DNA of 64,000 nt from Athripsodes cinereus (taxonomy: Eukaryota; Arthropoda; Insecta; Trichoptera; Leptoceridae), in NCBI GenBank assembly GCA_947579605.1, contig OX388318.1, forward strand, positions 868,001-932,000, in the 5' to 3' direction. A model generated the notes under the pieces. It saw only the letters and a list, made by a program, of their open reading frames with translations. It was not told where the DNA came from and did not search any database. How positions within the stretch are numbered: the first letter of the stretch is position 1; the number at the start of each line of letters is the position of its first letter. Below are positions 1 through 64,000 of this stretch, piece by piece. The position numbers were made by a program, and so were the translations under genes.

Positions 1-340
1 GGGCACATTCAACCAGGGTTGATATATCCTTAAATCAAGAATATTAAAATCGGAAAAAAATATTTTTAACTGGCAACACTCCGTGTGCTGTCATTAGGAA
101 AAATTGTGGGAAGAATTGTTCCGTGATAATAAATTTACGATAACATTTATATTTCAACGCTTAAAAGGTAAGATTTTTCATTAGTCGTATTCATGATATT
201 ACTCTCAAACTATACGCATATTTTTTTTTCTCTGTTTCATTAATATTTTGCTGATTTGTATGCAACTCAATGTCAGTAGTATTATAACCCTACTTTTGTC
301 TCCTTAGAATACTGATGACATTTTAGTAAAAATCTGTGTA

Positions 341-391
341 TGGGGCACATTCAACCATAACATGTGAGGCACATTCAACCATGGCTGAATA
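341..391 (+). repeat. pogo subterminal repeats, left side
   Basis: Two copies of the terminal motif (GGGGCACATTCAACCAT at about 341 and GAGGCACATTCAACCATGG at about 364) sit inside the left end. They are likely transposase binding sites. Matching copies lie at the right end. Confidence 0.65.
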
Positions 392-440
392 TACCCCCAC
401 CTAAAATTAATTGTACTAATTGATTGATTTTATATTACAG

Positions 441-3400
441 ATGGTACGTACATATGTAAAGAAGACATCTAGATTATTTAGGTCGAAAAATTGGAAACAA
501 ACACATCGTATGGCTGAGAATGGGATGAATAAGGTGAAGAAATGGCTACAAACAAATTTACTAACCCTGAACGTGGATAAAACCAAATACATGACTTTTT
601 CCATTGATGCTAGAGGGCAACCCACCTGCACTGACCAACATACCATAACTGAACATGACTGTAGAAAACAATCACTGACTTGTAATTGTCCCAGGCTAAC
701 AAATACAAACAAATACAAATATCTGGGAATTACAATAGACAATAATTTGAGATGGACGGAACACATAGCGAATGTAACTAAAAGGACAAGACAACTTACT
801 TTTTTAGAAACATTAGAGACATATTTGACTTGAAAATCTTGAAAACGATGTATTATGCGCTAGGCCAATGTGTTCTCACTTACGGTATTATAGGCTGGGG
901 GGGTATGGCTAAAACGAATCTCTACCCTGCTGTAATTGCACAGAAGTCTCTCATTAGGGTAATCTGCCGGAAACCGTATAGATACTCATCTGATAGACTT
1001 TTCAAAGAATTTTCTGTACTGGACATACGACAACTATACATAAAGACGATAACTAAACACATACACCTAAATCCAACTCCATACATGCCACAACACATGC
1101 TTTCAGCAAATACACGAAATGGAAGACTATTGCAACCAATTATTACACATACGACTTTTGCTCAGAGATTCCTCACCTTCCTTGGGCCAAGAATGTATAA
1201 TCGAATAATCCCAAATATTGCTAAATTTATTTCCCCAAGTGGGAAAAACTTAAACAAATTGGTGACGAATTGGCTCATGGATAGGGGAAGAAGGGAGTCT
1301 GAGAGAGACCTGACGAACATAATACAATAACTGACTTACTCTTACATTAATCATATTTGCACATTCTAAATGACTTGACGTATGACATGCTATTTCATTA
1401 TGTATTTTGAATTATTTTAACTCTTATTCAAGTTTACATAAAAGAATTGTATTTTAAGTCATATTTGAAAAATTGTATTTTTGATATATGTATTTTTTTC
1501 TAGTATTGCCCCAGAACAGATTTTAATCTAGTGGGGCAATATATTCCATTATATTGTTTTTATGTTAATTTTGTATGCTCTATTGGAATAATAAATAAAT
1601 AAAAAAATAAAAAAGATGCAATATTTCAGAGACAGATATGAAAAATGCCATGAGAGATATTTTGCATAAAAAAAAATCAACAAGGACCGCAGCAACTCAC
1701 TATAATATATAAAGAGGTACAATACAGTCACGTATTAAGAAATTAACTGAAAAATATTCATTAGAGCAACTTAAAAATATGTTTAATTTTGATTCTGGGA
1801 ATGAAAGTGATGATGAAGCAGCACCTAACAATTTTAATACATTTTCAAGCAAGTATACAATTCGTCAAGTTTTTACTAAAGAGCAGGAAAAAATATTAGT
1901 GGGTTACATTATCAAAAGTTCAGATATGAATTATGGACTAACGTATAAGCAAATTCGGAAACTAGCCTATGAATATGGAAATTTGCTACCAGGAACAATA
2001 ATACCAAAACAGTGGATTGAGAACGCTATAGCCGGTACAGAGTGGTTAAAAGGTTTCATGAAAAGATGTTCAGATTGTTTAAGTTTAAGGAAACCAGAAA
2101 GCACCAGCATGGCTAGAGCCACAGGATTCAATGAACAAAGGGTCTCAGAGTTTTTTGATAATTATGTTCAGATTATGGAAAAACATAAATTTAAGCCGGA
2201 GAACATTTTTAATATTGATGAGACCGGAATAACTACGGTTATGCCGCCTGTAAAAGTAGTTGCTGCGAAAGGTAAAAAACAAGTTAGTTTGGTGTCTTCT
2301 GCGGAGAGAGGAGAGTTGACAACATTTGTTGGTATCATCAACGCAGCGGGGTCTTATTTGCCACCAGTTTTTGTTTTCCCCAGGATAAGAAGTCCAGGTG
2401 ATTACATTTCTCAAGGCCCAATATCTAGCTTGGCCCTTGGAAATCGTAGTGGTTGGATGACGGGTGAACTGTTTCCAAATGTTTTATCACATATTCAAAC
2501 GCATACAAAATGCTCTAATGAAAATAAAATTCTCCTACTTTTAGATAATCACGAGTCTCATGTAACAGTAAAATCGATAGATTTTTGTAAGCAAAATGGT
2601 ATAGTTGTCCTCGCTTTTCCTCCTCATACAACGCATAGACTTCAACCACTCGATATTGGAGTTTATGGACCTTTCAAGTCTAAATGTGCCGTTGCTTTCA
2701 ACGATTGGCTCACATCAAATCCTGGTAAAACTATTTCGATCAGGCAAATAGCAATGCTAGCCAACACTGCACTTTTAGGTGCTTTTACGCCCACAAACAT
2801 TATAAATGCTTTCAAAAAACCTGGATTGTGGCCTGTAAATCGATTAGCCTTTTCTGAAGAAGATTTTTCTGCGTGTAAAGTGTTTGATCAACCCATTCAA
2901 AACCCAACAACAACCCAATGTATCACTCCTCCGCCAACAATTATTTCAAATGTTGCAGTAGTTCCATCTTCATCTAAGACTCTGTGTACTTCTTTAGGAA
3001 AGGAGTCGTCTCCTATACCTTCAACGTCCCAATTATCTGTGCAAGATAATTTACAATGTACGCCTCTCTTACCAGAACATGTAAGACCGTATCCTCAAAG
3101 TGACTCCATTAAAAACAAAAATTCTAAAAGAAGGCAAAGTAAATCACGTATTTATACTGACACTCCTGAAAAACGTAGATTGGAAGATATGCATAATGAA
3201 AAAATCAACAAACAAAATAAATTAGAAGAGAGGAAAAAGGAAAAAGTTATGAGAAACATTTTCAAAAATAAGAAACAGATAAAATCAAGGAAGTATTCAA
3301 CGTCATCCAGTGACTCCGATACAGAAGTATTATTGTCTTCAGGTGAATCGTTTTGTATCACAAGTAGTGATGGAGAAGAAGAACAGAGCCTGAAGATATA

Positions 3401-3701
3401 TGATGACGAAAGAATCAGTGAAGACGATTTTTACCTGGTAAAGTTTTTATCTAAACGTTCGACAGTATACTTTGTGAGAAAAGTGATTGAGAAGTACGAG
3501 ACCCAGTATTTAGTCAAGTTTTTGAAGTGCAAGGGTCCACCATTCTACGTATTTTATTATCCAGAAAGAGAAGATGAATCATTGGTTAAACGAGATGACA
3601 TGGTAGCAAAATTGCCAAAGCCCCATTCACAACAAGGAACAGCACGAACAATGTGCATGTACACATTTAAGTTTAACTTTTCATCTTTTAACATTAAGTA
3701 A
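441..3701 (+). pseudogene. pogo-type transposase, split by a LINE and one nonsense codon
   Basis: The protein would be a DDE transposase that cuts and pastes the element. The first 11 codons (MVRTYVKKTSR, 441-473) are separated from the rest by the LINE. The same frame resumes at 1614 with the end of the helix-turn-helix (SETDMKNAMRDILHKKK). An in-frame TAA lies at 1710-1712, and the frame is then open to 3701. The DDE domain is intact: FNIDETG (about 2208), LLLLDNHESH (about 2536) and LQPLDIGVYGPFK (about 2641). A Ser/Lys-rich linker and a C-terminal tail (EDDFYLVKFLSKRSTVYFV) follow, as in insect jerky-like transposases. Apart from the LINE and one stop the gene is nearly intact, so it died recently. 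The 640-codon frame starting at 1779 lacks the DNA-binding domain. Confidence 0.85.
471..1617 (+). mobile_element. 5'-truncated LINE, C-terminal part of ORF2 and 3' tail
   Basis: The insert lies inside the pogo transposase frame with a short target duplication, AGAT, at 471-474 and 1614-1617. It encodes the end of the reverse transcriptase and the C-terminal region (WLQTNLLTLNVDKTKYMTF at about 541-597, KYLGITIDNNLRWTEHI near 720, LTYGIIGWGG near 879). One frameshift near 830 joins two frames, 475-833 and 830-1330. The 3' end is an (AATAA)-type A-rich tail at 1587-1613. The catalytic YADD box is absent because of 5' truncation. Chain features suggest the Jockey/CR1 side of LINEs; the clade is not certain. 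Confidence 0.8.
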
Positions 3702-3764
3702 ATTTTAATAATAAAAATATTTTCAAAAATACCTGTATCTGTTGTTATTCCCTTGAAAATTTCT

Positions 3765-3836
3765 ACTATGGCTGAATCTACCCCCCCTGGTGGCTGAATG
3801 TACCTCATACGTGGGGTACATTAAACCATTTTACCG
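3765..3836. repeat. pogo subterminal repeats, right side
   Basis: TGGCTGAATCTACCCCCC (about 3769), TGGCTGAATGTACCTC (about 3792) and GGGGTACATTAAACCATTTT (about 3815) are variants of the terminal motif in both orientations. They mirror the left-hand subterminal copies. Confidence 0.6.
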
Positions 3837-4013
3837 TTATTTTAAAAATCACTATTTTAATATGAATGCATTGAAGTATAAACATATGCTTTATTACAAA
3901 GATGTATAATGGTTGAAACTTAAATTACAGTAAAACATGACTCAAAAAATATTTATACTTTCCATTTTAAAATATTAAAACTGAAAAATGGCTGAATGTG
4001 CCTCCCTTTCCCC

Positions 4014-4245
4014 TACGCCGGAGCGAAACTACACCAAGTGAATATTTGGGCAAATTGAGATATTTACATATTGTTATAGAGCTCGTTACACTTAACTTTT
4101 TCTCTTTAAATTGTCTAAGAATGAAATGGAGTATAGCTCCCGTAGGTTTATGAAGGCTTAGAAATATTTTTTTAATAGTCAATTATTGTTGATAGCAAAT
4201 TTTCTTTGAAGCAAGTTCTTCAACAACCATGATCATCTATTTAAA
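4014..4245. other. Non-coding flank between pogo and hAT-type element
   Basis: No supported gene. The first 21 bases (4014-4034) recur exactly, inverted, at 34682-34702 (see findings). The rest is unremarkable AT-rich sequence. Confidence 0.5.
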
Positions 4246-4286
4246 CATTAGATCAGTGGTTCCCAAAGTTGACTGAGCTCCGACAC

Positions 4287-4395
4287 TTCTTCTTCTTCTT
4301 CCTAGCCTACTCCCGTCCATTCCTGGACGAAGGCCTCCTCCATCGCCTTCCACGCCGCTCTATCTTGGGCTCTTATTTTATAATGCGGCATCTTG
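4287..4395 (-). mobile_element. RTE-type LINE 3' end with (GAA)n tail
   Basis: On the minus strand this encodes the C-terminal tail of an RTE-type pol (RAQDRAAWKAMEEAFVQEWT, 4389 to 4314), a stop, and a GAAGAAGAA tail that abuts the 13-bp target duplication at 4274-4286. Only the last 100 or so bases of the LINE are present. The viral L fragment is joined directly upstream. The same family occurs at 11350-11590 on the plus strand. Confidence 0.75.
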
Positions 4396-5181
4396 GGAAA
4401 TTGGGATTTGAATACTGATGAAGAAAAATCATTTCATATTGGTCGTTTAATAGGATTTGTTTTTGCCGATTATATTTCAACAGCAGATTCCAGATCAAAA
4501 GAATCCACCTTATTTCCAATAGTATTGGCAAACAAATTATATCCTGAGGACTTTTTAGAAGGATTAATTGATGGAGTTCGTCAAGGATCTCTGTTATTTA
4601 TATCCCAACAACTCAGAGTTAAAACCAAAAGAACATTAGATGTAACACTGAGTGGTAGATTTTTTAACATAATGGAATGCATGTCCAAAAATGATGCCTT
4701 TATTAATATCGTCACTCATTCAAATTTCCAACAACAATTCAGAACTGCGCCTTTTAGAATACTACCTTCATACCCATCTAGCCATAAAGATATAGCTTAC
4801 AATTTTTTTAATTATATCAGATATAGATATGGACAACTTGAACATCAAATATATCCAAAAGTTGGAAGATATTTATGGATATTCTCTGATCTTCTGGACA
4901 CCGATAAGGTCGGATTATTTATAATTTCTAATAAACTTAGATTTTTGATGAATCCTAAAATAAAGACACTCAACAAAAGAAATCTAGCAACTATAAGATC
5001 ATGGACAGATATACAAGCTGCGGTAAGAAACAAGGAAGGAGGTTATGATTGTTTAGCGGAAAATACTGGATTATTAAGATTGTGTAATAGAGAAGTAAGA
5101 CATAGTTGTCGAGACATTGATCCAGTTATCAAGTTTCAGGAAACAGATGATGAATTTACATTCACCAATAAAAATATTTGA
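4396..5181 (+). pseudogene. Endogenous viral element 1B: negative-strand RNA virus L protein, post-capping/connector region
   Basis: About 261 codons remain open. They resemble the large polymerase protein of mononegavirus/jingchuvirus-like negative-strand RNA viruses just after the capping motif. Key stretches are FHIGRLIGFVFADYIS, the SRSKESTLFP segment typical of the L-protein connector, and RYLWIFSDLLDTDKVG. The start is set by the breakpoint, not by a start codon: the shared 10-mer GGAAATTGGG (4396-4405) also ends fragment 1A at 10547-10556 on the other strand. There is no viral promoter or leader. The frame has no stops, so integration looks young or the frame has been maintained. Family-level assignment (chuvirus versus another family) is uncertain. 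Confidence 0.8.
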
Positions 5182-5774
5182 CAGCTGTCAGAACGTCAAC
5201 ATTTTCGCGCGGGTAATCTGAAAGAGATTTATTAATTACTTTGAATATAACTGTGCGTTACAAATTAGTGTGCTCTAATTTTGTGGTGTTAAACAATCTG
5301 GACATTTTAACAATAGCATCATCGAACGGTATGTGATTTAAGATTGTTTTTTCTCAAATTAAAATTCGAATTTAAAATATTACATACCACATGAAAAAAT
5401 ACTTTGACCTTTCAAGACCTACTGAACAAATTATTTCACTCATTGAAGATGAAAATGACATTGACAGAACCCTGACATAGATAAAGTTAGTAATTCCATA
5501 GATAAAACATAGAAAAACTGCATATAATCAAAGACAAAAGTTTCATAGAACCATAAACAAAAATTGCACGAAACCATAGACAAGAATTACAGCCATAGAC
5601 ATTTATCCTATATAATAAATAATACCTCAATGAGGATATTATCATAGTGAACACATTGAACTTAACAAGTACTTGTTTTTGTGTATTTGTTGAATTATTT
5701 TTTTTAAAAAAAAAAAATTGTTTTTGTTTTGTGAACTGAGTTGTGTTGTTTATTGTCATACTAAAGAAGAAAAA

Positions 5775-7178
5775 ATGTCTAATATTATTAAAAGCGAAAA
5801 GATAAATAGGAATAACAGCTATATTATAATGGTTGACAAATCTATGGATGATGGTGGGCTCGAGGAAGCGCGCATCAATAACACATATACTATGGATAGC
5901 TCAAGTAATATCATAGATGAATCAACAAGAAAAAGTATAATTGACTCGGAAGAGATTGTAAACAGCTTTCCAAAGAACAAAGTAGATTCAAATGGGAATA
6001 TTGACAATTCTAAGAAAGATGTGTATAATTTTAGAAGGAATACAGATAGTGGTGAGGATACTCTGGGTACCCCCAAGAAAATTGAAGAAGAGCTAAAAAA
6101 GCAAACAAGTACTTTGAGGAGAGGAACAAATAGCTCCAAAAGAAACACGAATAACATCAAGAGAGACAAACTAGATGAAGATGGAACAAATACAATTAAA
6201 GAACTACAGGAGTGTAGGCGGGAGTTGAGGTTGAAAAATAGGGAGGTGTCTATTTTGAAAAAGAGAATTGATATTTTAGAGAAACAAGAGACAACCTTGA
6301 TAAATTACAAGAAAATAAATTCAGAATTAAAACAGTTAGTGGCAAGCAAAGACAATATACTAAAGAATATGAAAATAGAAATGCAGAGATTCTCTGAGAG
6401 TAGAAGAAGGGAGGTTGAAGACTACAAAAGGAATACTGAGGAGCTATTGTTGAAGCTGGAGGAGGCCAAAAGATTCAGTGACTCATTGAGGGAGCAAAGC
6501 TCGAATAAATCATATACAGGTTCGGGAATCAAACATATTCCTAGTATTGACCGAAAACTTAATAAGGATTGCACACAGAAACTGTCCGAATATTCTAAGC
6601 CAAAGTTGTTTGTGTTGGGAGATGAATTTGGCAAGGGAATGGGCATGAGGCTGTTTGAAGAAACAAATTTTGATGTTAATTGTAACTGCAAACCCTATGC
6701 AAAATTTAGCTACCTAGTGGATGATATATATCAGACAATCATGAAGGGAAAAGAAGGAGATGCCATTTTGTTGATAGTGGGAGGAAGCAGAGATAAGTTT
6801 TGCGAGAGAATCCGGGAAATCGAAAACATCGTCGTAAAAACAAAAGAGAAAAAAATCAAATTATTAATCTCTACAATTCATTATGTGAGAAATGAGAGAA
6901 AGAATGAACACATCTATAAATCAAATTGCAACTTGTATGACACTATTAGAAATAATAATCATGGTAGAATCATTGAGTTGAATGATGAAGAAGTTTCCTT
7001 AACGGATAAAATTATATTTAATCTAAAACATACCACCCAAGTAGCGAAAAACATAATAAACATTTGTTTGCAAGATGGTGAGAAACAAGAAACAGTGGAG
7101 GGGGAGAATGTTAGGGATAATAATATTTTTTTAGAGAGAGACAGAGGGGAGGAGGTAGCAGAGAGGGTGAAACAATAA
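5775..7178 (+). CDS. LINE ORF1: coiled coil plus SGNH/esterase-like domain
   Basis: The chosen start ATG at 5775 begins MSNIIKSEK; an upstream frame extension is poorly supported. The N-terminal 130 residues are charged and Ser/Asn-rich. Residues about 140-260 form a strong coiled coil (KELQECRRELRLKNREVSILKK onward in heptads), as expected for trimerising ORF1 proteins. The C-terminal 150 residues resemble the SGNH/GDSL-hydrolase-like domain seen in ORF1 of some CR1/Jockey relatives: KLFVLGDEFGKGM takes the place of the GDS block, and ILLIVGGSRDKF the place of the GxND block. The canonical serine and asparagine appear replaced, so activity is doubtful. It likely acts as an RNA-binding chaperone in the retrotransposition particle. 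The stop overlaps the ORF2 frame. Confidence 0.75.
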   Translation: MSNIIKSEKINRNNSYIIMVDKSMDDGGLEEARINNTYTMDSSSNIIDESTRKSIIDSEEIVNSFPKNKVDSNGNIDNSKKDVYNFRRNTDSGEDTLGTPKKIEEELKKQTSTLRRGTNSSKRNTNNIKRDKLDEDGTNTIKELQECRRELRLKNREVSILKKRIDILEKQETTLINYKKINSELKQLVASKDNILKNMKIEMQRFSESRRREVEDYKRNTEELLLKLEEAKRFSDSLREQSSNKSYTGSGIKHIPSIDRKLNKDCTQKLSEYSKPKLFVLGDEFGKGMGMRLFEETNFDVNCNCKPYAKFSYLVDDIYQTIMKGKEGDAILLIVGGSRDKFCERIREIENIVVKTKEKKIKLLISTIHYVRNERKNEHIYKSNCNLYDTIRNNNHGRIIELNDEEVSLTDKIIFNLKHTTQVAKNIINICLQDGEKQETVEGENVRDNNIFLERDRGEEVAERVKQ

Positions 7179-10021
7179 CAGTTGTCCATCAAAATGTGCA
7201 GGGACTGAGAGGGAAATTACATGAACTACAAACATTTGACCTCTCGGCCGTAGACATAGTATGCTGCACCGAATCTTGGCTGGAAGAAGATGAAGTTAAG
7301 ATTTATGATACACCTAATTTTAAAATAAACAGTAAATTTTGTAGGAAAAAGACAAAGAGAGGTGGTTGTTTGATTATGAAAAACATCCAATTACAATCAA
7401 AAAATAGACAGGATGTAGTAGACTGCTCAATCGAAAACCACTGCGAATTGAGTTGTATAGAGATAAAAAATATTATAATATTATGTGTATATAGACCACC
7501 ATCTGGTAATTTTAATTTATTCATTGACACAATTGAAAAAGTCCTGACAAAGATAAGTTACAAGAACAATAAATATATTATTGTATGTGGGGACTTCAAT
7601 ATTAACTTTGACAAAAGCTCTAAGGAGACTTGTATTCTTTTAGATTTTTTTAATAGTTTCCTATTGACACGCAGCATATTCACTGCTACACGAGTTACTT
7701 CACATTCTTCAACCTGCATAGACAATATCTTTACAGACTTAGTAGTTTTGGATATATCAAAAGTAAATATTGTAAAATCTGATCACTATGGACAGATGAT
7801 CGCTGTTCATGAAACTATAGATAAACACTTGGAAAATAATATTAAACATATAAATAGAAGAGTCTATAACAAAGAAAGCATATTTTTTTTTGAAGAGTCA
7901 GTATCATCATTGCGCGCTGATATTAATAATGATGACATAAATTCTGCACTTAATGAACTGTTTAATGTGATATTGACAGAAATAGATCACCATTTTCCTC
8001 TTAAACAAATAAAAATAAAAACTAAGAACACATTTCAGGTATGGTCTACTACGGGTATAAATGTGTCAAGAAAAAAATTATTCGAACTATATGAGGTGAA
8101 AAAACATACCACTTTAGAAACCACAAAAAGATATATTAGTAGGTATAGTGCGATTTTTAAGAAAGTTTGTATGGAAGCCAAAAGAATGTTTTTGTGTAAC
8201 CAGATCGCAAATTCCAAAAATCCTATCCAAACTACTTGGGAAATAATTAAAAATGAGACTGGACGATCAACTAGTGAATGTAATTCATTTGATAAACAGA
8301 TAACCCTTAAAGAAACTAATCACATGACTAACTTAGATACAGCTAACTTCTTTAACAACTATTTTGTAAATGTGGCGTCCTTACTAACAAATAAGTCTAC
8401 TCATTCTATTGACCAATCCTTGAAACATATTAAGAAAGAAACTATACATCTAAATACTAACTTTAAATTTAAAAATGTCACAACGGACGATGTTTTAAAA
8501 ACCTGTAAACTGATAAAATCAAAAACATCAAATGATATATGGCATGTTTCTACTCGCCTACTCAAAAACATTATAAATGGTCTATCTCCTGTGCTAACGG
8601 ACATAATAAACATTTGTTTTGAGAGCGGTACTTTCCCAGACTGCCAAAAAATTGCAAAAGTTATACCACTTTTCAAAAAAGGTGATAAATTAGATGTCAA
8701 TAATTACAGGCCAATATCAATCCTACCAGCAATTAGTAAAATCATAGAAAAAATTGTTACTGACCAACTCACAACATTTTTAGAACATAACAAAATAATA
8801 AATCACAATCAATTTGGATTTCAAAAGGGAAAGAGCACCTCTGATGGAATAGCCTCACTGCTTAAAACCATTTTAGATGCCCTTGATAAGAAAGAATCAA
8901 CTTGTGGTGTTTTTTGTGATCTATCGAAAGCATTTGATTGTGTCGATCATGATATATTACTCGAAAAATTAAAATGCTATGGAATTATTGATATGGAAAA
9001 CAGATTCTTTCAATCGTATTTAAAAAATAGACAGCAGTATGTTGAAGTTAATAATGCAAAATCACAGACTGTTAAAATAAGTAGTGGTGTTCCACAGGGA
9101 TCCGTGCTTGGACCGCTTTTATTTCTTATTTATATAAATGACCTCCCAAATTGTACTAACCCAAATTCTGAGATTGTAATGTTTGCTGACGATACCTCAC
9201 TGATTCTCAAAGGTAAAAAAAATAATTCAGAAAACATAAATAATGCTCTAGAAACACTAACATTACTAAAAAAATGGTTTGATGATAACTCTTTAGTCCT
9301 AAATATGACAAAAACGAGTGCTATGAGTTTCTCTCTTGGTGGACCAGACAACTTAGATCCATTTACCAGTGCTCTCTCTGAGAAAGGTATAGAGAAGGTT
9401 GTTGAAAGTAAATTTTTGGGAGTAGTTTTGGATGAAGGTTTGAAATGGGATAAACATATTGAACAATTATGCAAAAAGTTAAATAGTGCAATATATGCCA
9501 TAAAAAAAATAAAAGACATATGTGGAAAGGACACAGCTAAATCTGTCTACTATTCATATTTTCATTCCATTATGTGTTATGGGATTTTGTGTTGGGGAAT
9601 GGGCGCAGAATCAGGTAGAGTGTTTATTCTACAAAAAAGGGCACTTCGAACACTACTCGGTATGTATCCTAGAGATTCTTGCAGAACTGCGTTCAAAGAA
9701 CAGGGTATATTAACAGTTCCATGTGCATTTGCTCTTGAATGCTTGTTGTATGCACATAAAAATATTGACAAAACACCTTTTAACTCTGACTACCATGACT
9801 ACAACATAAGAACGAAAGAGTTAATACGCCTTCCTGAACACAGGTTAACTAAAGTGTCCAAGAGTTTTATCTGTGTGAGCGTTCGACTTTATAACAACCT
9901 ACCAAAAAAATTCAAAACACTGGATATTCTGTCCTTCAGGCGAGAGATTAAAAAGTATCTTGTTGGCAACGCCTTTTATACTATCGAAGAGATATTGGCT
10001 ATCAAACCGACTGACTCATAA
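7178..10021 (+). CDS. LINE ORF2: AP endonuclease and reverse transcriptase (FADD)
   Basis: This is the pol protein of the Jockey-type LINE. The frame is open upstream of any ATG; ITVVHQNVQGLRGKL overlaps the ORF1 stop at 7176-7178, so translation probably relies on reinitiation or a -1 shift and the exact start is unknown. The endonuclease occupies residues 1-220 (ESWLEEDE, VYRPPSGNF, VCGDFNINF, KSDHYGQM). Reverse transcriptase follows, with PLFKKGDKLDVNNYRPIS, the FCDLSKAFDCVDHDILL block, SSGVPQGSVLGPLLFLIYIN and the catalytic MFADD (about 9180). The tail ends with WGMGAESGRVFILQKRALR and RLYNNLPKKFK. No frameshift or stop is seen across about 945 codons. It nicks target DNA and reverse transcribes its own RNA there. 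Confidence 0.9.
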   Translation, partial: TVVHQNVQGLRGKLHELQTFDLSAVDIVCCTESWLEEDEVKIYDTPNFKINSKFCRKKTKRGGCLIMKNIQLQSKNRQDVVDCSIENHCELSCIEIKNIIILCVYRPPSGNFNLFIDTIEKVLTKISYKNNKYIIVCGDFNINFDKSSKETCILLDFFNSFLLTRSIFTATRVTSHSSTCIDNIFTDLVVLDISKVNIVKSDHYGQMIAVHETIDKHLENNIKHINRRVYNKESIFFFEESVSSLRADINNDDINSALNELFNVILTEIDHHFPLKQIKIKTKNTFQVWSTTGINVSRKKLFELYEVKKHTTLETTKRYISRYSAIFKKVCMEAKRMFLCNQIANSKNPIQTTWEIIKNETGRSTSECNSFDKQITLKETNHMTNLDTANFFNNYFVNVASLLTNKSTHSIDQSLKHIKKETIHLNTNFKFKNVTTDDVLKTCKLIKSKTSNDIWHVSTRLLKNIINGLSPVLTDIINICFESGTFPDCQKIAKVIPLFKKGDKLDVNNYRPISILPAISKIIEKIVTDQLTTFLEHNKIINHNQFGFQKGKSTSDGIASLLKTILDALDKKESTCGVFCDLSKAFDCVDHDILLEKLKCYGIIDMENRFFQSYLKNRQQYVEVNNAKSQTVKISSGVPQGSVLGPLLFLIYINDLPNCTNPNSEIVMFADDTSLILKGKKNNSENINNALETLTLLKKWFDDNSLVLNMTKTSAMSFSLGGPDNLDPFTSALSEKGIEKVVESKFLGVVLDEGLKWDKHIEQLCKKLNSAIYAIKKIKDICGKDTAKSVYYSYFHSIMCYGILCWGMGAESGRVFILQKRALRTLLGMYPRDSCRTAFKEQGILTVPCAFALECLLYAHKNIDKTPFNSDYHDYNIRTKELIRLPEHRLTKVSKSFICVSVRLYNNLPKKFKTLDILSFRREIKKYLVGNAFYTIEEILAIKPTDS

Positions 10022-10111
10022 TTTATAGCTTGCCAGCCTTTATATCATGTGTATGACTCATCGTTGACTTTTGTTCTTGTGATTTATCTGATAAATAATT
10101 AAATAAATATT

Positions 10112-10311
10112 GTACTTTGGACATGACACTAGGAGGACTCTTTACATCCTGCTAGTGTTGAAAAATATATTATAACATAATATTGTTGAGTGTAATGTGT
10201 GTCATTCGTCCTTCCTCTCTGTTTCTTTTGTTAAAAAATCAAATATTGTACTAAAGACGTGGTACTAAGGGGACTCTTTACATCCTTCTAGTACTGAAAA
10301 ATGCATTATTA
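10112..10311 (+). repeat. Duplicated unit in the LINE 3' untranslated region
   Basis: Two diverged copies of a 65-bp unit (10112-10175 and 10248-10311) share the pattern GTACT..GAC.T..ACTA.G.GGACTCTTTACATCCT..TAGT, then GAAAAAT. Such 3' UTR repeats may be the RNA segment recognised by the LINE reverse transcriptase. Confidence 0.6.
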
Positions 10312-10546
10312 TTATTATTTTTATTCACATTATATAATTATTATTTATGTTCAAATTTATATGTTCGGCAACTTTTTTACTCAATTTTCATTGTTTTGTC
10401 TCGATTTTGATGCCTTACTACTTTGTATTCTTTCATGTATTCTTTTTATCCTGTGTAATTATGATGAACCCAAGTGTCCTGTAAGGGGCCTATGGGGAAT
10501 GATTTACAATAAACAATAAAGAAACATATGAATCAATTACATTGTA

Positions 10547-11097
10547 CCCAATTTCCTTCTATTATATCCAATATAGGAATAGATTTAAACCAAGGTGTAG
10601 ATTCAGGTTTCCATTTCTTCAAGGTTTCAGAAACATCTGGGAATTCAATAGACACAGTAGAATCCAAATTAAAGTATTCGACTGGACGAAGACAATCTAA
10701 ACAATTAATATGGTAATGATCTGTAAAACTTTGATCATTCTTTGAGTGAATTTCCCCACTTGTCATTTGTCCGTATAATATACATGATTGAAACATAAAG
10801 TCATAATTAGCATCATTTAATTCACACATAGTATCTGTGGTTACTGACATATATGTTGATTTATTTGGGGATTGAGCAATAAAACCTCCTGCACTTTGTC
10901 TAGAACTACCATAACGATGTATAGAGCATCCTGTCCTCTGAACACCGTAAGGACACAAACTAGCATCCTCTCCAGTAAGACTTTTAATATTATTATTGAT
11001 TGCTGTTGCTAATTTAGAATCAGGCAATATATACCAATGGATTGCATCTCTTAATTTTGCTGCACGTGAAATGAGAGGAATTGATGTCTCCTTTTCC
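10547..11097 (-). pseudogene. Endogenous viral element 1A: negative-strand RNA virus L protein, capping (PRNTase) region
   Basis: Read on the minus strand this is L-protein sequence immediately upstream of fragment 1B in viral gene order. It includes AAKLRDAIHWYILPDSKLA, a cysteine-bearing stretch, GSSRQSAGGFIAQSPNK and STYMSVTTDTM, the segment that in mononegaviruses follows the capping domain (the S-T-T-D-T box). The fragment is open, without stops, from about 11097 to the 10-mer breakpoint at 10547-10556. Beyond the breakpoint (10541-10546 and lower) the sequence is no longer L. It is on the opposite strand to 1B although the two are contiguous in the virus. Confidence 0.8.
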
Positions 11098-11349
11098 CTT
11101 TTTTAAATTTCATGAGCTCCGACACATTTAACAAAAATTTCCAATCTTGAGACCCACTTTTTAGTTTTTTTTTTACAAAGTTATTGCAGTGGGAAGGATG
11201 TATTCGTTTCCAATTTTTCTTTATTACAGTTTTAGCACCCCATTTGGGCCCACTCAATATTAGCTCGCAACCCATAGTTTTGGAAACACCTACTGCACTA
11301 GGTAATATTATTCATGTATCGAAATTATAATTGGTCAATAAAATGTGAA

Positions 11350-11590
11350 AATCAAGTCCGTAGCATTGCGGTATGAGGGAGTCTGCCCTGATTTACATCA
11401 GGGCAAATAGAGGCTATACATCTTGGAGACCACGAGCAGTAACCTAGGAAGACCCCCGATGAGGTGGAGGGATGATATCGATTGACACTCTGGAGTAAAC
11501 TGGATGCAGACGGCGCAGAATCGAATGACATGGAAGGAAATGGACGAGGCTTTCGTCCAGGAGTGGACTGAGAAGAAGAATAAGATAGAA
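11350..11590 (+). mobile_element. RTE-type LINE 3' end
   Basis: This encodes the pol C-terminus of an RTE LINE (GRPPMRWRDDID, then a stop, SGVNWMQTAQNRMTWKEM, DEAFVQEWTEKKNK), ending in a GAAGAAGAATAAG tail. It is the same family as the minus-strand fragment at 4287-4395. The last 45 bp are included in the tandem duplication that follows. It is 5' truncated and decayed. Confidence 0.75.
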
Positions 11591-12770
11591 ATCATTTACG
11601 AGCATTTATTTTCAAAAATTTTCATGACTCAAGTAGAAATTGAACTCTGAATCTAATGTCAGAACCGACTTGGCACATGGCACTGAAATAACAGAGATAG
11701 CTGTAGAAACTAATGGAATGGATTTGACAATGGCTACAGCACAAGGAATTTTGATAACCGACGATATAAATGGAATTGAAAATCCAAGTAGCAGGAATGG
11801 ATCTAGTACGTAACAACATTATATTTTATGTAAATTGTATTTCCTTGCGTTGTTTCATTTTATTCTAAATTATACACAGTGTCATGGGAGTCTTATAATT
11901 TGGTATCGTTAGAATGGTACTAGTGTTGCCATCTATCGAAATCCTGTGAAAGCCCTGGCCCCCTATCCAGAGATATCGTAAATACCTTTTTGATATTATC
12001 ATAAAAACAGATTCCTTCTTCTTGATCCTCTTCCGGGGAGTCAGCCATTTTGGCCAGTCTCCCGCTGTTCGTCTCCCAACAGAGAACAGCGGGAACTCGC
12101 TCAATAAAAAATATCTCTTCTCTTTTTCTAAATACTGTGAGTGTCGCTTTTATAATGTAGTTCAGTATTAAAAACTGTGAATTGTTTTGTTTTGTGTAAT
12201 TATAAACTGTGTAACCATTTCTTCGTCAATAAACTGATCGTACAACATCATGCTAGTGTTTCCACTTCAAACCACCACATTCATTTTACCCAACGATAAA
12301 CCCTGAGAGAGCCACTGAATTCTGCCGATTATGAGCCGGCTGGGGAGGTAACGTTACAACAGCCAAGTGGATGCATTTTATTTGCTTTCAATAGAGAGGA
12401 CGAGGCTTTCGTCCAGGAGTGGACTGAGAAGAAGAATAAGATAGAAATCATTTACGAGCATTTATTTTCAAAAATTTTCATGACTCAAGTAGAAATTGAA
12501 CTCTGAATCTAATGTCAGAACCGACTTGGCACATGGCACTGAAATAACAGAGATAGCTGTAGAAACTAATGGAATGGATTTGACAATGGCTACAGCACAA
12601 GGAATTTTGATAACCGACGATATAAATGGAATTGAAAATCCAAGTAGCAGGAATGGATCTAGTACGTAACAACATTATATTTTATGTAAATTGTATTTCC
12701 TTGCGTTGTTTCATTTTATTCTAAATTATACACAGCCAAGTGGATGCATTTTATTTGCTTTCAATAGAGA
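11542..12770 (+). repeat. 373-bp tandem duplication, first copy interrupted by a solo LTR
   Basis: Bases 11542-11879 recur at 12398-12735 with no difference I can see (338 bp). Bases 12363-12397 recur at 12736-12770. Removing the LTR at 11880-12358 and its 4-bp duplication leaves two head-to-tail copies of a 373-bp unit. Each starts inside the RTE tail (GGACGAGGCTTTCG). The near identity shows a recent duplication followed by an even more recent LTR insertion. Identical short frames on the minus strand in each copy are by-products of the repeat. Confidence 0.85.
11880..12358 (+). mobile_element. Solo LTR (Gypsy-type) with 4-bp target duplication ACAG
   Basis: The 479-bp segment starts TGTCATGGGAG and ends AACGTTACA, the TG..CA ends of an LTR. 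It is flanked by ACAG at 11876-11879 and 12359-12362. The empty site is preserved in the second tandem copy (12732-12739). AATAAA-like signals lie at about 12103 and 12228. There is no internal coding region, so it is a recombination product of a complete element. Confidence 0.85.
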
Positions 12771-12899
12771 TGAAAGTGATTCAAAAGTATTAATTATTAT
12801 TTGTTGTATTTTCAGGAATTGACTTGGAAATGGACTTGACAAATGGAATTGCGATTATGGAAAATATTGGTGGAGAAAAAATAGAAAGAGGTGGATGTG

Positions 12900-14260
12900 A
12901 ATGGATTTAGAGTTTTTCAAACTTAACAAGTTTTTGGCGAAACTTAACAAGTTTTTTTTATATTTTGTAGATTTGGCAGTAACACTGGAGGATGATGAAA
13001 ATGAAATGTAAGTATCAACAATACCGACACATCATTCACTCAGAACTATTAAAAACAAAACTGTACTTATACAGCAAGGTAGAAAACGAGTAATTCATGA
13101 AAAAGAGCGGTTGTGTAACAAAAGAAAGGCCAGTTATGCTACAGGGGAAGCATACATTAATAAAAATGGTAAAAATGTTGGAGCTAGAAGCATGAAACCA
13201 CTTTGCTCGTGCAAATGGAAAGCTTCCAAAAAATTAATCAAAAACAAAGATATGAAATTTTCCAAAATTATTGGAGTGTGGAAAAATCACATGATGTGAA
13301 AAGACAGTACATAATTTCGTGTGTGGAAATTAGAACAACTAAATATTTAAGAAAGGATGCTAAGAGTATCAAGAAAAACACTTTGGCTTGCTCCTTTTTG
13401 TTAAATAATGTAAAAGTAAAAGTATGTAAAGTGATGTTTTTGAACACCTTAAGTATATCGAATACAGTGGTCTTAACCACATTGATGAGGCCTTCCACTA
13501 ATGGTTTAGTAGAAGAAGACAGAAGAAGCAAAACAACTCCAATGAACAAAACTCCCCAAGATATAATTGACAATGTCATAAAGCATATTTCATCTTTTCC
13601 TGCATACGACAGCCACTATTGCCGAAAAAAAAATAGTTCCGAGATTTTTAGCGACAGAATTAAACATAGAAACTATGTACCAACTCTACTTTGAATTCTG
13701 TCACTCAAATAAAATAAATGCTACCAGTATTGCAAAAAAAGTGGCTGTACGTAGACATATTCAACCATAAATTTAATTTATCATTTAAGCCTCCACAAAA
13801 TGAAACATATGATGCCTGTAATGAGTATTTGTCTAAGATGACGGACTCAAAGATCAAAGAGAACGTGAAAATATCAGTATCCAAAACGAACATCAGGCCC
13901 ATATTAGTGAAGCTGATGCCAGATATAAAGAAAAAGTATTGACACGATGGCAGCAAAAAATAATCATAAAACAAAAGTGCTCATGATAGATCTGCCAAAA
14001 TGCTTGCCAACACCGTTGCTAAGCTGTTCATCGAGTTTTTATAAAAGAAAGTTAAGGACTTTCAACTTCACCATCTACGACGCTTCGGGAGTAGCACATT
14101 GTATGATGTGGGATGAAACCAAAGCGGGTAGGGATGGTGAAGAAATGGCATCAGTGTTACTGAAATGGGCGAAGAAACATTGCCTAGTAAGCCTAATGTG
14201 GAAGAAATAATTATATGGTCCGACAATTGTTTTGGGCAAAACAAAAATATAATGATCACC
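12900..14260 (+). pseudogene. Arthropod multicopy SD-x-CGGQN family, copy A, 5' part
   Basis: Pieces in several frames line up with a large insect family of unknown function that behaves like a transposon gene. Seen here are an RKRVIHEKERLCNKRKASY-like start (about 13080), TGEAYINKNGKNVGARSM and a CSCKWKASKKLI cysteine patch, an SNTVVL/TKTP linker, a HISSFPAYDSHYCRKKNSS motif (about 13590), and WSDNCFGQNKNIMI (about 14217-14258). A likely exon donor (ATGTAAGTAT) is at about 13009. Multiple frameshifts and stops make it non-functional. The 3' part continues after the LINE insertion at 19490. Confidence 0.6.
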
Positions 14261-14372
14261 TTTTTTTTCCGTTTCCGCTTAGACGCGAATAACACTGAAA
14301 AATTTCGTCGCGTCAATGAATTAATCTTTTTAAACGATTTACAATCGCGAACGCAGTTAAATCAGGATAAAA

Positions 14373-15038
14373 ATGGATTCCGGGGATACAAAAGTGCTGA
14401 AGTCGTTCTTCCAACAAAAATTCGCTGAATTGGAGAGCAAAATCAATACCTGTCACTGCGGTGGAACATCGGCCGACGTTTTTGCAGAGATTGCCTCCCT
14501 CAAAAAATTGATGGAAAAAAGATTGGATTCCCTAGAAACAAAGTTAGCAGCTATGGAGATAAAGACCAGCAAGTTAGAGGATCATGTGGAGGCATTGGAG
14601 AAATCCCGTCGCCGAAAAACCTTGATTCTTCACGGTGCCCCGGAGGAGCTAAGTATAGAAGCGGCATTAAAGGAAACACCGCTATCAATTGATCCCGCTT
14701 CGTTAAAGGAAATCCGTAGAATTGGCGTAAAAAGAGAGAAACCGAGGCCAATAATTTTAAGATTTCATACGTATCTACAGAAGGCTGATGTGTGGAAGAG
14801 AAAATCATCACTCAAAAAATCAAAATGGCTACTCACGGAATCTCTCACTCCGAGGACCCTCTCGCTACTATCAGAAGCTAAAATTAAAGTGGGTTTCAAT
14901 AATTGTTGGACTATGAATGGGGATATTTTTGTGAAACTTCCTGACAACAGCAAGAGAAAAATAACAAAATCAGCTGACCTGGATGACGCACGCCCGGTTG
15001 GAGAGAAGAGACAGCTGAGAACGCGGTCGCACAAATAG
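14373..15038 (+). CDS. CR1-like LINE ORF1: coiled coil and RRM-like domain
   Basis: The 221-residue protein begins MDSGDTKVLKSFF. Residues about 15-85 form a coiled coil (ASLKKLMEKRLDSLETKLAAM and following heptads). The middle (TLILHGAPEE, then ALKETPLSID, SLKEIRRIGVKREKPRPII, LRFHTYLQKADVWKRKSSLK) resembles the RNA-recognition fold of transposase-22-like ORF1 proteins, with a basic C-terminal tail (RQLRTRSHK). No zinc knuckles are visible. It is probably the nucleic-acid chaperone of the LINE particle. The frame is intact. Confidence 0.8.
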   Translation: MDSGDTKVLKSFFQQKFAELESKINTCHCGGTSADVFAEIASLKKLMEKRLDSLETKLAAMEIKTSKLEDHVEALEKSRRRKTLILHGAPEELSIEAALKETPLSIDPASLKEIRRIGVKREKPRPIILRFHTYLQKADVWKRKSSLKKSKWLLTESLTPRTLSLLSEAKIKVGFNNCWTMNGDIFVKLPDNSKRKITKSADLDDARPVGEKRQLRTRSHK

Positions 15039-15976
15039 TTCTTTATTCTTTTCTTTTGTTTTTTCTCCGTTTAACGCTTCACTGTCAACCTTTCACAGTT
15101 AGTACAGTCACTTAATCTAATTATTATTATTTTGCATGTATAATTCCACACTTTCTAAAACTTTTAATGTGTCAGAGCCTCATCACAAAATAACTGTAAA
15201 CAAACGTGAAGTTGACCACAAATATAGCAGTTGTGCGCATTCTCTCTTGCGCCTCTACATCACAGGTGAGGTAACTTAATAATTTTCTCAACTGGTGTTC
15301 GTAAAATGCATATAAGTTTGTGTATTCACGTTCGTAAATACACCATAGAGATATAAGCGGGCGCATACCATAGTTTGTTTTCTACTCTGATTACTAATTG
15401 TATTCGCCACCTTTATAATAATATTTCCTTTTCTATGATTTATATGTAAATATTGCAACACTAAGACTGTTTACTGTTCTGTTTACTAATTGTGTTTCTT
15501 TTCTTTCATCGTGTGTCATGATATAGATATCAAAAATCTTATTAAATTGAATAAAAGTGATTCTGTAAATGTATTCGTAGTAATATAAACCAATACTTTT
15601 GCTAATTTATGTATGAAATTTGGATTGATGTTTTGAATTAATATTACCATCATATATTATGTGTCACAAACTGAATTGCTAAGGTTATACTGCATTAATT
15701 GAGGTGGTAAGTGCATACAACTCTGTCTGTTTGTTTTTTTTTTCTTTACATTTTGATTATCATTTAACTATTTACACAGCAAGATTAACATTTTAAATAT
15801 TTATATTGACTCTAATGCACAACCCATCTAAAACTGCCTCGCGGTAAATCGCTCCTATAAAACAATCTTATCACTTATTTTTATTTGCTTACTATTCTAT
15901 ATTAAGTATAACACCTACTTTCTTTATTTATTTATATATTTTATTTTGTTTTATTTTATTTATTAATATTGTACAA
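15039..15976. other. 938-bp spacer between the LINE ORFs
   Basis: No ORF of note. The sequence is AT-rich, with TTTATTTATATATTTTATTTTG-like tracts just before ORF2. Most two-ORF LINEs have touching or overlapping ORFs, so this length is odd and could reflect an insertion or an unusual expression strategy. No terminal repeats were recognised. Confidence 0.5.
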
Positions 15977-18900
15977 ATGGCTGAAACGGATGGCAATATG
16001 GATGGTGCGACACAGCATGGTGACTCTTTCCACTCCCTCCCTCCCTCTCCTTCCCGTTCCCCCTCTTCCTCAATCTCTTCCTACATCTCTGCTCAACAGT
16101 CTCTTTCTGATTCATATATTTCGGTTGCTAATTCTTCGACTGGCTTACCACCATCTTTTTCTGAACTCTTACAATCATCCCTTGACTCTTCTAGAAGAAT
16201 TCTCAATATTTGTCATATAAATGCACAGAGTATTCCCGCTCATCATAATGAACTACTTGCTTCTTTTTCAGATACTAATCTGCATGCTATCCTTGTCAGT
16301 GAATCTTGGCTTAAGCCCATGCTACCGTCGTCACTTTTCACTATCCCAGGGTTCAATCTGGTTCGCTGCGATAGAATTAACCGTGTGGGTGGTGGCGTCG
16401 CCATTTACCTACGGGAGGATATTGGTTATAAGGTCGTCTCATCTTCAGAATCACAGGTGGTGGGGGGAATGGAGTATTTATTCATTGAGGTACCTACCAT
16501 GCACACTAAAGTTTTGCTGGGAGTTGTATACTGCCCTCCAGCATGCAACTACTTTGCAGAATTTGAAACCTTATTGGAGTCTTTGACTCATAAGTATGTA
16601 CATAGTGTGATAATGGGCGATTTTAATACATGCATTATCAAGAATGATTATCGTTCTACTAAACTACTTAATGTGCTGAGCGCCTTGAATCTACAGGTGT
16701 TGCCACTGCTTCCAACTCACCACACATACACTACAAACACCATATCAGAGACATTACTGGACTTAATCATTACATCTTTGCCTGACCATGTAAAACGTCA
16801 TGGACAATTGACTGCTTCGGGTTTCTCAAACCATGACTTGATTTATTTATCATACAAAGTCAAACTACCTAAGGTGAAACCAAAAATTTACTCTTTTCGA
16901 AACTTTCGTCGCATAAATTTAGACCAACTATACGAGGATGCTGGAAAATTGACCTGGCAAAACATTTATGCATCTAATGACGTAAACTTTATGGTTGAGG
17001 AGTTCAACCGTTCCATTACCAATCTCTTTGATAAACATGCCCCAGTAAAGTTTATTCCAATGAAGCATCCTCCAGCGCCTTGGCTTACAGATGAAATTCG
17101 AAAACTTATGGCCCGGCGAGATCGAGCAAAAGTAAAATTTAAAACATCTAAATCCTCTCTTAAATGGGAGAAGTACAAGCTTCTACGTAATCGTTGCTCA
17201 CATCTCTGCCGTTTGGCTAAAAAAGATTTTTTTCTGTCCAGTATTGACTCATCCTCTCCTGGCGATGCGTGGAAATTTTTAAAGAAATATGGTCTGGGTA
17301 AGCAGAGCAATTCTGCTGATTCTGTAACTATTGGCCTTGATGAGTTGAATCTCCACTTTTCAACCCCGCCTGTTGAAATTGATCCCTCTATTAAAACCGC
17401 TTCCTTAAACAATCTTAGGGTTGTAAAGTCTTCCAGCGAACCCTTTAAGTTTAGATTGGTAACTTTGGAGGAGGTTCGCAAAACTCTCAGATCTATCAAG
17501 TCCACAGCTGTTGGGTGTGATGGTATAGGTTTGAAAATGATAAACCTTATCTCAGATTATATTACTCCAATCATTGTGTTTTTAATAAATTCTTCGTTTC
17601 TTTCAGCATCGTTTCCTAACCAGTGGAAAAAAGCAAATGTGATCCCGCTCGCTAAGGTTGACTCGCCATCTTCTCCAAAGGATTATCGACCTATATCAAT
17701 TCTGCCTCTACTTTCAAAGATCATGGAAAAACTTGTGTATCAGCAATTGAATGACTATCTTCTGGCTAATAATTATCTCAATCAATTCCAGTCTGGTTTT
17801 CGTAGGGGACACAGTACAACCACCGCCCTTCTTAAGATTTCTGAGGATGTCAGGTCCGCTATGGAGGTAAGACAATTGACATTGCTGACACTTTTAGACT
17901 TTAGTAGTGCCTTCAATAGCGTAGATTTTGATATCCTTCTGGCCCGATTGGAGGCCCTAAATATTTCTGGCGATGCTCTCCGTTGGATAGACTCCTACCT
18001 TAGGGGCCGTCAGCAGAGAGTCTGTATAGGTGATGGAACATCCGATTGGGTCGGCCTTGGGGTGGGAGTCCCACAGGGTTGCATACTGTCCCCTTTACTC
18101 TTCTCTATCTTCATCAACCCGATTACTGAACATCTTCATGGAGCCTATCATCTTTATGCTGATGATCTCCAATTATACATTCACTTTGATCTGAATAATA
18201 TTGATACTGCTTTTCTCAATATGAATACCAATCTCGAATATATAAATTTGTGGTGTAGAGACCATGGACTCTTGGTTAATCCAAGCAAATCGCAGGCAAT
18301 CATTATCGGAAGTCCTAGGAGTCTGTCTTCTCTTACTTCACTTGCTCCTTTACCATCTTTAGTCTTAAATGACTCTACTATCCCCTTTTCTGATGTTGTT
18401 AAAAATCTGGGTTTATTCTTCGATACTAAATTATCATGGTGGAAACAAGTCAACATGATCAGTAAAAAAGTATTTGGTTCGCTGCATTCGCTTAGGAGAA
18501 TGCAGAATTTCCTTTCAGTAGACACAAAAAAACTATTGGTTCAATCTTTAATTCATCCCTTATTTGACTATGCGGATGTCTGTTATTTGGATCTCTCGGT
18601 GGAAGGCTTGAATAAGTTGGAACGTCTTCAGAATACTTGCATTCGATATGTGTTCGGGCTCAAGAAGTATGATCATATATCTGAATATCGTGAACGCCTT
18701 GGCTGGCAAACTATTCCTCAACGCAGAAATGTTCACACTCTTTGTCTTCTTTATAAGGTTTTATTTGATCCCAACACTCCATTGTATCTGAAGGAAAGGT
18801 TTGAGTTTTTACACTCTCATGGACTACCACTACGATCGGCCTCCAACAATCTTCTGGTTATCCCGTCCCATCATTCGAGCTGTTACACCGATTCTTTTTC

Positions 18901-18994
18901 AGTTCATGGTGCTAGGTTGTGGAACCAGCTGCCGCAAAAAATTCGCACTTGTTCTTCTTTTTATATCTTCAAGAAGGAGGTTAATGGTCGCTAG
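15977..18994 (+). CDS. CR1-like LINE ORF2: AP endonuclease and reverse transcriptase (YADD)
   Basis: The 1005-residue pol begins MAETDGNMDG; the true start could be a few codons away. After a Ser/Pro-rich leader (about 70 residues) comes the endonuclease: LNICHINAQSIPAHH, VSESWL, VGGGVAIYLR, VVYCPPA, VIMGDFNTC, SNHDLIYLS. The reverse transcriptase follows with NVIPLAKVDSPSSPKDYRPI, SGFRRGHSTTTALL, LLDFSSAFNSVDFDILL, VGVPQGCILSPLLFSIFIN and the catalytic HLYADDLQLYI (about 18145). The C-terminal tail has FDYADVCYLDLS, LERLQNTCIRYVFG and SVHGARLWNQLP. There are no stops or frameshifts, so the copy may be competent. It shares family motifs with the fragment at 33.2-34.3 kb. Confidence 0.9.
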   Translation: MAETDGNMDGATQHGDSFHSLPPSPSRSPSSSISSYISAQQSLSDSYISVANSSTGLPPSFSELLQSSLDSSRRILNICHINAQSIPAHHNELLASFSDTNLHAILVSESWLKPMLPSSLFTIPGFNLVRCDRINRVGGGVAIYLREDIGYKVVSSSESQVVGGMEYLFIEVPTMHTKVLLGVVYCPPACNYFAEFETLLESLTHKYVHSVIMGDFNTCIIKNDYRSTKLLNVLSALNLQVLPLLPTHHTYTTNTISETLLDLIITSLPDHVKRHGQLTASGFSNHDLIYLSYKVKLPKVKPKIYSFRNFRRINLDQLYEDAGKLTWQNIYASNDVNFMVEEFNRSITNLFDKHAPVKFIPMKHPPAPWLTDEIRKLMARRDRAKVKFKTSKSSLKWEKYKLLRNRCSHLCRLAKKDFFLSSIDSSSPGDAWKFLKKYGLGKQSNSADSVTIGLDELNLHFSTPPVEIDPSIKTASLNNLRVVKSSSEPFKFRLVTLEEVRKTLRSIKSTAVGCDGIGLKMINLISDYITPIIVFLINSSFLSASFPNQWKKANVIPLAKVDSPSSPKDYRPISILPLLSKIMEKLVYQQLNDYLLANNYLNQFQSGFRRGHSTTTALLKISEDVRSAMEVRQLTLLTLLDFSSAFNSVDFDILLARLEALNISGDALRWIDSYLRGRQQRVCIGDGTSDWVGLGVGVPQGCILSPLLFSIFINPITEHLHGAYHLYADDLQLYIHFDLNNIDTAFLNMNTNLEYINLWCRDHGLLVNPSKSQAIIIGSPRSLSSLTSLAPLPSLVLNDSTIPFSDVVKNLGLFFDTKLSWWKQVNMISKKVFGSLHSLRRMQNFLSVDTKKLLVQSLIHPLFDYADVCYLDLSVEGLNKLERLQNTCIRYVFGLKKYDHISEYRERLGWQTIPQRRNVHTLCLLYKVLFDPNTPLYLKERFEFLHSHGLPLRSASNNLLVIPSHHSSCYTDSFSVHGARLWNQLPQKIRTCSSFYIFKKEVNGR

Positions 18995-19489
18995 TCTTCT
19001 GTTGCGTTTACATACAAAAAATTCCTAAGGTTTTCAATATTTTTCTATAATTTTTTTTTATTTTTTTATTTTTCGTGTATCCAAACACGATGAGCAGTCC
19101 TACCCCCATCCCTTCCACTTTATCCCATCCGTCCCTACTCAACATCTGTGTCGAGTCGCTTATCCAATGTTATTTCTTTTGATTAGGTATTATATTTGAG
19201 TAGCTTATTTTATGTGTAAATTTATTTTGGTATACATATGTGTTTATTTATATATTTATCTATGTGTATATCTTAATTTATTTTATTTTGTTTTACTTAT
19301 TTATTTATATATTATTATTATTATTTGTTTTTGTTTAATGGGTTAGTTGGAAGATATTGCGCTTCAGCAATAAACTCGCCCATTGCACAAAATTATGTAT
19401 TTTATTGTTATGTTACCATGTTTTTTCTTCTTTGTATACTAATTTTGTGCAATAAAGATTATTATTATTATTATTATTATCATAAGTTG

Positions 19490-19815
19490 TTTGTTCTGGA
19501 TAATTCTATTCTGGTGTGGCCACCAAATTAAAGTCATAAGACATTTTTTTTTACATAAAGGCCATACACTTATGGAGGCTTACACAGTACATGCTGTGAT
19601 TGATGAAGGAAAAAAAGTTTACTGACATGTCAATTTCAACACCTTGGGACTGGCAGCAATTTATAAGGAGTTGTTCCAACAAGTTTAAAGTTTGCAACAT
19701 GGAGTTAACAGACTTTGAATTTTTTAAATGTTTGTATAACCAACCCAGTGCTCATTTCATTTCGTCGGCGTCAAGGAAAAACTCACCAAATACAATTTTT
19801 GTTAAAATTGAGTAA
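19490..19815 (+). pseudogene. SD-x-CGGQN family, copy A, 3' part after the LINE
   Basis: The sequence resumes the family after the LINE with HKGHTLMEAYTVHAVIDEGKK (frame near 19551; a 3' box conserved also in copy B as SGHSFMECDSMHSAIEE) and ISTPWDWQQFIRSCSNKFKV (about 19629). The frame is broken. Together with 12900-14260 it shows the LINE split one older copy. Confidence 0.6.
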
Positions 19816-19914
19816 TTTATACCAGCGAATTTGTTTTTTCACGCTTTATTTAGGAAAAATTCACCAAAATTATAGCAATACATATTATTATAGAAATAAA
19901 AAACACGTTAACTC

Positions 19915-21053
19915 ACCAACTATGAAATACGAATATTTGCGATATGGAAAGAGTCACCAAAGTACATTTAAAGGTAAAAACGAAATAGGAAATTTTTCGA
20001 CAAATGATTGTAGAGGAAAGAGTTCTCCCGCAAATAAAAAGAAAAATGTAGAAATGGATATTATAAGGCAGCATATTGACAGTTTTCCGAGGATACAAAC
20101 ACATTATGTAAGAAAAAGCTCACAAAGGCAATATTTAAACAAAGATTTAAGAATTCAAATAATGTATAATTCATATAAAAAGAATTGTACAGGAAAAAGT
20201 TTAAATCCTGCGAGTCTCTCAACTTATAAATCTTTTTTTTGCATGAACTTTAACTTGTCAAACCAAACCAAAAAAAAATCAATGTCCATCACTTGCACAA
20301 ACTTTGCTGCCTCTACAGATAAGGCTAAGCTCGAAGAAGAATTTCGAACATCAAACATGAAAAACTGAGTGTAATGCTGCAAAGGCAACTGACAAAGAAA
20401 GGGCAAAATTGGAGCCTTCATTTATAACGGCCACCTTTGATCTACAAATACCAAAGTCAGAGATTTCACAGTTTTATTATGCCCGAAAAGTGTGAGACAG
20501 TGGTAAGGCAAGCTGTTTTTGGTTTGAGTTAAATGGAAAACGCAGCAGCTCAGAAATCGGATCAGCTTTGTTCAAGTGGATGGAAAGTCTCCCGACAGAA
20601 GTCACAGAAATCGCATTATTTTCTGACACATGTGGTGGTCAAAACCGTGACAAAAACATTGCAGCTTTGTTTTATTTACTGTAATGAAACATCCAAACAT
20701 TCACATTATTGAACACAAATTTCTAGAGTCCGGACATTCTTTCATGGAATGTGATAGTATGCATTCAGCTATAGAAGAGAAGCAAGAAATAAATTGGTTT
20801 ACGGCATGAGTGGTTGGATGGAAATATTTAAAAACGCAAGAGGTCGAGCTTCTGCTCGGGAGCCATATGGAGTAAAAGAGATGAAAATTGATGAAATTTT
20901 AGATTTGCAATGGCTTTCGAATCGCATGATGAAAAATCGTTTGAAAGATGAAAAAGATGATACTATTAAGTGGCTTAAAATAAAATGTTATCATAGAGAA
21001 AATAATTGCCGGGAAAATTGTATACGCGAATCGCGGCAAAATTGCATTAATTG
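19915..21053 (+). pseudogene. SD-x-CGGQN family, copy B
   Basis: A second, more diverged copy in the same orientation. Motifs in order: KSSPANKKKNVEMDIIRQHI and DSFPRIQTHYVRKSSQRQYL (about 20025-20130), KLEPSFITATFDLQIPK (about 20408), FSDTCGGQNRDKNIAALFY (about 20618), SGHSFMECDSMHSAIEE (about 20732) and RENCIRESRQNCIN at the end. Stops and shifts break it into at least four frames. The family function is unknown; the SD-x-CGGQN acid residues and multicopy nature suggest a transposase-like nuclease, but that is inference. Confidence 0.6.
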
Positions 21054-21187
21054 AAATCGTGTCTAATTCCTAGTATGCATGCATGATAACCACATGCAAC
21101 CTTGATGGAATAGGGATGATAATGATGATGTTCGAGGGATAATCACATGAGTGCAGTGCTCTCTGATATTTACTATGCGTGATCAAA

Positions 21188-21330
21188 ATAAGATATTTAT
21201 TTATTTATACAATAAACGGCTGAAACAGCCTTTACAAACATAATAACAAAAAGAAAACAGTCAAGTGAAAAAACAATGTATATCATATAAGGAGAACAAT
21301 ATAAAACTTAGATACCTATATTATATTATA
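21188..21330 (-). mobile_element. LINE 3' end remnant, minus strand
   Basis: Read on the minus strand, the segment ends in TGTATAAATAAATAAATATC, a typical LINE 3' tail, preceded by GTTTGTAAAGGCTGTTTCAGC. A similar layout is seen at 52017-52180 (minus). No coding sequence remains. Confidence 0.4.
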
Positions 21331-21400
21331 GGATAAATAAAAAATTTATTAGGGTAGGTGCATAATTCTATTTCAAAAATTGTTGCGTATTTTTAGCAAA

Positions 21401-23363
21401 ATGGAGGAAATTATTGTTATGGAGGAAGGTGATACTATTGACAGGGCAGGACCATCTACACCAAAAAAAAGGCGTGCTGCTCGCGGAGGGGATTTACGTC
21501 TTAATGAAAAATCCAAACATCGGGAGCAAAAATTTAGACCAGAGTGGGTGAATTTAAGTCCTGGCTTAGGCCGATAATGGGTGATCCGTTTAAAGCCAAG
21601 TACTCTCTGTGCCAGAAAGACTTAAAATCTGAGCTTACAGTAATCAAAAGGCACATGCTAGGTCAGAAACACCAGGAAAGGATTGCCGATGCTCAACCTA
21701 AGAGTAGAGCTATTTTGGAAGCATTTGCCAAAAAACATACCGAGAATGACCCCGTTGAAGATGCGGAAATAAAGCATTGTGGATTTGCAGCGGCCCACAA
21801 TCTATCCTTTCAAACAATGGCCCACCTATCGTTGTTGATGAAAGAATGTTTTCCGGATTCTAACATAGCTAAACAAATGCACGTCAAAAGAACAAAGGCT
21901 AAAAGTATTATAAAAAATGGAATCGGCGCAACGGAAAAACAGGAGATCATTGAAAAGTTAAAAACATCACACTTTTCCATACTGATGGACGAATCTACGG
22001 ATATCAGTTGTGTCAAATCGGCCTGCATTGTCGTGCGGTATTATAGTGAGGAGGATGGCGGCATTGTTAGCCGTTTTTTTTGAGCTGGCACAGGTGTTTT
22101 CAGCCAACGATGCTGAAGGAGCTGATGTGGGAGCGACGGATGAAAGGCTTTTTTATCTCACTTTAGAATGTTTTAAAAATCATAATATTCCAGTTCAAAA
22201 CATCGTTGGTTTCGGGTCCGACAACTGTAATGCGACGATGGGAGCCAACAACTCTGTGGCGTCGAGATTTAAAGAACTTTGTCCAAATATTACAATTTTG
22301 GGTTGTATTTGCCACTCGATCCATTTGTGTGCCTCAGCAGCTTGCAAAGAGCTACCAAGAACTCCGGAAGACTTGGTTAGAAACATATACGCCTATTTTA
22401 ATTGTAGTGCAAAACGAAGAGCACAGTTGGCACAATTTCAAACATTTATGGACCTCGATGTGCTTCAAATGTTACATTCTAGTCAGACGAGATGGTTATC
22501 GTTAAACGCGGTAGTAGACCGAATTGTTAACCAGTGGGACGCCCTCCCTTTATACTTCGACGACCAATGGATAGGGCATAGATTGAGAAATTCAGAATCA
22601 ATCCACATAGCGCTGAACGACCCCAGTGTAAAGGCATATTTCCTTTTCTTGGCGTGGGTGTTACCCAAATTTACAATGATGAACAAATTTTTCCAGTCCT
22701 CAAAGGTGGTCATTACAAATCTGCATGAAAGGATGTCTTTGGCATATAAAGAACTCTTACAGACGTACCTAAAAAGGGATTATATCAAGTCAAAAGCCAC
22801 TGGAAGAACTGGATCCTGGAAATACTGTAGCGTTTCGCCAATAAACATGGTAGGTATACTTAAATAGAAAAGAAAAACAGTTGTTTATGATATCGATGTA
22901 TACATTTTTTTTATTATTATATTTACATGCGTATACATTATTTATCATTTTGCTTTAATTTTAGATTTACCAGGGGGTTGCAGTAATGACCCACAATTCC
23001 CGGCCTGAAGTTGCAAATAATCCCAGAATGATAGAGGATTTTCAACATAACTGTCGAAATTTTTTAGTCAAAGCATGTCAGGAAATCAAAGGGCGTTATA
23101 ATTTCAAAGACAACATACTAGCGGATCTCAAATATTTTAATCCATCTGTAGCTCTGGATCCAGTTTCAAGAGATAACATGCCAAGCATTGTCAAAATAGC
23201 GTCAATGTTGCCACGCTGTGCTCCTCAAGATGAAGCTTCCTTACAATTGATTGACGATGAATGGAGGCGACTGCCAAATTGTGCTAGTTCATTGCCGTCT
23301 GAGATAAAAAGCACTAGCGACTGGACAAGTTTTGGCACTAAGTATGTTACCTGTGATTTGTGA
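21401..23363 (+). pseudogene. hAT transposase (ZBED5-like), decayed, one intron
   Basis: A BED-type zinc-finger start (KFRPEWV, then KAKYSLC, KRHMLGQKHQER) leads to a hAT core: LMDESTDISCVKSACIVVRYY (about 21984), VGFGSDNCNATMGANN, LGCICHSIHLCASAACKELP (about 22300) and TRWLSLNAVVDRI. One frameshift lies near 21550 between the first two frames, and one at the T8 run at about 22074-22081. A 115-bp GT-AG intron, 22850-22964, joins two frames in phase. The dimerisation part follows (DNILADLKYFNPSVALDP, DDEWRRLPN). The frame ends at 23361, near a second possible donor (GTATGT at 23341). The C-terminal hAT dimerisation block is missing. It is unrelated to the small hAT-type MITEs elsewhere in the window. 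Confidence 0.8.
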
Positions 23364-23925
23364 AGGTATTTCGTTTATATTTGCATTAATAAGGATAATT
23401 ATGACGATGACGATGACTATGAATTAATGGATATATGCATGAATTTAATTAATGTATTGTCAGGATGCAAAACATCCGACATAAGTAAATAGGTTATATG
23501 TCAAAAAGATTCAAATTCCCCGCCGAATTAGAAAACCACAAATCACTTTTTAGTTTCAAATTGTCAATCCTGTAAAAAGTAAATAAGGGACACCAACATA
23601 AAAATGCCCAGTTCACTCGTTTTGTCTATGCCCCTTCCTCTTCCGTTTTGACCATGGCGTAGGATAGCACGCCTAGTGACGCTCTCTGTTTTAAATATTC
23701 TGTAAATTCACAAAAATAGTGAAAAATGGCTGAAAAAGACACCATAAGTGTCTAGTCTAGTGCCCAGAACCAGACCTGAGAACGGGAACAGATATAACGG
23801 TGTCTGTAGTGCTTACAGGGAAGACGCGAAGCACCAAGGCGTGGTCAACCCCAACGCAAAGAGTTAGTAAAGCTATTCATCTGTGTTGAACACCGAAATG
23901 GTGTTCAACACAACACCACAATAGA
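23364..23925. other. Non-coding spacer before viral fragment 2
   Basis: No gene is supported. The part 23720-23925 is GC-richer than its surroundings and contains a short hairpin-like segment (GTGTTGAACACCGAAATGG and GTGTTCAACACAACACC, about 23883-23916). It could be a 5' untranslated region of the Gypsy element that joins the viral fragment downstream, but no primer-binding site could be identified. Confidence 0.35.
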
Positions 23926-25940
23926 TTTCCTGAGCTTAACCAGTACTCCTCAGAGTACATGGCGTGCCTACTCTCTACATCAAGGATACTAGGGGGCTTC
24001 CCTGTGACTCTCTTTGCCAATTTTTATACTCGATCTGTGCAAGATCCTCTCACCACCAACTTACATTTAGTAAGAGAGTTTATGATGTCTCCTCGCCATT
24101 CAAGACACATGTCTAGGATACCATCTACCAGAATGAAACCCACAGATCCAGTTATGCTTATCAAGGACCCGCAATCTCTCCCATTAGTGATGTCTATCCA
24201 GCCTGAGAATTATATGAAAGGGATTATTGCCAAAGGTCTCCCGGATCTGATAAAGAGCAAAGAGGTAACACCTTTATTCGGCCCTGATATGGAGGATGAG
24301 AAGGCAAACCTTGTCCATAACACCCTGCAATCCAAAGTTGATATCCAAATTGATGACACTCTCCAATGTAGGAAAGCAGGAGGCACTGATCAGTAAGTTT
24401 TCTAACACACGCTCCATTCAGTCCATTGCGACGCGTGAATGGAATAGCGAGGTAGAGAGGTTAAAGAGTGTTCAGCTCCTAGAGGAAGAATCATTCTCTC
24501 AGATTACAAGGAGAGGAGTCGATGGAACAATTCACAACATCCTAAACAGCCCTTGTCTGACTAGATTGGCCCAACAACTCAGGGAGCTTGGTTGGGGCTT
24601 GCCACTGGAAGGAATAACAATGCCAGCTCAACAGGAGCAATCATGCATATCGCAATGGGACAAAATACATCCCTCCCTTATACCCAGAACCATCACAATT
24701 CTTAGTTCTGCAGATACCCTTAGCCCTCGAACCATCACTCGTGGGGAATACAACCCATACATAGGAGCCCCTACAAGAGTTAGAGCCAAAAGACAACCCC
24801 TTCAGGAGACTGAGTCATACAGCTTCTCGCAAGCCATTCTTCAAGCAATTCAGCTCAGATCTTGGGTTAACGGCGATCAAGTCTTAATGCAGTTACTAGG
24901 AAATATTATTAAGGAGAAAACGACAGCATCAGAAGAGGAACTAGATAGAAGAACTGCCCATGTATACTCCGGAACACTTACTCACAGATTACCATGCCCA
25001 ACAATGAGTAGGGGAGGACAGAGCAATGGAACAAGCAATTTTGCCTAGCACTTTTGGATTTGCTCAAGCACAGCAACTGATTTTGCCAAGAAGGGAACAG
25101 ATTACACCATATGCTTCCAGTCTGTTTTTTTGTACGACTTATCAGTTCTCAACATCATGTACCACAAATATGGCGTAATACCTGATAAAATGGGTATATT
25201 CTTAGCACCAGGATGCTGCATATGGACCATAGCACCAGAGGTATTCTCGTTGCCTGTTAGTTATTATAGAGGTGTAGTGATTCCAACGGCAATCCTTGAA
25301 ATAGGTACAACCACATCCTCCAATATCCCATTTGAATGTGCCAAAGCTGATGCAACTAGATCATATGCGGCTCACAAGTTTGCCGTATGGATACTGAATA
25401 GACGAGATACATCCATCATATCAGCCTTAGAGAGGAGAGCTATTACCGAGACATCAACTCCACCCTTTGTCAACCTCTAGGAAACTAGTCGACTAGATTT
25501 AAGAGAGTTCTTCCCTATGTTAATTAGTTATTTGTTAATATTTGATAGGAAGATGTCGTCCAATCTTTCAGACGAATTGACATCCATGAAAGAGTCACCC
25601 ACAAGAATTGGTATAGACGATGTAGCGGATACAATTTTGCTGTCTGGACTAACACATTCATTTTGTTCACTAGCCAAAATTCAAGTAGACTCTATAACAA
25701 CAAAAATTGAATGGCGGAACCACATACTATCATATCTCGCTACTATCCATGGTCTAGATGAAAGAGGTCTCCTTCTATCAAAGATGTGTCTCTTACCAGA
25801 AGAGAGCACTCACCTGTTGGATAGGTGGATCAAGAGTTTACTGTACCATTTCCAGCTCAGCAAAAGAGCTTTTCTTGGATTGACAAATCCCCTCATCTCG
25901 GCCATAGAAGCCATCAAGCTCCGCTGTACCAATCAAGGAC
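23926..25940 (+). pseudogene. Endogenous viral element 2: negative-strand RNA virus L protein (post-palm to connector)
   Basis: Covers a long run of L: SRILGGFPVTLF (about 23986; the LGG-F/Y-P box), a second frame from about 24390 with NPYIGAPTRVRAKRQPLQ, LRSWVNGDQVLMQL, HVYSGTLTHRLPCP and MSRGG (capping domain), then STATDFAKKGTDY and the connector (SNIPFECAKADATRSY). Breaks are a frameshift at about 24390, an in-frame stop at 25046-25048 and another at 25478-25480. The LGG-P box is shared with element 3 in clearly different flanking sequence, so this is a different virus lineage. It ends by running into Gypsy pol near 25940. No viral signals are retained. Confidence 0.8.
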
Positions 25941-25944
25941 CAAA

Positions 25945-26495
25945 ATTCAGATATCCCGACATGGCATTGTCTGAAGATGGAGAACACCCAATAGCCTTCT
26001 ATTCACGAACACTGACCAAGCATGAGAGGAATTACAGTGTAACCGAAAGGGAACTTTTGGCTGTCCTGGATTCTGTCCATAACTATTGAGCCTACGTGGA
26101 AGGAGCTCATTTTACCATAATTACAGACCATAGCAGTCTCCAATGGATGCACTCTCTTGAAAACCCTTCGGGAAGACTCGCCCGTTGGGCAATCAGACTT
26201 TGTCAATATGATTTTAATGTAGTTCATCGTAAAGGTTCTCAACATGTTGTCCCAGATGCTTTGTCTAGAATTGAAGTAAATGTTATTTCTACCCTTGCCT
26301 CTTTACCCGACACGCAGGATAAATGGTACAAGCGAATTTTTTCAGGATGGATTAAAAACCCACAACGTTTTCCCAATTACCTCATTCAAAATGATTGTTT
26401 AGGTACTGCGTCACGACAAAGACCAAGATAATCAAAGTCCTCATTGTACGTGGAAGTTGGTAATTCCACAGGAAAATCGTCAGCAAATTATCCTC
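25945..26495 (+). pseudogene. Gypsy-type LTR retrotransposon RNase H fragment
   Basis: The sequence encodes the connection and RNase H of a Gypsy pol: RYPD, GEHPIAFYSRTLTKHERNYS, TERELLAVLDSV, a stop at 26087-26089, then GAHFTIITDHSSLQWM (the catalytic TDH), VHRKGSQHVVPDALSR. It then decays and is cut by the piggyBac element at TTAA (26496-26499). No reverse transcriptase or integrase is recognisable. It is directly continuous with viral fragment 2 on its left. Confidence 0.8.
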
Positions 26496-26499
26496 TTAA

Positions 26500-28338
26500 G
26501 ACCCTGGGTACACATATGTGTACCTTCACAAAAAATCAAAATATAAGCTCATCTATCGATTTTTGCATAATGTTTCTTGTTTGTATCAATAAGAAGATAT
26601 CCTAGTTACGGTATATGCCCACAGAGTGCAGCATTAGCGCTCTCATCTCGTTAAAACAATCATTCTTATCAGTGTGTTGGGATTTTTTTTCAAAATAGCT
26701 GCCTCGAGTCGTTACGTTAGCGGTAAGTTTTTGTTTTATTATGATTTATTTATTATTTTTAGTGAAATATGATGAGAATAGATATACCTTTACAATTATA
26801 ATTTAGTTTTAAATGAATTAACGATTATTAGTCTGTAATACTGATGTAAAGTTGAGGTACACATATGTGCACCTCAGGTTTCAACTGTGTAGTAACACGA
26901 CACCCATAGTATGCAGTATAATTATGTTTGTGTTAATATTGAAAAGTGTTACTAAATTAACCTAATTATGGAAAAAGTTTAAATCTTCAAGTGTTTATAG
27001 AAAACAGATTAGTTAATAGTGATTTTTTTCATTCTAGATAACATAAAATACTAGTAAATATAATAAAATGACAATTTTTAGGTACCATTCTTTAGGTCGA
27101 TGGGAGCAAAGGCAATACGTTCCATCTAAACCAAATCCACTGGATTTAAAAAAAATGTTATTGCCGCTACTGATGGTTTAGTATTGGATTTCCAGATTTA
27201 CACAGGATCCTATACAGTAAATGTACAAGATATGAAGGAGCTTGGACTTGGTGCAGGAATAGTAAAAATGATGTGTCGTACTGTTTCTAATGAAACAGTT
27301 TTATATAAGGAACGATTTTTTACTAGTATCAAATTGGCAATTTTTTTAAATAAAAAAAATTACATTTATTTGGTTGACACAGTTGGTCAACCAAATTGGA
27401 GACGTACAATTTTTTTAAAGTGATAAAGAATTGCAACATGGTGAATGGGACAAATGGGTACGGCAAGATGACAAAGTGTGTATCTTGAAGTGGAAGGACA
27501 CAAAATCTGAAACTATGTTTTCCATGTGTGTTGGAAGTTCTCCTGCTGGACAATGTAAAAGATGGGACAAGGGGGCGAAAAGGAAAATAGATGTAGACCA
27601 ATCAGCAGTTATTAAAATGTATAACTCTGCCATGGGAGGAATTGATTTATGTGATAGGTTAATTGCCTATTACAGAACATCGATGCGCACAAGAAAATAG
27701 CCAGTTCGTTGTTTTAGCCACTTTGTTGACCTGGCCGTTGTAAATTGTTGGTTGGTTTATGTAAGATGTTGTAAGAGAGAAAATATTCCTCGAAAAGATC
27801 AACTTGGGCTAATGGAGTATCGCCTAAAAATTGCTACAGCAATGATAAAATACGAAGGGGGAAGAATTGAATAGTCATTTGTAGGAGGTTCTTGTAATAC
27901 AACAAGCTCTTCTGGAAATCGATGAGAACCAGCAACCAGCAAAAAAGAGGCAAAGGTGCATTGTACCACAACCTATTACTGAAATCCGGTACGATAACAC
28001 AGGTCATTTTCCGGAATATCAGAACGATAATTTTGCGTCAAAATGCAGGTTTGAAGGCTGCAATTCACGCTGTAGAATAAAATTCAGCAAATGCAACGTT
28101 TGTCTTTGTGTATTAAAAAATAATTGCTTTAAAAAGTATCACACGGTTCAATAATTACCTACTTTCATATTAATTTTTTTTATTACTTGAGACCTGAGGT
28201 GCACATATGTGTACCATCGATATTTTTGCTCCATATGAAAAAAAATATATTTTTTCTACAAATGTGTTTTACTTGTTCCCTATACTCTCAAAAAATCAAC
28301 ATTTCACTTTTGAAATAAGTATCTTTTGTGTTTGGGTC
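26500..28338 (+). mobile_element. piggyBac-like element between TTAA duplications
   Basis: TTAA occurs at 26496-26499 and 28339-28342, flanking inverted ends GACCC / GGGTC. A perfect 18-bp palindrome, GGTACACATATGTGTACC, lies 7 bp inside the left end (26507-26524). Near-copies are at 26857-26874 and 28198-28215. These subterminal palindromes are probable transposase sites. The interior carries a broken transposase. Confidence 0.85.
27061..28152 (+). pseudogene. piggyBac-type transposase, C-terminal half, decayed
   Basis: Recognisable DDE_Tnp_1_7 segments in shifting frames: RQYVPSKPNPLDLK (about 27112), then DFQIYTGSYTVNV (27187), LGLGAGIVKMM, the WKDTKSETMFS and MYNSAMGGIDLCDRLIAYYRT block (27615-27680; conserved MGGVD-type motif), and the C-terminal zinc-binding ribbon (CRFEGCNSRCRIKFSKCNV, about 28045-28110, ending CFKKYH). 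Stops and shifts exclude function. The N-terminal half is not recognised. Confidence 0.75.
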
Positions 28339-28342
28339 TTAA

Positions 28343-28870
28343 GAGGTTATAAGTAACTATCAAAAGGGGTGCATGCTGTATAAATTTTATACCTTCAAAA
28401 AACATGCGTGCAAAAATGTTGTCAAAAGATTTATATAATCAAATATTGGACACTGAACAGGCTGCTTCTGACGACGAAGAAATTACATTATAAAAATTTT
28501 AGTTTGGGACTCTTCCATCTTCAACCATTTTTTTTGTGTGTTCATAAAAATGTTAAAAAACTTTACGGAACTATGGAAAGGTTTTGATCCCCGGGTTTGG
28601 CAACAGTTTGAGTTCAGATAAGCTATTTTGTATCCATCAAGGTCAAGGACGTTTATCACGTGTACATAGCATGAGAGCACGGGGGACGACAACGACTGTA
28701 CTCGGGAAAATCCCTTGTTAACACGATAAGATAGTGCCTAACCATACTTTAGTGATGTACGGTAATTTTTCCCTAGAAGTAAGGTAATTTTGGATTCACA
28801 ATCTGGCAACCCTGATGCTGTTAGTTAATTTTTGACAGCTGTTTTGCTTGGATGTGTTTTGGCTCGACTT
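28343..28870. other. Non-coding stretch after the piggyBac element
   Basis: This continues the target sequence of the piggyBac insertion, probably further Gypsy remains too decayed to read. A 28-codon frame at 28411 (ending SDDEEITL) is acidic but not assignable. Confidence 0.35.
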
Positions 28871-28879
28871 TGATTTTTG

Positions 28880-29325
28880 CCTATTCCTAAAAATGGATCA
28901 AAGAATCTGCATCAAATTTTGTGTGAAAAACAAAATAAAGTTATTAGTATTAGAGGTACAGCTCATGGACTTATCTCTAGTTACTTAAAAAACAGAACTG
29001 TTGTAACTAGAAATAAAAAAGTTTCAGCCAACCTGAAGTTCTTAACATCGGAGTTCCACAAGGATCCATACTTGGGCCACTACTTTATCTTCTATACATT
29101 GATAACCTCAGACGACAGAATCTCTCAGACAGATACTTCGTGCATGCAGATGATACACTTCTTATATATAGTAGTAATGATCCAATCCAGTTAGAAACTA
29201 CTATTAACGAAGATTTAAACCAATTTGCTTCATGGTTGTTTAAGAACTCTCTGACAATTAACGAGAAAAAGACAAACTACCTCATACTTAAGCAAAAAAT
29301 AAACGTAACATCAGCTTGAATCTAC
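28880..29325 (+). pseudogene. Jockey-type LINE reverse transcriptase fragment
   Basis: Shifted frames give GVPQGSILGPLLYLLYIDNL-like sequence (about 29050-29106, written in the DNA as ATCGGAGTTCCACAAGG) and an FVHADDTLLIYSS active-site box (about 29135; Tyr/Phe of YADD/FADD replaced by His-Ala). NQFASWLFKNSLTINEKKTNY follows (about 29219). It is a truncated remnant without ends. Confidence 0.7.
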
Positions 29326-30504
29326 TAATTAATGGCATTAATATAACATAAACTAATAAAATGAGATACTTAGAACTTGAAGTTGATGATTCATTAAACT
29401 GGTCAGGTTATATACAAGCTCTTAATGCATGTGCTGAATGGGGAACTAGATACTAATGTGTGTTATGTTATAAAAATAAACTTGTGTCATTTACTATAAG
29501 TGCGCAGACCCATTCCGAATGCTGACTGTGGCATATGGTGAAGCTACCTTGGACCAAAGCAACGTTTATCGGTGGTACAAGATGTTTTCAGAGGGCCGAG
29601 AAGATGTGAACGACGAAGAGCGTGCCGGACGCCTGAGCATGTCAACAACAGACGAAAACATTGATAAAGTGAAGAAAATAGTATTAGCCAATCGTCAAAT
29701 CACCGTTAGAGAAGTTGCTGAGGACCTAAACATATTGATTAGCTTGTGTCATTCGATTTTAACCAATAATTTGGGCATGAGTCGGGTCACTGCAAAATTC
29801 GTGCCAAAGTTGCTCAACTTCGACCAAAAACAGCATTGCGTTAACATTGCTCAGGAGATGTTGGACTCGGTCCGTGACGGCCCAAATGTGCTCCAGAGGA
29901 TCATAACTGGTGACGAATCATGGGTTTATGGTTATGACGTGGAAACCAAAGCTCAATCATCCCAATGGATGCTGCTGCACAACCCAAGACTGAAAAAAGT
30001 GTGTCAAGTTCGGTTGAACGTGAAGGTTTTGCTCAGTTTTCTTTGATTGCAGGGGTAAGGTGCATCATGAGTTCTTGCCAGAGGGTAGTATGGTCAATAA
30101 GGAATATTACCTGCAAGTTACGCGCAATTTGTGCGAAGCAATCTGCCAGAAACGCCCGGAAACTGGCTTTTGCACCATGATAATGCCCCTGCTCACACAT
30201 TGTTGCTTGTGAGCGAATATTTGGCCAAAAACAACACAGCAATGGTGCCGCAGCCACCGTATTCCCCAGACCTGGCCCCCTGTGACTTTTTCCTGTTTCC
30301 AAAACTGAAGAGGCCCATAAAAGTTGCTCGTTGCTGTTCGTGGTCCATCCTCTGGACCTGTAAGACATGCAGACTTGGTGGCCACAAGGAAGACTTTTTC
30401 GCCTTCAAAAACTTCTGTACTTTCTTTGGTAGCCTAATATCCCCTTCAAGTAACTAACGATACTCCATGGAGAAGAAGGCATATTCCCATTTTTTCCCTT
30501 CCGT

Positions 30505-31330
30505 TTTTGCACCAAAATTTTCTTTTAAAAAATCTAGAGTGCTCCCTAGAGAGCATGGGAGCTTCACTCACCATGTCATGGAAAAAATCATGTAGATTAT
30601 TTAGAAGTTGTAATGAAGATTATCCCACTATAGAATCTAGTTTATCCTCTTTGGCTGCAAACTTATATGCAGCTGTTGCTTCAGATAATCAATCTCAAAT
30701 TATATTCTTTGTTTATTTAGTTGAATTAATAGGACTTTTTCAAATAAATTTTAGATTACCTTATATTCAATCGGCTTCTTTCTATCATTTATTACAATCT
30801 TCAAGAATGTTCACACTGACAACAACTGATGGTGAAATATCTAGATTCAATAGTCCAGATATCTTGCGAGACCCCACAAAATTACAATCTGATACTTTAT
30901 TTAAAGGATTGTGCTTATGTCCAAGAACTTTGGGAGGTTATCCTATTGTTTTATATCCTTCTTTATTAGTGAAAGGTTTTCCAGATCAATTATCTTACGA
31001 TATCGCTACTTTGATGATATTAAGAAAGTATTGCATCCCAGGAATCACCAAATTAATTGAAAGAATCATGTCACCCTTCCTATCAAAATCCATGAATTAT
31101 GAACTTCTGAGTATGAATCCTGAATCTATCAACCTAGAAGTAACCTCATCTCCATCGGAAGCCAGAAGAGCAGTAATGATTGAATTTTTAATTAATACAC
31201 CTAGAATTAGACAACCATATGTTAGAGAGTTTTTGAAAATTGTCAATCAGGATCTCAATAAGGAATTGATGAATTTTTTGTTCTCACCTACATCCATTCA
31301 TCCATATAAATACTCATACCTCGGAATTGA
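30505..31330 (+). pseudogene. Endogenous viral element 3: negative-strand RNA virus L protein, post-palm region
   Basis: About 270 codons without a stop resemble the L protein between the polymerase palm and the capping domain: SLTMSWKKSCRLFRSC, AANLYAAVASDNQ, then LCPRTLGGYPIVLYPS (the LGG-P box, about 30925) and VKGFPDQLS. In the virus this region precedes that in fragment 1A, and the style is close to 1A/1B, so 1 and 3 may come from the same or related viruses. The 3' end is lost in a 61-bp tandem repeat. The start is set by similarity (about 30505), not by a viral start. Confidence 0.75.
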
Positions 31331-31383
31331 TGAATTTTTTGTTCTCACCTACATCCATTCATCCATATAAATCCACATACCTC
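31262..31383 (+). repeat. 61-bp tandem duplication at the end of viral fragment 3
   Basis: Two adjacent copies (31262-31322, 31323-31383) begin GGAATTGATGAATTTTTTG and differ only near the end (TACTCATACCTC versus TCCACATACCTC). The duplication shifts and ends the viral frame. Confidence 0.9.
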
Positions 31384-31421
31384 GTACCGTACCTAGTATA
31401 GGTACGGTACGAGGTATGTGG
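31373..31421. repeat. Perfect 21-bp inverted repeat with 7-base loop
   Basis: Arms at 31373-31393 and 31401-31421 (CCACATACCTCGTACC... and its complement) surround TAGTATA. The left arm overlaps the end of the second 61-bp repeat. It could fold into a strong hairpin in RNA or cruciform in DNA. It may be a fold-back made during cDNA synthesis. Confidence 0.9.
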
Positions 31422-31625
31422 CGGGCGCTGCCCTTTAAAAAAAAAGGCCCATGAAAGGACGATGCTACGCCACGATTGAGGATATAAAGATGGCATCGAA
31501 GAAGGAGCTAAACAAGATCACAAAAAATTATTTTTTTAAGTGCTTCAAAGATTGGAAAAAACGTTGGCATAAATGTATTATATCCGAGGGAAAATTACTA
31601 TGAAGGGGACAAAATAGATATTCAT

Positions 31626-32214
31626 GAATAAATAAATTCTTTTTAATTAAAATATCACCAACGTTTTAAGGTCCCCCATCACAATCGTAATTCAAGAGCT
31701 GACAATGCAAGTAACTTACCAGTGCAATTTCGACTCCACCAGATTCGTAGAATTACAAGAAGAATTACAAGACTACAAAAACTGCCAAGAAATCAAAATG
31801 AACAAAATGGAGGAGGAGATGGCTGCCTTTCGACGTAGCATAGAGATGACTGAAAAGAAAAAAGCGAGCTGCAATGCATGTCAACATACTGATACATTCA
31901 GTCTTGATGCACAGGAAAATGGAAGTACCTTCCAAAACTTTGACCTAATCTGTAACAAAGCGTGGACTGGAGATAGTTACAAGAACGTCAAAATAGATTA
32001 TGAGAACCCGTTAAACGTTGAAACAGAAAATGTATTCTGCTTCTGTGAACTCGATGTCAAAGACCGCGGCAGTACCTATATCAAAAAGGCTGCTACATAA
32101 GTATCCAAAAACTCAAGATGGTGAAAAATTCCCATGCTGTGGTGGAGACATAAGCAACATTTTTGACATGTGTAAAAAATCACCAACTGTATTACCCTAT
32201 ATCACAGACAGATC
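31626..32214 (+). pseudogene. Unrecognised coiled-coil/Cys-containing protein fragment
   Basis: A 131-codon frame (31705-32100) and a second, overlapping frame (32018-32236) joined by a likely frameshift near 32095 form one protein-like segment. Its N-terminus is a coiled coil (LQEELQDYKNCQEIKMNKME onward), followed by CNACQ, a folded-looking core (FDLICNKAWTGDSYKNVKID) and PCCGGDISNIFDMC. I do not recognise the family. It could be a LINE ORF1, since a LINE pol end follows at 32215, or a decayed host gene. Confidence 0.4.
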
Positions 32215-32600
32215 CCAAACAGGGGGACGGCGCTAGGACGGAGATCCTCTGAATATCTGGGTCCTAGAATGTTTAATAAATTACCCAGTGATCTGAGAGT
32301 TTGTGTGAGTATGAGAGAGTTCAGGGTGTCTCTGACTGAGTGGTTGATGATGATTGGAAGAGAGAAGTCACAGACTGAACTATTTCACACATTGGTATAG
32401 ATTGAGTGAAGGATGAATGATATTAGAAATTATGTTGTTAATTATTATATAATGTCCTTAAATCGCCTCAACACAGGCATACGCCTAGTGAGGCTATCAA
32501 ATATGTTAATTATGTTAATTATGTTATGTTAAATATGTATGTAGAATGAAAATTAATAATAAATAAATAAAAATAAAAAAAAAAAAATAAATAAAATAAA
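32215..32600 (+). mobile_element. LINE 3' end (pol C-terminus and A-rich tail)
   Basis: The frame near 32237 reads RRSSEYLGPRMFNKLPSDLR and then MREFRVSLTEWLM, the usual C-terminus of Jockey-side LINE pol. It closely parallels the ending of the LINE at 475-1330 (FLGPRMYNRI..NWLM). An A-rich tail with AATAAATAAATAAAAATAAA runs to about 32600. Confidence 0.7.
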
Positions 32601-32605
32601 ATATA

Positions 32606-33000
32606 AGGAGTGAGTATGGATAAACTAACCAAATACGAACAATTGATTTTCTTGATTTTTTTCTATCAATCCAGATTTTAAGTTGTTTAACATAGGAAAA
32701 TATATGTTAAAAAACATTAAAAAAAACTGTTTTACTCCATCGGTTTTAGTTTTCGAGTTATCGAAATTTCAATTATTGTAAAATAATAAAATGGCTGTAT
32801 CTCATAATTTTAGTTTTGTTAGTTGGTGACTTTTTCCTTGACGCCAATGACTTATAAAAAAAATTAATGAAGAGAGAAATCTTTTTTCATTATCAAAATG
32901 TTTTGAACTAGAATTTAGAAAAGAATCAATAGGACAAAATTGAAATACCGATTTTCATCACAGGATAACTTTGAAAACATACTCCTTAATAGAAGATCTG
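32606..33000. mobile_element. Possible MITE
   Basis: AAGGAGTGAGTATGG at 32606 and its rough inverse (CATACTCCTT, 32980-32989) bracket 385 bp of non-coding AT-rich sequence. No target duplication could be confirmed, so this is tentative. Confidence 0.3.
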
Positions 33001-33189
33001 GCAAGTTTCCAGAGGTTTTGATGTCCTCAAGAAAATCTAATGCAATTTCCATTGCAAAGAACATGAACTTGCTGGATCTTTTATATTTCATTCCGTGAGT
33101 TTCATAAATTTTATATCACATTAAAAAATGACAACAGAGTAGAAGATTATCCTGGAGATGACTGACCCTTGTATTATTCCTTGTTTAGT

Positions 33190-34345
33190 TAATTTGTTAT
33201 ATACTGGGATAGCATTATGCTTGCTGAGTCCATTGATGAAAAGGTGGAGATTCTCAATGGTAATATGTGTCATCTTCTTGAGAGACATGCTCCTCTGAGA
33301 AAAGTTAAAATAAAGAATCCAAACAACCAATGGATGACCGATGACATCCGTAGGCTGATGAGGCAAAGAGATAGGGCGCGTATCAAGCACAAACTATCTC
33401 CAACTGCAGTAAATTGGGTAAATTTCATAAGTCTTCGTAGGTTGTGTGCCAAGAGATGTTGAAACGCTAAAATATCCTATACTCAGGACTTATTCAAAAA
33501 TTGCTCTCAAACACAAGCATGAAAAAGACTTGACTCACTGGTGCTCGTACTCAATGCACATTTTGCCTCACCTCCCACCATTCTAGATGATGCTACTAAG
33601 TTAACCACCTTACGAGGATTAAACACTCACTCACGTATATCTGGACCTAGTTTTGATTTCCCTGTCGTGTCAGATATAGAGGTTAAACGCTGCATTACCT
33701 CTATCAAATCCAAAGCTTTGGGAAGTGATGATATAAGTATAACATTTATGTCACACTTTATACATACCATTGTTGTTGTAAGTTGTATGGATTGATATAT
33801 TTTTTTTTTTTTTTCGTTACATAGTTATATTTTTAACATGTAAGAGAACACGCCGACAAATCATTTTTGATTTGGCGTGACTCGTAAATTGTTTTTTTCT
33901 TTTGTAGTTTATATTATATTTGTTATCAATAAATAAAAAAAAAATTTAAAAAAATTCTTCCTTATCTCACCCACATCATTAATTGCTCATTCGAAAGTGG
34001 CACATTTCCAGGAAAATGGAAGAGAGCTTTTATCATTCCACTCCCCAAGATTTTTGCCCAGTTTTCATACTTTCATTTTTTTCTAAGGTAATAGAAAAAC
34101 TTGCTTATTTACACTTCGACCAATATCTCACAGAAAATGGTTTTCTTAATAATTTCCAATAGGGATTCTGTGAAGGGCACAGCACAGTGACTGCACTGGT
34201 AAAGATCACAGATGACGTTAGATTTGCTATGGACGGAGGGTTGCTGACACATTTGACTTTGTTGGATTTTAGTAGTGCATTCAATTCTGTAGATTTTGTT
34301 CTACTTTTGGCTACACTCAATCAACTAAATATATCTCCATCTATA
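33190..34345 (+). pseudogene. CR1-like LINE pol fragment, decayed
   Basis: Frames at 33217-33462 and 33541-33795 (RHAPLRKVKIKNPNNQWMTD, DIRRLMRQRDRARIKHK) match the linker of the full CR1-like element (KHAPVKFIPMKHPPAPWLTD). After an A/T-rich interruption (about 33790-33960) the reverse transcriptase resumes (INCSFESGTFPGKWKRAFII, GHSTVTAL-like at 34178, LLDFSSAFNSVDF at about 34262). Multiple stops. The fragment stops before the YADD box. Confidence 0.75.
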
Positions 34346-34775
34346 TATGTATTATTTTAAAAAATGAAATATAATTTACAACTTTATATAACAAACTGTT
34401 TTCATATTCATTATTAATAAAATGTTTATATTGCAGCATTTTCTATAAGTGGAATAGGTTACAGGTTGTCCACAGTAATAGATATTTTTATATACGAGTG
34501 TTAGAAAATTAAGAACACTGTTTAATTTCACTATAAAAATTACACACATGAAGCTACCGCTCGTCTATTACAAGGATATGAACCTTACCCTTCCCACAAC
34601 AACCTCAAAGGGACTATAGGTTAACTTGCTTTCTTCCTAGGGTAAAATTCAACATACTGTAAAACAATGTCACTCGAAATAGTGTAGTTTCGCTCCGGCG
34701 TACAGATTTATCAATGACAAATTTGCATATTTCTTTATGATGTTTCCTCAACAACAAAAAATAGGTCGACTGATA
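34346..34775. other. Non-coding stretch
   Basis: No gene is seen. It contains the 21-base sequence (34682-34702) that is the exact inverse of 4014-4034. Confidence 0.4.
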
Positions 34776-34850
34776 GTAAGTAAGAAGTCTATCAACAGAG
34801 TCCCGGTCTTTCGAGCGGGAAATCTGTAGTTCAAATCCATCTCACAAGTT
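34776..34850 (+). repeat. tRNA-derived SINE-like head
   Basis: GTCTATCAACAGAGTCCCGG, then TTTCGAGCGGGAAATCTGTA and a B-box-like GTTCAAATCC (34831-34840), resemble the promoter end of a tRNA-derived SINE. No folded tRNA can be made from it, so it is not called as a tRNA gene. Confidence 0.35.
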
Positions 34851-35212
34851 AAACCCAATGTGTAACCACATACTGAAGTGTCTTTGGTATCCAATGACAC
34901 GCAAAATAAGCAGTATTCTTTAGGGAGGGAGGGAGGGTAGAAATTCAGAAAGCAAAGGAAATCATCAAATTCTGGGAATCTGAGACCTATATAAAAATAA
35001 ACGGTTCTCGCTTTCACTTTTTCATTGTACACAATCAACGTCCACATTAGCAGTAAAATTATCAAACGTTGTCCAATCCACAGATAAAAAGAATGGGGAT
35101 CATTGATATGTACATCATGGTATCTCACACAGGTGAGATGACCAGTGGATCTCCGTAATGATAAAATATAAAACATTCTTAAAATATAAGACATCCTTTC
35201 TGTAAAAACAAA

Positions 35213-35758
35213 ATACTGTGGTACTTCAACATATGAGTTAAAAATTCATTCCGCAACCTTGCTCGTATTTCAAATAACTCGTATCTCAAAGCAAATTTCC
35301 CCAATTGAAATTAATTGAACTGTCATTAATCCGTTCCAACCCTCAAAATGTCACTCCAGTTATTTTTGTTACGTGTTTTTGAAACAGAAAAATGTATTAA
35401 GGTATAAATGACAAATATTGTACAAAAACATAACAAAAGAGAATGTATAGAAATAAACTAGATTTATAGTGTTACTTTCGCTTTATTTTTGTCAATGCTT
35501 TTCTCTTCACTGGTCCTTGCCTTTTTCGCCACGCTTTTCTCACTTTCATCTGTAGGACGTTTAAAAAAAACATGTCCAAGGAGGTTTGTTTCTTCCTCCC
35601 CTTCAGAATGTTTCGGAAATGAGTTAGACAAGTGTCATTAAATAGCTCGTATCTCAAATTTTGCTTGTATTTCAAAACAAAAAATCGCTTGCTCGATGGC
35701 TCGTATCTCAAATAACTCATATGTTGGGGTACTCGTATGTCAAGAAACCGCTGTATAA
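35213..35758. mobile_element. Tigger-like (pogo family) internally deleted DNA element
   Basis: The left end reads TACTGTGGTACTTCAACATA; the right end, inverted, reads ATACAGCGGTTTCTTGACATAC. TA sites border both. The interior repeats ..CTCGTATCTCAAA.. in both orientations. On the minus strand it retains a transposase-like C-terminus (KGRKKQTSLDMFF, about 35614-35576). Length is about 545 bp. It is non-autonomous. Confidence 0.6.
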
Positions 35759-35890
35759 TACATTCTAGATGGGTGTCATCCTGGTCTGACACCAGTAATT
35801 AATCAATAATTTATACAATCTCAATAGTTCTCGTACCTTTTTAACTTTCTCAATAGTTTCAACACGGTGTTTAATTGACTAGATTAAAAT

Positions 35891-36036
35891 TTCATTTTAG
35901 CTGGCTCAGGTGGCGCTGGCCTAGTTACTCTGGTTGGCTGGTTGAAAGAATATCCACTGGTTGCCAGAAGTGTGATGTACTTTGTTTGTATGTCGGGCTG
36001 CAATTTAATCTTCAGCGGGAGACAACTTCTTACTAT
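35891..36036 (+). other. Possible exon, MPV17-like
   Basis: After TTCATTTTAG (acceptor-like) the frame reads GSGGAGLVTLVGWLKEYPLV and ARSVMYFVCMSGCN, which recalls the start of MPV17/PMP22 membrane proteins (WLKxYPLV). It then reaches a stop (36037) without a donor. No neighbouring exons were found. This is weak evidence. Confidence 0.25.
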
Positions 36037-36092
36037 CTGATGACAGGCATACAGGTCTTCTCGTTTATCTAAAAAATATAACAGTTCATATT

Positions 36093-36285
36093 AATAATAA
36101 TAATAAACTTTATTGCACAATACATACCTAATTACAAAGTTATAAAATATTTTTTATTTATTTATTCTTTACTGTACATTGATTAAGAGCAAATTTACAC
36201 AAAAATACATTCATACAATCAATATACAGAAGGCAAGTTTATTGCAGAGGCGCGATATCTTCCAAATAACCCATAATAATAACTA
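36093..36285 (-). mobile_element. 3' end of the CR1-like LINE, minus strand
   Basis: On the minus strand the segment runs GGTTATTTGGAAGATATCGC, GCCTCTGCAATAAAC ... GTGCAATAAAG, then (TTA)n at 36094-36108. This matches the end of the full-length element at 19325-19480 (GGAAGATATTGCGCTTCAGC ... GTGCAATAAAGATTATTATT). It is an extremely 5'-truncated copy. Confidence 0.75.
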
Positions 36286-37149
36286 GGTTAAATGATTCAA
36301 AATAACAAAATTTTAATACAGCGTTTTTAGTTTCAATAGTTTTATAAAGATAATTGTTTTTTGAGTGTTAAATTACTTTAAAACTAATTTAAAAACAAAT
36401 GAACTAGTGGATAAAATTTGTAACAAATAATAATATTAATACCTACAATTGGAACTCACATAATTGTTTCATATATCAAATTTGTGACAATTACAAATGT
36501 ATTAATTTTTTTTGTAATAGTTAAATTAAAATTATGAAATATATTAAAATTTGATAATAACAATAAATAAATTTAAAAAAAAACTGAAAATGCGCCCTTG
36601 CAGTGGTTTGTACCAGAAAACAGTGCTAAATAAATTGTTCAGATTATTATTGTTATTAAAAATTGCATAACCCATGGATATAGTTGTATATAGAAAATTA
36701 AATTAAAAAATCAGAACCTCAACAAATTGAATCACAAGTTTAATAGAGTCTGTAAATCTAATTTCTTTGATAGAGCTTTAGTGTTGTCCAACCTATCCTA
36801 TATTTATATGTATTTTTTTTTTATATTTTTTCATATCGTCCTTAGGTCCTTATATTGCGGACACTTGGACTCGTCAAATGTAGAAAATAAAAACCAATGA
36901 ATATTACAAACATTATATCAAAAAACAAGTCAATCAAAATTAAGTAACGATCACACAAAGCATAAAATATATCCAACCATTTAGGATTTCGTCAAGTGAG
37001 AAAAATAATTAAATAAGTAAAATATAATATGTAGTCGCAAATGTAAAGGGTTTGGATCTACAGCGTCAAACATAGAAATAATAAAATTATAAAAAGGTAC
37101 AAGGCATAAAACATAAACATTTTTATCCATTTAACATTTCGTCAATCGT
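36286..37149. other. AT-rich non-coding stretch
   Basis: No ORF, RNA gene or clear repeat. A short self-similar phrase (CCATTTAGGATTTCGTCAA at 36975 and CCATTTAACATTTCGTCAA at 37127) suggests an old 150-bp duplication. Confidence 0.35.
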
Positions 37150-37275
37150 GTAACAGCCTATGGAACAGCCTACCAACACCACTGAGGAAGAATCAGCCGG
37201 TAACCACCTTTAGAAGCAAATTGAATACTGCACTGTTTGCCGGAGCCCTTGAGACAGTTTAGTTACTATGAAACA
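37150..37275 (+). pseudogene. LINE pol C-terminal remnant
   Basis: One frame reads CNSLWNSLPTPLRKNQPVTT and FRSKLNTALFAGALETV before a stop, the WNSLP..LR box that ends many Jockey/CR1 pol proteins. The rest of the element is not recognisable. Confidence 0.55.
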
Positions 37276-37485
37276 ATCCCAAAATCAAGTCATCAAGTGA
37301 GCTAGCCAGCAGACTAATTTCATGTAATTAACAAATAGAAAGCCTGGATAATTTGAAGGACTGTACATAAATATTATTGAATATACATCTTGTTTGTCTA
37401 GCTAGTCAACCTATCTGGATGTTATGAACATAAAACTATTGCTCTGTGCCATAAAATATCTTGATGGATGCCACATTTTATAAAA

Positions 37486-37640
37486 CAAGGGTGGCCAACT
37501 TGCGGCCCGCAAAGGCACACTTTTTAAAAAAAAAAAAAATAGTCGGTAGAAGATCCCGTTACCTTTTTTGAAAGAAGTATTTTGAGAAAACATTCTTAAA
37601 GAAAACCGAGGAGTATTGAAACATCATTCAGAAAAGAGCG
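37486..37640 (+). mobile_element. hAT-type MITE, truncated copy
   Basis: It starts CAAGGGTGGCCAACTTGCGG and continues with an A-run and GGTAGAAGATCCCGTTACC...AAACCGAGGAGTATTGAAAC. This is the inverse of the right part of the complete copy at 49657-49996. The other end is missing. Confidence 0.7.
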
Positions 37641-37810
37641 GGAATCTTATTCTCTTTGAGAAACTACAATTTCATGGAGTGTTTTTTTTATGTAAATAGT
37701 TGTGTGTGATGAGTGAGAATTATTTACACACAACCAGTTACAAAGAGTCTACTTTCACATCATCAGATGTTAATAATACTCAGCTGTCTTAAAGCAACCA
37801 ATAATGATAG

Positions 37811-38067
37811 TAATTTTTAAAATGAAACACAATAAATAGTTACTCCACTATTGACTTTATTTATTTTTGCGAGCCGGCTTTCAAGAGCTTCCGCTCTCAT
37901 CGTCAGGCAAACCTATTGTTTTCTGTTTGTCACATACTTTACTTGTAATGAAGCTTCACTTTACTTTTGCCTGACGATGAGAGCGGAAGCTCTTGAAAGC
38001 CGGCTCGCAAAAATAAATAAAGTCAATAGTGGAGTAACTATATATTGTGTTTCATTTTAAAAATTAT
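37811..38067. repeat. Fold-back element with about 100-bp arms
   Basis: Arms at 37811-37911 and 37966-38067 are near-perfect inverted copies (GCGAGCCGGCTTTCAAGAGC, then CGCTCTCATCGTCAGGCAAA) separated by a 54-base loop. No ORF. It lies 140 bp downstream of the second known exon of the PPR-like gene, so it may lie in an intron of that minus-strand gene. Confidence 0.85.
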
Positions 38068-38204
38068 TAATATGAATTTCCACCAAGAACCGTCGGTCGA
38101 TTAATTAAACTATATCAATAATGATAGCACTGTTGAAATTTCTATTTGTAAATAATGTACATACAAATAAATTATGGATATAAAGAGAATAAGTGCAAAC
38201 TTAC

Positions 38205-39753
38205 ATTTATATATGAAGAGGCACTCGAGTACTCTGGTATAGCAAAACATCATCTTATTGTGTAGAAGAAGCTGCAACAGTCTTATGATGGCATCCTCCT
38301 GGTGATCCCTCAGAGCCATTGTGCTCAATGGGGGTAATCTGAGAAAGAAATACATTTCATTATTATATATATGGACAATTTGTAAAGCGCCGTTTACTCA
38401 TAATATGACCTCAAGGGTGCCTTATATCGTATCCATCACCCGAAACTCCCAGCAAAAAGGTGTGTATACAAATAAACAACTTAAAGAGAAGATAAACAAT
38501 ATTTACACAACATTGAGCTCTCATGTATACAGTGAATAAAAATACAGACAACCAGATACCCCAACAACTTCTCAAGTCATTTATATCAAATATAATCTAA
38601 TTAAGTAACAATATCACTTTCACCCGCCACGCTAGCCATTAGGGCTGTGTTGTCAGGTATTCTAATAGAAATTAAATTCCACACACAAAACCTCAAACCA
38701 CCCCTGCCAAATATCAATTGACACAATAACAATACAGGAAAACAAAAATGACAACAATACTTTCTATATTACACACTTTAAGGTTGTTTGATCTCTCAAC
38801 ACCAATTTCCAGTAAATATTGTAATTTTATATAGGTAGGTAATCTTTCAAATTTAGAGAAGCATAATATTCTGCTTACCTGTCAACGAGAATATTCCTCA
38901 GAGGTTCGTGATCATTGAAAAGAGAATTGGCTAGCTGTTGGTCACCAAACCATTCACTCAGCCAACTACAATGCCATAAGAACATCAGAAAACTCCAATC
39001 ATTGAATCTCTCACCAAACATTATCATCTTTTTAGTTAATATAACCACTGAAGCTTCAGATCTATGTGAAACAGTGTCGCTGACGAGATACTTTATTATA
39101 TTTCTCACAATTTTCCTAGAAGGTGAGTCTATTAAGTAAAGTTCTACAAATAATTCGACAGCTTTTTCAATGTCTCCCTTAATCCATATTGTTTTAGCTA
39201 CAAAATGTTTCAATTTGTAATTTTCCATGTACTTATCATTTTGTTCGTTGCGACAGAGCTCTCTTAATGATTCCACCATCTTGGTATTGCCGTTTGAGGA
39301 ATATATTGATAATAAGTTAATTAACACGTCCATAGAGGGACATATTTGATTGGCAATACATTGATTGGTAAGATGTTCCATATTGTGAAATCCCTCAGAA
39401 TCCAACGTTCCTATAATCAATTCATCAACACTTTCTCTTGGTAAGTTACTTATATCAACGTCCAGTGTTTTTGGAATGGCTAAAACAGACATCAATCTGT
39501 TTTTAAAATTAAACTGCCATGGCGATCTATAGGTTATGTTCCCAGAGCAGTGTTTCAATCTATTAGCTTGCTGAATCATTTTCCATTTTTCCGATTTATT
39601 TTTGGATAATTGTACTGAAAATTCATCTAACACGTCCACATCTGTTGAATTGTTGCTTGTTGAATGTAAACATTTTAAATTATGTAACGTGAACTTGTTT
39701 ATGTTTGAGGTTATAAATAAACATCTTTGTATCCTTGGCACACTTTGGTGCAT
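38205..39753 (-). CDS. Mitochondrial, helical-repeat (PPR-like) protein, first two exons
   Basis: Exon 1 is 39753-38879 (291 codons plus 2 bases) with donor CAG|GTAAGC. Exon 2 is 38338-38205, with acceptor TTTCTCAG and donor GTAAGTTT. The junction restores codon phase (VDR, then LPPLSTMALRDHQEDAII). The protein starts MHQSVPRIQRCLFITSNINK, arginine-containing and acid-poor like a mitochondrial targeting peptide. It continues with paired helices (MDVLINLLSIYSSNGNTKMV, WIKGDIEKAVELFVELYLID) typical of pentatricopeptide-type repeats. It would act in mitochondrial RNA metabolism if that reading holds. Later exons lie further down the minus strand and were not found. This is a real spliced host gene; its identity is not settled. 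Confidence 0.65.
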
Positions 39754-39930
39754 TTTGTCGATTTAAAATAAAACACTGCGAATACAGGACAACTATAGAA
39801 ATATGTGATCTCTTTTTTAAGACATGTTTAAAGTAAAATACTAAAATCAAACACAAACTTTACCGATGACAAAGCCGTCAACGTCAAAAAATAATGATAA
39901 TGACTGCAATATTTTGGTTATTTATGGTAA
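39754..39930 (+). promoter_or_regulatory. Divergent intergenic region and possible first exon
   Basis: The 112-bp gap between the minus-strand start (39753) and an ATG at 39866 could be a bidirectional promoter. The plus frame MTKPSTSKNNDNDCNILVIYG ends at a donor-like ATG|GTAAATTG (39928). No domain is seen, so the plus-strand gene is tentative. Confidence 0.25.
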
Positions 39931-40858
39931 ATTGACCACAGACAATGACGGTGGAAGAGAAAATGGTAGCGTGTATACTTCAGTCTTTCTATCCATGCAC
40001 TCGACAATAACATTAGAAATGCGTGATGTTCACGTGATCAGATGGGCCGCTCGCAGAATAGATACTGGATAGAAATTGCCCAGTGTGCATAATAAAAATA
40101 TTGTAATTTTGTAATATTAAAAAAACATACTGTTTTAAGATTATCTTTATTGTAGTGCTCTCAATAATGTCGAGATAACTCGACGAAAACGCTTCAGATT
40201 TTTTATATGTGAAAATTTAACAGTGTGTTTTTTTCAATATAGGTAATTTATTATAATGTATTTTCTGTGTCAATACACAACCCTTTGGATTATACAAAAT
40301 TATTGAATTAAAAAAAATATTTATTACAAACTGAAACATGAGGGACCGTTTATCGAAATTTTATGATTATACATAGGTACCTATACAAAAAAATCTTATT
40401 TTACTAAATGATTTGATTATTTCATATTAAATTTTTTGAAGCTTATTTTTGGGCAGACTCAGGTAACTGGAATAAGTGTTATTTAAGTAATGCATGGAAC
40501 AAAATTTTAGAAAGATAATAAAATTATTGATTAAAACATTTTACATGTCAACGTGACATAATATATATATACTTATAGCAAAACAAAAAACATTATTAAT
40601 ACGATAACATAGAATAATTAATTAAACACCTTAACAAAGTGTCAACACAAAAATAATTATAGCAAAACGAACTAACATTATAAATGTGATAACATAGAAT
40701 AATTAATAGAACTAAAGTAAAAATAACAAATTTTATAGACTAAATCGGCCCAGTTTTCATATAACATATATTTACTTTCATATAACATTATATTTACTTT
40801 GTAAGTGCATATATCTTAATTTATAAAAGAAATTTGAGGATTTTTTTTTTTTTTAAAT
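39931..40858. other. AT-rich non-coding stretch
   Basis: No genes. A roughly 50-bp unit, GATAACATAGAATAATTAAT with flanking similarity, occurs at about 40576-40630 and 40661-40715. A short CATATAACAT/ATATTTACTT repeat lies at 40758-40800. Confidence 0.4.
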
Positions 40859-41092
40859 AGACAATTCACACAGACCGAGCTAGTCCCAAACTAAGATATG
40901 AATCTTGTATTATGGGTACCAACACGACGATACACATATATACAATGCATTGAACACATATACATGTAACACCCAGACCCAGGACAACTTGAAAAAGGTC
41001 ATTCTTCATTTTGCCCTGGCCGGGAATCGAACCCGGGACCTCGCGACTCAAAGGCAAGTGCGTTAGCCTCCGCGCCACACCGGTCGTCTTTA
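40859..41092 (-). mobile_element. tRNA-derived SINE, family 1
   Basis: On the minus strand it begins ACCGGTGTGGCGCGGAGGC, with an A-box-like TGGCGCGGAGG and a B box GGTTCGATTCC (41028-41018). A conserved body follows (AAATGAAGAATGACCTTTTT), and it ends in A14 at 40855-40842. The closely related copy at 47221-47437 has the same layout. A pol III promoter is implied. It is not a tRNA gene because the 3' half of the cloverleaf is replaced. Confidence 0.85.
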
Positions 41093-41164
41093 CTGTATGT
41101 CGGAATTTAGCACAAACAGATTTATAAAAAAAATTCAGCTAAATTAAAAAAAAGAAACAATTAA

Positions 41165-41415
41165 TCAGAGAGATGAGGAATCGGACGTGTTTCCAACATT
41201 TATCACGAATTGGTCGAAAGCATCATCCATCATTCCATCTGACATCCAAAATATTTTTTCTACTTTAATCACGTGTTTTAAACAATTGCTCCAATTTTCC
41301 ACTTGTCACATTGCGAATCGCATTCTCGAAAAAAATTTTAACCTCAAGAAGTTTTATTCTTCGCCGAAACCTCATTTTTTATTTGCACCCAAATTACCTC
41401 TATGGGGTTACACGG
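41165..41415 (-). pseudogene. Tc1/IS630-type transposase C-terminal remnant
   Basis: Minus-strand frames read NPIEVIWVQIKNEVSAKNKT (41413 to about 41354; the NPIE carries the third catalytic acid) and, after a frameshift, NWSNCLKHVIKVEKIFWMSD and MDDAFDQFVINVGNTSDSSS, ending at 41165. This is the standard C-terminus of DDE_3-type transposases in insects. The N-terminal part and element ends are not seen. Confidence 0.6.
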
Positions 41416-41419
41416 CTAG

Positions 41420-42250
41420 TGTCTAATATTCACTGTCAAATAATAAAAACATATCTATTCGAAAAGAAGTACAAAAAAATATCTCTAATGTACAATATAA
41501 ATTGAGGTGATTTTTCCGTGTAGCCGCTATTTCATATAATGTATTTCGTTTAAGCAATGTATTTGAATCTGCTGGTAAATATTTTTTACGCCCGTGCTAT
41601 TCGTACGTACAGGAACTGTCAACTGTCAAATAATGACAGTTGGTTTTACGATAATTTACGTAAACAAAAGCATGCTGTTTTGACGTCTGTCAAATAAGTC
41701 ACTATTTGTACCATGGATGTATATAGGTAGGGGATGGAACGTTTATAGTAATTTGTATGAATGACAGCGAAGCCAAAAAGTGAGGAAGGGAAATCGACGG
41801 TGGCCATTTTGTATGAAACACTTTATTTAACATTTGTATGGGCAATGTATGGAGATTATTCACACAGTATCAGAAAACATTATATTTACTTCTTAAAATA
41901 ATTACAATGCCACATAACTTAATGTTTTCATATATTTGATGAAATAGGGAATAGGATGAGTTAATAAAATTGAGTAATTCATTTCAAAATCATTCAGTAT
42001 TTATTTTTAAACATTGTTTTCATATACACACAATATGGAGAGAATGAATGACAATTGAAGGAAAATATAAAAAAAAATGTACAGAAATTATAGCTAGAAA
42101 TAAAAACAAATTTTGATAGTTTTATTGAATATATAAAAATAAACAGGAGAAACTGAGTGATTTATAATAATAACAAAATGCATTGTAATTAACATACAAC
42201 AAACTCAAAGCCCTCTGAAGAGCACTAACTTGTTGAGTGACTGGATGTAT
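41420..42250. other. Non-coding stretch
   Basis: No gene. A phrase GCTGTTTTGACGTCTGTCAA at 41674 recurs at 51682, part of a dispersed repeat of unknown limits. Confidence 0.4.
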
Positions 42251-42251
42251 G

Positions 42252-43389
42252 CTATGGTAGGTTGAAGACATGTTGCACAGGTGGATTGATGTACGAACTC
42301 ACATCTATCCTGTCAACTGTTGGTATTATATTGTCAACTGGAGGTATTGAATATTCAGCTACTGGCACCGAACTCTCAATTGCTGATGTTGTACTCTCAA
42401 TTGCAGACAATATTCTGCGATCTTTCTCTGAAACATAAAAAAATACCATATAAGTACTTGTATACGCTGATCCACAATAGAAATCCACAATGAGCGACAT
42501 AAATCAACCAACATTTTAAATTAATTCTACACAATTTTATAATAATGTACATAATATTATTTAGAATAGCTTCACAAAACTCTTGAAAATATTTTGCTAT
42601 GCAGGTTGTATTGTGAGTGTGGCAAGAGTTATTATTTTACACATGTATTATGTAATTAGAGATAAATAACTCCAAGATGACACGGTCCAGGTTTGCAAGG
42701 ACAGGTGCATGTTATTTCACAGCGTATCTATGATGATCAATGTGTGGCTTTATGTCATCTCTACACACATTCTCTATCTCTAAGCACAAGAGAAGCTGTG
42801 TTACGGAGTAAAGATTAGATATATCTAAATGAATAATATAAAACATACTAACTTGCAACTGAGTGGGAAACCCAGGATATTTTGTAAGAATGACGTTTTT
42901 CTCCAACCTCGCAGAAAAACGAGATGTTTTTGAACACAAAACACTATGTTTACTTGGTGTCAAATATTGGATAATGTCCAGTTTCTCCTTTCTGGATCCT
43001 TTGGAAAACTACAAAAAATGATTTTGTTTATAAACATGCTATAATATCATTAACCTGATCAGATTTGTATGCATGAAACATTTCATTCTAACGGATAAAA
43101 AAACCAAACATCAGATTGTAGGTTCTTTGTATTGTCAGATGACAGAATGGAAAACAAGTTACATGTGTACATATAGGAGAATAAGGACAGATAATTACAT
43201 AGAACGTTTATAACATTATTATGATCATTTATAAGTATACGAATTATAATATAAACGACTTTAAAATCGCAATATATATTAAGATAAAAACTACAATACA
43301 AAACAACTTACCGAAAATATGACAATCCTGTTTCCTGCGAAAGTTGGATTGGATTTATAACCACAACCATTTATAGCGCACATCACCAT
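42252..43389 (-). pseudogene. THAP-domain gene, decayed
   Basis: Exon 1 (43389-43312) encodes MVMCAINGCGYKSNPTFAGN and ends at a donor CG|GTAAGT. After an acceptor at 43009-43010, exon 2 gives FPKDPERRNWTLSNI. In the next frame comes TPSKHSVLCSKTSRF. Together these are the C-x4-C start, the FPKDP..NW core and the C-x2-H site of a THAP zinc-finger domain. The final histidine is replaced (CSKT), and a 1-base shift and a stop break the frame. A last exon-like piece (42430-42252) follows an acceptor TTTATGTTTCAG and ends in a stop. THAP proteins bind DNA and some are P-element relatives; this copy looks non-functional. Confidence 0.55.
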
Positions 43390-43794
43390 GTTAATCATAA
43401 GTCCTATTCTTCTAGATATAAAAACAAAAACCGATATGAAAAATTCAACTGATGTGCAAAAACTTGATACATTTTTAAAACAACTAAACATAAACATACA
43501 AGGGTTGGTTCACGGGAACATAAATGTCACTCGATGTCGAGCTACCTGAACGACCATGAAGTTGCAGTGAGTGGTGAATATAACCCTGGATAATCGTGAA
43601 TAACTTAGAGCGTTTTTATGACCCAAATGTCATCGTAATGGCGCCATTATTTGTTACGTCTTGTTTTTATTATTATTTTATATTGCTTTTATAACTTTTA
43701 AAATTATTTTTGTTATTTTGGATTTACTTGTTGTTATAATTTCTTAAATTTGTCAACGTGTAAAAGACGTAAACTATACTACTACTACTACTAT
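43390..43794. other. Non-coding stretch
   Basis: Upstream flank of the THAP remnant, followed by T-rich sequence ending in (CTA)n at 43779-43794. No gene is supported. Confidence 0.35.
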
Positions 43795-44060
43795 ACCATC
43801 ACGGCATATCCCACAAGTGGGGTAACCAGCAGACCAGCTGCATGTAAGAAACATTCAAGCTGTCCTCTTCGTGCCAATATAAAATCAAGATATTCAGGAT
43901 GGGTGGCAAACCTCATCGCTGAATTTAAGATGTATCTACAATGTCTTAATTTTTTCGAATACCTGCCTTTTACAGGACACTCGAAAACTTAAGGAGAAGA
44001 GTGGGAGACCAATTCTTTACCGGGTGCTCCACATATTGTGTGCTATCTTCAATTTATTTT
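43795..44060 (+). repeat. Dispersed repeat family C, copy 1
   Basis: It starts CATCACGGCATATCCCACAA with GGGGTAACCAGCAGACCAGC and continues to GTGGGAGACCAATTCTTTACCGG. Related copies start at 59157 and 63712 in the same orientation, with a weak copy at 52420. The length suggests a SINE or MITE of about 240 bp. No A/B boxes or terminal repeats could be defined. Confidence 0.65.
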
Positions 44061-44480
44061 CTACCAATAAGGTAATTGATTGAAAGTTTAAATATTCTTG
44101 CCATATTTATTGAATGTAATAAATATGAAATGAAGTAAAAAATATTCAACAATTATTGTATCAATTGTATCAATTGTATCAATTATTTACCCATATAAAA
44201 AACTGAAATTCATGCTAATATTGTCGATGAAATAACTAAAATATCGTCTTTAAATTCAAACCATTATAGATAAATTATTCACATTTCAATTCCAAAAAGT
44301 AAACAGAAACATTATGTATAAAACCCACAAACTCTCACTTCAAAGCGGAGTGTGTTGTGATTAACATAGTAACACTTCTGAGCAAGAGATGAAAACCAAT
44401 TTCTGGCACCCTATTGTATAGAAAAATCAATGTATGCTGGAATTCTTTTTTGTTAGTTTTTAAATCATTCTCATACTTAC

Positions 44481-44752
44481 TCATTGGATGTTCAAGTTTG
44501 TGTATTAAACGCTGAATTGCATAGAGACAATTCAATTCTAATTCAGGATTGTGTTTGTCTCCGATGAATGTGACTAAAAGTGGGTTGTATGTGTTTAATC
44601 GCTGTTTGGCTTGAACATCGTCAAATCTCGGTTTTGCATTTTCTGTTGGAACTAGTACATATTTATACACAGCCTCAGTCAGAGCTCTGATGAACCAGAT
44701 TTCCTCTGGATTCTCAATAACATTCTTGATCCATTCTTCAATTTGACGTAAA
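44481..44752 (-). CDS. eIF4G-type W2 (MIF4G/HEAT) domain exon
   Basis: A single exon on the minus strand lies between acceptor TTTATAG and donor GA|GTAAGTATG. It encodes LRQIEEWIKNVIENPEEIWF, IRALTEAVYKYV and HNPELELNCLYAIQRLIHKL, which fits the C-terminal W2 HEAT-like domain of eIF4G (human counterpart pattern: EWIE...LVRALMTAV...ELQALYALQALV). The open frame past the donor is intron. eIF4G scaffolds the cap-binding complex, and W2 binds the kinase MNK. Neighbouring exons were not identified on either side, so this may be one exon of a long gene or an exon copied in isolation. Confidence 0.6.
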
Positions 44753-44814
44753 CTATAAATATATTTAAATAAATATATTTATAGTTTAATATATTTAAAT
44801 ATATTTAAATTTAA

Positions 44815-45005
44815 AATGAGTTCGTCGGTAGCCTGGAGGTAGAGTCTCGGCCTCCAGAACAAGGGGTCCGAGGTTCGATCCCAGGTGCTGGCAAACTCCC
44901 CTTTCACGGCACAAGCTTTTAGCTTAGTGTGAAAGGTGTATAAGGTTGTATTTGGGTTTATTACAAAACCCAGATATATCCTTTTTAAAAAAAAAAAAAA
45001 ATATT
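44815..45005 (+). mobile_element. tRNA-derived SINE, family 2
   Basis: It begins GTTCGTCGGTAGCCTGGAGG, with an A-box-like TAGCCTGGAGGTAGAGTC and B box GGTTCGATCCC (44873-44883). A conserved body (AAGCTTTTAGCTTAGTGTGA) and GGGTTTATTACAAAACCC hairpin follow, ending in A13 near 45001. A minus-strand copy, itself interrupted by a hAT MITE, is at 49600-50115. Confidence 0.8.
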
Positions 45006-47220
<2,215 letters not shown>

Positions 47221-47437
47221 TAGACAATTCACACAGATCTAGCTAGTCCCAAACTAAGATATGAATCTTGTATTATGGGTACTAACGCGACGATATACAT
47301 ATATACAATGCACTGAACACATATAAATGTAACACCCAGGCCCTGGACAATTTGAAAAAGGTCATTCTTCATTTTGCCCTGGCCGGGAATCGAACCCGGG
47401 ACCTCGTAACTCAAAGGCAAGTGCGTTAGCCTCTGTT
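47221..47437 (-). mobile_element. tRNA-derived SINE, family 1, second copy
   Basis: Same layout as 40859-41092 with minor differences (B box GGTTCGATTCC, 47397-47387). It is cut by, or abuts, a truncated RTE LINE at about 47438. Confidence 0.85.
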
Positions 47438-47439
47438 GT

Positions 47440-47896
47440 CCGACATGGTTAAAGAAGGATGAAAGTGGCATAAATGCAGTAGAAATGAGATCGTTGAGAA
47501 GGATGTGTGGTAAAAGTCTGAGAGATTGTGTGCGTAACAGTGATATACGAAAGGAATGTGGAATGAAAGTTGGTGTGGTTACAAGGATGAATGTAAATAA
47601 GTTAAGATGGTTTGGGCACGTGGAAAGAATGAATGAGGACAGAATGACTAAGAAGATATATTTGTCTGAGAGGAATGGTGCTCGGAGACGTGGACGTCCG
47701 AGAATTAAATGGCAAGATCATTTAAATCAAATCCTACAGGACGGTCACGTGTTGAGCACATTGAACAGGAGAGCATGCATGAGGAATTGTATGACAGTGA
47801 CGGAAGCGAAAGATGTATGTAAGGATAGAAGGAAGTGGCGCTCGATCCTTTCTGCCTACCCTGCAAGGGAAGCGACGTGATGGTATGTATGTATGG
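47440..47896 (+). pseudogene. RTE-type LINE, 5'-truncated, C-terminus
   Basis: 131 codons (47485-47880) of the pol C-terminus: MRSLRRMCGKSLRDCVRNSD, KLRWFGHVERMNEDRMTKKI, GARRRGRPRIKWQDHLNQIL. The DNA is almost identical to 61360-61800, so the two are recent siblings. It ends in a short (GTAT)n tail (47882-47896). Confidence 0.85.
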
Positions 47897-47899
47897 ATG

Positions 47900-48480
47900 T
47901 TATCTTAATTAATATAGAAATTACTGGTGAAATTTTTTACATTTGCCGGGAACCAAGCCCAAGACCTCCCAAATGGTAGACGGGCATCGTAATAGCAAAT
48001 CTACTACTGATCTATTATTAAAAAAAAATACCTAAGATCTTGAATACATACCTTTAAATTTTCTGTTGACATTGTGTTAACCAATGTTTTTACTACTAAT
48101 GTAGTGATTTTGCCACTTCCGATGTTGTTGGGAGTCTCAGTATTAGTGGAATATGTTTACTATAAAGTAGTCCAACATTGTCAGCCAAGTAAGCCGTATA
48201 ATTTAATGTTTGTAACAGCAGATAGAGTTCACTTAGTGTCGACTAAATTAAAAAATATTATGAATTCTAGATATTATTTTCTAGGTTACGAACGTCGATG
48301 AGATTTTAGTTATTACATGATATTATGTTATCATATAACATACTATTCATGAGATCTATTTTATGATTGAGACATAGCTTTGCACATAAAGGAAAGGATA
48401 TATTTTATATTTTTTACATAATTTTTAGGATAACTTAAAATAAAACACTTATGTTAAGTATAAGCCCGGACACAAGCTAG
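47900..48480. other. Non-coding stretch
   Basis: An open frame without a proper ATG (48044-48301) encodes a membrane-like segment (VVILPLPMLLGVSVLVEYVY) but has no recognised homologue, start or splice sites. Otherwise AT-rich. Confidence 0.3.
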
Positions 48481-48663
48481 CAATATGCAGCTTCGCCGGG
48501 TGAGATCTAAATACAAATTAAGTATAAGAAATGTTATAGTAGATATCTTGTTTATATTTTATGGTTTTTCAATAAAAAAAAAAAATATCTACAGTCACTG
48601 TGGATATATTTTAAAAAAAACTTTTTTATACACACTTATATTCCAATTTCCTTTCGTCCAATT

Positions 48664-49259
48664 TCAATTCTCCCCTTCTTTTCCAAGGTCACTGAAAGAC
48701 TGGCATATAACCAACTCAATACTTTTATCACAAAATAATCTCCATAACAATTTCCAGTCATAATTAAAATTATTAAGACAAATAAGACGTATACATTCCA
48801 AATTCGTGTACTTTCTCAAAACATATTCACACTGAGTGCTACTTATTCTAAAATATTCCAGGAACTGCGTGGGCAAAATATCTTGGAAATTAATCCTTTT
48901 TTTATAAAATCTCACAGCTCCGTCTTCCACATCCCTTTGTAATAATATTTTTCGCCACATTGTATAACAAATTTACTTAAAACACCTATAATATAAACCA
49001 ACGTCTACTTTCACAACACGACGAATCGCATATTTGAAATGTCAAAATATTCGTTTGCTATGTTGGCAAAGTTTTTTATGAAAAGTAGTAATGGTGGAAC
49101 AGAACTGCCTATTTACTTTGCGAATGGCGTCTTCTTTTCACTTTGCGCTTTGCAATTCCTACTTTGCAAAAAGATGTAATGGTGGAACGGAAACAAGCCG
49201 ATGAATTGCATAGTGCAAAATGCAGAGTTGGAAAGTATAATGGTGGAACGGGGCACTGG
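48664..49259 (-). mobile_element. PIF/Harbinger-type element remnant with transposase N-terminus
   Basis: The minus-strand frame 48960-48664 begins MWRKILLQRDVEDGAVRFYK and continues ILPTQFLEYFRISSTQCEYV, the start pattern of HARBI1-like nucleases. The right end (49241-49259) inverts to CCAGTGCCCCGTTCCACCATT, and three direct TAATGGTGGAAC units lie at about 49090, 49158 and 49239. The catalytic DDE part and left end are missing. Confidence 0.5.
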
Positions 49260-49599
49260 TTTTTAATAGTTATATTTTTAAATTGTTATATTTTGAATAG
49301 TTATATTTTTAAATTGTCATAGTATAATTTTATGTAAATTTTTTATAAGCTATTTACTGTTTAAAATAAATGCTCATATGATTATAATGTTTTTTTTTCT
49401 TCCAATTTGTACATTATTATATCTAGTATGACCTATTATTAACCTAGATGTTGTTTGGTTTGGCGTTTTCTCTTAAAAATTGAGTGAGAATATCCCGTAC
49501 AGACTGTTAAGATATGTAATAAACTGTTTTTACTTCAGATGTGTGATTAAATTGTTTAAGGATGTTATAAGTTAATAAAATTAAAAAAAATATTAGATT

Positions 49600-50115
49600 T
49601 TTTTAGATTAGATATATCTAGGTTTTTGTTATAAACCAAAATACAATCTCATACACCATAGGTGGCCAACCTTTTCAGCAGCTGGGCCAAATTTCAGAAT
49701 TGAGATTTTCTACCGGGCCATACAACAATTTACTCCATATATGGAACATTTTATAATTTTACTTCACCTTAAAATTTCTACCCCCCCGTCGCCAAGTTTT
49801 CAAAATGGTATAGGAATTTGAAATGTTTCAAAACTCCTCGGTTTTCTTTAAGAATATTTTCTCAAAATAGTACCTCTTTCAAAAAAGTAACGGATACTTA
49901 TACCGACTGTTATCAAAAAAAATAGTGAGGAATGCTTCGCGGGCCGCACGTAGACACCCAACAGGCCGTATGTGGCCTGCGTGTTGGCCACCCTTGTTAT
50001 ACACCTTTCACCATAAGCTAAAAGCTTGTGTCGTGAAATGGGGTATTGCTGGCACCTGGAATCGAATTACGCACCTCTTGTGCTTGAGGCCGAGACTGTA
50101 CCGCCAGGCTACAAT
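49600..50115 (-). mobile_element. tRNA-derived SINE, family 2, minus strand, interrupted
   Basis: Bases 49611-49656 (TAGATATATCTAGGTTTTTG onward) and 49997-50115 (ATACACCTTTCACCATAAGC onward) are the two halves of a family 2 SINE on the minus strand. They are split by a hAT MITE. The B box region reads GGAATTCGATTCCAGG (minus) with changes, so the promoter is decayed. Confidence 0.75.
49657..49996. mobile_element. hAT-type MITE, 340 bp, with 8-bp target duplication
   Basis: Ends CATAGGTGGCCAACC and, inverted, CAAGGGTGGCCAACAC. Flanking duplications are TCATACAC (49649-49656) and TTATACAC (49997-50004). The interior has the GGGCCGCACG/CAGGCCGTATGTGG hairpin-like right end. There is no coding capacity. 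A truncated copy is at 37486-37640. Confidence 0.85.
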
Positions 50116-50119
50116 GGAA

Positions 50120-51850
50120 TTATTAAATTACTATACATTACCATATTGTTTAAAGTTATTCAGATACTGTCAGTGTAATCAATAAATGAATTAGCAAATG
50201 TGTATTTAGCTGAAAAAAGTGTCTGACCTGAATACAATTTTATATAACTCTGCCTAACTGTCTGAAATAGCTACAATTCTATACACAAAATAGAAAACAA
50301 AATAAGTACTAATACATTGGGATAAGACAAGGCATCAATGATGATTTATTTACGATCACCATGAGCTCTTTGAGAAGATAGTGATATACTTTACAGTTTG
50401 ATTAATTTAATGCTCCTAGTCATTGATAGAATAGTACCCATAAGAATGCTTATACAATGAATTAGACAAATTTAATAGTCAGTCATTTTACAGAGTATTG
50501 TAGTTATATATATTTTAAAATAATCTTTAGAGGTGACTGTTGGTGGTGGAGATTTATCATAAAAACACTTCAATGCTATTGATATTTATTTATTAAGAAT
50601 AATCATTTAAATAGTGACAGTGTGAAGGACAAAAGAAAATATAAACAATTTTTTTCTACATCTATCATCAAATAAAAATGGTTAAAGACGTTTCACAAAA
50701 TTGAATACTGCTTAAGACAATTTAAATAAATATTTGATTTGAAACTTTACATAGGTGCTACTTTGAACTCCCTATGCGCGCTACAATATACTACACTTGT
50801 AAGTGATTGGTGTATAGATATTTGTAAAGAATTTTGACAAGCATCTATGTTTTTGGTGCAGTCGCCTTGTTTGCTTTAAAACTGTTTTTGTTTGTAATTT
50901 ATTTGTTTTAAACTTGCTCTGGAACATTAAATTAATAAGTATTAGTAAGAGTTGAAAATTGAGAAAAGACCATTAGCATTTTCTCAATTCCGATGATGTC
51001 CCACTGCCTTCCTATATTTCAGGAAGGATTACGTCAGGGGGAGTCCATCAGGCGAACCATGAGCCCTTAGAAAGAATTTGCTAGAAGAGTATGGATGACA
51101 CAGGAACTGACATTCATGGGTGTGGGAGGGTGTAACCCTTAATGTGCCTTCCTATATATATTTAATCCTTGGGTCAAGTCACCTACATTGTAATATTCAT
51201 ATGACCACCATCTGCCAAAGAAGTCATTTTGTTAAATAGATTAACACGACAAAGTGACTTGTATATGATAACAATAAATTCTGAAAAATTATTGACACTA
51301 TAACTCACTTTTGATTCTGAAAAGATATTATAATATAATGAAATTAGCGGTACCTCACATTAAGTAAGAAAGAATAGTAAGTCGTGTGCTATAATTAGAA
51401 CTAGATTTTATTTTTGCCGGAAACGACAGGTTTTCATGAGAAACTTTTTTTGCGCTATCTCCAGATACACTGATATCTCGATTATATAAAAATACACGAT
51501 TATTTGCAAGTTTTATACCGGGCACTTCTTCAAACGTCGCATGCAAGTTTCAATTTGTTTTGACAGTTCAACTTTGTTTTGAGTCATAGAATAACAATCA
51601 AAATCAGTTCTATCCACGGCCGCCAGATATCGCTAATGTCGGGGAACGGTCTCGAAAATAATGAATCGTAACAAAGCCACGCTGTTTTGACGTCTGTCAA
51701 GTTGGCAGACGTAATGTCACGTTGACATTTCTTATTATCTTAGCCATTCTCAATGTATGTATCCAAAGTTCTTTTCTTGCATTCATATATTTTATCAACA
51801 CTCTTAATAATAATATTGCTAAAAAAGTAGCTTACCTACACTTCGTCAAA
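50120..51850. other. AT-rich non-coding stretch
   Basis: No supported gene or RNA. A GC-richer segment near 51000-51130 (AAGGATTACGTCAGGGGGAG) is unexplained. The part 51630-51700 shares phrases with 45593 and 41674 (dispersed repeat). Confidence 0.35.
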
Positions 51851-51851
51851 G

Positions 51852-52703
51852 TAGGGTTGTAATGGATGTTACTTTGCGGATTCGGATTTTGAGTGACTCT
51901 GTTTTGAGGATGCGGATTCGGATCTGGAGTGACTTAAGTCCTTATGATTTAATTTTATTCTTTTAAGTTTTAATATAAATTGATAATGTACCTAAATGTA
52001 GCTATCTTTGATATTTATTTATTTATTTATTTACATCTTCAACAGGGATACAAACAGTCATATCATAAATAGTATTGAACAGAATAATTCAAAACCATAA
52101 GTGGACCAACAAAGTCCCCTATTATTACCAGTATGCTAATTACAATCATTTTCAATAAACAATAAAGTCAAGCATGTGGGATTCACAACAATCAGGGTTT
52201 GATATTCTATCAATAATCTATCTTTTGAGTTTGTATTTTATTTAAATGTTTGATATTGTTCCTATACATTTTTTTTTTACTGAGCACGCTTTGTAAAATA
52301 ATTTTTAAGTTTGTAAAAGGCGTGAGCAGTTGATTTATTAAATAAATGAAAATAAAGATATACATGAAAATTTTTACACGTAAATGTTTTTCTAAATATT
52401 TTTTCTATAGATTTTGTGGCGTTTTCCCACAAGTACCATAATCAGTTGACTAACCGCATGCAGTAAACATGCTGGTAGTCTTCTCTTCTTCTTCTTCACA
52501 TCTTTGAACTGGCATATCTGCTATATCTACCAGGATTGAATTAGTACGAAAAATATATTTTCAATATTTTATTTTAGAAATGTATCTGGCTTGGCATGGT
52601 ATCCTCAAAAATATTTAAGGATGCGGATTCCAAGCTCTTTAAATAAATTTTGCAGATGCGGATATTTTTCGGATGCGGATACGGATATTCATTACAACCC
52701 TAC
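51852..52703. mobile_element. Possible hAT-type non-autonomous element with TAGGGTTGTAATG ends
   Basis: TAGGGTTGTAATGGATGTTA at 51852 and its inverse (ATATTCATTACAACCCTA, 52684-52701) border 850 bp. The interior next to both ends is full of GATGCGGATTCGGAT-type repeats. This end structure is seen in insect hAT MITEs. A LINE tail (52017-52180) appears to be nested inside. No convincing target duplication. Confidence 0.5.
52017..52180 (-). mobile_element. LINE 3' end remnant, minus strand
   Basis: On the minus strand it ends TGTAAATAAATAAATAAATA after TATGACTGTTTGTATCCCTG, like the remnant at 21188-21330. No coding sequence. Confidence 0.45.
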
Positions 52704-54074
52704 TCTGAACAAAAGATTTCGCAAACATCTAGATTTCCATAAACGAAATAGTTTAATATTAATGTTGTCTATGGAAATAATTCACCATAGACAATTTTCA
52801 TAATTTCTTTTATCTATGATACGTACGAATAGCCTTTGCCTCCTTTTTAACGAAAAGTAGAAAGGGTAATTTCAATATATATGGAAAGATAATTTACACA
52901 ATTGCAATGAAAATACCTTTTATAAGGTTTCAAAAGCAAACTTTTAATTATAGCCGCGTGATCGTTAGTGACTTTATAAAAAGGGTACAGTCATTTAAAA
53001 GCTATTTAAAAAATACGGAGTAGAAGAAACGGCCTTTTATTGAAATTTGCCTGGATGTACTAAACGTTCTCAGAATTGTTCACGTGGACAATTGCATCTT
53101 CTCGGTGGACGTACTTTAGTAAACTAAATAAATAGGCCAATATCACCACTATTATCAGATAAATCCAAAATGCTATATGAACTTTATATAAAAAAAATAG
53201 TGCTTTAAAGTAAGATCGTATCTACCAGCGTAATAAAAATAATATATTGTAGGTATTACTAATTACTACCATCTGTGTATTCACTTTAGAACTATGATAG
53301 CAAAGTTTCAAACCAATTTCCTAGACTGTGCGTTTAACTCTGATGTCCATGATGAATTTTCCGAATTTTCTTCACTACAGTGTTCTTAGTAACAACACAT
53401 TTTCGCTATATTTCAGAAATATTCAAAGTATTCCTTTTATACATTAATTGGTTGATTAAGTAGCATTCACATTGCTTCACTTTGGATGATCATCCAGAGT
53501 GTCAGGGTCAAACCTGTTCATCGAAAGTGAACACGTCTGTTCACATTTGTTCATCCTATGCTTTCACTGCCATGTCTACTCTCTCACTCATGTTGTATGC
53601 AGTTTGACGTATTTTCGTATAAAAATAATTAAACAAATTCAAAAATGAAAAATAACAATTAAAATAAATTAATATAGTTCTCGACTGCATAATAATTTTG
53701 TACATGATTCTGACATTCAATACAAATTCATAGAGAATAAAACAAATAATAAGATGAAACTTGTTTATGGTCGTTTCAGTGAAAGGACCTTTCATCAAAA
53801 TTATGACGACTGATAATCTCTTTCCTCCGTCATCGCTAGTGATCACTATTGATGAAACGCCTGTTCACTCCTGTTCATCTTGGAGGATCATCCGTAGTAA
53901 TCACTGAAAGTGAACGTATGTGAACGACCCTTAAGTGATATTATATTTAAAACACTACCATGTTTTATTTTTTAATTAATCAATTTCATTATAAAACCAC
54001 CAGGTTTGAGAAAAGTAATTCAAATATACATACGTACCTAGTTATTAAAACATAGTAGGTAAATGCTTATAAAC
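52704..54074. other. Non-coding stretch with a possible MITE
   Basis: Between 53470 and 53935, phrases GGATGATCATCC / GGATGATCCTCC and GTTCATCGAAAGTGAACACG / its inverse CGTTCACTTTCAG occur in opposite orientation, suggesting a decayed inverted-repeat element. No genes otherwise. Confidence 0.35.
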
Positions 54075-57000
54075 TTAAAGCCGTATCCCAAGTGAGGCAG
54101 GCAATGCATACGTTTGACATTTTTCAATTTGTCGTATATATTATATATGTATATTTTATAATATTCTGTTTCTTGTGTGTGTAGTGTTATTCTTCTGCGA
54201 ATTACATCAGTCTCTGTCGTATCGTTGTTGTGTTAAAATCACGTTCTGTTCTAGCGTATTCTGTCGCTTCTCATAGTCACATTGTTGTTGTTTTCTCGTG
54301 TCTACAACCACGCCGGCCCGCAGGGCCACTTCTAAGACGACCCACGACCTTGACTAATTTTGGTGGAGGTTTCTTACTTTTCTTTTCTTTTTATCCTATA
54401 TTTTTAAATTTACTTGTAAGTTTTGGTGTTGGGTTACAGGGTGGTGGATTTTTCGTATTCCTTGGCGGTGGGGGGTAAAATGTAAGATAAATGTAAGACA
54501 ATAGGTAGTACGCTTTGACGCATATGGCAGCGATGAGGCTTGCCACCCATCATGCCGCGTCAAAGTGGGTGAAGGGCACAAAGAGGAGAGCGGAATGCAG
54601 GGTGGGAGTTTTGAATGTGAGAGGAGGGATGGTGAGAAAGACGGACGAAATTTTAGAGATGATGAATGATAAGTATTTGGATGTTTTGTGTGTCTGCGAA
54701 ACGAAGAGGAAAGGGTGTGGTATTAAAGAAAGTGATGGAAGGATCGAGTTGTGGTCTGGTGTTCCTGACACACAACACGCATGTCAAGGTGTGGGTGCTT
54801 TTTTATCGGAAAGAATGAGCGAATGTATGAAAGGGTATGAATGTGTAAGTTCCAGGCTAATCTGGATCCGTTTCAAAGTGGGGATGACTAGGATCTTACT
54901 CATAGTTGGGTATGGTCCTGGGAACGATGCCATAGAGACGGAAAAGGAAGAGTTCTGGAATGGCGTGAGAAAGATTGCAGAAGATAAAAATGAAAATGAA
55001 AGATTGATCTTGGCAGGTGATTTGAATGGATGGGTGGGTGTTAGGAGGAATGAACTTGAAAGTGTTTTGGGAATGAATGGAGACAGTAGAGTGAACGATA
55101 ATGGCAAACGAATAATTGATGTGTGCTTGGAGATGGATCTCTTTGTGGCGAATACCTTTTTCGCCCACAAGGAGATCCACATGTATACCTGGGAGAGAGG
55201 GAATGAAAGATCGATGATTGACCTCGTGTGTGTGGACTCTCGTCTCAGGAAGGCGACCACGGATACTAGAGTGTATCGAGGCGCTGAGCTGGAGACGGAT
55301 CATTTTCTTGTCGTCTCAAGAATAAATCTATTCTCCGGTTGGCGTTCGAGAACACAAAAGTCCACGCCAGCTATGAGATTGAGAGTCGAAAAACTGAAAG
55401 ATGAGAGTGTAAAGAATGAATATGTAAAAACTGTGAATGAGAAGCTGAGTACGAACGAAAAGAATGATCTAACGATGAATGAAAGGTGGGATGTCTTAAA
55501 AAGTGTGCTTGTAGGAAGTGCAAAAGAAACATGTGGTGAAGCTAAAGTTGGACGTAAGAAAGGCGATGCATGGTGGGATAATGATGTGAAAGAAGCTGTA
55601 GATAAGAAGAAGAATGCTTGGAAAGACTTACTGAATGTGAAACAGTGTGACACATGTGAAAAAGAGCGAAAGAAAGAAGTTTACAAGACATGCAAGAAGG
55701 AAGTGCGTGAAGTTGTGAAAATGAAGAAAAAAATGCTTGAAGATGAAGAATGTAAGAAATTGTCTACGTATGCGAGTGAAAATATGAAGATTTTTTGGAA
55801 GGAAGTGAAACGAAAGAGGACGGGTTCAAGTGTGAACAGTATGAAAGGGATAAAAGACAAGGATGGATGTGTGTTAGTGAATGATGAATGTGTGCTACAG
55901 AGATGGAAGGAATATTTCGAAGATCTGTTTGAATGTGATGGTACAAATGCAAATGAGTATGACGACAGTGAAAGCAGTGTGAATGAAAACGATATGATAG
56001 ACATGAATGAGATTTTGAATGCATTAAAAAAAGCGAAGTGCGGTAAAGCTGTAGGGTATGATTGTGTTGCCGTTGAGCTCATCAAGTCTGGTGGACCGGG
56101 GGCTCTCGCGTGGTGTTTGGAGCTTTTCAACGATTGTTGGAGAGAAGGTGTTACACCAGAGGATTGGAAGAGGGCTATCATCTGCCCCCTGTACAAAGGG
56201 AAAGGCTCTAGGCTTGAATGCGGGAGTTATCGGGCTATTAGCTTGCTGAGCTCAATAGGGAAACTGTATGGTAGAATTTTGATTGAGAGAGTACGAAAGA
56301 TAACTGAGTGTAAGATATGGGATGCGCAAGGAGCTTTTTTGAATGGCAGAGGGTGCACCGATCAGATCTTCTCCCTGCGAATGGTTATAGAGAAGTTTCT
56401 GGGTAAACACCAGAGGCTTTTTTGTGCGTTCGTGGATCTGGAGAAAGCATATGATCGAGTGGACCGGGAAAGGTTGTGGCGCGTGTTGTCGGAGTATGGG
56501 GTGAGCAGCCGGTTGATCCGCGCAATATCTTCACTTTACGTGGGAAGCTCCGCTTGCGTGAGGGTAAATAACACTCTCTCGGAGTGGTTTGTCCTCACCA
56601 AAGGAGTGAAGCAAGGTTGTGTCATGTCTCCGTGGCTGTTCAACCTATTCTTCGACTACTGTATGCGACCTGTGAAAGAGATGGATGTTGGTGTCGAGCT
56701 GAATGGGTTTCGGGTGAATGCATTGATGTACGCAGATGATTTGGTGTTAATGACTGAGAGTGAAAGGGACTTACAAGAGATTGTTACGTGTGTGTATGAT
56801 AGTTGCAATTTGAATGGTTTGAAAATGAACGTTATGAAGACGAAAGTTCTTGTTTTTGAAAGAGAGAATGAAAAAACGATTTGCGAGATTAAAGTTGGTG
56901 ACGAATGTTTGGAGCAAGTAAGTGAGTATGTATATTTGGGAAGTATGTTTACGAGGGATGGAAGATGCGATAGGGACATTGAAAGAAGGAAAGTGGCCGG

Positions 57001-57597
57001 TGCTAGAGTAAACGGTGCACTTCGACCCATTGTCAGCAATGACAATGTGTCGAACATGGCTAAAATGCTGGTGCACAATACCATTCTGGTACCGTCACTT
57101 ACGTATGCAAGCGAGACATGGACGTGGTTGAAGAAGGACGAAAGTGGAATAAATGCAGTAGAGATGCGATCGTTGAGAAGAATGGTTGGTAAAACGCTGC
57201 GTGATAGAGTGAAGAATGAGGATATTAGAAGAATGAGCGGATGCAAGAAGACTGTTGTGGACAGAATGCGTGTAAATAAATTGAGATGGTTTGGTCATGT
57301 GGAACGAATGAAAGAGGAAAGAATGACAAAGAGGATATACTTATCTGAAAGAAAGGGTGTGAGGAAACGCGGGCGTCCGAGAACCACGTGGCTTGATCAC
57401 GTGGATCAAATTCTCAAGGACGGCCGCGTGTTGAGTAAGAGGAACCGACGTGCGTGTATGAGGAACTGTATGAATGTGGAGGAAGCGAAGGAAGTGTGTA
57501 AAGATAGATCTGTTTGGCGTTCCGTTCTCTCTGCCTACCCCACTTAGGACACGGCGTGAGGGTATAGTATAGTATAGTATAGTATATTTTATAATAG
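54075..57597 (+). mobile_element. Full-length RTE-type LINE with (TATAG)n tail
   Basis: A leader of about 450 bp (rising GC, GTCGTATCGTTGTTGTG near 54217) precedes one large ORF (54524-57547). The 3' untranslated region is only about 15 bp and ends in (TATAG)n at 57565-57590. One ORF, a short 3' UTR and a microsatellite tail are characteristic of RTE elements. The 5' limit is approximate. Confidence 0.8.
54524..57547 (+). CDS. RTE-type LINE pol: AP endonuclease and reverse transcriptase
   Basis: The preferred start is ATG 54524 (MAAMRLATHHAASKWVKGTK). Endonuclease: CRVGVLNVRGGMV, LCVCETKRKG, VGYGPGND, LILAGDLNGWVG, SMIDLVCVDSRL and ETDHFLVVSR. The linker is basic. Reverse transcriptase: AIICPLYKGKGSRLECGSYR, GRGCTDQIFSLRMV, FVDLEKAYDRVDRERLW, GVKQGCVMSPWLFNLFFDY and the catalytic LMYADDLVLM (about 56728). 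The C-terminal box is KLRWFGHVERMKEERMTKRI..GRPRTTWLDH. All 1008 codons are open, so this copy could be active. Two truncated relatives sit at 47.4 and 60.9 kb. GC content is clearly higher than in the flanks. Long minus-strand frames here are shadows. Confidence 0.92.
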   Translation: MAAMRLATHHAASKWVKGTKRRAECRVGVLNVRGGMVRKTDEILEMMNDKYLDVLCVCETKRKGCGIKESDGRIELWSGVPDTQHACQGVGAFLSERMSECMKGYECVSSRLIWIRFKVGMTRILLIVGYGPGNDAIETEKEEFWNGVRKIAEDKNENERLILAGDLNGWVGVRRNELESVLGMNGDSRVNDNGKRIIDVCLEMDLFVANTFFAHKEIHMYTWERGNERSMIDLVCVDSRLRKATTDTRVYRGAELETDHFLVVSRINLFSGWRSRTQKSTPAMRLRVEKLKDESVKNEYVKTVNEKLSTNEKNDLTMNERWDVLKSVLVGSAKETCGEAKVGRKKGDAWWDNDVKEAVDKKKNAWKDLLNVKQCDTCEKERKKEVYKTCKKEVREVVKMKKKMLEDEECKKLSTYASENMKIFWKEVKRKRTGSSVNSMKGIKDKDGCVLVNDECVLQRWKEYFEDLFECDGTNANEYDDSESSVNENDMIDMNEILNALKKAKCGKAVGYDCVAVELIKSGGPGALAWCLELFNDCWREGVTPEDWKRAIICPLYKGKGSRLECGSYRAISLLSSIGKLYGRILIERVRKITECKIWDAQGAFLNGRGCTDQIFSLRMVIEKFLGKHQRLFCAFVDLEKAYDRVDRERLWRVLSEYGVSSRLIRAISSLYVGSSACVRVNNTLSEWFVLTKGVKQGCVMSPWLFNLFFDYCMRPVKEMDVGVELNGFRVNALMYADDLVLMTESERDLQEIVTCVYDSCNLNGLKMNVMKTKVLVFERENEKTICEIKVGDECLEQVSEYVYLGSMFTRDGRCDRDIERRKVAGARVNGALRPIVSNDNVSNMAKMLVHNTILVPSLTYASETWTWLKKDESGINAVEMRSLRRMVGKTLRDRVKNEDIRRMSGCKKTVVDRMRVNKLRWFGHVERMKEERMTKRIYLSERKGVRKRGRPRTTWLDHVDQILKDGRVLSKRNRRACMRNCMNVEEAKEVCKDRSVWRSVLSAYPT

Positions 57598-57599
57598 TT

Positions 57600-58250
57600 C
57601 CATGAATTTAATTATTTTTATTCGGTTATGGCATTCCACCCTACACGAGTAATATTTGATTTCAAAAGATTATTTTAAATGAAAATAAGCAAATGTAAAA
57701 TAAAATCAATGACCTATTTATTCTCTATTATAGTTTGTAGTATAAAGGTTTTAAATAATGTGACGAAAAGTTCATTGTATCTGGCAATATTTTTTTCGCC
57801 CAGAAGAAACGTCAACAGCGGAATAATTTGCCGTTCGTTTTCTGCGCGGGTTTCCTCTCGCCGTGAAATTATCTGGTTCGTGATAATACCTTGTATTGAC
57901 ATTGTGTATTATAATATCGTAGCGTTTATATATTCGAATAGCTGTAAATAAATAGTAATGCTGTTTAGCATCAGTTATTGAAATTGTATAGCTTGTGTTA
58001 GGTCGTGTGCGTAGTTATGTTTTGTTATGCGACTCGATATTTTCAATTGAATAATCCCGTCTTATAATAATGTGTAACAACATTTCGCGGCATATAAATT
58101 TTTATAATTAAACGAAAATCGTTTAGTGAACACGCGATAAATTGTGTGACGAATTTCACATGTAAAATATATGTTCAACTGTGTAATTATTAATGAAATA
58201 CGTGTGTTTTTAATTAATAATATTGACAAGTGTTTTTATATTGATTCAAT
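57600..58250. promoter_or_regulatory. AMFR upstream region
   Basis: The 290 bp before the AMFR start codon are likely 5' untranslated region and promoter (CG-containing TTCGTTTTCTGCGCGGGTTT near 57835). No other gene is supported. Confidence 0.35.
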
Positions 58251-58526
58251 ATGCCTGTGTCAGTTTTGGACAGGGTGCCTTTACCAAATTTAAGAGATTA
58301 TTCCGCTGTGAGTGTATTATTAATGTCAATATCTGTTTACCATGCGTTTCAAGTGACCAGCGATCCTAATTGGAGAAGTAAAAATGCAACAATCACAGCT
58401 GGAGAAGAAAGAACAGAGTACCAAAGGGATCTTCCCAACATTATCTTTGGGAATGTTACCAAATCTGCTGGAAATTCAACGTCAGATATGGTCAGCTATA
58501 TGCTCCAAGACACTCTTTGTGTATGG
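58251..58526 (+). CDS. AMFR: AMFR/gp78 ER-membrane E3 ubiquitin ligase, exon 1
   Basis: 92 codons start MPVSVLDRVPLPNLRDYSAV and include a first membrane helix (SVLLMSISVYHAFQV) and DMVSYMLQDTLCVW. They end at the donor TGG|GTACGT (58527). The pattern matches the N-terminus of AMFR (gp78), which begins MPLLFLERFPWPSLRTYTGL and has DVAQYLLSDSLFVWV at the corresponding place. AMFR ubiquitinates ER-associated degradation substrates. Only this exon is in view; the multi-spanning, RING and CUE exons were not found before 64000. The extra 13 codons of open frame past the donor are intron. Confidence 0.8.
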
Positions 58527-59150
58527 GTACGTCTCAGATTATTAAAATATAACAATGATTTTTAATAATTTTTCTACTATTGATTTTTATGACTTAACAG
58601 CTGTGTTTTCTCATAATGAAAATACATATTTACACTTGACTAATTGAGACATGTCTAAAATTTATCCCTGCTTTGTGATAAACCTTGCTTGCAAAATAAT
58701 GTATTATCCCTGGTTAAATGAAAACTTTAATCACAGAATTTTATTTTTCGGAATTTATTTATCAGAGGTACCTACATCAAGACTAATCTTCATTATTTTT
58801 ATGTAGATATGTAGTATTTCACCAGAGGAATAATACTCCCCAAGTAGCTATGTTGATTTTGAAGCACAAAATTAATTATTTACATTTTTCCTAAGCATCT
58901 GACACATCACAAGTAAACTAAGTACTAACTATCGGATACCATGTTGATATTTTCATGGAGAGAAATGGTTGTGTGAAAAAATATGTTTTCTGCTCATGAA
59001 ATCAACCAAATTTCTACAGATTATCATTTCCCTAGTACTATATAATATTAATAACATAATTCATATTCCTATTTGACCATGATGGACCTATTATAAATAT
59101 TTACCTTTTTTTACCCAAAATGCAATATAAACATTTAAAAGAGATATAAA
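58527..59150. other. AMFR intron, AT-rich
   Basis: No gene or clear repeat. Confidence 0.4.
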
Positions 59151-59156
59151 TTACAA

Positions 59157-59395
59157 TGGCATCACGGCATATCCCAAGAGAGTGGTTGCCAGCAGACCAG
59201 TGGCATGTAATAAACATGCAAGCTGCACCTCCGTACCAACAAAAAAAAAAGACAATCAGGATGTGTGATAAACCTCTGAATTTAAGATATAAAATGTCTT
59301 TTATTATTTTTCAAACACTTACCATTTACATTAGGTACAATCAAAAACATTGGGAAATGAGTTGGAGACCAATTATTTGTGGGGTGTAAATGTAA
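59157..59395 (+). repeat. Dispersed repeat family C, copy 2
   Basis: Starts GGCATCACGGCATATCCCAA and GGTTGCCAGCAGACCAGTGG, ending GTTGGAGACCAATTATTTGTGG. Aligns along its length with 43795-44060 apart from small gaps. Confidence 0.65.
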
Positions 59396-59464
59396 GTTGA
59401 CAATAATTACAAGTTATTAATTGTGTCGGTGCACACGTAGTAGAATTCCATAATTATGTAATTG

Positions 59465-59593
59465 AAACAAGTGTTTCTTTCTACTATAAATTATTGATCA
59501 CGAGAGAGATGTCTTTCAATTGATAATGACCTGATAAGTGGAAAGACGTCTCTCTCGTGATCAACAATTTAAAGTAGAAAGAAACACTTGTTT
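59465..59593. repeat. Fold-back element with 53-bp arms
   Basis: Arms 59465-59517 and 59541-59593 (AAACAAGTGTTTCTTTCTAC and, inside, TGATCACGAGAGAGA) are inverted copies with few mismatches around a 23-base loop. No coding sequence. Confidence 0.85.
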
Positions 59594-59599
59594 TATTTT

Positions 59600-60885
59600 A
59601 TCTAACAATCATAAAGTATAATAAATTTTATTCACAATTTTACTCCCCGTTTACAGGAGTGAGGTGTCACTTAATTAGGCCTAACAGTTGTATAGCAATC
59701 ATTCCTTGTTTGTGAATAATATGGTAACTTTGTGTTTGGCAATATTATATTAATATACACCACTTGCTGACTTCATCAAACATAATTGGGAAAAGTTTGT
59801 ACTGTGCAGTCATATTAATATTTTATATCATATTTCAATTTATGAAACTATTTCATTCAATGTTATGAATTACAAGCATTTTAGAAACCAACTGTTTATA
59901 ATATTGTATTTATATATCGTTAAATTGAATAACATTAGTACCATGCATTCGCATACATGTTTGTTTTTTTCTTTCTTATCAGTTAATTAAAAATAAAATG
60001 CTCACCGCAAGTACACAATCACTCGTTTCACAATCTATAATTTTCTTTTATTATACGTGGCTATATAGATTGGGTATTTTGAGTTGTTTGGAAGAGATTT
60101 TCAATCAATAATAAATTCAAATCGTTTACAGTTTTTTCAGATGTAAAGAATGTCGTATACTTCAGCATTAGTAGGAAAGAGACCATTATCATATTAGAAT
60201 CAGCTTGTTTATCCTCTATTTTTACTCTATACAATGTACAATCAATGAAAAAGTAAGACTCCTAAGAGTCAAACAGCATAATATTATTGTTGTTAATGTT
60301 GTAACACAACAATTGAGAAAAATTGTATAGCGTAGCTATTATATATACAGTTATTCAAACGAGTGGATGGTCTTGAGAAGAATATAATAGAATACATTTA
60401 CAATTTGTATTATGTCAATATTGTAGTATCAGACATTATTGTTGACATATTTTTTTATCCAGTAACATGATTAGATTCAATGGATTAGAGCCGGTATTGA
60501 GGGCAATGATTTCCTTGATTGTTGTTTGGGTAATAAAATTCAATTGTTCGTTTTTTTAATGCCATACATGTAAGTAAGTATAATACCTATTTTACTATGG
60601 ATGATACAATTTATAATCAAATATTATAAGTATATTTATTGAAATAATATTAAACATTTTAAATACATCACACAATGTTTTATAATTAGTTTTTTTACCA
60701 TCAATTTTTACTCACAATGTACAATCAATGAATAAGTGAGGCTCCTATAAGTTTTTACATGATATTTCATCTCAGTAATTATATTATTTAAAATTGTATC
60801 ATTTACTTAGTAAAATAAATAATAGAACACATTGAGTAATAATTATGATTATGTATATTTTATAAAGTAAAATATGTGAAAATTT
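59600..60885. other. AT-rich intron-like stretch
   Basis: No genes. A 40-bp phrase occurs twice: TTTTTACTCTATACAATGTA at 60219 and TTTTTACTCACAATGTACAA at 60703, each followed by CAATGAA.AAGT.AG.CTCCTA. This suggests an old duplication of about 480 bp spacing. Confidence 0.4.
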
Positions 60886-60889
60886 TTCA

Positions 60890-61822
60890 AGGGGTAATTG
60901 TTCGTCCATTGAAAGAAATGAATGTAGGTGTTGATATGAATGGGATGAATGTAAGAGCGTTAATGTTTGCCGATGATTTGGTATTGATGGCTGAAAGTGA
61001 AAGTGATCTACAGCGAATGATGACGTGTGTGTATGAAAATTGTGCGATTAATGGATTGAGAATGAATGCAAAAAAGACAAAAATTATGGTGTTTGAAAGA
61101 GGAAGTGAGAGAACAGTATGCCAGGTGATGATTGACAACGAAGTGTTAGAGCAAGTTGACGAATGTGTGTACTTAGGTAGCTTGTTCACGAGAGATGGGA
61201 AGTGTGAAAGCGATATTGAAAGGAGAAAAGTTGCTGGCAATAAGGTAAATGGTGCAATCCGACCAATAATTGCAAATAGAAACATATCTACCACAGCTAA
61301 AAGGTTGGTGCACTCTGCTATCTTAGTGCCAACACTTATGTATGCAAGTGAGACGTGGACATGGTTAAAGAAGGATGAAAGTGGCATAAATGCAGTAGAA
61401 ATGAGATCGTTGAGAAGGATGTGTGGTAAAAGTCTGAGAGATCGTGTGCGTAACATTGATATACGAAAGGAATGTGGAATGAAAGTTGGTGTAATAACAA
61501 GGATGAATGTAAATAAGTTAAGATGGTTTGGGCACGTGGAAAGAATGAATGAGGACAGAATGACTAAGAAGATATATTTGTCTGAGAGGAATGGTGCTCG
61601 GAGACGTGGACGTCCGAGGATTAAATGGCAAGATCATTTAAATCAAATCCTACAGGACGGTCACGTGTTGAGCACATTGAACAGGAGAGCATGCATGAGG
61701 AATTGTATGACAGTGACGGAAGCGAAAGATGTATGCAAAGATAGAAGGAAGTGGCGCTCGATCCTTTCTGCCTACCCCGCGAGGGAAGCGGCGTGATGGT
61801 ATGTATGTATGTATGTATGTAA
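60890..61822 (+). pseudogene. RTE-type LINE, 5'-truncated, RT end and C-terminus
   Basis: The open frame (to 61796) covers RPLKEMNVGVDMNG, the catalytic LMFADDLVLM (about 60961), SETWTWLKKDESGINAVEMR and GARRRGRPRIKWQDH. It ends in (TATG)n at 61799-61820. It is the same subfamily as 47440-47896 and a sister of the full element at 54.1-57.6 kb (whose tail is TATAG). It lacks the endonuclease, so it is dead on arrival although its frame has no stops. Confidence 0.85.
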
Positions 61823-62596
61823 TTGTTTAACTACACTTTAATTACACAAGAATTTTGATTATTATTGCTGACAACATTAATTATAGAGATTTTATAATAA
61901 TTGTTAAACACTTAAAATAATTATGTGGCCATGTTTTGAGAATGTCCAATGATGTCGATCAAAAAGTGCATTGCCCTTTCATTAGTCAGGGTTTCGACGG
62001 CGCTGACGTTCCTCTTTCATAGTATACCGTTCTTATGACAACGACATCAGAGCGCTAGGAATTTCGTCTGTAGAGGCGACTCAATTAGCACAGAGACGCT
62101 TTGAATGGAGTAGGCTGGTTTCTGCCCTATCGTTAAAGGACAAATAGAGATGCAAGGATAGAAACATCAAATTTATGTTTGAGTTTGGTGTTGTTTTAAG
62201 CATTGTTGCACTACACCACTCGATCCTAGTTTGGAGAGTTTAGATTTTTTTAGAAATCAATATCGACTGTGCTCAGGACAAAGGCATTAAACCACAATTT
62301 AGGCAAAAGTCGTTTTCTGTTTTTTTTTGCTTATAACTTGATAGTTCCTGAATATTTTCTCTTCAATTTTTATGACATAATAAAAGAACTACATTACAAT
62401 AAGATGGTAAAATAATAATGACAATAATTTTTGTCATTTTCTTTATCCCACAGTTTTTTTGCTTCTCCTATGAAATTTTACCGATGTGGTTTAAACCCTT
62501 TGTCCTGATCACAGTCGATATTAATTTCTCGAACATTCTTATTGTAAGTCACATTTCACAAGTTACACATCACAAGACGTATAATATACTTTATCA
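61823..62596. other. Non-coding stretch with a LINE-like scrap
   Basis: A 36-codon phrase (62043-62148: DIRALGISSVEATQLAQRRF, EWSRLVSALSLKDK) looks like the C-terminus of a LINE pol but is too short to class. No other feature. Confidence 0.3.
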
Positions 62597-63353
62597 CGAG
62601 CGTATCCAGAGGAGGGGACAGGCTGTCCCCTCATGATCTCGAAAATAGTATGAAAGTAGGTAAAATTAGCTAGGGAAGCTACCTACCCCTCCATAAATCA
62701 GATTAAATGTAAGGTGGTTCTAAAATTCTCTAATACAAAATTAGGAGATCGTGAAACATTTCAAAGTAATCATATTACGACGGAGGTTGAAAAAATTGCG
62801 TGTATACCATATCGATTAACTAAATCGTGATAATTGCAAAGATATACTAGATCAGTAATTCAAAGAAAAAATCGGTCATACAGCCAATCAAATTTTGCAC
62901 CCAGTTTTAAACTGACGTTAGATGTAAGACAATTGTTAGTGCTTGAAGGTCGTCGATGTTGGAACACAAAAATTCCACAAAAATGTACCGCGCTGCAAGT
63001 CTAGAATGTCTATGGATAACTGAGTCAAAAGGAGGAGAAGTGAACTTTATATAAAAATAACTCTTAAGGTTTGTACATTCACAGAGTAAAAATTCATACT
63101 GATGATATTCTACTTTAATTACAACACAGTAACCTTTTCACTTAGATTTATTTAAAATCTCGAGCGCTTTCGTCAATGTTGATATATTGACATTTTCAAG
63201 AGAACTCTTGAATGTTGTCTTGAATCTTCGATGTTCAGATGCGCACATAACTTGATAAATTCTCAAAATAGTTTCATAGGTACATTTGATAGCTGTGATA
63301 ATAAGTATTTGTATGCTGCCTCCCCCGCTAGAGAAAATCCTGATTACGCCTAT
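62597..63353. mobile_element. Possible non-autonomous DNA element
   Basis: The left end CGAGCGTATCCAGAGGAGGG and the inverted right end CATAGGCGTAATCAGGATTT, each next to a G-rich tract (GGGGACAGGC; GGGGGAGGC), form imperfect terminal repeats about 755 bp apart. The interior is non-coding. Superfamily unknown. Confidence 0.5.
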
Positions 63354-63711
63354 GAATGTATTACTATATAATATGTATCTATAAATGTTATGTTATTATT
63401 CCTAAGTGAAAGCAAACTATCTCTTTCTCTTTTTATATAGATACAGCTACGTCTATAACATGTTACATACAATATTACTAGAAAACCTAATGGAAGGTGA
63501 TTTTGCCGAATAACAGCTATCCGGCGAGAATTAGATACTGAAGCGTTTTTTTTTATCTCATAATTGTATAAATTTTTTTATATTTTCATTATTTTTTTAT
63601 ATTCATTTGACATACCTACTTATTGATTTATTTGAATTTTATACTTCGGCATTTCCTTGTGTATTAGTTATAAACATTTGTTGTACAAAATAAATACTAC
63701 TACTTTGATGC

Positions 63712-63845
63712 CATCACGGCACATCCCACAAGTGGGTTAGCCAGCAGATCAGCTGCATGTGATAAACACGCAAGCTGTCCTTTAGATGTCAAAAAAATAA
63801 GTCATTCGGGATGACTGGCAAACCACATCGCTCAATTAAAGATGC
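63712..63845 (+). repeat. Dispersed repeat family C, copy 3
   Basis: Starts CCATCACGGCACATCCCACA and GTTAGCCAGCAGATCAGCTG, then AAACCACATCGCTCAATTAA. It aligns with the first half of copies 1 and 2 and is followed directly by a fold-back. Confidence 0.65.
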
Positions 63846-63846
63846 A

Positions 63847-63961
63847 AACTGCATTTGGCGATTGACTACAAACGAACTTTTCGACAATGTACTTCCATAA
63901 CATTATTATTATGTAGGTACATTGCCGAAAAGTTAGTTTGTAGTCGACCGCCAAATGCAAT
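63847..63961. repeat. Fold-back element with 46-bp arms
   Basis: Arms 63847-63892 and 63916-63961 (GCATTTGGCGATTGACTACA and inverse, ending at GTAC) are near-perfect inverted copies around a 23-base loop rich in ATT. Confidence 0.85.
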
Positions 63962-64000
63962 TTGTCTAGTTACGGGACTGCATCTATACCGGATAATAGT

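Follow-up and report, generated by a model that had tools for sequence, protein, structure and literature searches.

In Athripsodes cinereus, one 13-bp target-site duplication encloses about 1.35 kb of rhabdovirus-type L sequence, split into two pieces, together with the last 110 nt (3' end) of a SINE-like element; a LINE lies between the two viral pieces and within the same duplication. The explanation we favor, at a probability of about 0.5, is a single target-primed event: the reverse transcriptase left a SINE or RTE RNA for viral RNA, and viral RNA also templated extension of the second DNA end. The entry of RNA-virus fragments into insect-type chromosomes is often inferred from neighboring transposons. 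At this locus the join between retroelement RNA and viral L can be read at base resolution within one target-site duplication, making it a clear example of RNA-virus sequence captured by host retroelements. The features of the insert within the window (the whole stretch of DNA analyzed, 64 kb) are as follows:

4274-4286, plus strand: target-site duplication, left copy, 13 bp (exact, two copies in the window)
4287-4396, minus strand: 5'-truncated copy of a SINE-like repeat (470 nt), reduced to the 110 nt of its 3' end, whose (GAA)n tail we take to be of RTE type (reference positions 361-470, 99.1%)
4396-4405, plus strand: 10-mer GGAAATTGGG, start of viral piece B and inverted copy of 10547-10556
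4396-5173, plus strand: viral piece B, rhabdovirus-type L, connector domain (PF21080, E = 1.3e-30; VSV L, E = 7e-27)
5174-10520, plus strand: full-length two-ORF LINE, nested and counted outside the capture (3' end in 14 other copies; 5' end at 3/9 probed places)
5775-7178, plus strand: LINE ORF1 (open frame)
7124-10021, plus strand: LINE ORF2, endonuclease and reverse transcriptase, stop-to-stop frame (RVT_1, E = 2e-38; Exo_endo_phos_2, E = 7e-8)
10521-10546, no strand assigned: 26 nt between LINE tail and 10-mer, non-LINE (14 other copies of the LINE lack it behind their tails)
10547-11112, minus strand: viral piece A, rhabdovirus-type L, mRNA-capping region V (PF14318, E = 9e-25; VSV L, E = 3e-50)
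11113-11125, plus strand: target-site duplication, right copy, 13 bp (exact, two copies in the window)

The preliminary description of this DNA had proposed that a 13-bp direct repeat brackets the insert, and the 13-mer TGAGCTCCGACAC was indeed found exactly twice in the 64 kb (4274-4286 and 11113-11125; 0 of 100 shuffles had two occurrences). The repeat is flush with the element tail on one side and borders an unassigned 10 nt (11103-11112) on the other. Host sequence flanks the insert, which lies in a 26.5-Mb contig with transposon frames on either side. The same description took the insert to be viral and RTE sequence; the viral L and the retroelement end were recovered, but most of the insert (about 5174-10520) is a two-ORF LINE of 5.3 kb that it had overlooked. 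In 20 sampled genome stretches of 10 kb each, neither LINE copies nor empty sites were found, only 27 nt of the left flank, in L011.

Assignment of the viral pieces to a rhabdovirus-type L was based on solved structures (VSV L and 6ueb) and Pfam profiles. Piece A covers VSV L 1168-1350, with an open frame running inward from 11102, and piece B covers VSV L 1348-1585, possibly slightly further, the alignment itself starting at 1356 and the right edge being fixed by the LINE 5' end (5174-5179). The viral open frames comprise 265 and 189 codons. After VSV L, the next structure match was "Large structural protein" 6ueb (E = 1.5e-35 and 8.5e-15), and L homology spans more than one domain (PF14318 and PF21080), as expected for an endogenous viral element. 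A comparison with L proteins of mononegaviruses and jingchuviruses had been suggested for both pieces; the match obtained was rhabdovirus-type (VSV L, E = 3e-50 and 7e-27). At an E threshold of 0.001, candidate sets of 316 and 30 contained no protein relative of the viral pieces, and two viral-contig scans returned 1 and 3 pattern matches, none of which was confirmed as a relative. Viral L had been placed directly upstream of the retroelement end, and the two do adjoin, with a 1-nt overlap at 4396. The halves are also opposed yet contiguous in the virus as originally described, piece A lying on the minus strand and ending at VSV L 1350, and piece B lying on the plus strand and aligning from 1356.

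On the element side, the (GAA)n tail of 4287-4396 adjoins the 13-bp repeat, as it does in sister copies, and element homology stops where viral L begins, so that base 4396 can be assigned to either. Sister copies L002-L008 (n = 7) diverge upstream of the truncation point. The element is therefore 5'-truncated with foreign sequence joined at its 5' side, which is the structure of a chimeric insertion. This stretch was initially read as an RTE pol 3' end; a retroelement 3' end with (GAA)n on the minus strand was upheld, but over its 110 nt it matches the SINE-like repeat. Reverse transcription is at least as likely to have started on SINE-like RNA, its 3' end being of RTE type, as on the RTE's own RNA, and an RTE is a possible parent of the 110-nt element end.

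Nineteen sister copies of the 470-nt repeat were examined (among 39 other places listed), with L008 as the reference. All 19 were of the SINE-like type; 7 (L008 included) begin at reference base 1 and the remaining 12 fit within 470 nt. Exact flanking repeats of 8-13 bp were present at 11 of the 19. One copy, L004, is a template-jump product in which reference 2-425 is joined to 305-470 (its flanking repeat is imperfect), and another, L057, is a 5'-inverted insertion within an 11-bp repeat, whose junction places reference 315 (outer) beside 329 (inner) and fits the geometry of classical twin priming. Together, L004 and L057 indicate that the same machinery makes both template jumps and 5' inversions, although a jump or inversion was seen in only 2/19 sister copies.

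Both viral halves had been said to break at one 10-mer. GGAAATTGGG occurs exactly twice in the 64 kb, at 4396-4405 on the plus strand and, inverted, at 10547-10556 on the minus strand (0 of 100 shuffles had two occurrences), and the pieces are in register there, piece B opening with codons for the same GNW that ends piece A. The chance of two independent breakpoints in 6.4 kb falling within 10 nt is about 0.3%. Opposed segments within a single target duplication are a mark of twin priming, but the geometry departs from the classical form, in which the outer end of the inverted part borders the inner end of the other part; here the inner end of A adjoins B at its element side. The exact 10-bp inverted duplication, one copy at each end of the segment, is likewise a mark of staggered-break inversion. 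A piRNA ping-pong source of the 10-nt overlap was set aside by reasoning, because the overlap would fall at RNA 3' ends and not at 5' ends.

In the favored explanation, RTE-type machinery would nick the target and start target-primed reverse transcription on SINE-like (or RTE) RNA, and after about 110 nt the reverse transcriptase would jump to viral RNA at the 10-mer and copy piece B. The other target end would be extended on viral RNA through piece A, stopping about 10 nt past the point at which it reached the stretch where the first cDNA began, and joining of the two cDNA ends would yield opposed halves that abut in the virus with 10 nt in common. Both cDNAs are viral-sense, which would make negative-sense (genomic) viral RNA their template. 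The two-ORF LINE would afterwards insert 26 bp from the inner junction. Target-primed capture is supported by the flush 13-bp repeat, similar to the 8-13-bp repeats of the sister copies, and its initiation on retroelement RNA by truncation of the element exactly at the viral start together with the similar jump in L004. The target-primed start on retroelement RNA and the jump to viral RNA in the preliminary description are thus supported; given the SINE-like match, the RTE's own RNA is not preferred as the first template. More tentatively, and with somewhat less than even confidence, we suggest that both target ends copied one and the same negative-sense rhabdovirus genomic RNA molecule in one event and met at the 10-nt overlap. 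The register of the pieces with VSV L, given the low probability of coincident breakpoints, argues for the favored explanation. That explanation is weakened by the difference in geometry from the classical twin priming of L057, by the association of a 10-bp inverted duplication with staggered-break inversion, by the rarity of jumps and inversions among the sister copies and by the mostly sense orientation of U6, U3, 28S and Alu segments in human LINE-1 chimeras.

Among known systems, LINE-1 chimeras with other RNAs resemble this locus in having a retroelement 3' end, 5' truncation, another RNA upstream and one target-site duplication around both; twin priming has been proposed there for segments in opposite orientation, and antisense-biased segments in the human chimeras may point to it (PMC13174262, available text). 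They differ in that the element here is SINE-like with an RTE-type end, the foreign part is split into opposed halves and the foreign RNA is viral L (words starting with "virus" do not occur in the available text of PMC13174262). LINE-mediated non-retroviral endogenous viral elements are likewise germ-line copies of viral RNA made by host retroelements, with target-site duplications, but according to the accessible part of PMC2987831 the mammalian ones carry a poly-A tail, whereas the tail here is that of a retroelement fused to the virus. The lepidopteran HaSE SINEs of Helicoverpa, short elements sharing a 3' end with an RTE partner, resemble the repeat here, a likeness that may or may not extend to a family link; their duplications measure 5-18 bp (HaSE1) and 15 and 10 bp (two RTE copies), their tails are TGA-type rather than GAA, and viral cargo is not mentioned in the part of PMC3272025 that was available. 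Direct fusion of several RNA copies is shared with the tripartite chimeric retrogene of Magnaporthe, explained by double template jumps, although that retrogene consists of cellular transcripts and the available portion of PMC2104539 makes no mention of viruses, in contrast to the viral L found here.

The main alternative, which we consider possible but less probable, is that a sense chimera (A, B, element) formed from message-sense L RNA and that the B segment (with or without the LINE) was later inverted by a 10-nt staggered break. This accounts for the 10-mer almost as well: filling in of a staggered break would leave GGAAATTGGG inverted at both ends, as at both ends of inverted segments in Drosophila, where the cases in the available text of PMC5080602 are chromosomal inversions, whereas the one here would span <6.2 kb. 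U6, U3, 28S and Alu segments of human LINE-1 chimeras are mostly sense-oriented (PMC13174262, available text), in keeping with a plain chimera, and insertion of the LINE 26 bp from the breakpoint could have provided a break. Against this, the second break must have hit the virus/element border exactly, or small pieces were lost, because the element abuts the 10-mer and the part of the element further upstream does not appear beside the 26 nt; moreover, inversion adds an event to an insert that appears young (99% element match and open frames of 265 and 189 codons). Of the three origins initially offered for the opposed halves, later inversion fits, as does double-end priming on one viral RNA, and the locus offers a concrete, testable case of genomic versus message RNA as the copied template.

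The other two origins fared less well. A single reverse transcriptase that switched twice (from the element to negative-sense and then to positive-sense viral RNA), or that copied a rearranged, e.g., copy-back, RNA, is unlikely. Template jumping is documented in L004, and for a fungal LINE a double jump between templates has been put forward (PMC2104539, available portion), but a strand switch would require the 3' ends of two distinct RNAs to coincide within 10 nt by chance, and copy-back RNA fits poorly because it would carry one region twice, in both strands, and the halves share only 10 nt.

The nested LINE is young, with 8 copies matching it at 98.9-100% along some 1.7 kb. The best protein match of its ORF2 was 51% over 97%, and ORF1 had no Pfam matches. 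Duplications of at least 8 bp outside the tail were found in 0/9 testable copies (for L039, only words of at least 9 were excluded), so insertion without a duplication is normal for this LINE. It was probably inserted later, between the viral pieces: 26 nt of different, perhaps viral, sequence lie between it and the inversion junction. Given its youth and this spacing, it need not be what created that junction. That the LINE itself caused the opposed halves, by inserting where A meets B, duplicating the 10-mer as its target site, with B flipped in repair, is very improbable: it does lie between the halves, with its 3' end 26 nt from one copy of the 10-mer, but its tail ends at 10520, short of the 10-mer, none of the 14 other copies is followed by the 26 nt and none of the 9 testable copies shows such a duplication. 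Least probable of all is an assembly artifact or chance similarity; the junctions were read from a single assembly, but the 13-bp repeat at both borders, the strong profile matches and the 26.5-Mb contig argue against it.

The 26 nt at 10521-10546, which have no exact second copy in the window, probably represent what is left of viral piece B at its outer end. A reading of them as a diverged LINE target duplication was not adopted, as this LINE leaves no recognizable duplications and a young LINE should not show 23% divergence. When the two LINE flanks were compared, the best alignment used the LINE tail and not the 26 nt alone, and was equaled by 68 of 2976 random pairs (2.3%). It is also worth noting that, within the insert region, the 26 nt are most similar to 5141-5162 (17/22, for which there is no significance value), in a striking position beside the LINE 5' end, a likeness that double-ended capture leaves unexplained.

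The insert at 4274-11125 was read from one assembly and one allele (716 Mb in 160 contigs, the contig carrying the window measuring 26.5 Mb). As the preliminary description had stated, an exact 13-bp direct repeat, TGAGCTCCGACAC, encloses it; the word has no third copy in the window, and two copies occurred in 0 of 100 shuffles. The parts are as follows:

4274-4286: left copy of the 13-mer, directly abutting the element's (TTC)n end at 4287
4287-4396 (-): last 110 nt of a SINE-like element
4396-5173 (+): viral L piece B, opening with the 10-mer
5174-10520: nested LINE
10521-10546: 26 nt
10547-11112 (-): viral L piece A, with the 10-mer at its inner edge and its open frame from 11102, which leaves about 10 nt beside the repeat unassigned
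11113-11125: right copy of the 13-mer, adjoining 11112

With the LINE left out, the plus strand reads 13-mer, element in reverse, 10-mer and piece B in sense, junction, complement of the 10-mer and piece A in antisense, 13-mer. Alignment to L proteins bore out that the viral pieces are contiguous in gene order on opposite strands. Piece A aligned to vesicular stomatitis virus (VSV) L 1168-1350 (E 3e-50), matched PF14318, the mRNA-capping region V (E 9e-25), and ends at the GNW at VSV 1350. Piece B aligned to VSV L 1356-1585 (E 7e-27) and matched PF21080, the connector domain (E 1.3e-30); its first codons again specify this GNW, and it continues without residue gain or loss relative to VSV L. 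The second-best PDB match of each piece (6ueb, "Large structural protein") was weaker. The common break at an inverted 10-mer was likewise found, the shared word being exactly 10 nt with differing bases on both sides. Because the pieces are in register at GNW, and independent breakpoints ≤10 nt apart in a 6.4-kb gene have a chance of about 0.3%, the halves are best read as one viral stretch cut at a single point. No relatives were found among proteins of similar length, a search that excluded full L proteins, and none were confirmed among viral contigs; we would place the source no further than a "rhabdovirus-type" L.

Searching the genome with 4287-4395 gave 41 matches: the window, a second match within L004 and, as 40 of 481 candidates were scored, at least 39 other places (97-99% identity), 19 of which were analyzed as sister copies (L002-L008 plus 12 more). 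Upstream of CATCTTG, L002-L008 run on into GTTGTTGTTTTGGAGGG, and the window departs from the family there into viral sequence, with one G common to both; pairwise comparison of these seven found no homology further upstream. The 12 additional copies were compared only with the reference, L008 (470 nt). The 18 other copies align to it over 120-470 nt (L004 and L057 as two rearranged pieces each; L058 gapped, 91.5%), and 7/19, L008 included, start at reference base 1. The window's 110 nt correspond to reference 361-470 at 99.1% identity. Of the earlier claim of an RTE pol 3' end, the retroelement end beside the repeat therefore stands, while its origin widens: the starting RNA would have been a SINE-like transcript, short and RTE-type at its 3' end, or else that of an RTE having that same end, as 110 nt fits either. 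"RTE-type" and "SINE-like" are descriptive labels that we assume for this element.

An exact word of 8 to 13 bp was common to both flanks in 11/19 sister copies (L058, 8 bp; L002 and L066, 10; L006, L008, L057 and L064, 11; L003, L055 and L061, 12; L056, 13, its first 3 bases possibly being tail). In L055 this word stands about 15 nt away from the element 5' end, in L003 and L008 3-4 nt; in the remaining 8 copies the longest common word was 5-7 bp. L004 (1022-1609, element orientation) carries reference 2-425 and then 305-470, the two overlapping by 2 nt and flanked by an imperfect repeat (GAGATCAAT versus GAGATCACAAT); with its last 166 nt joined onto 2-425 of a second copy, it is a template-jump product. 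L057 (G000:C8:19965680-19966380, 342-650) is a 5'-inverted insertion within a SINE-like family: reference 315-144 in reverse precedes 329-470, the parts overlap by 5 nt where they meet, and an exact 11-bp repeat encloses the whole.

We put the probability at about 0.5 that the opposed halves arose in a single insertion, by a reverse transcriptase jump and second-end extension on viral RNA. Element RNA would have been copied first; the enzyme would have jumped at the 10-mer onto negative-sense viral RNA and copied piece B, and the second target end would have been extended on viral RNA through piece A, halting once it overlapped the earlier copy by 10 nt. Such a course would account for abutment and overlap in one event, and its two components each occur once among the 19 sister copies (the jump in L004, the 5' inversion in L057). 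Its geometry differs from classical twin priming, and we do not class it as such. Possible, with less confidence, is a sense chimera A-B-element in which a segment containing B later flipped after a 10-nt staggered break. Staggered-break inversion is described as leaving inverted duplications (PMC5080602), and U6, U3, 28S and Alu segments of human LINE-1 chimeras are mostly sense-oriented, 5S often antisense and tRNA mostly antisense (PMC13174262); however, inversion requires an additional event in a young insert, and its other break must coincide exactly with the virus/element border. LINE-1 chimeras from template switching or twin priming (PMC13174262), 5'-inverted L1 (PMC2912911) and lepidopteran SINEs with RTE-type tails (PMC3272025) have already been described. 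Among the open-access papers listed for SINE/viral chimeras, titles and abstract openings contained none of such form, and for endogenous viral elements together with twin priming one review was listed; this does not imply absence from print.

The nested LINE has open frames of 494 and 965 codons, both counted between stops, encodes endonuclease and reverse transcriptase by profile matches, and has a best protein match of 51% identity over 97%. Its 3' end, at 10520, was set by 14 other copies among 40 matches listed, which share ...TTTACAATAAACAATAAA, mostly continue with more tail repeats and then diverge. Its 5' start, at 5174-5179, was found at 3/9 predicted places probed (L047, L048 and L054; 99.5-100% identical over 206-251 nt). 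Since eight copies match the window's at 98.9-100% over about 1.7 kb, the LINE is young. A diverged relative occurs in L010 (2300-3140; 67% over 421 nt, ACAATAAACA-type tail). In nine copies (6/14 whose locus extends sufficiently past the 5' end for comparison, plus 3 full-length), the flanks shared no word of ≥8 bp outside the tail (≥9 bp for L039), so insertion into piece B without a duplication is ordinary for this LINE.

Comparison with other LINE copies showed that the 26 nt at 10521-10546 are not LINE, and the window holds no exact second copy. Their best match within the insert region (17/22 by raw count) lies beside the LINE 5' end, where a target duplication would be expected; we do not adopt that reading, since such divergence is ill suited to a recent LINE insertion. 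Of 2976 random pairs, 68 aligned as well as the two LINE flanks did at their best. Most simply, the 26 nt would be the outer remnant of piece B past the LINE, which would set the inversion junction at 10546/10547, away from the LINE, and make the LINE insertion later and separate.

Viral pieces and transposons abound in the window, which is possibly a piRNA cluster. Its other features include a second mononegavirus-like L, distinct from pieces A and B, at 23890-25477 (+) and 30438-31367 (+):

1713-3698 (+): open frame, 662 codons, with a DDE_1 transposase domain (E 1e-16); the insert begins about 580 bp to its right
11531-11568 and 12398-12424: stretches resembling the SINE-like 3' end, overlapping or adjoining the 300-nt copies
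11542-11841 and 12398-12697: direct 300-nt copies, 100% identical, 856 bp apart
15848-18991 and 54509-57544: two more LINE-type frames, endonuclease and reverse transcriptase
23890-24393 (+): second L, PF00946
24269-25045 (+): second L, final part of PF00946 plus PF14318; top-scoring solved structure 9q3a, "RNA-directed RNA polymerase L" (E 3e-11), presumably a bornavirus-type L
25049-25477 (+): second L, PF14318 (E 0.002, under the profile's cut-off)
30438-31367 (+): second L, PF00946 782-1007

The last is a separate piece, because its PF00946 range overlaps that of 23890-24393. The 300-nt copies point to a recent local duplication immediately right of the insert.
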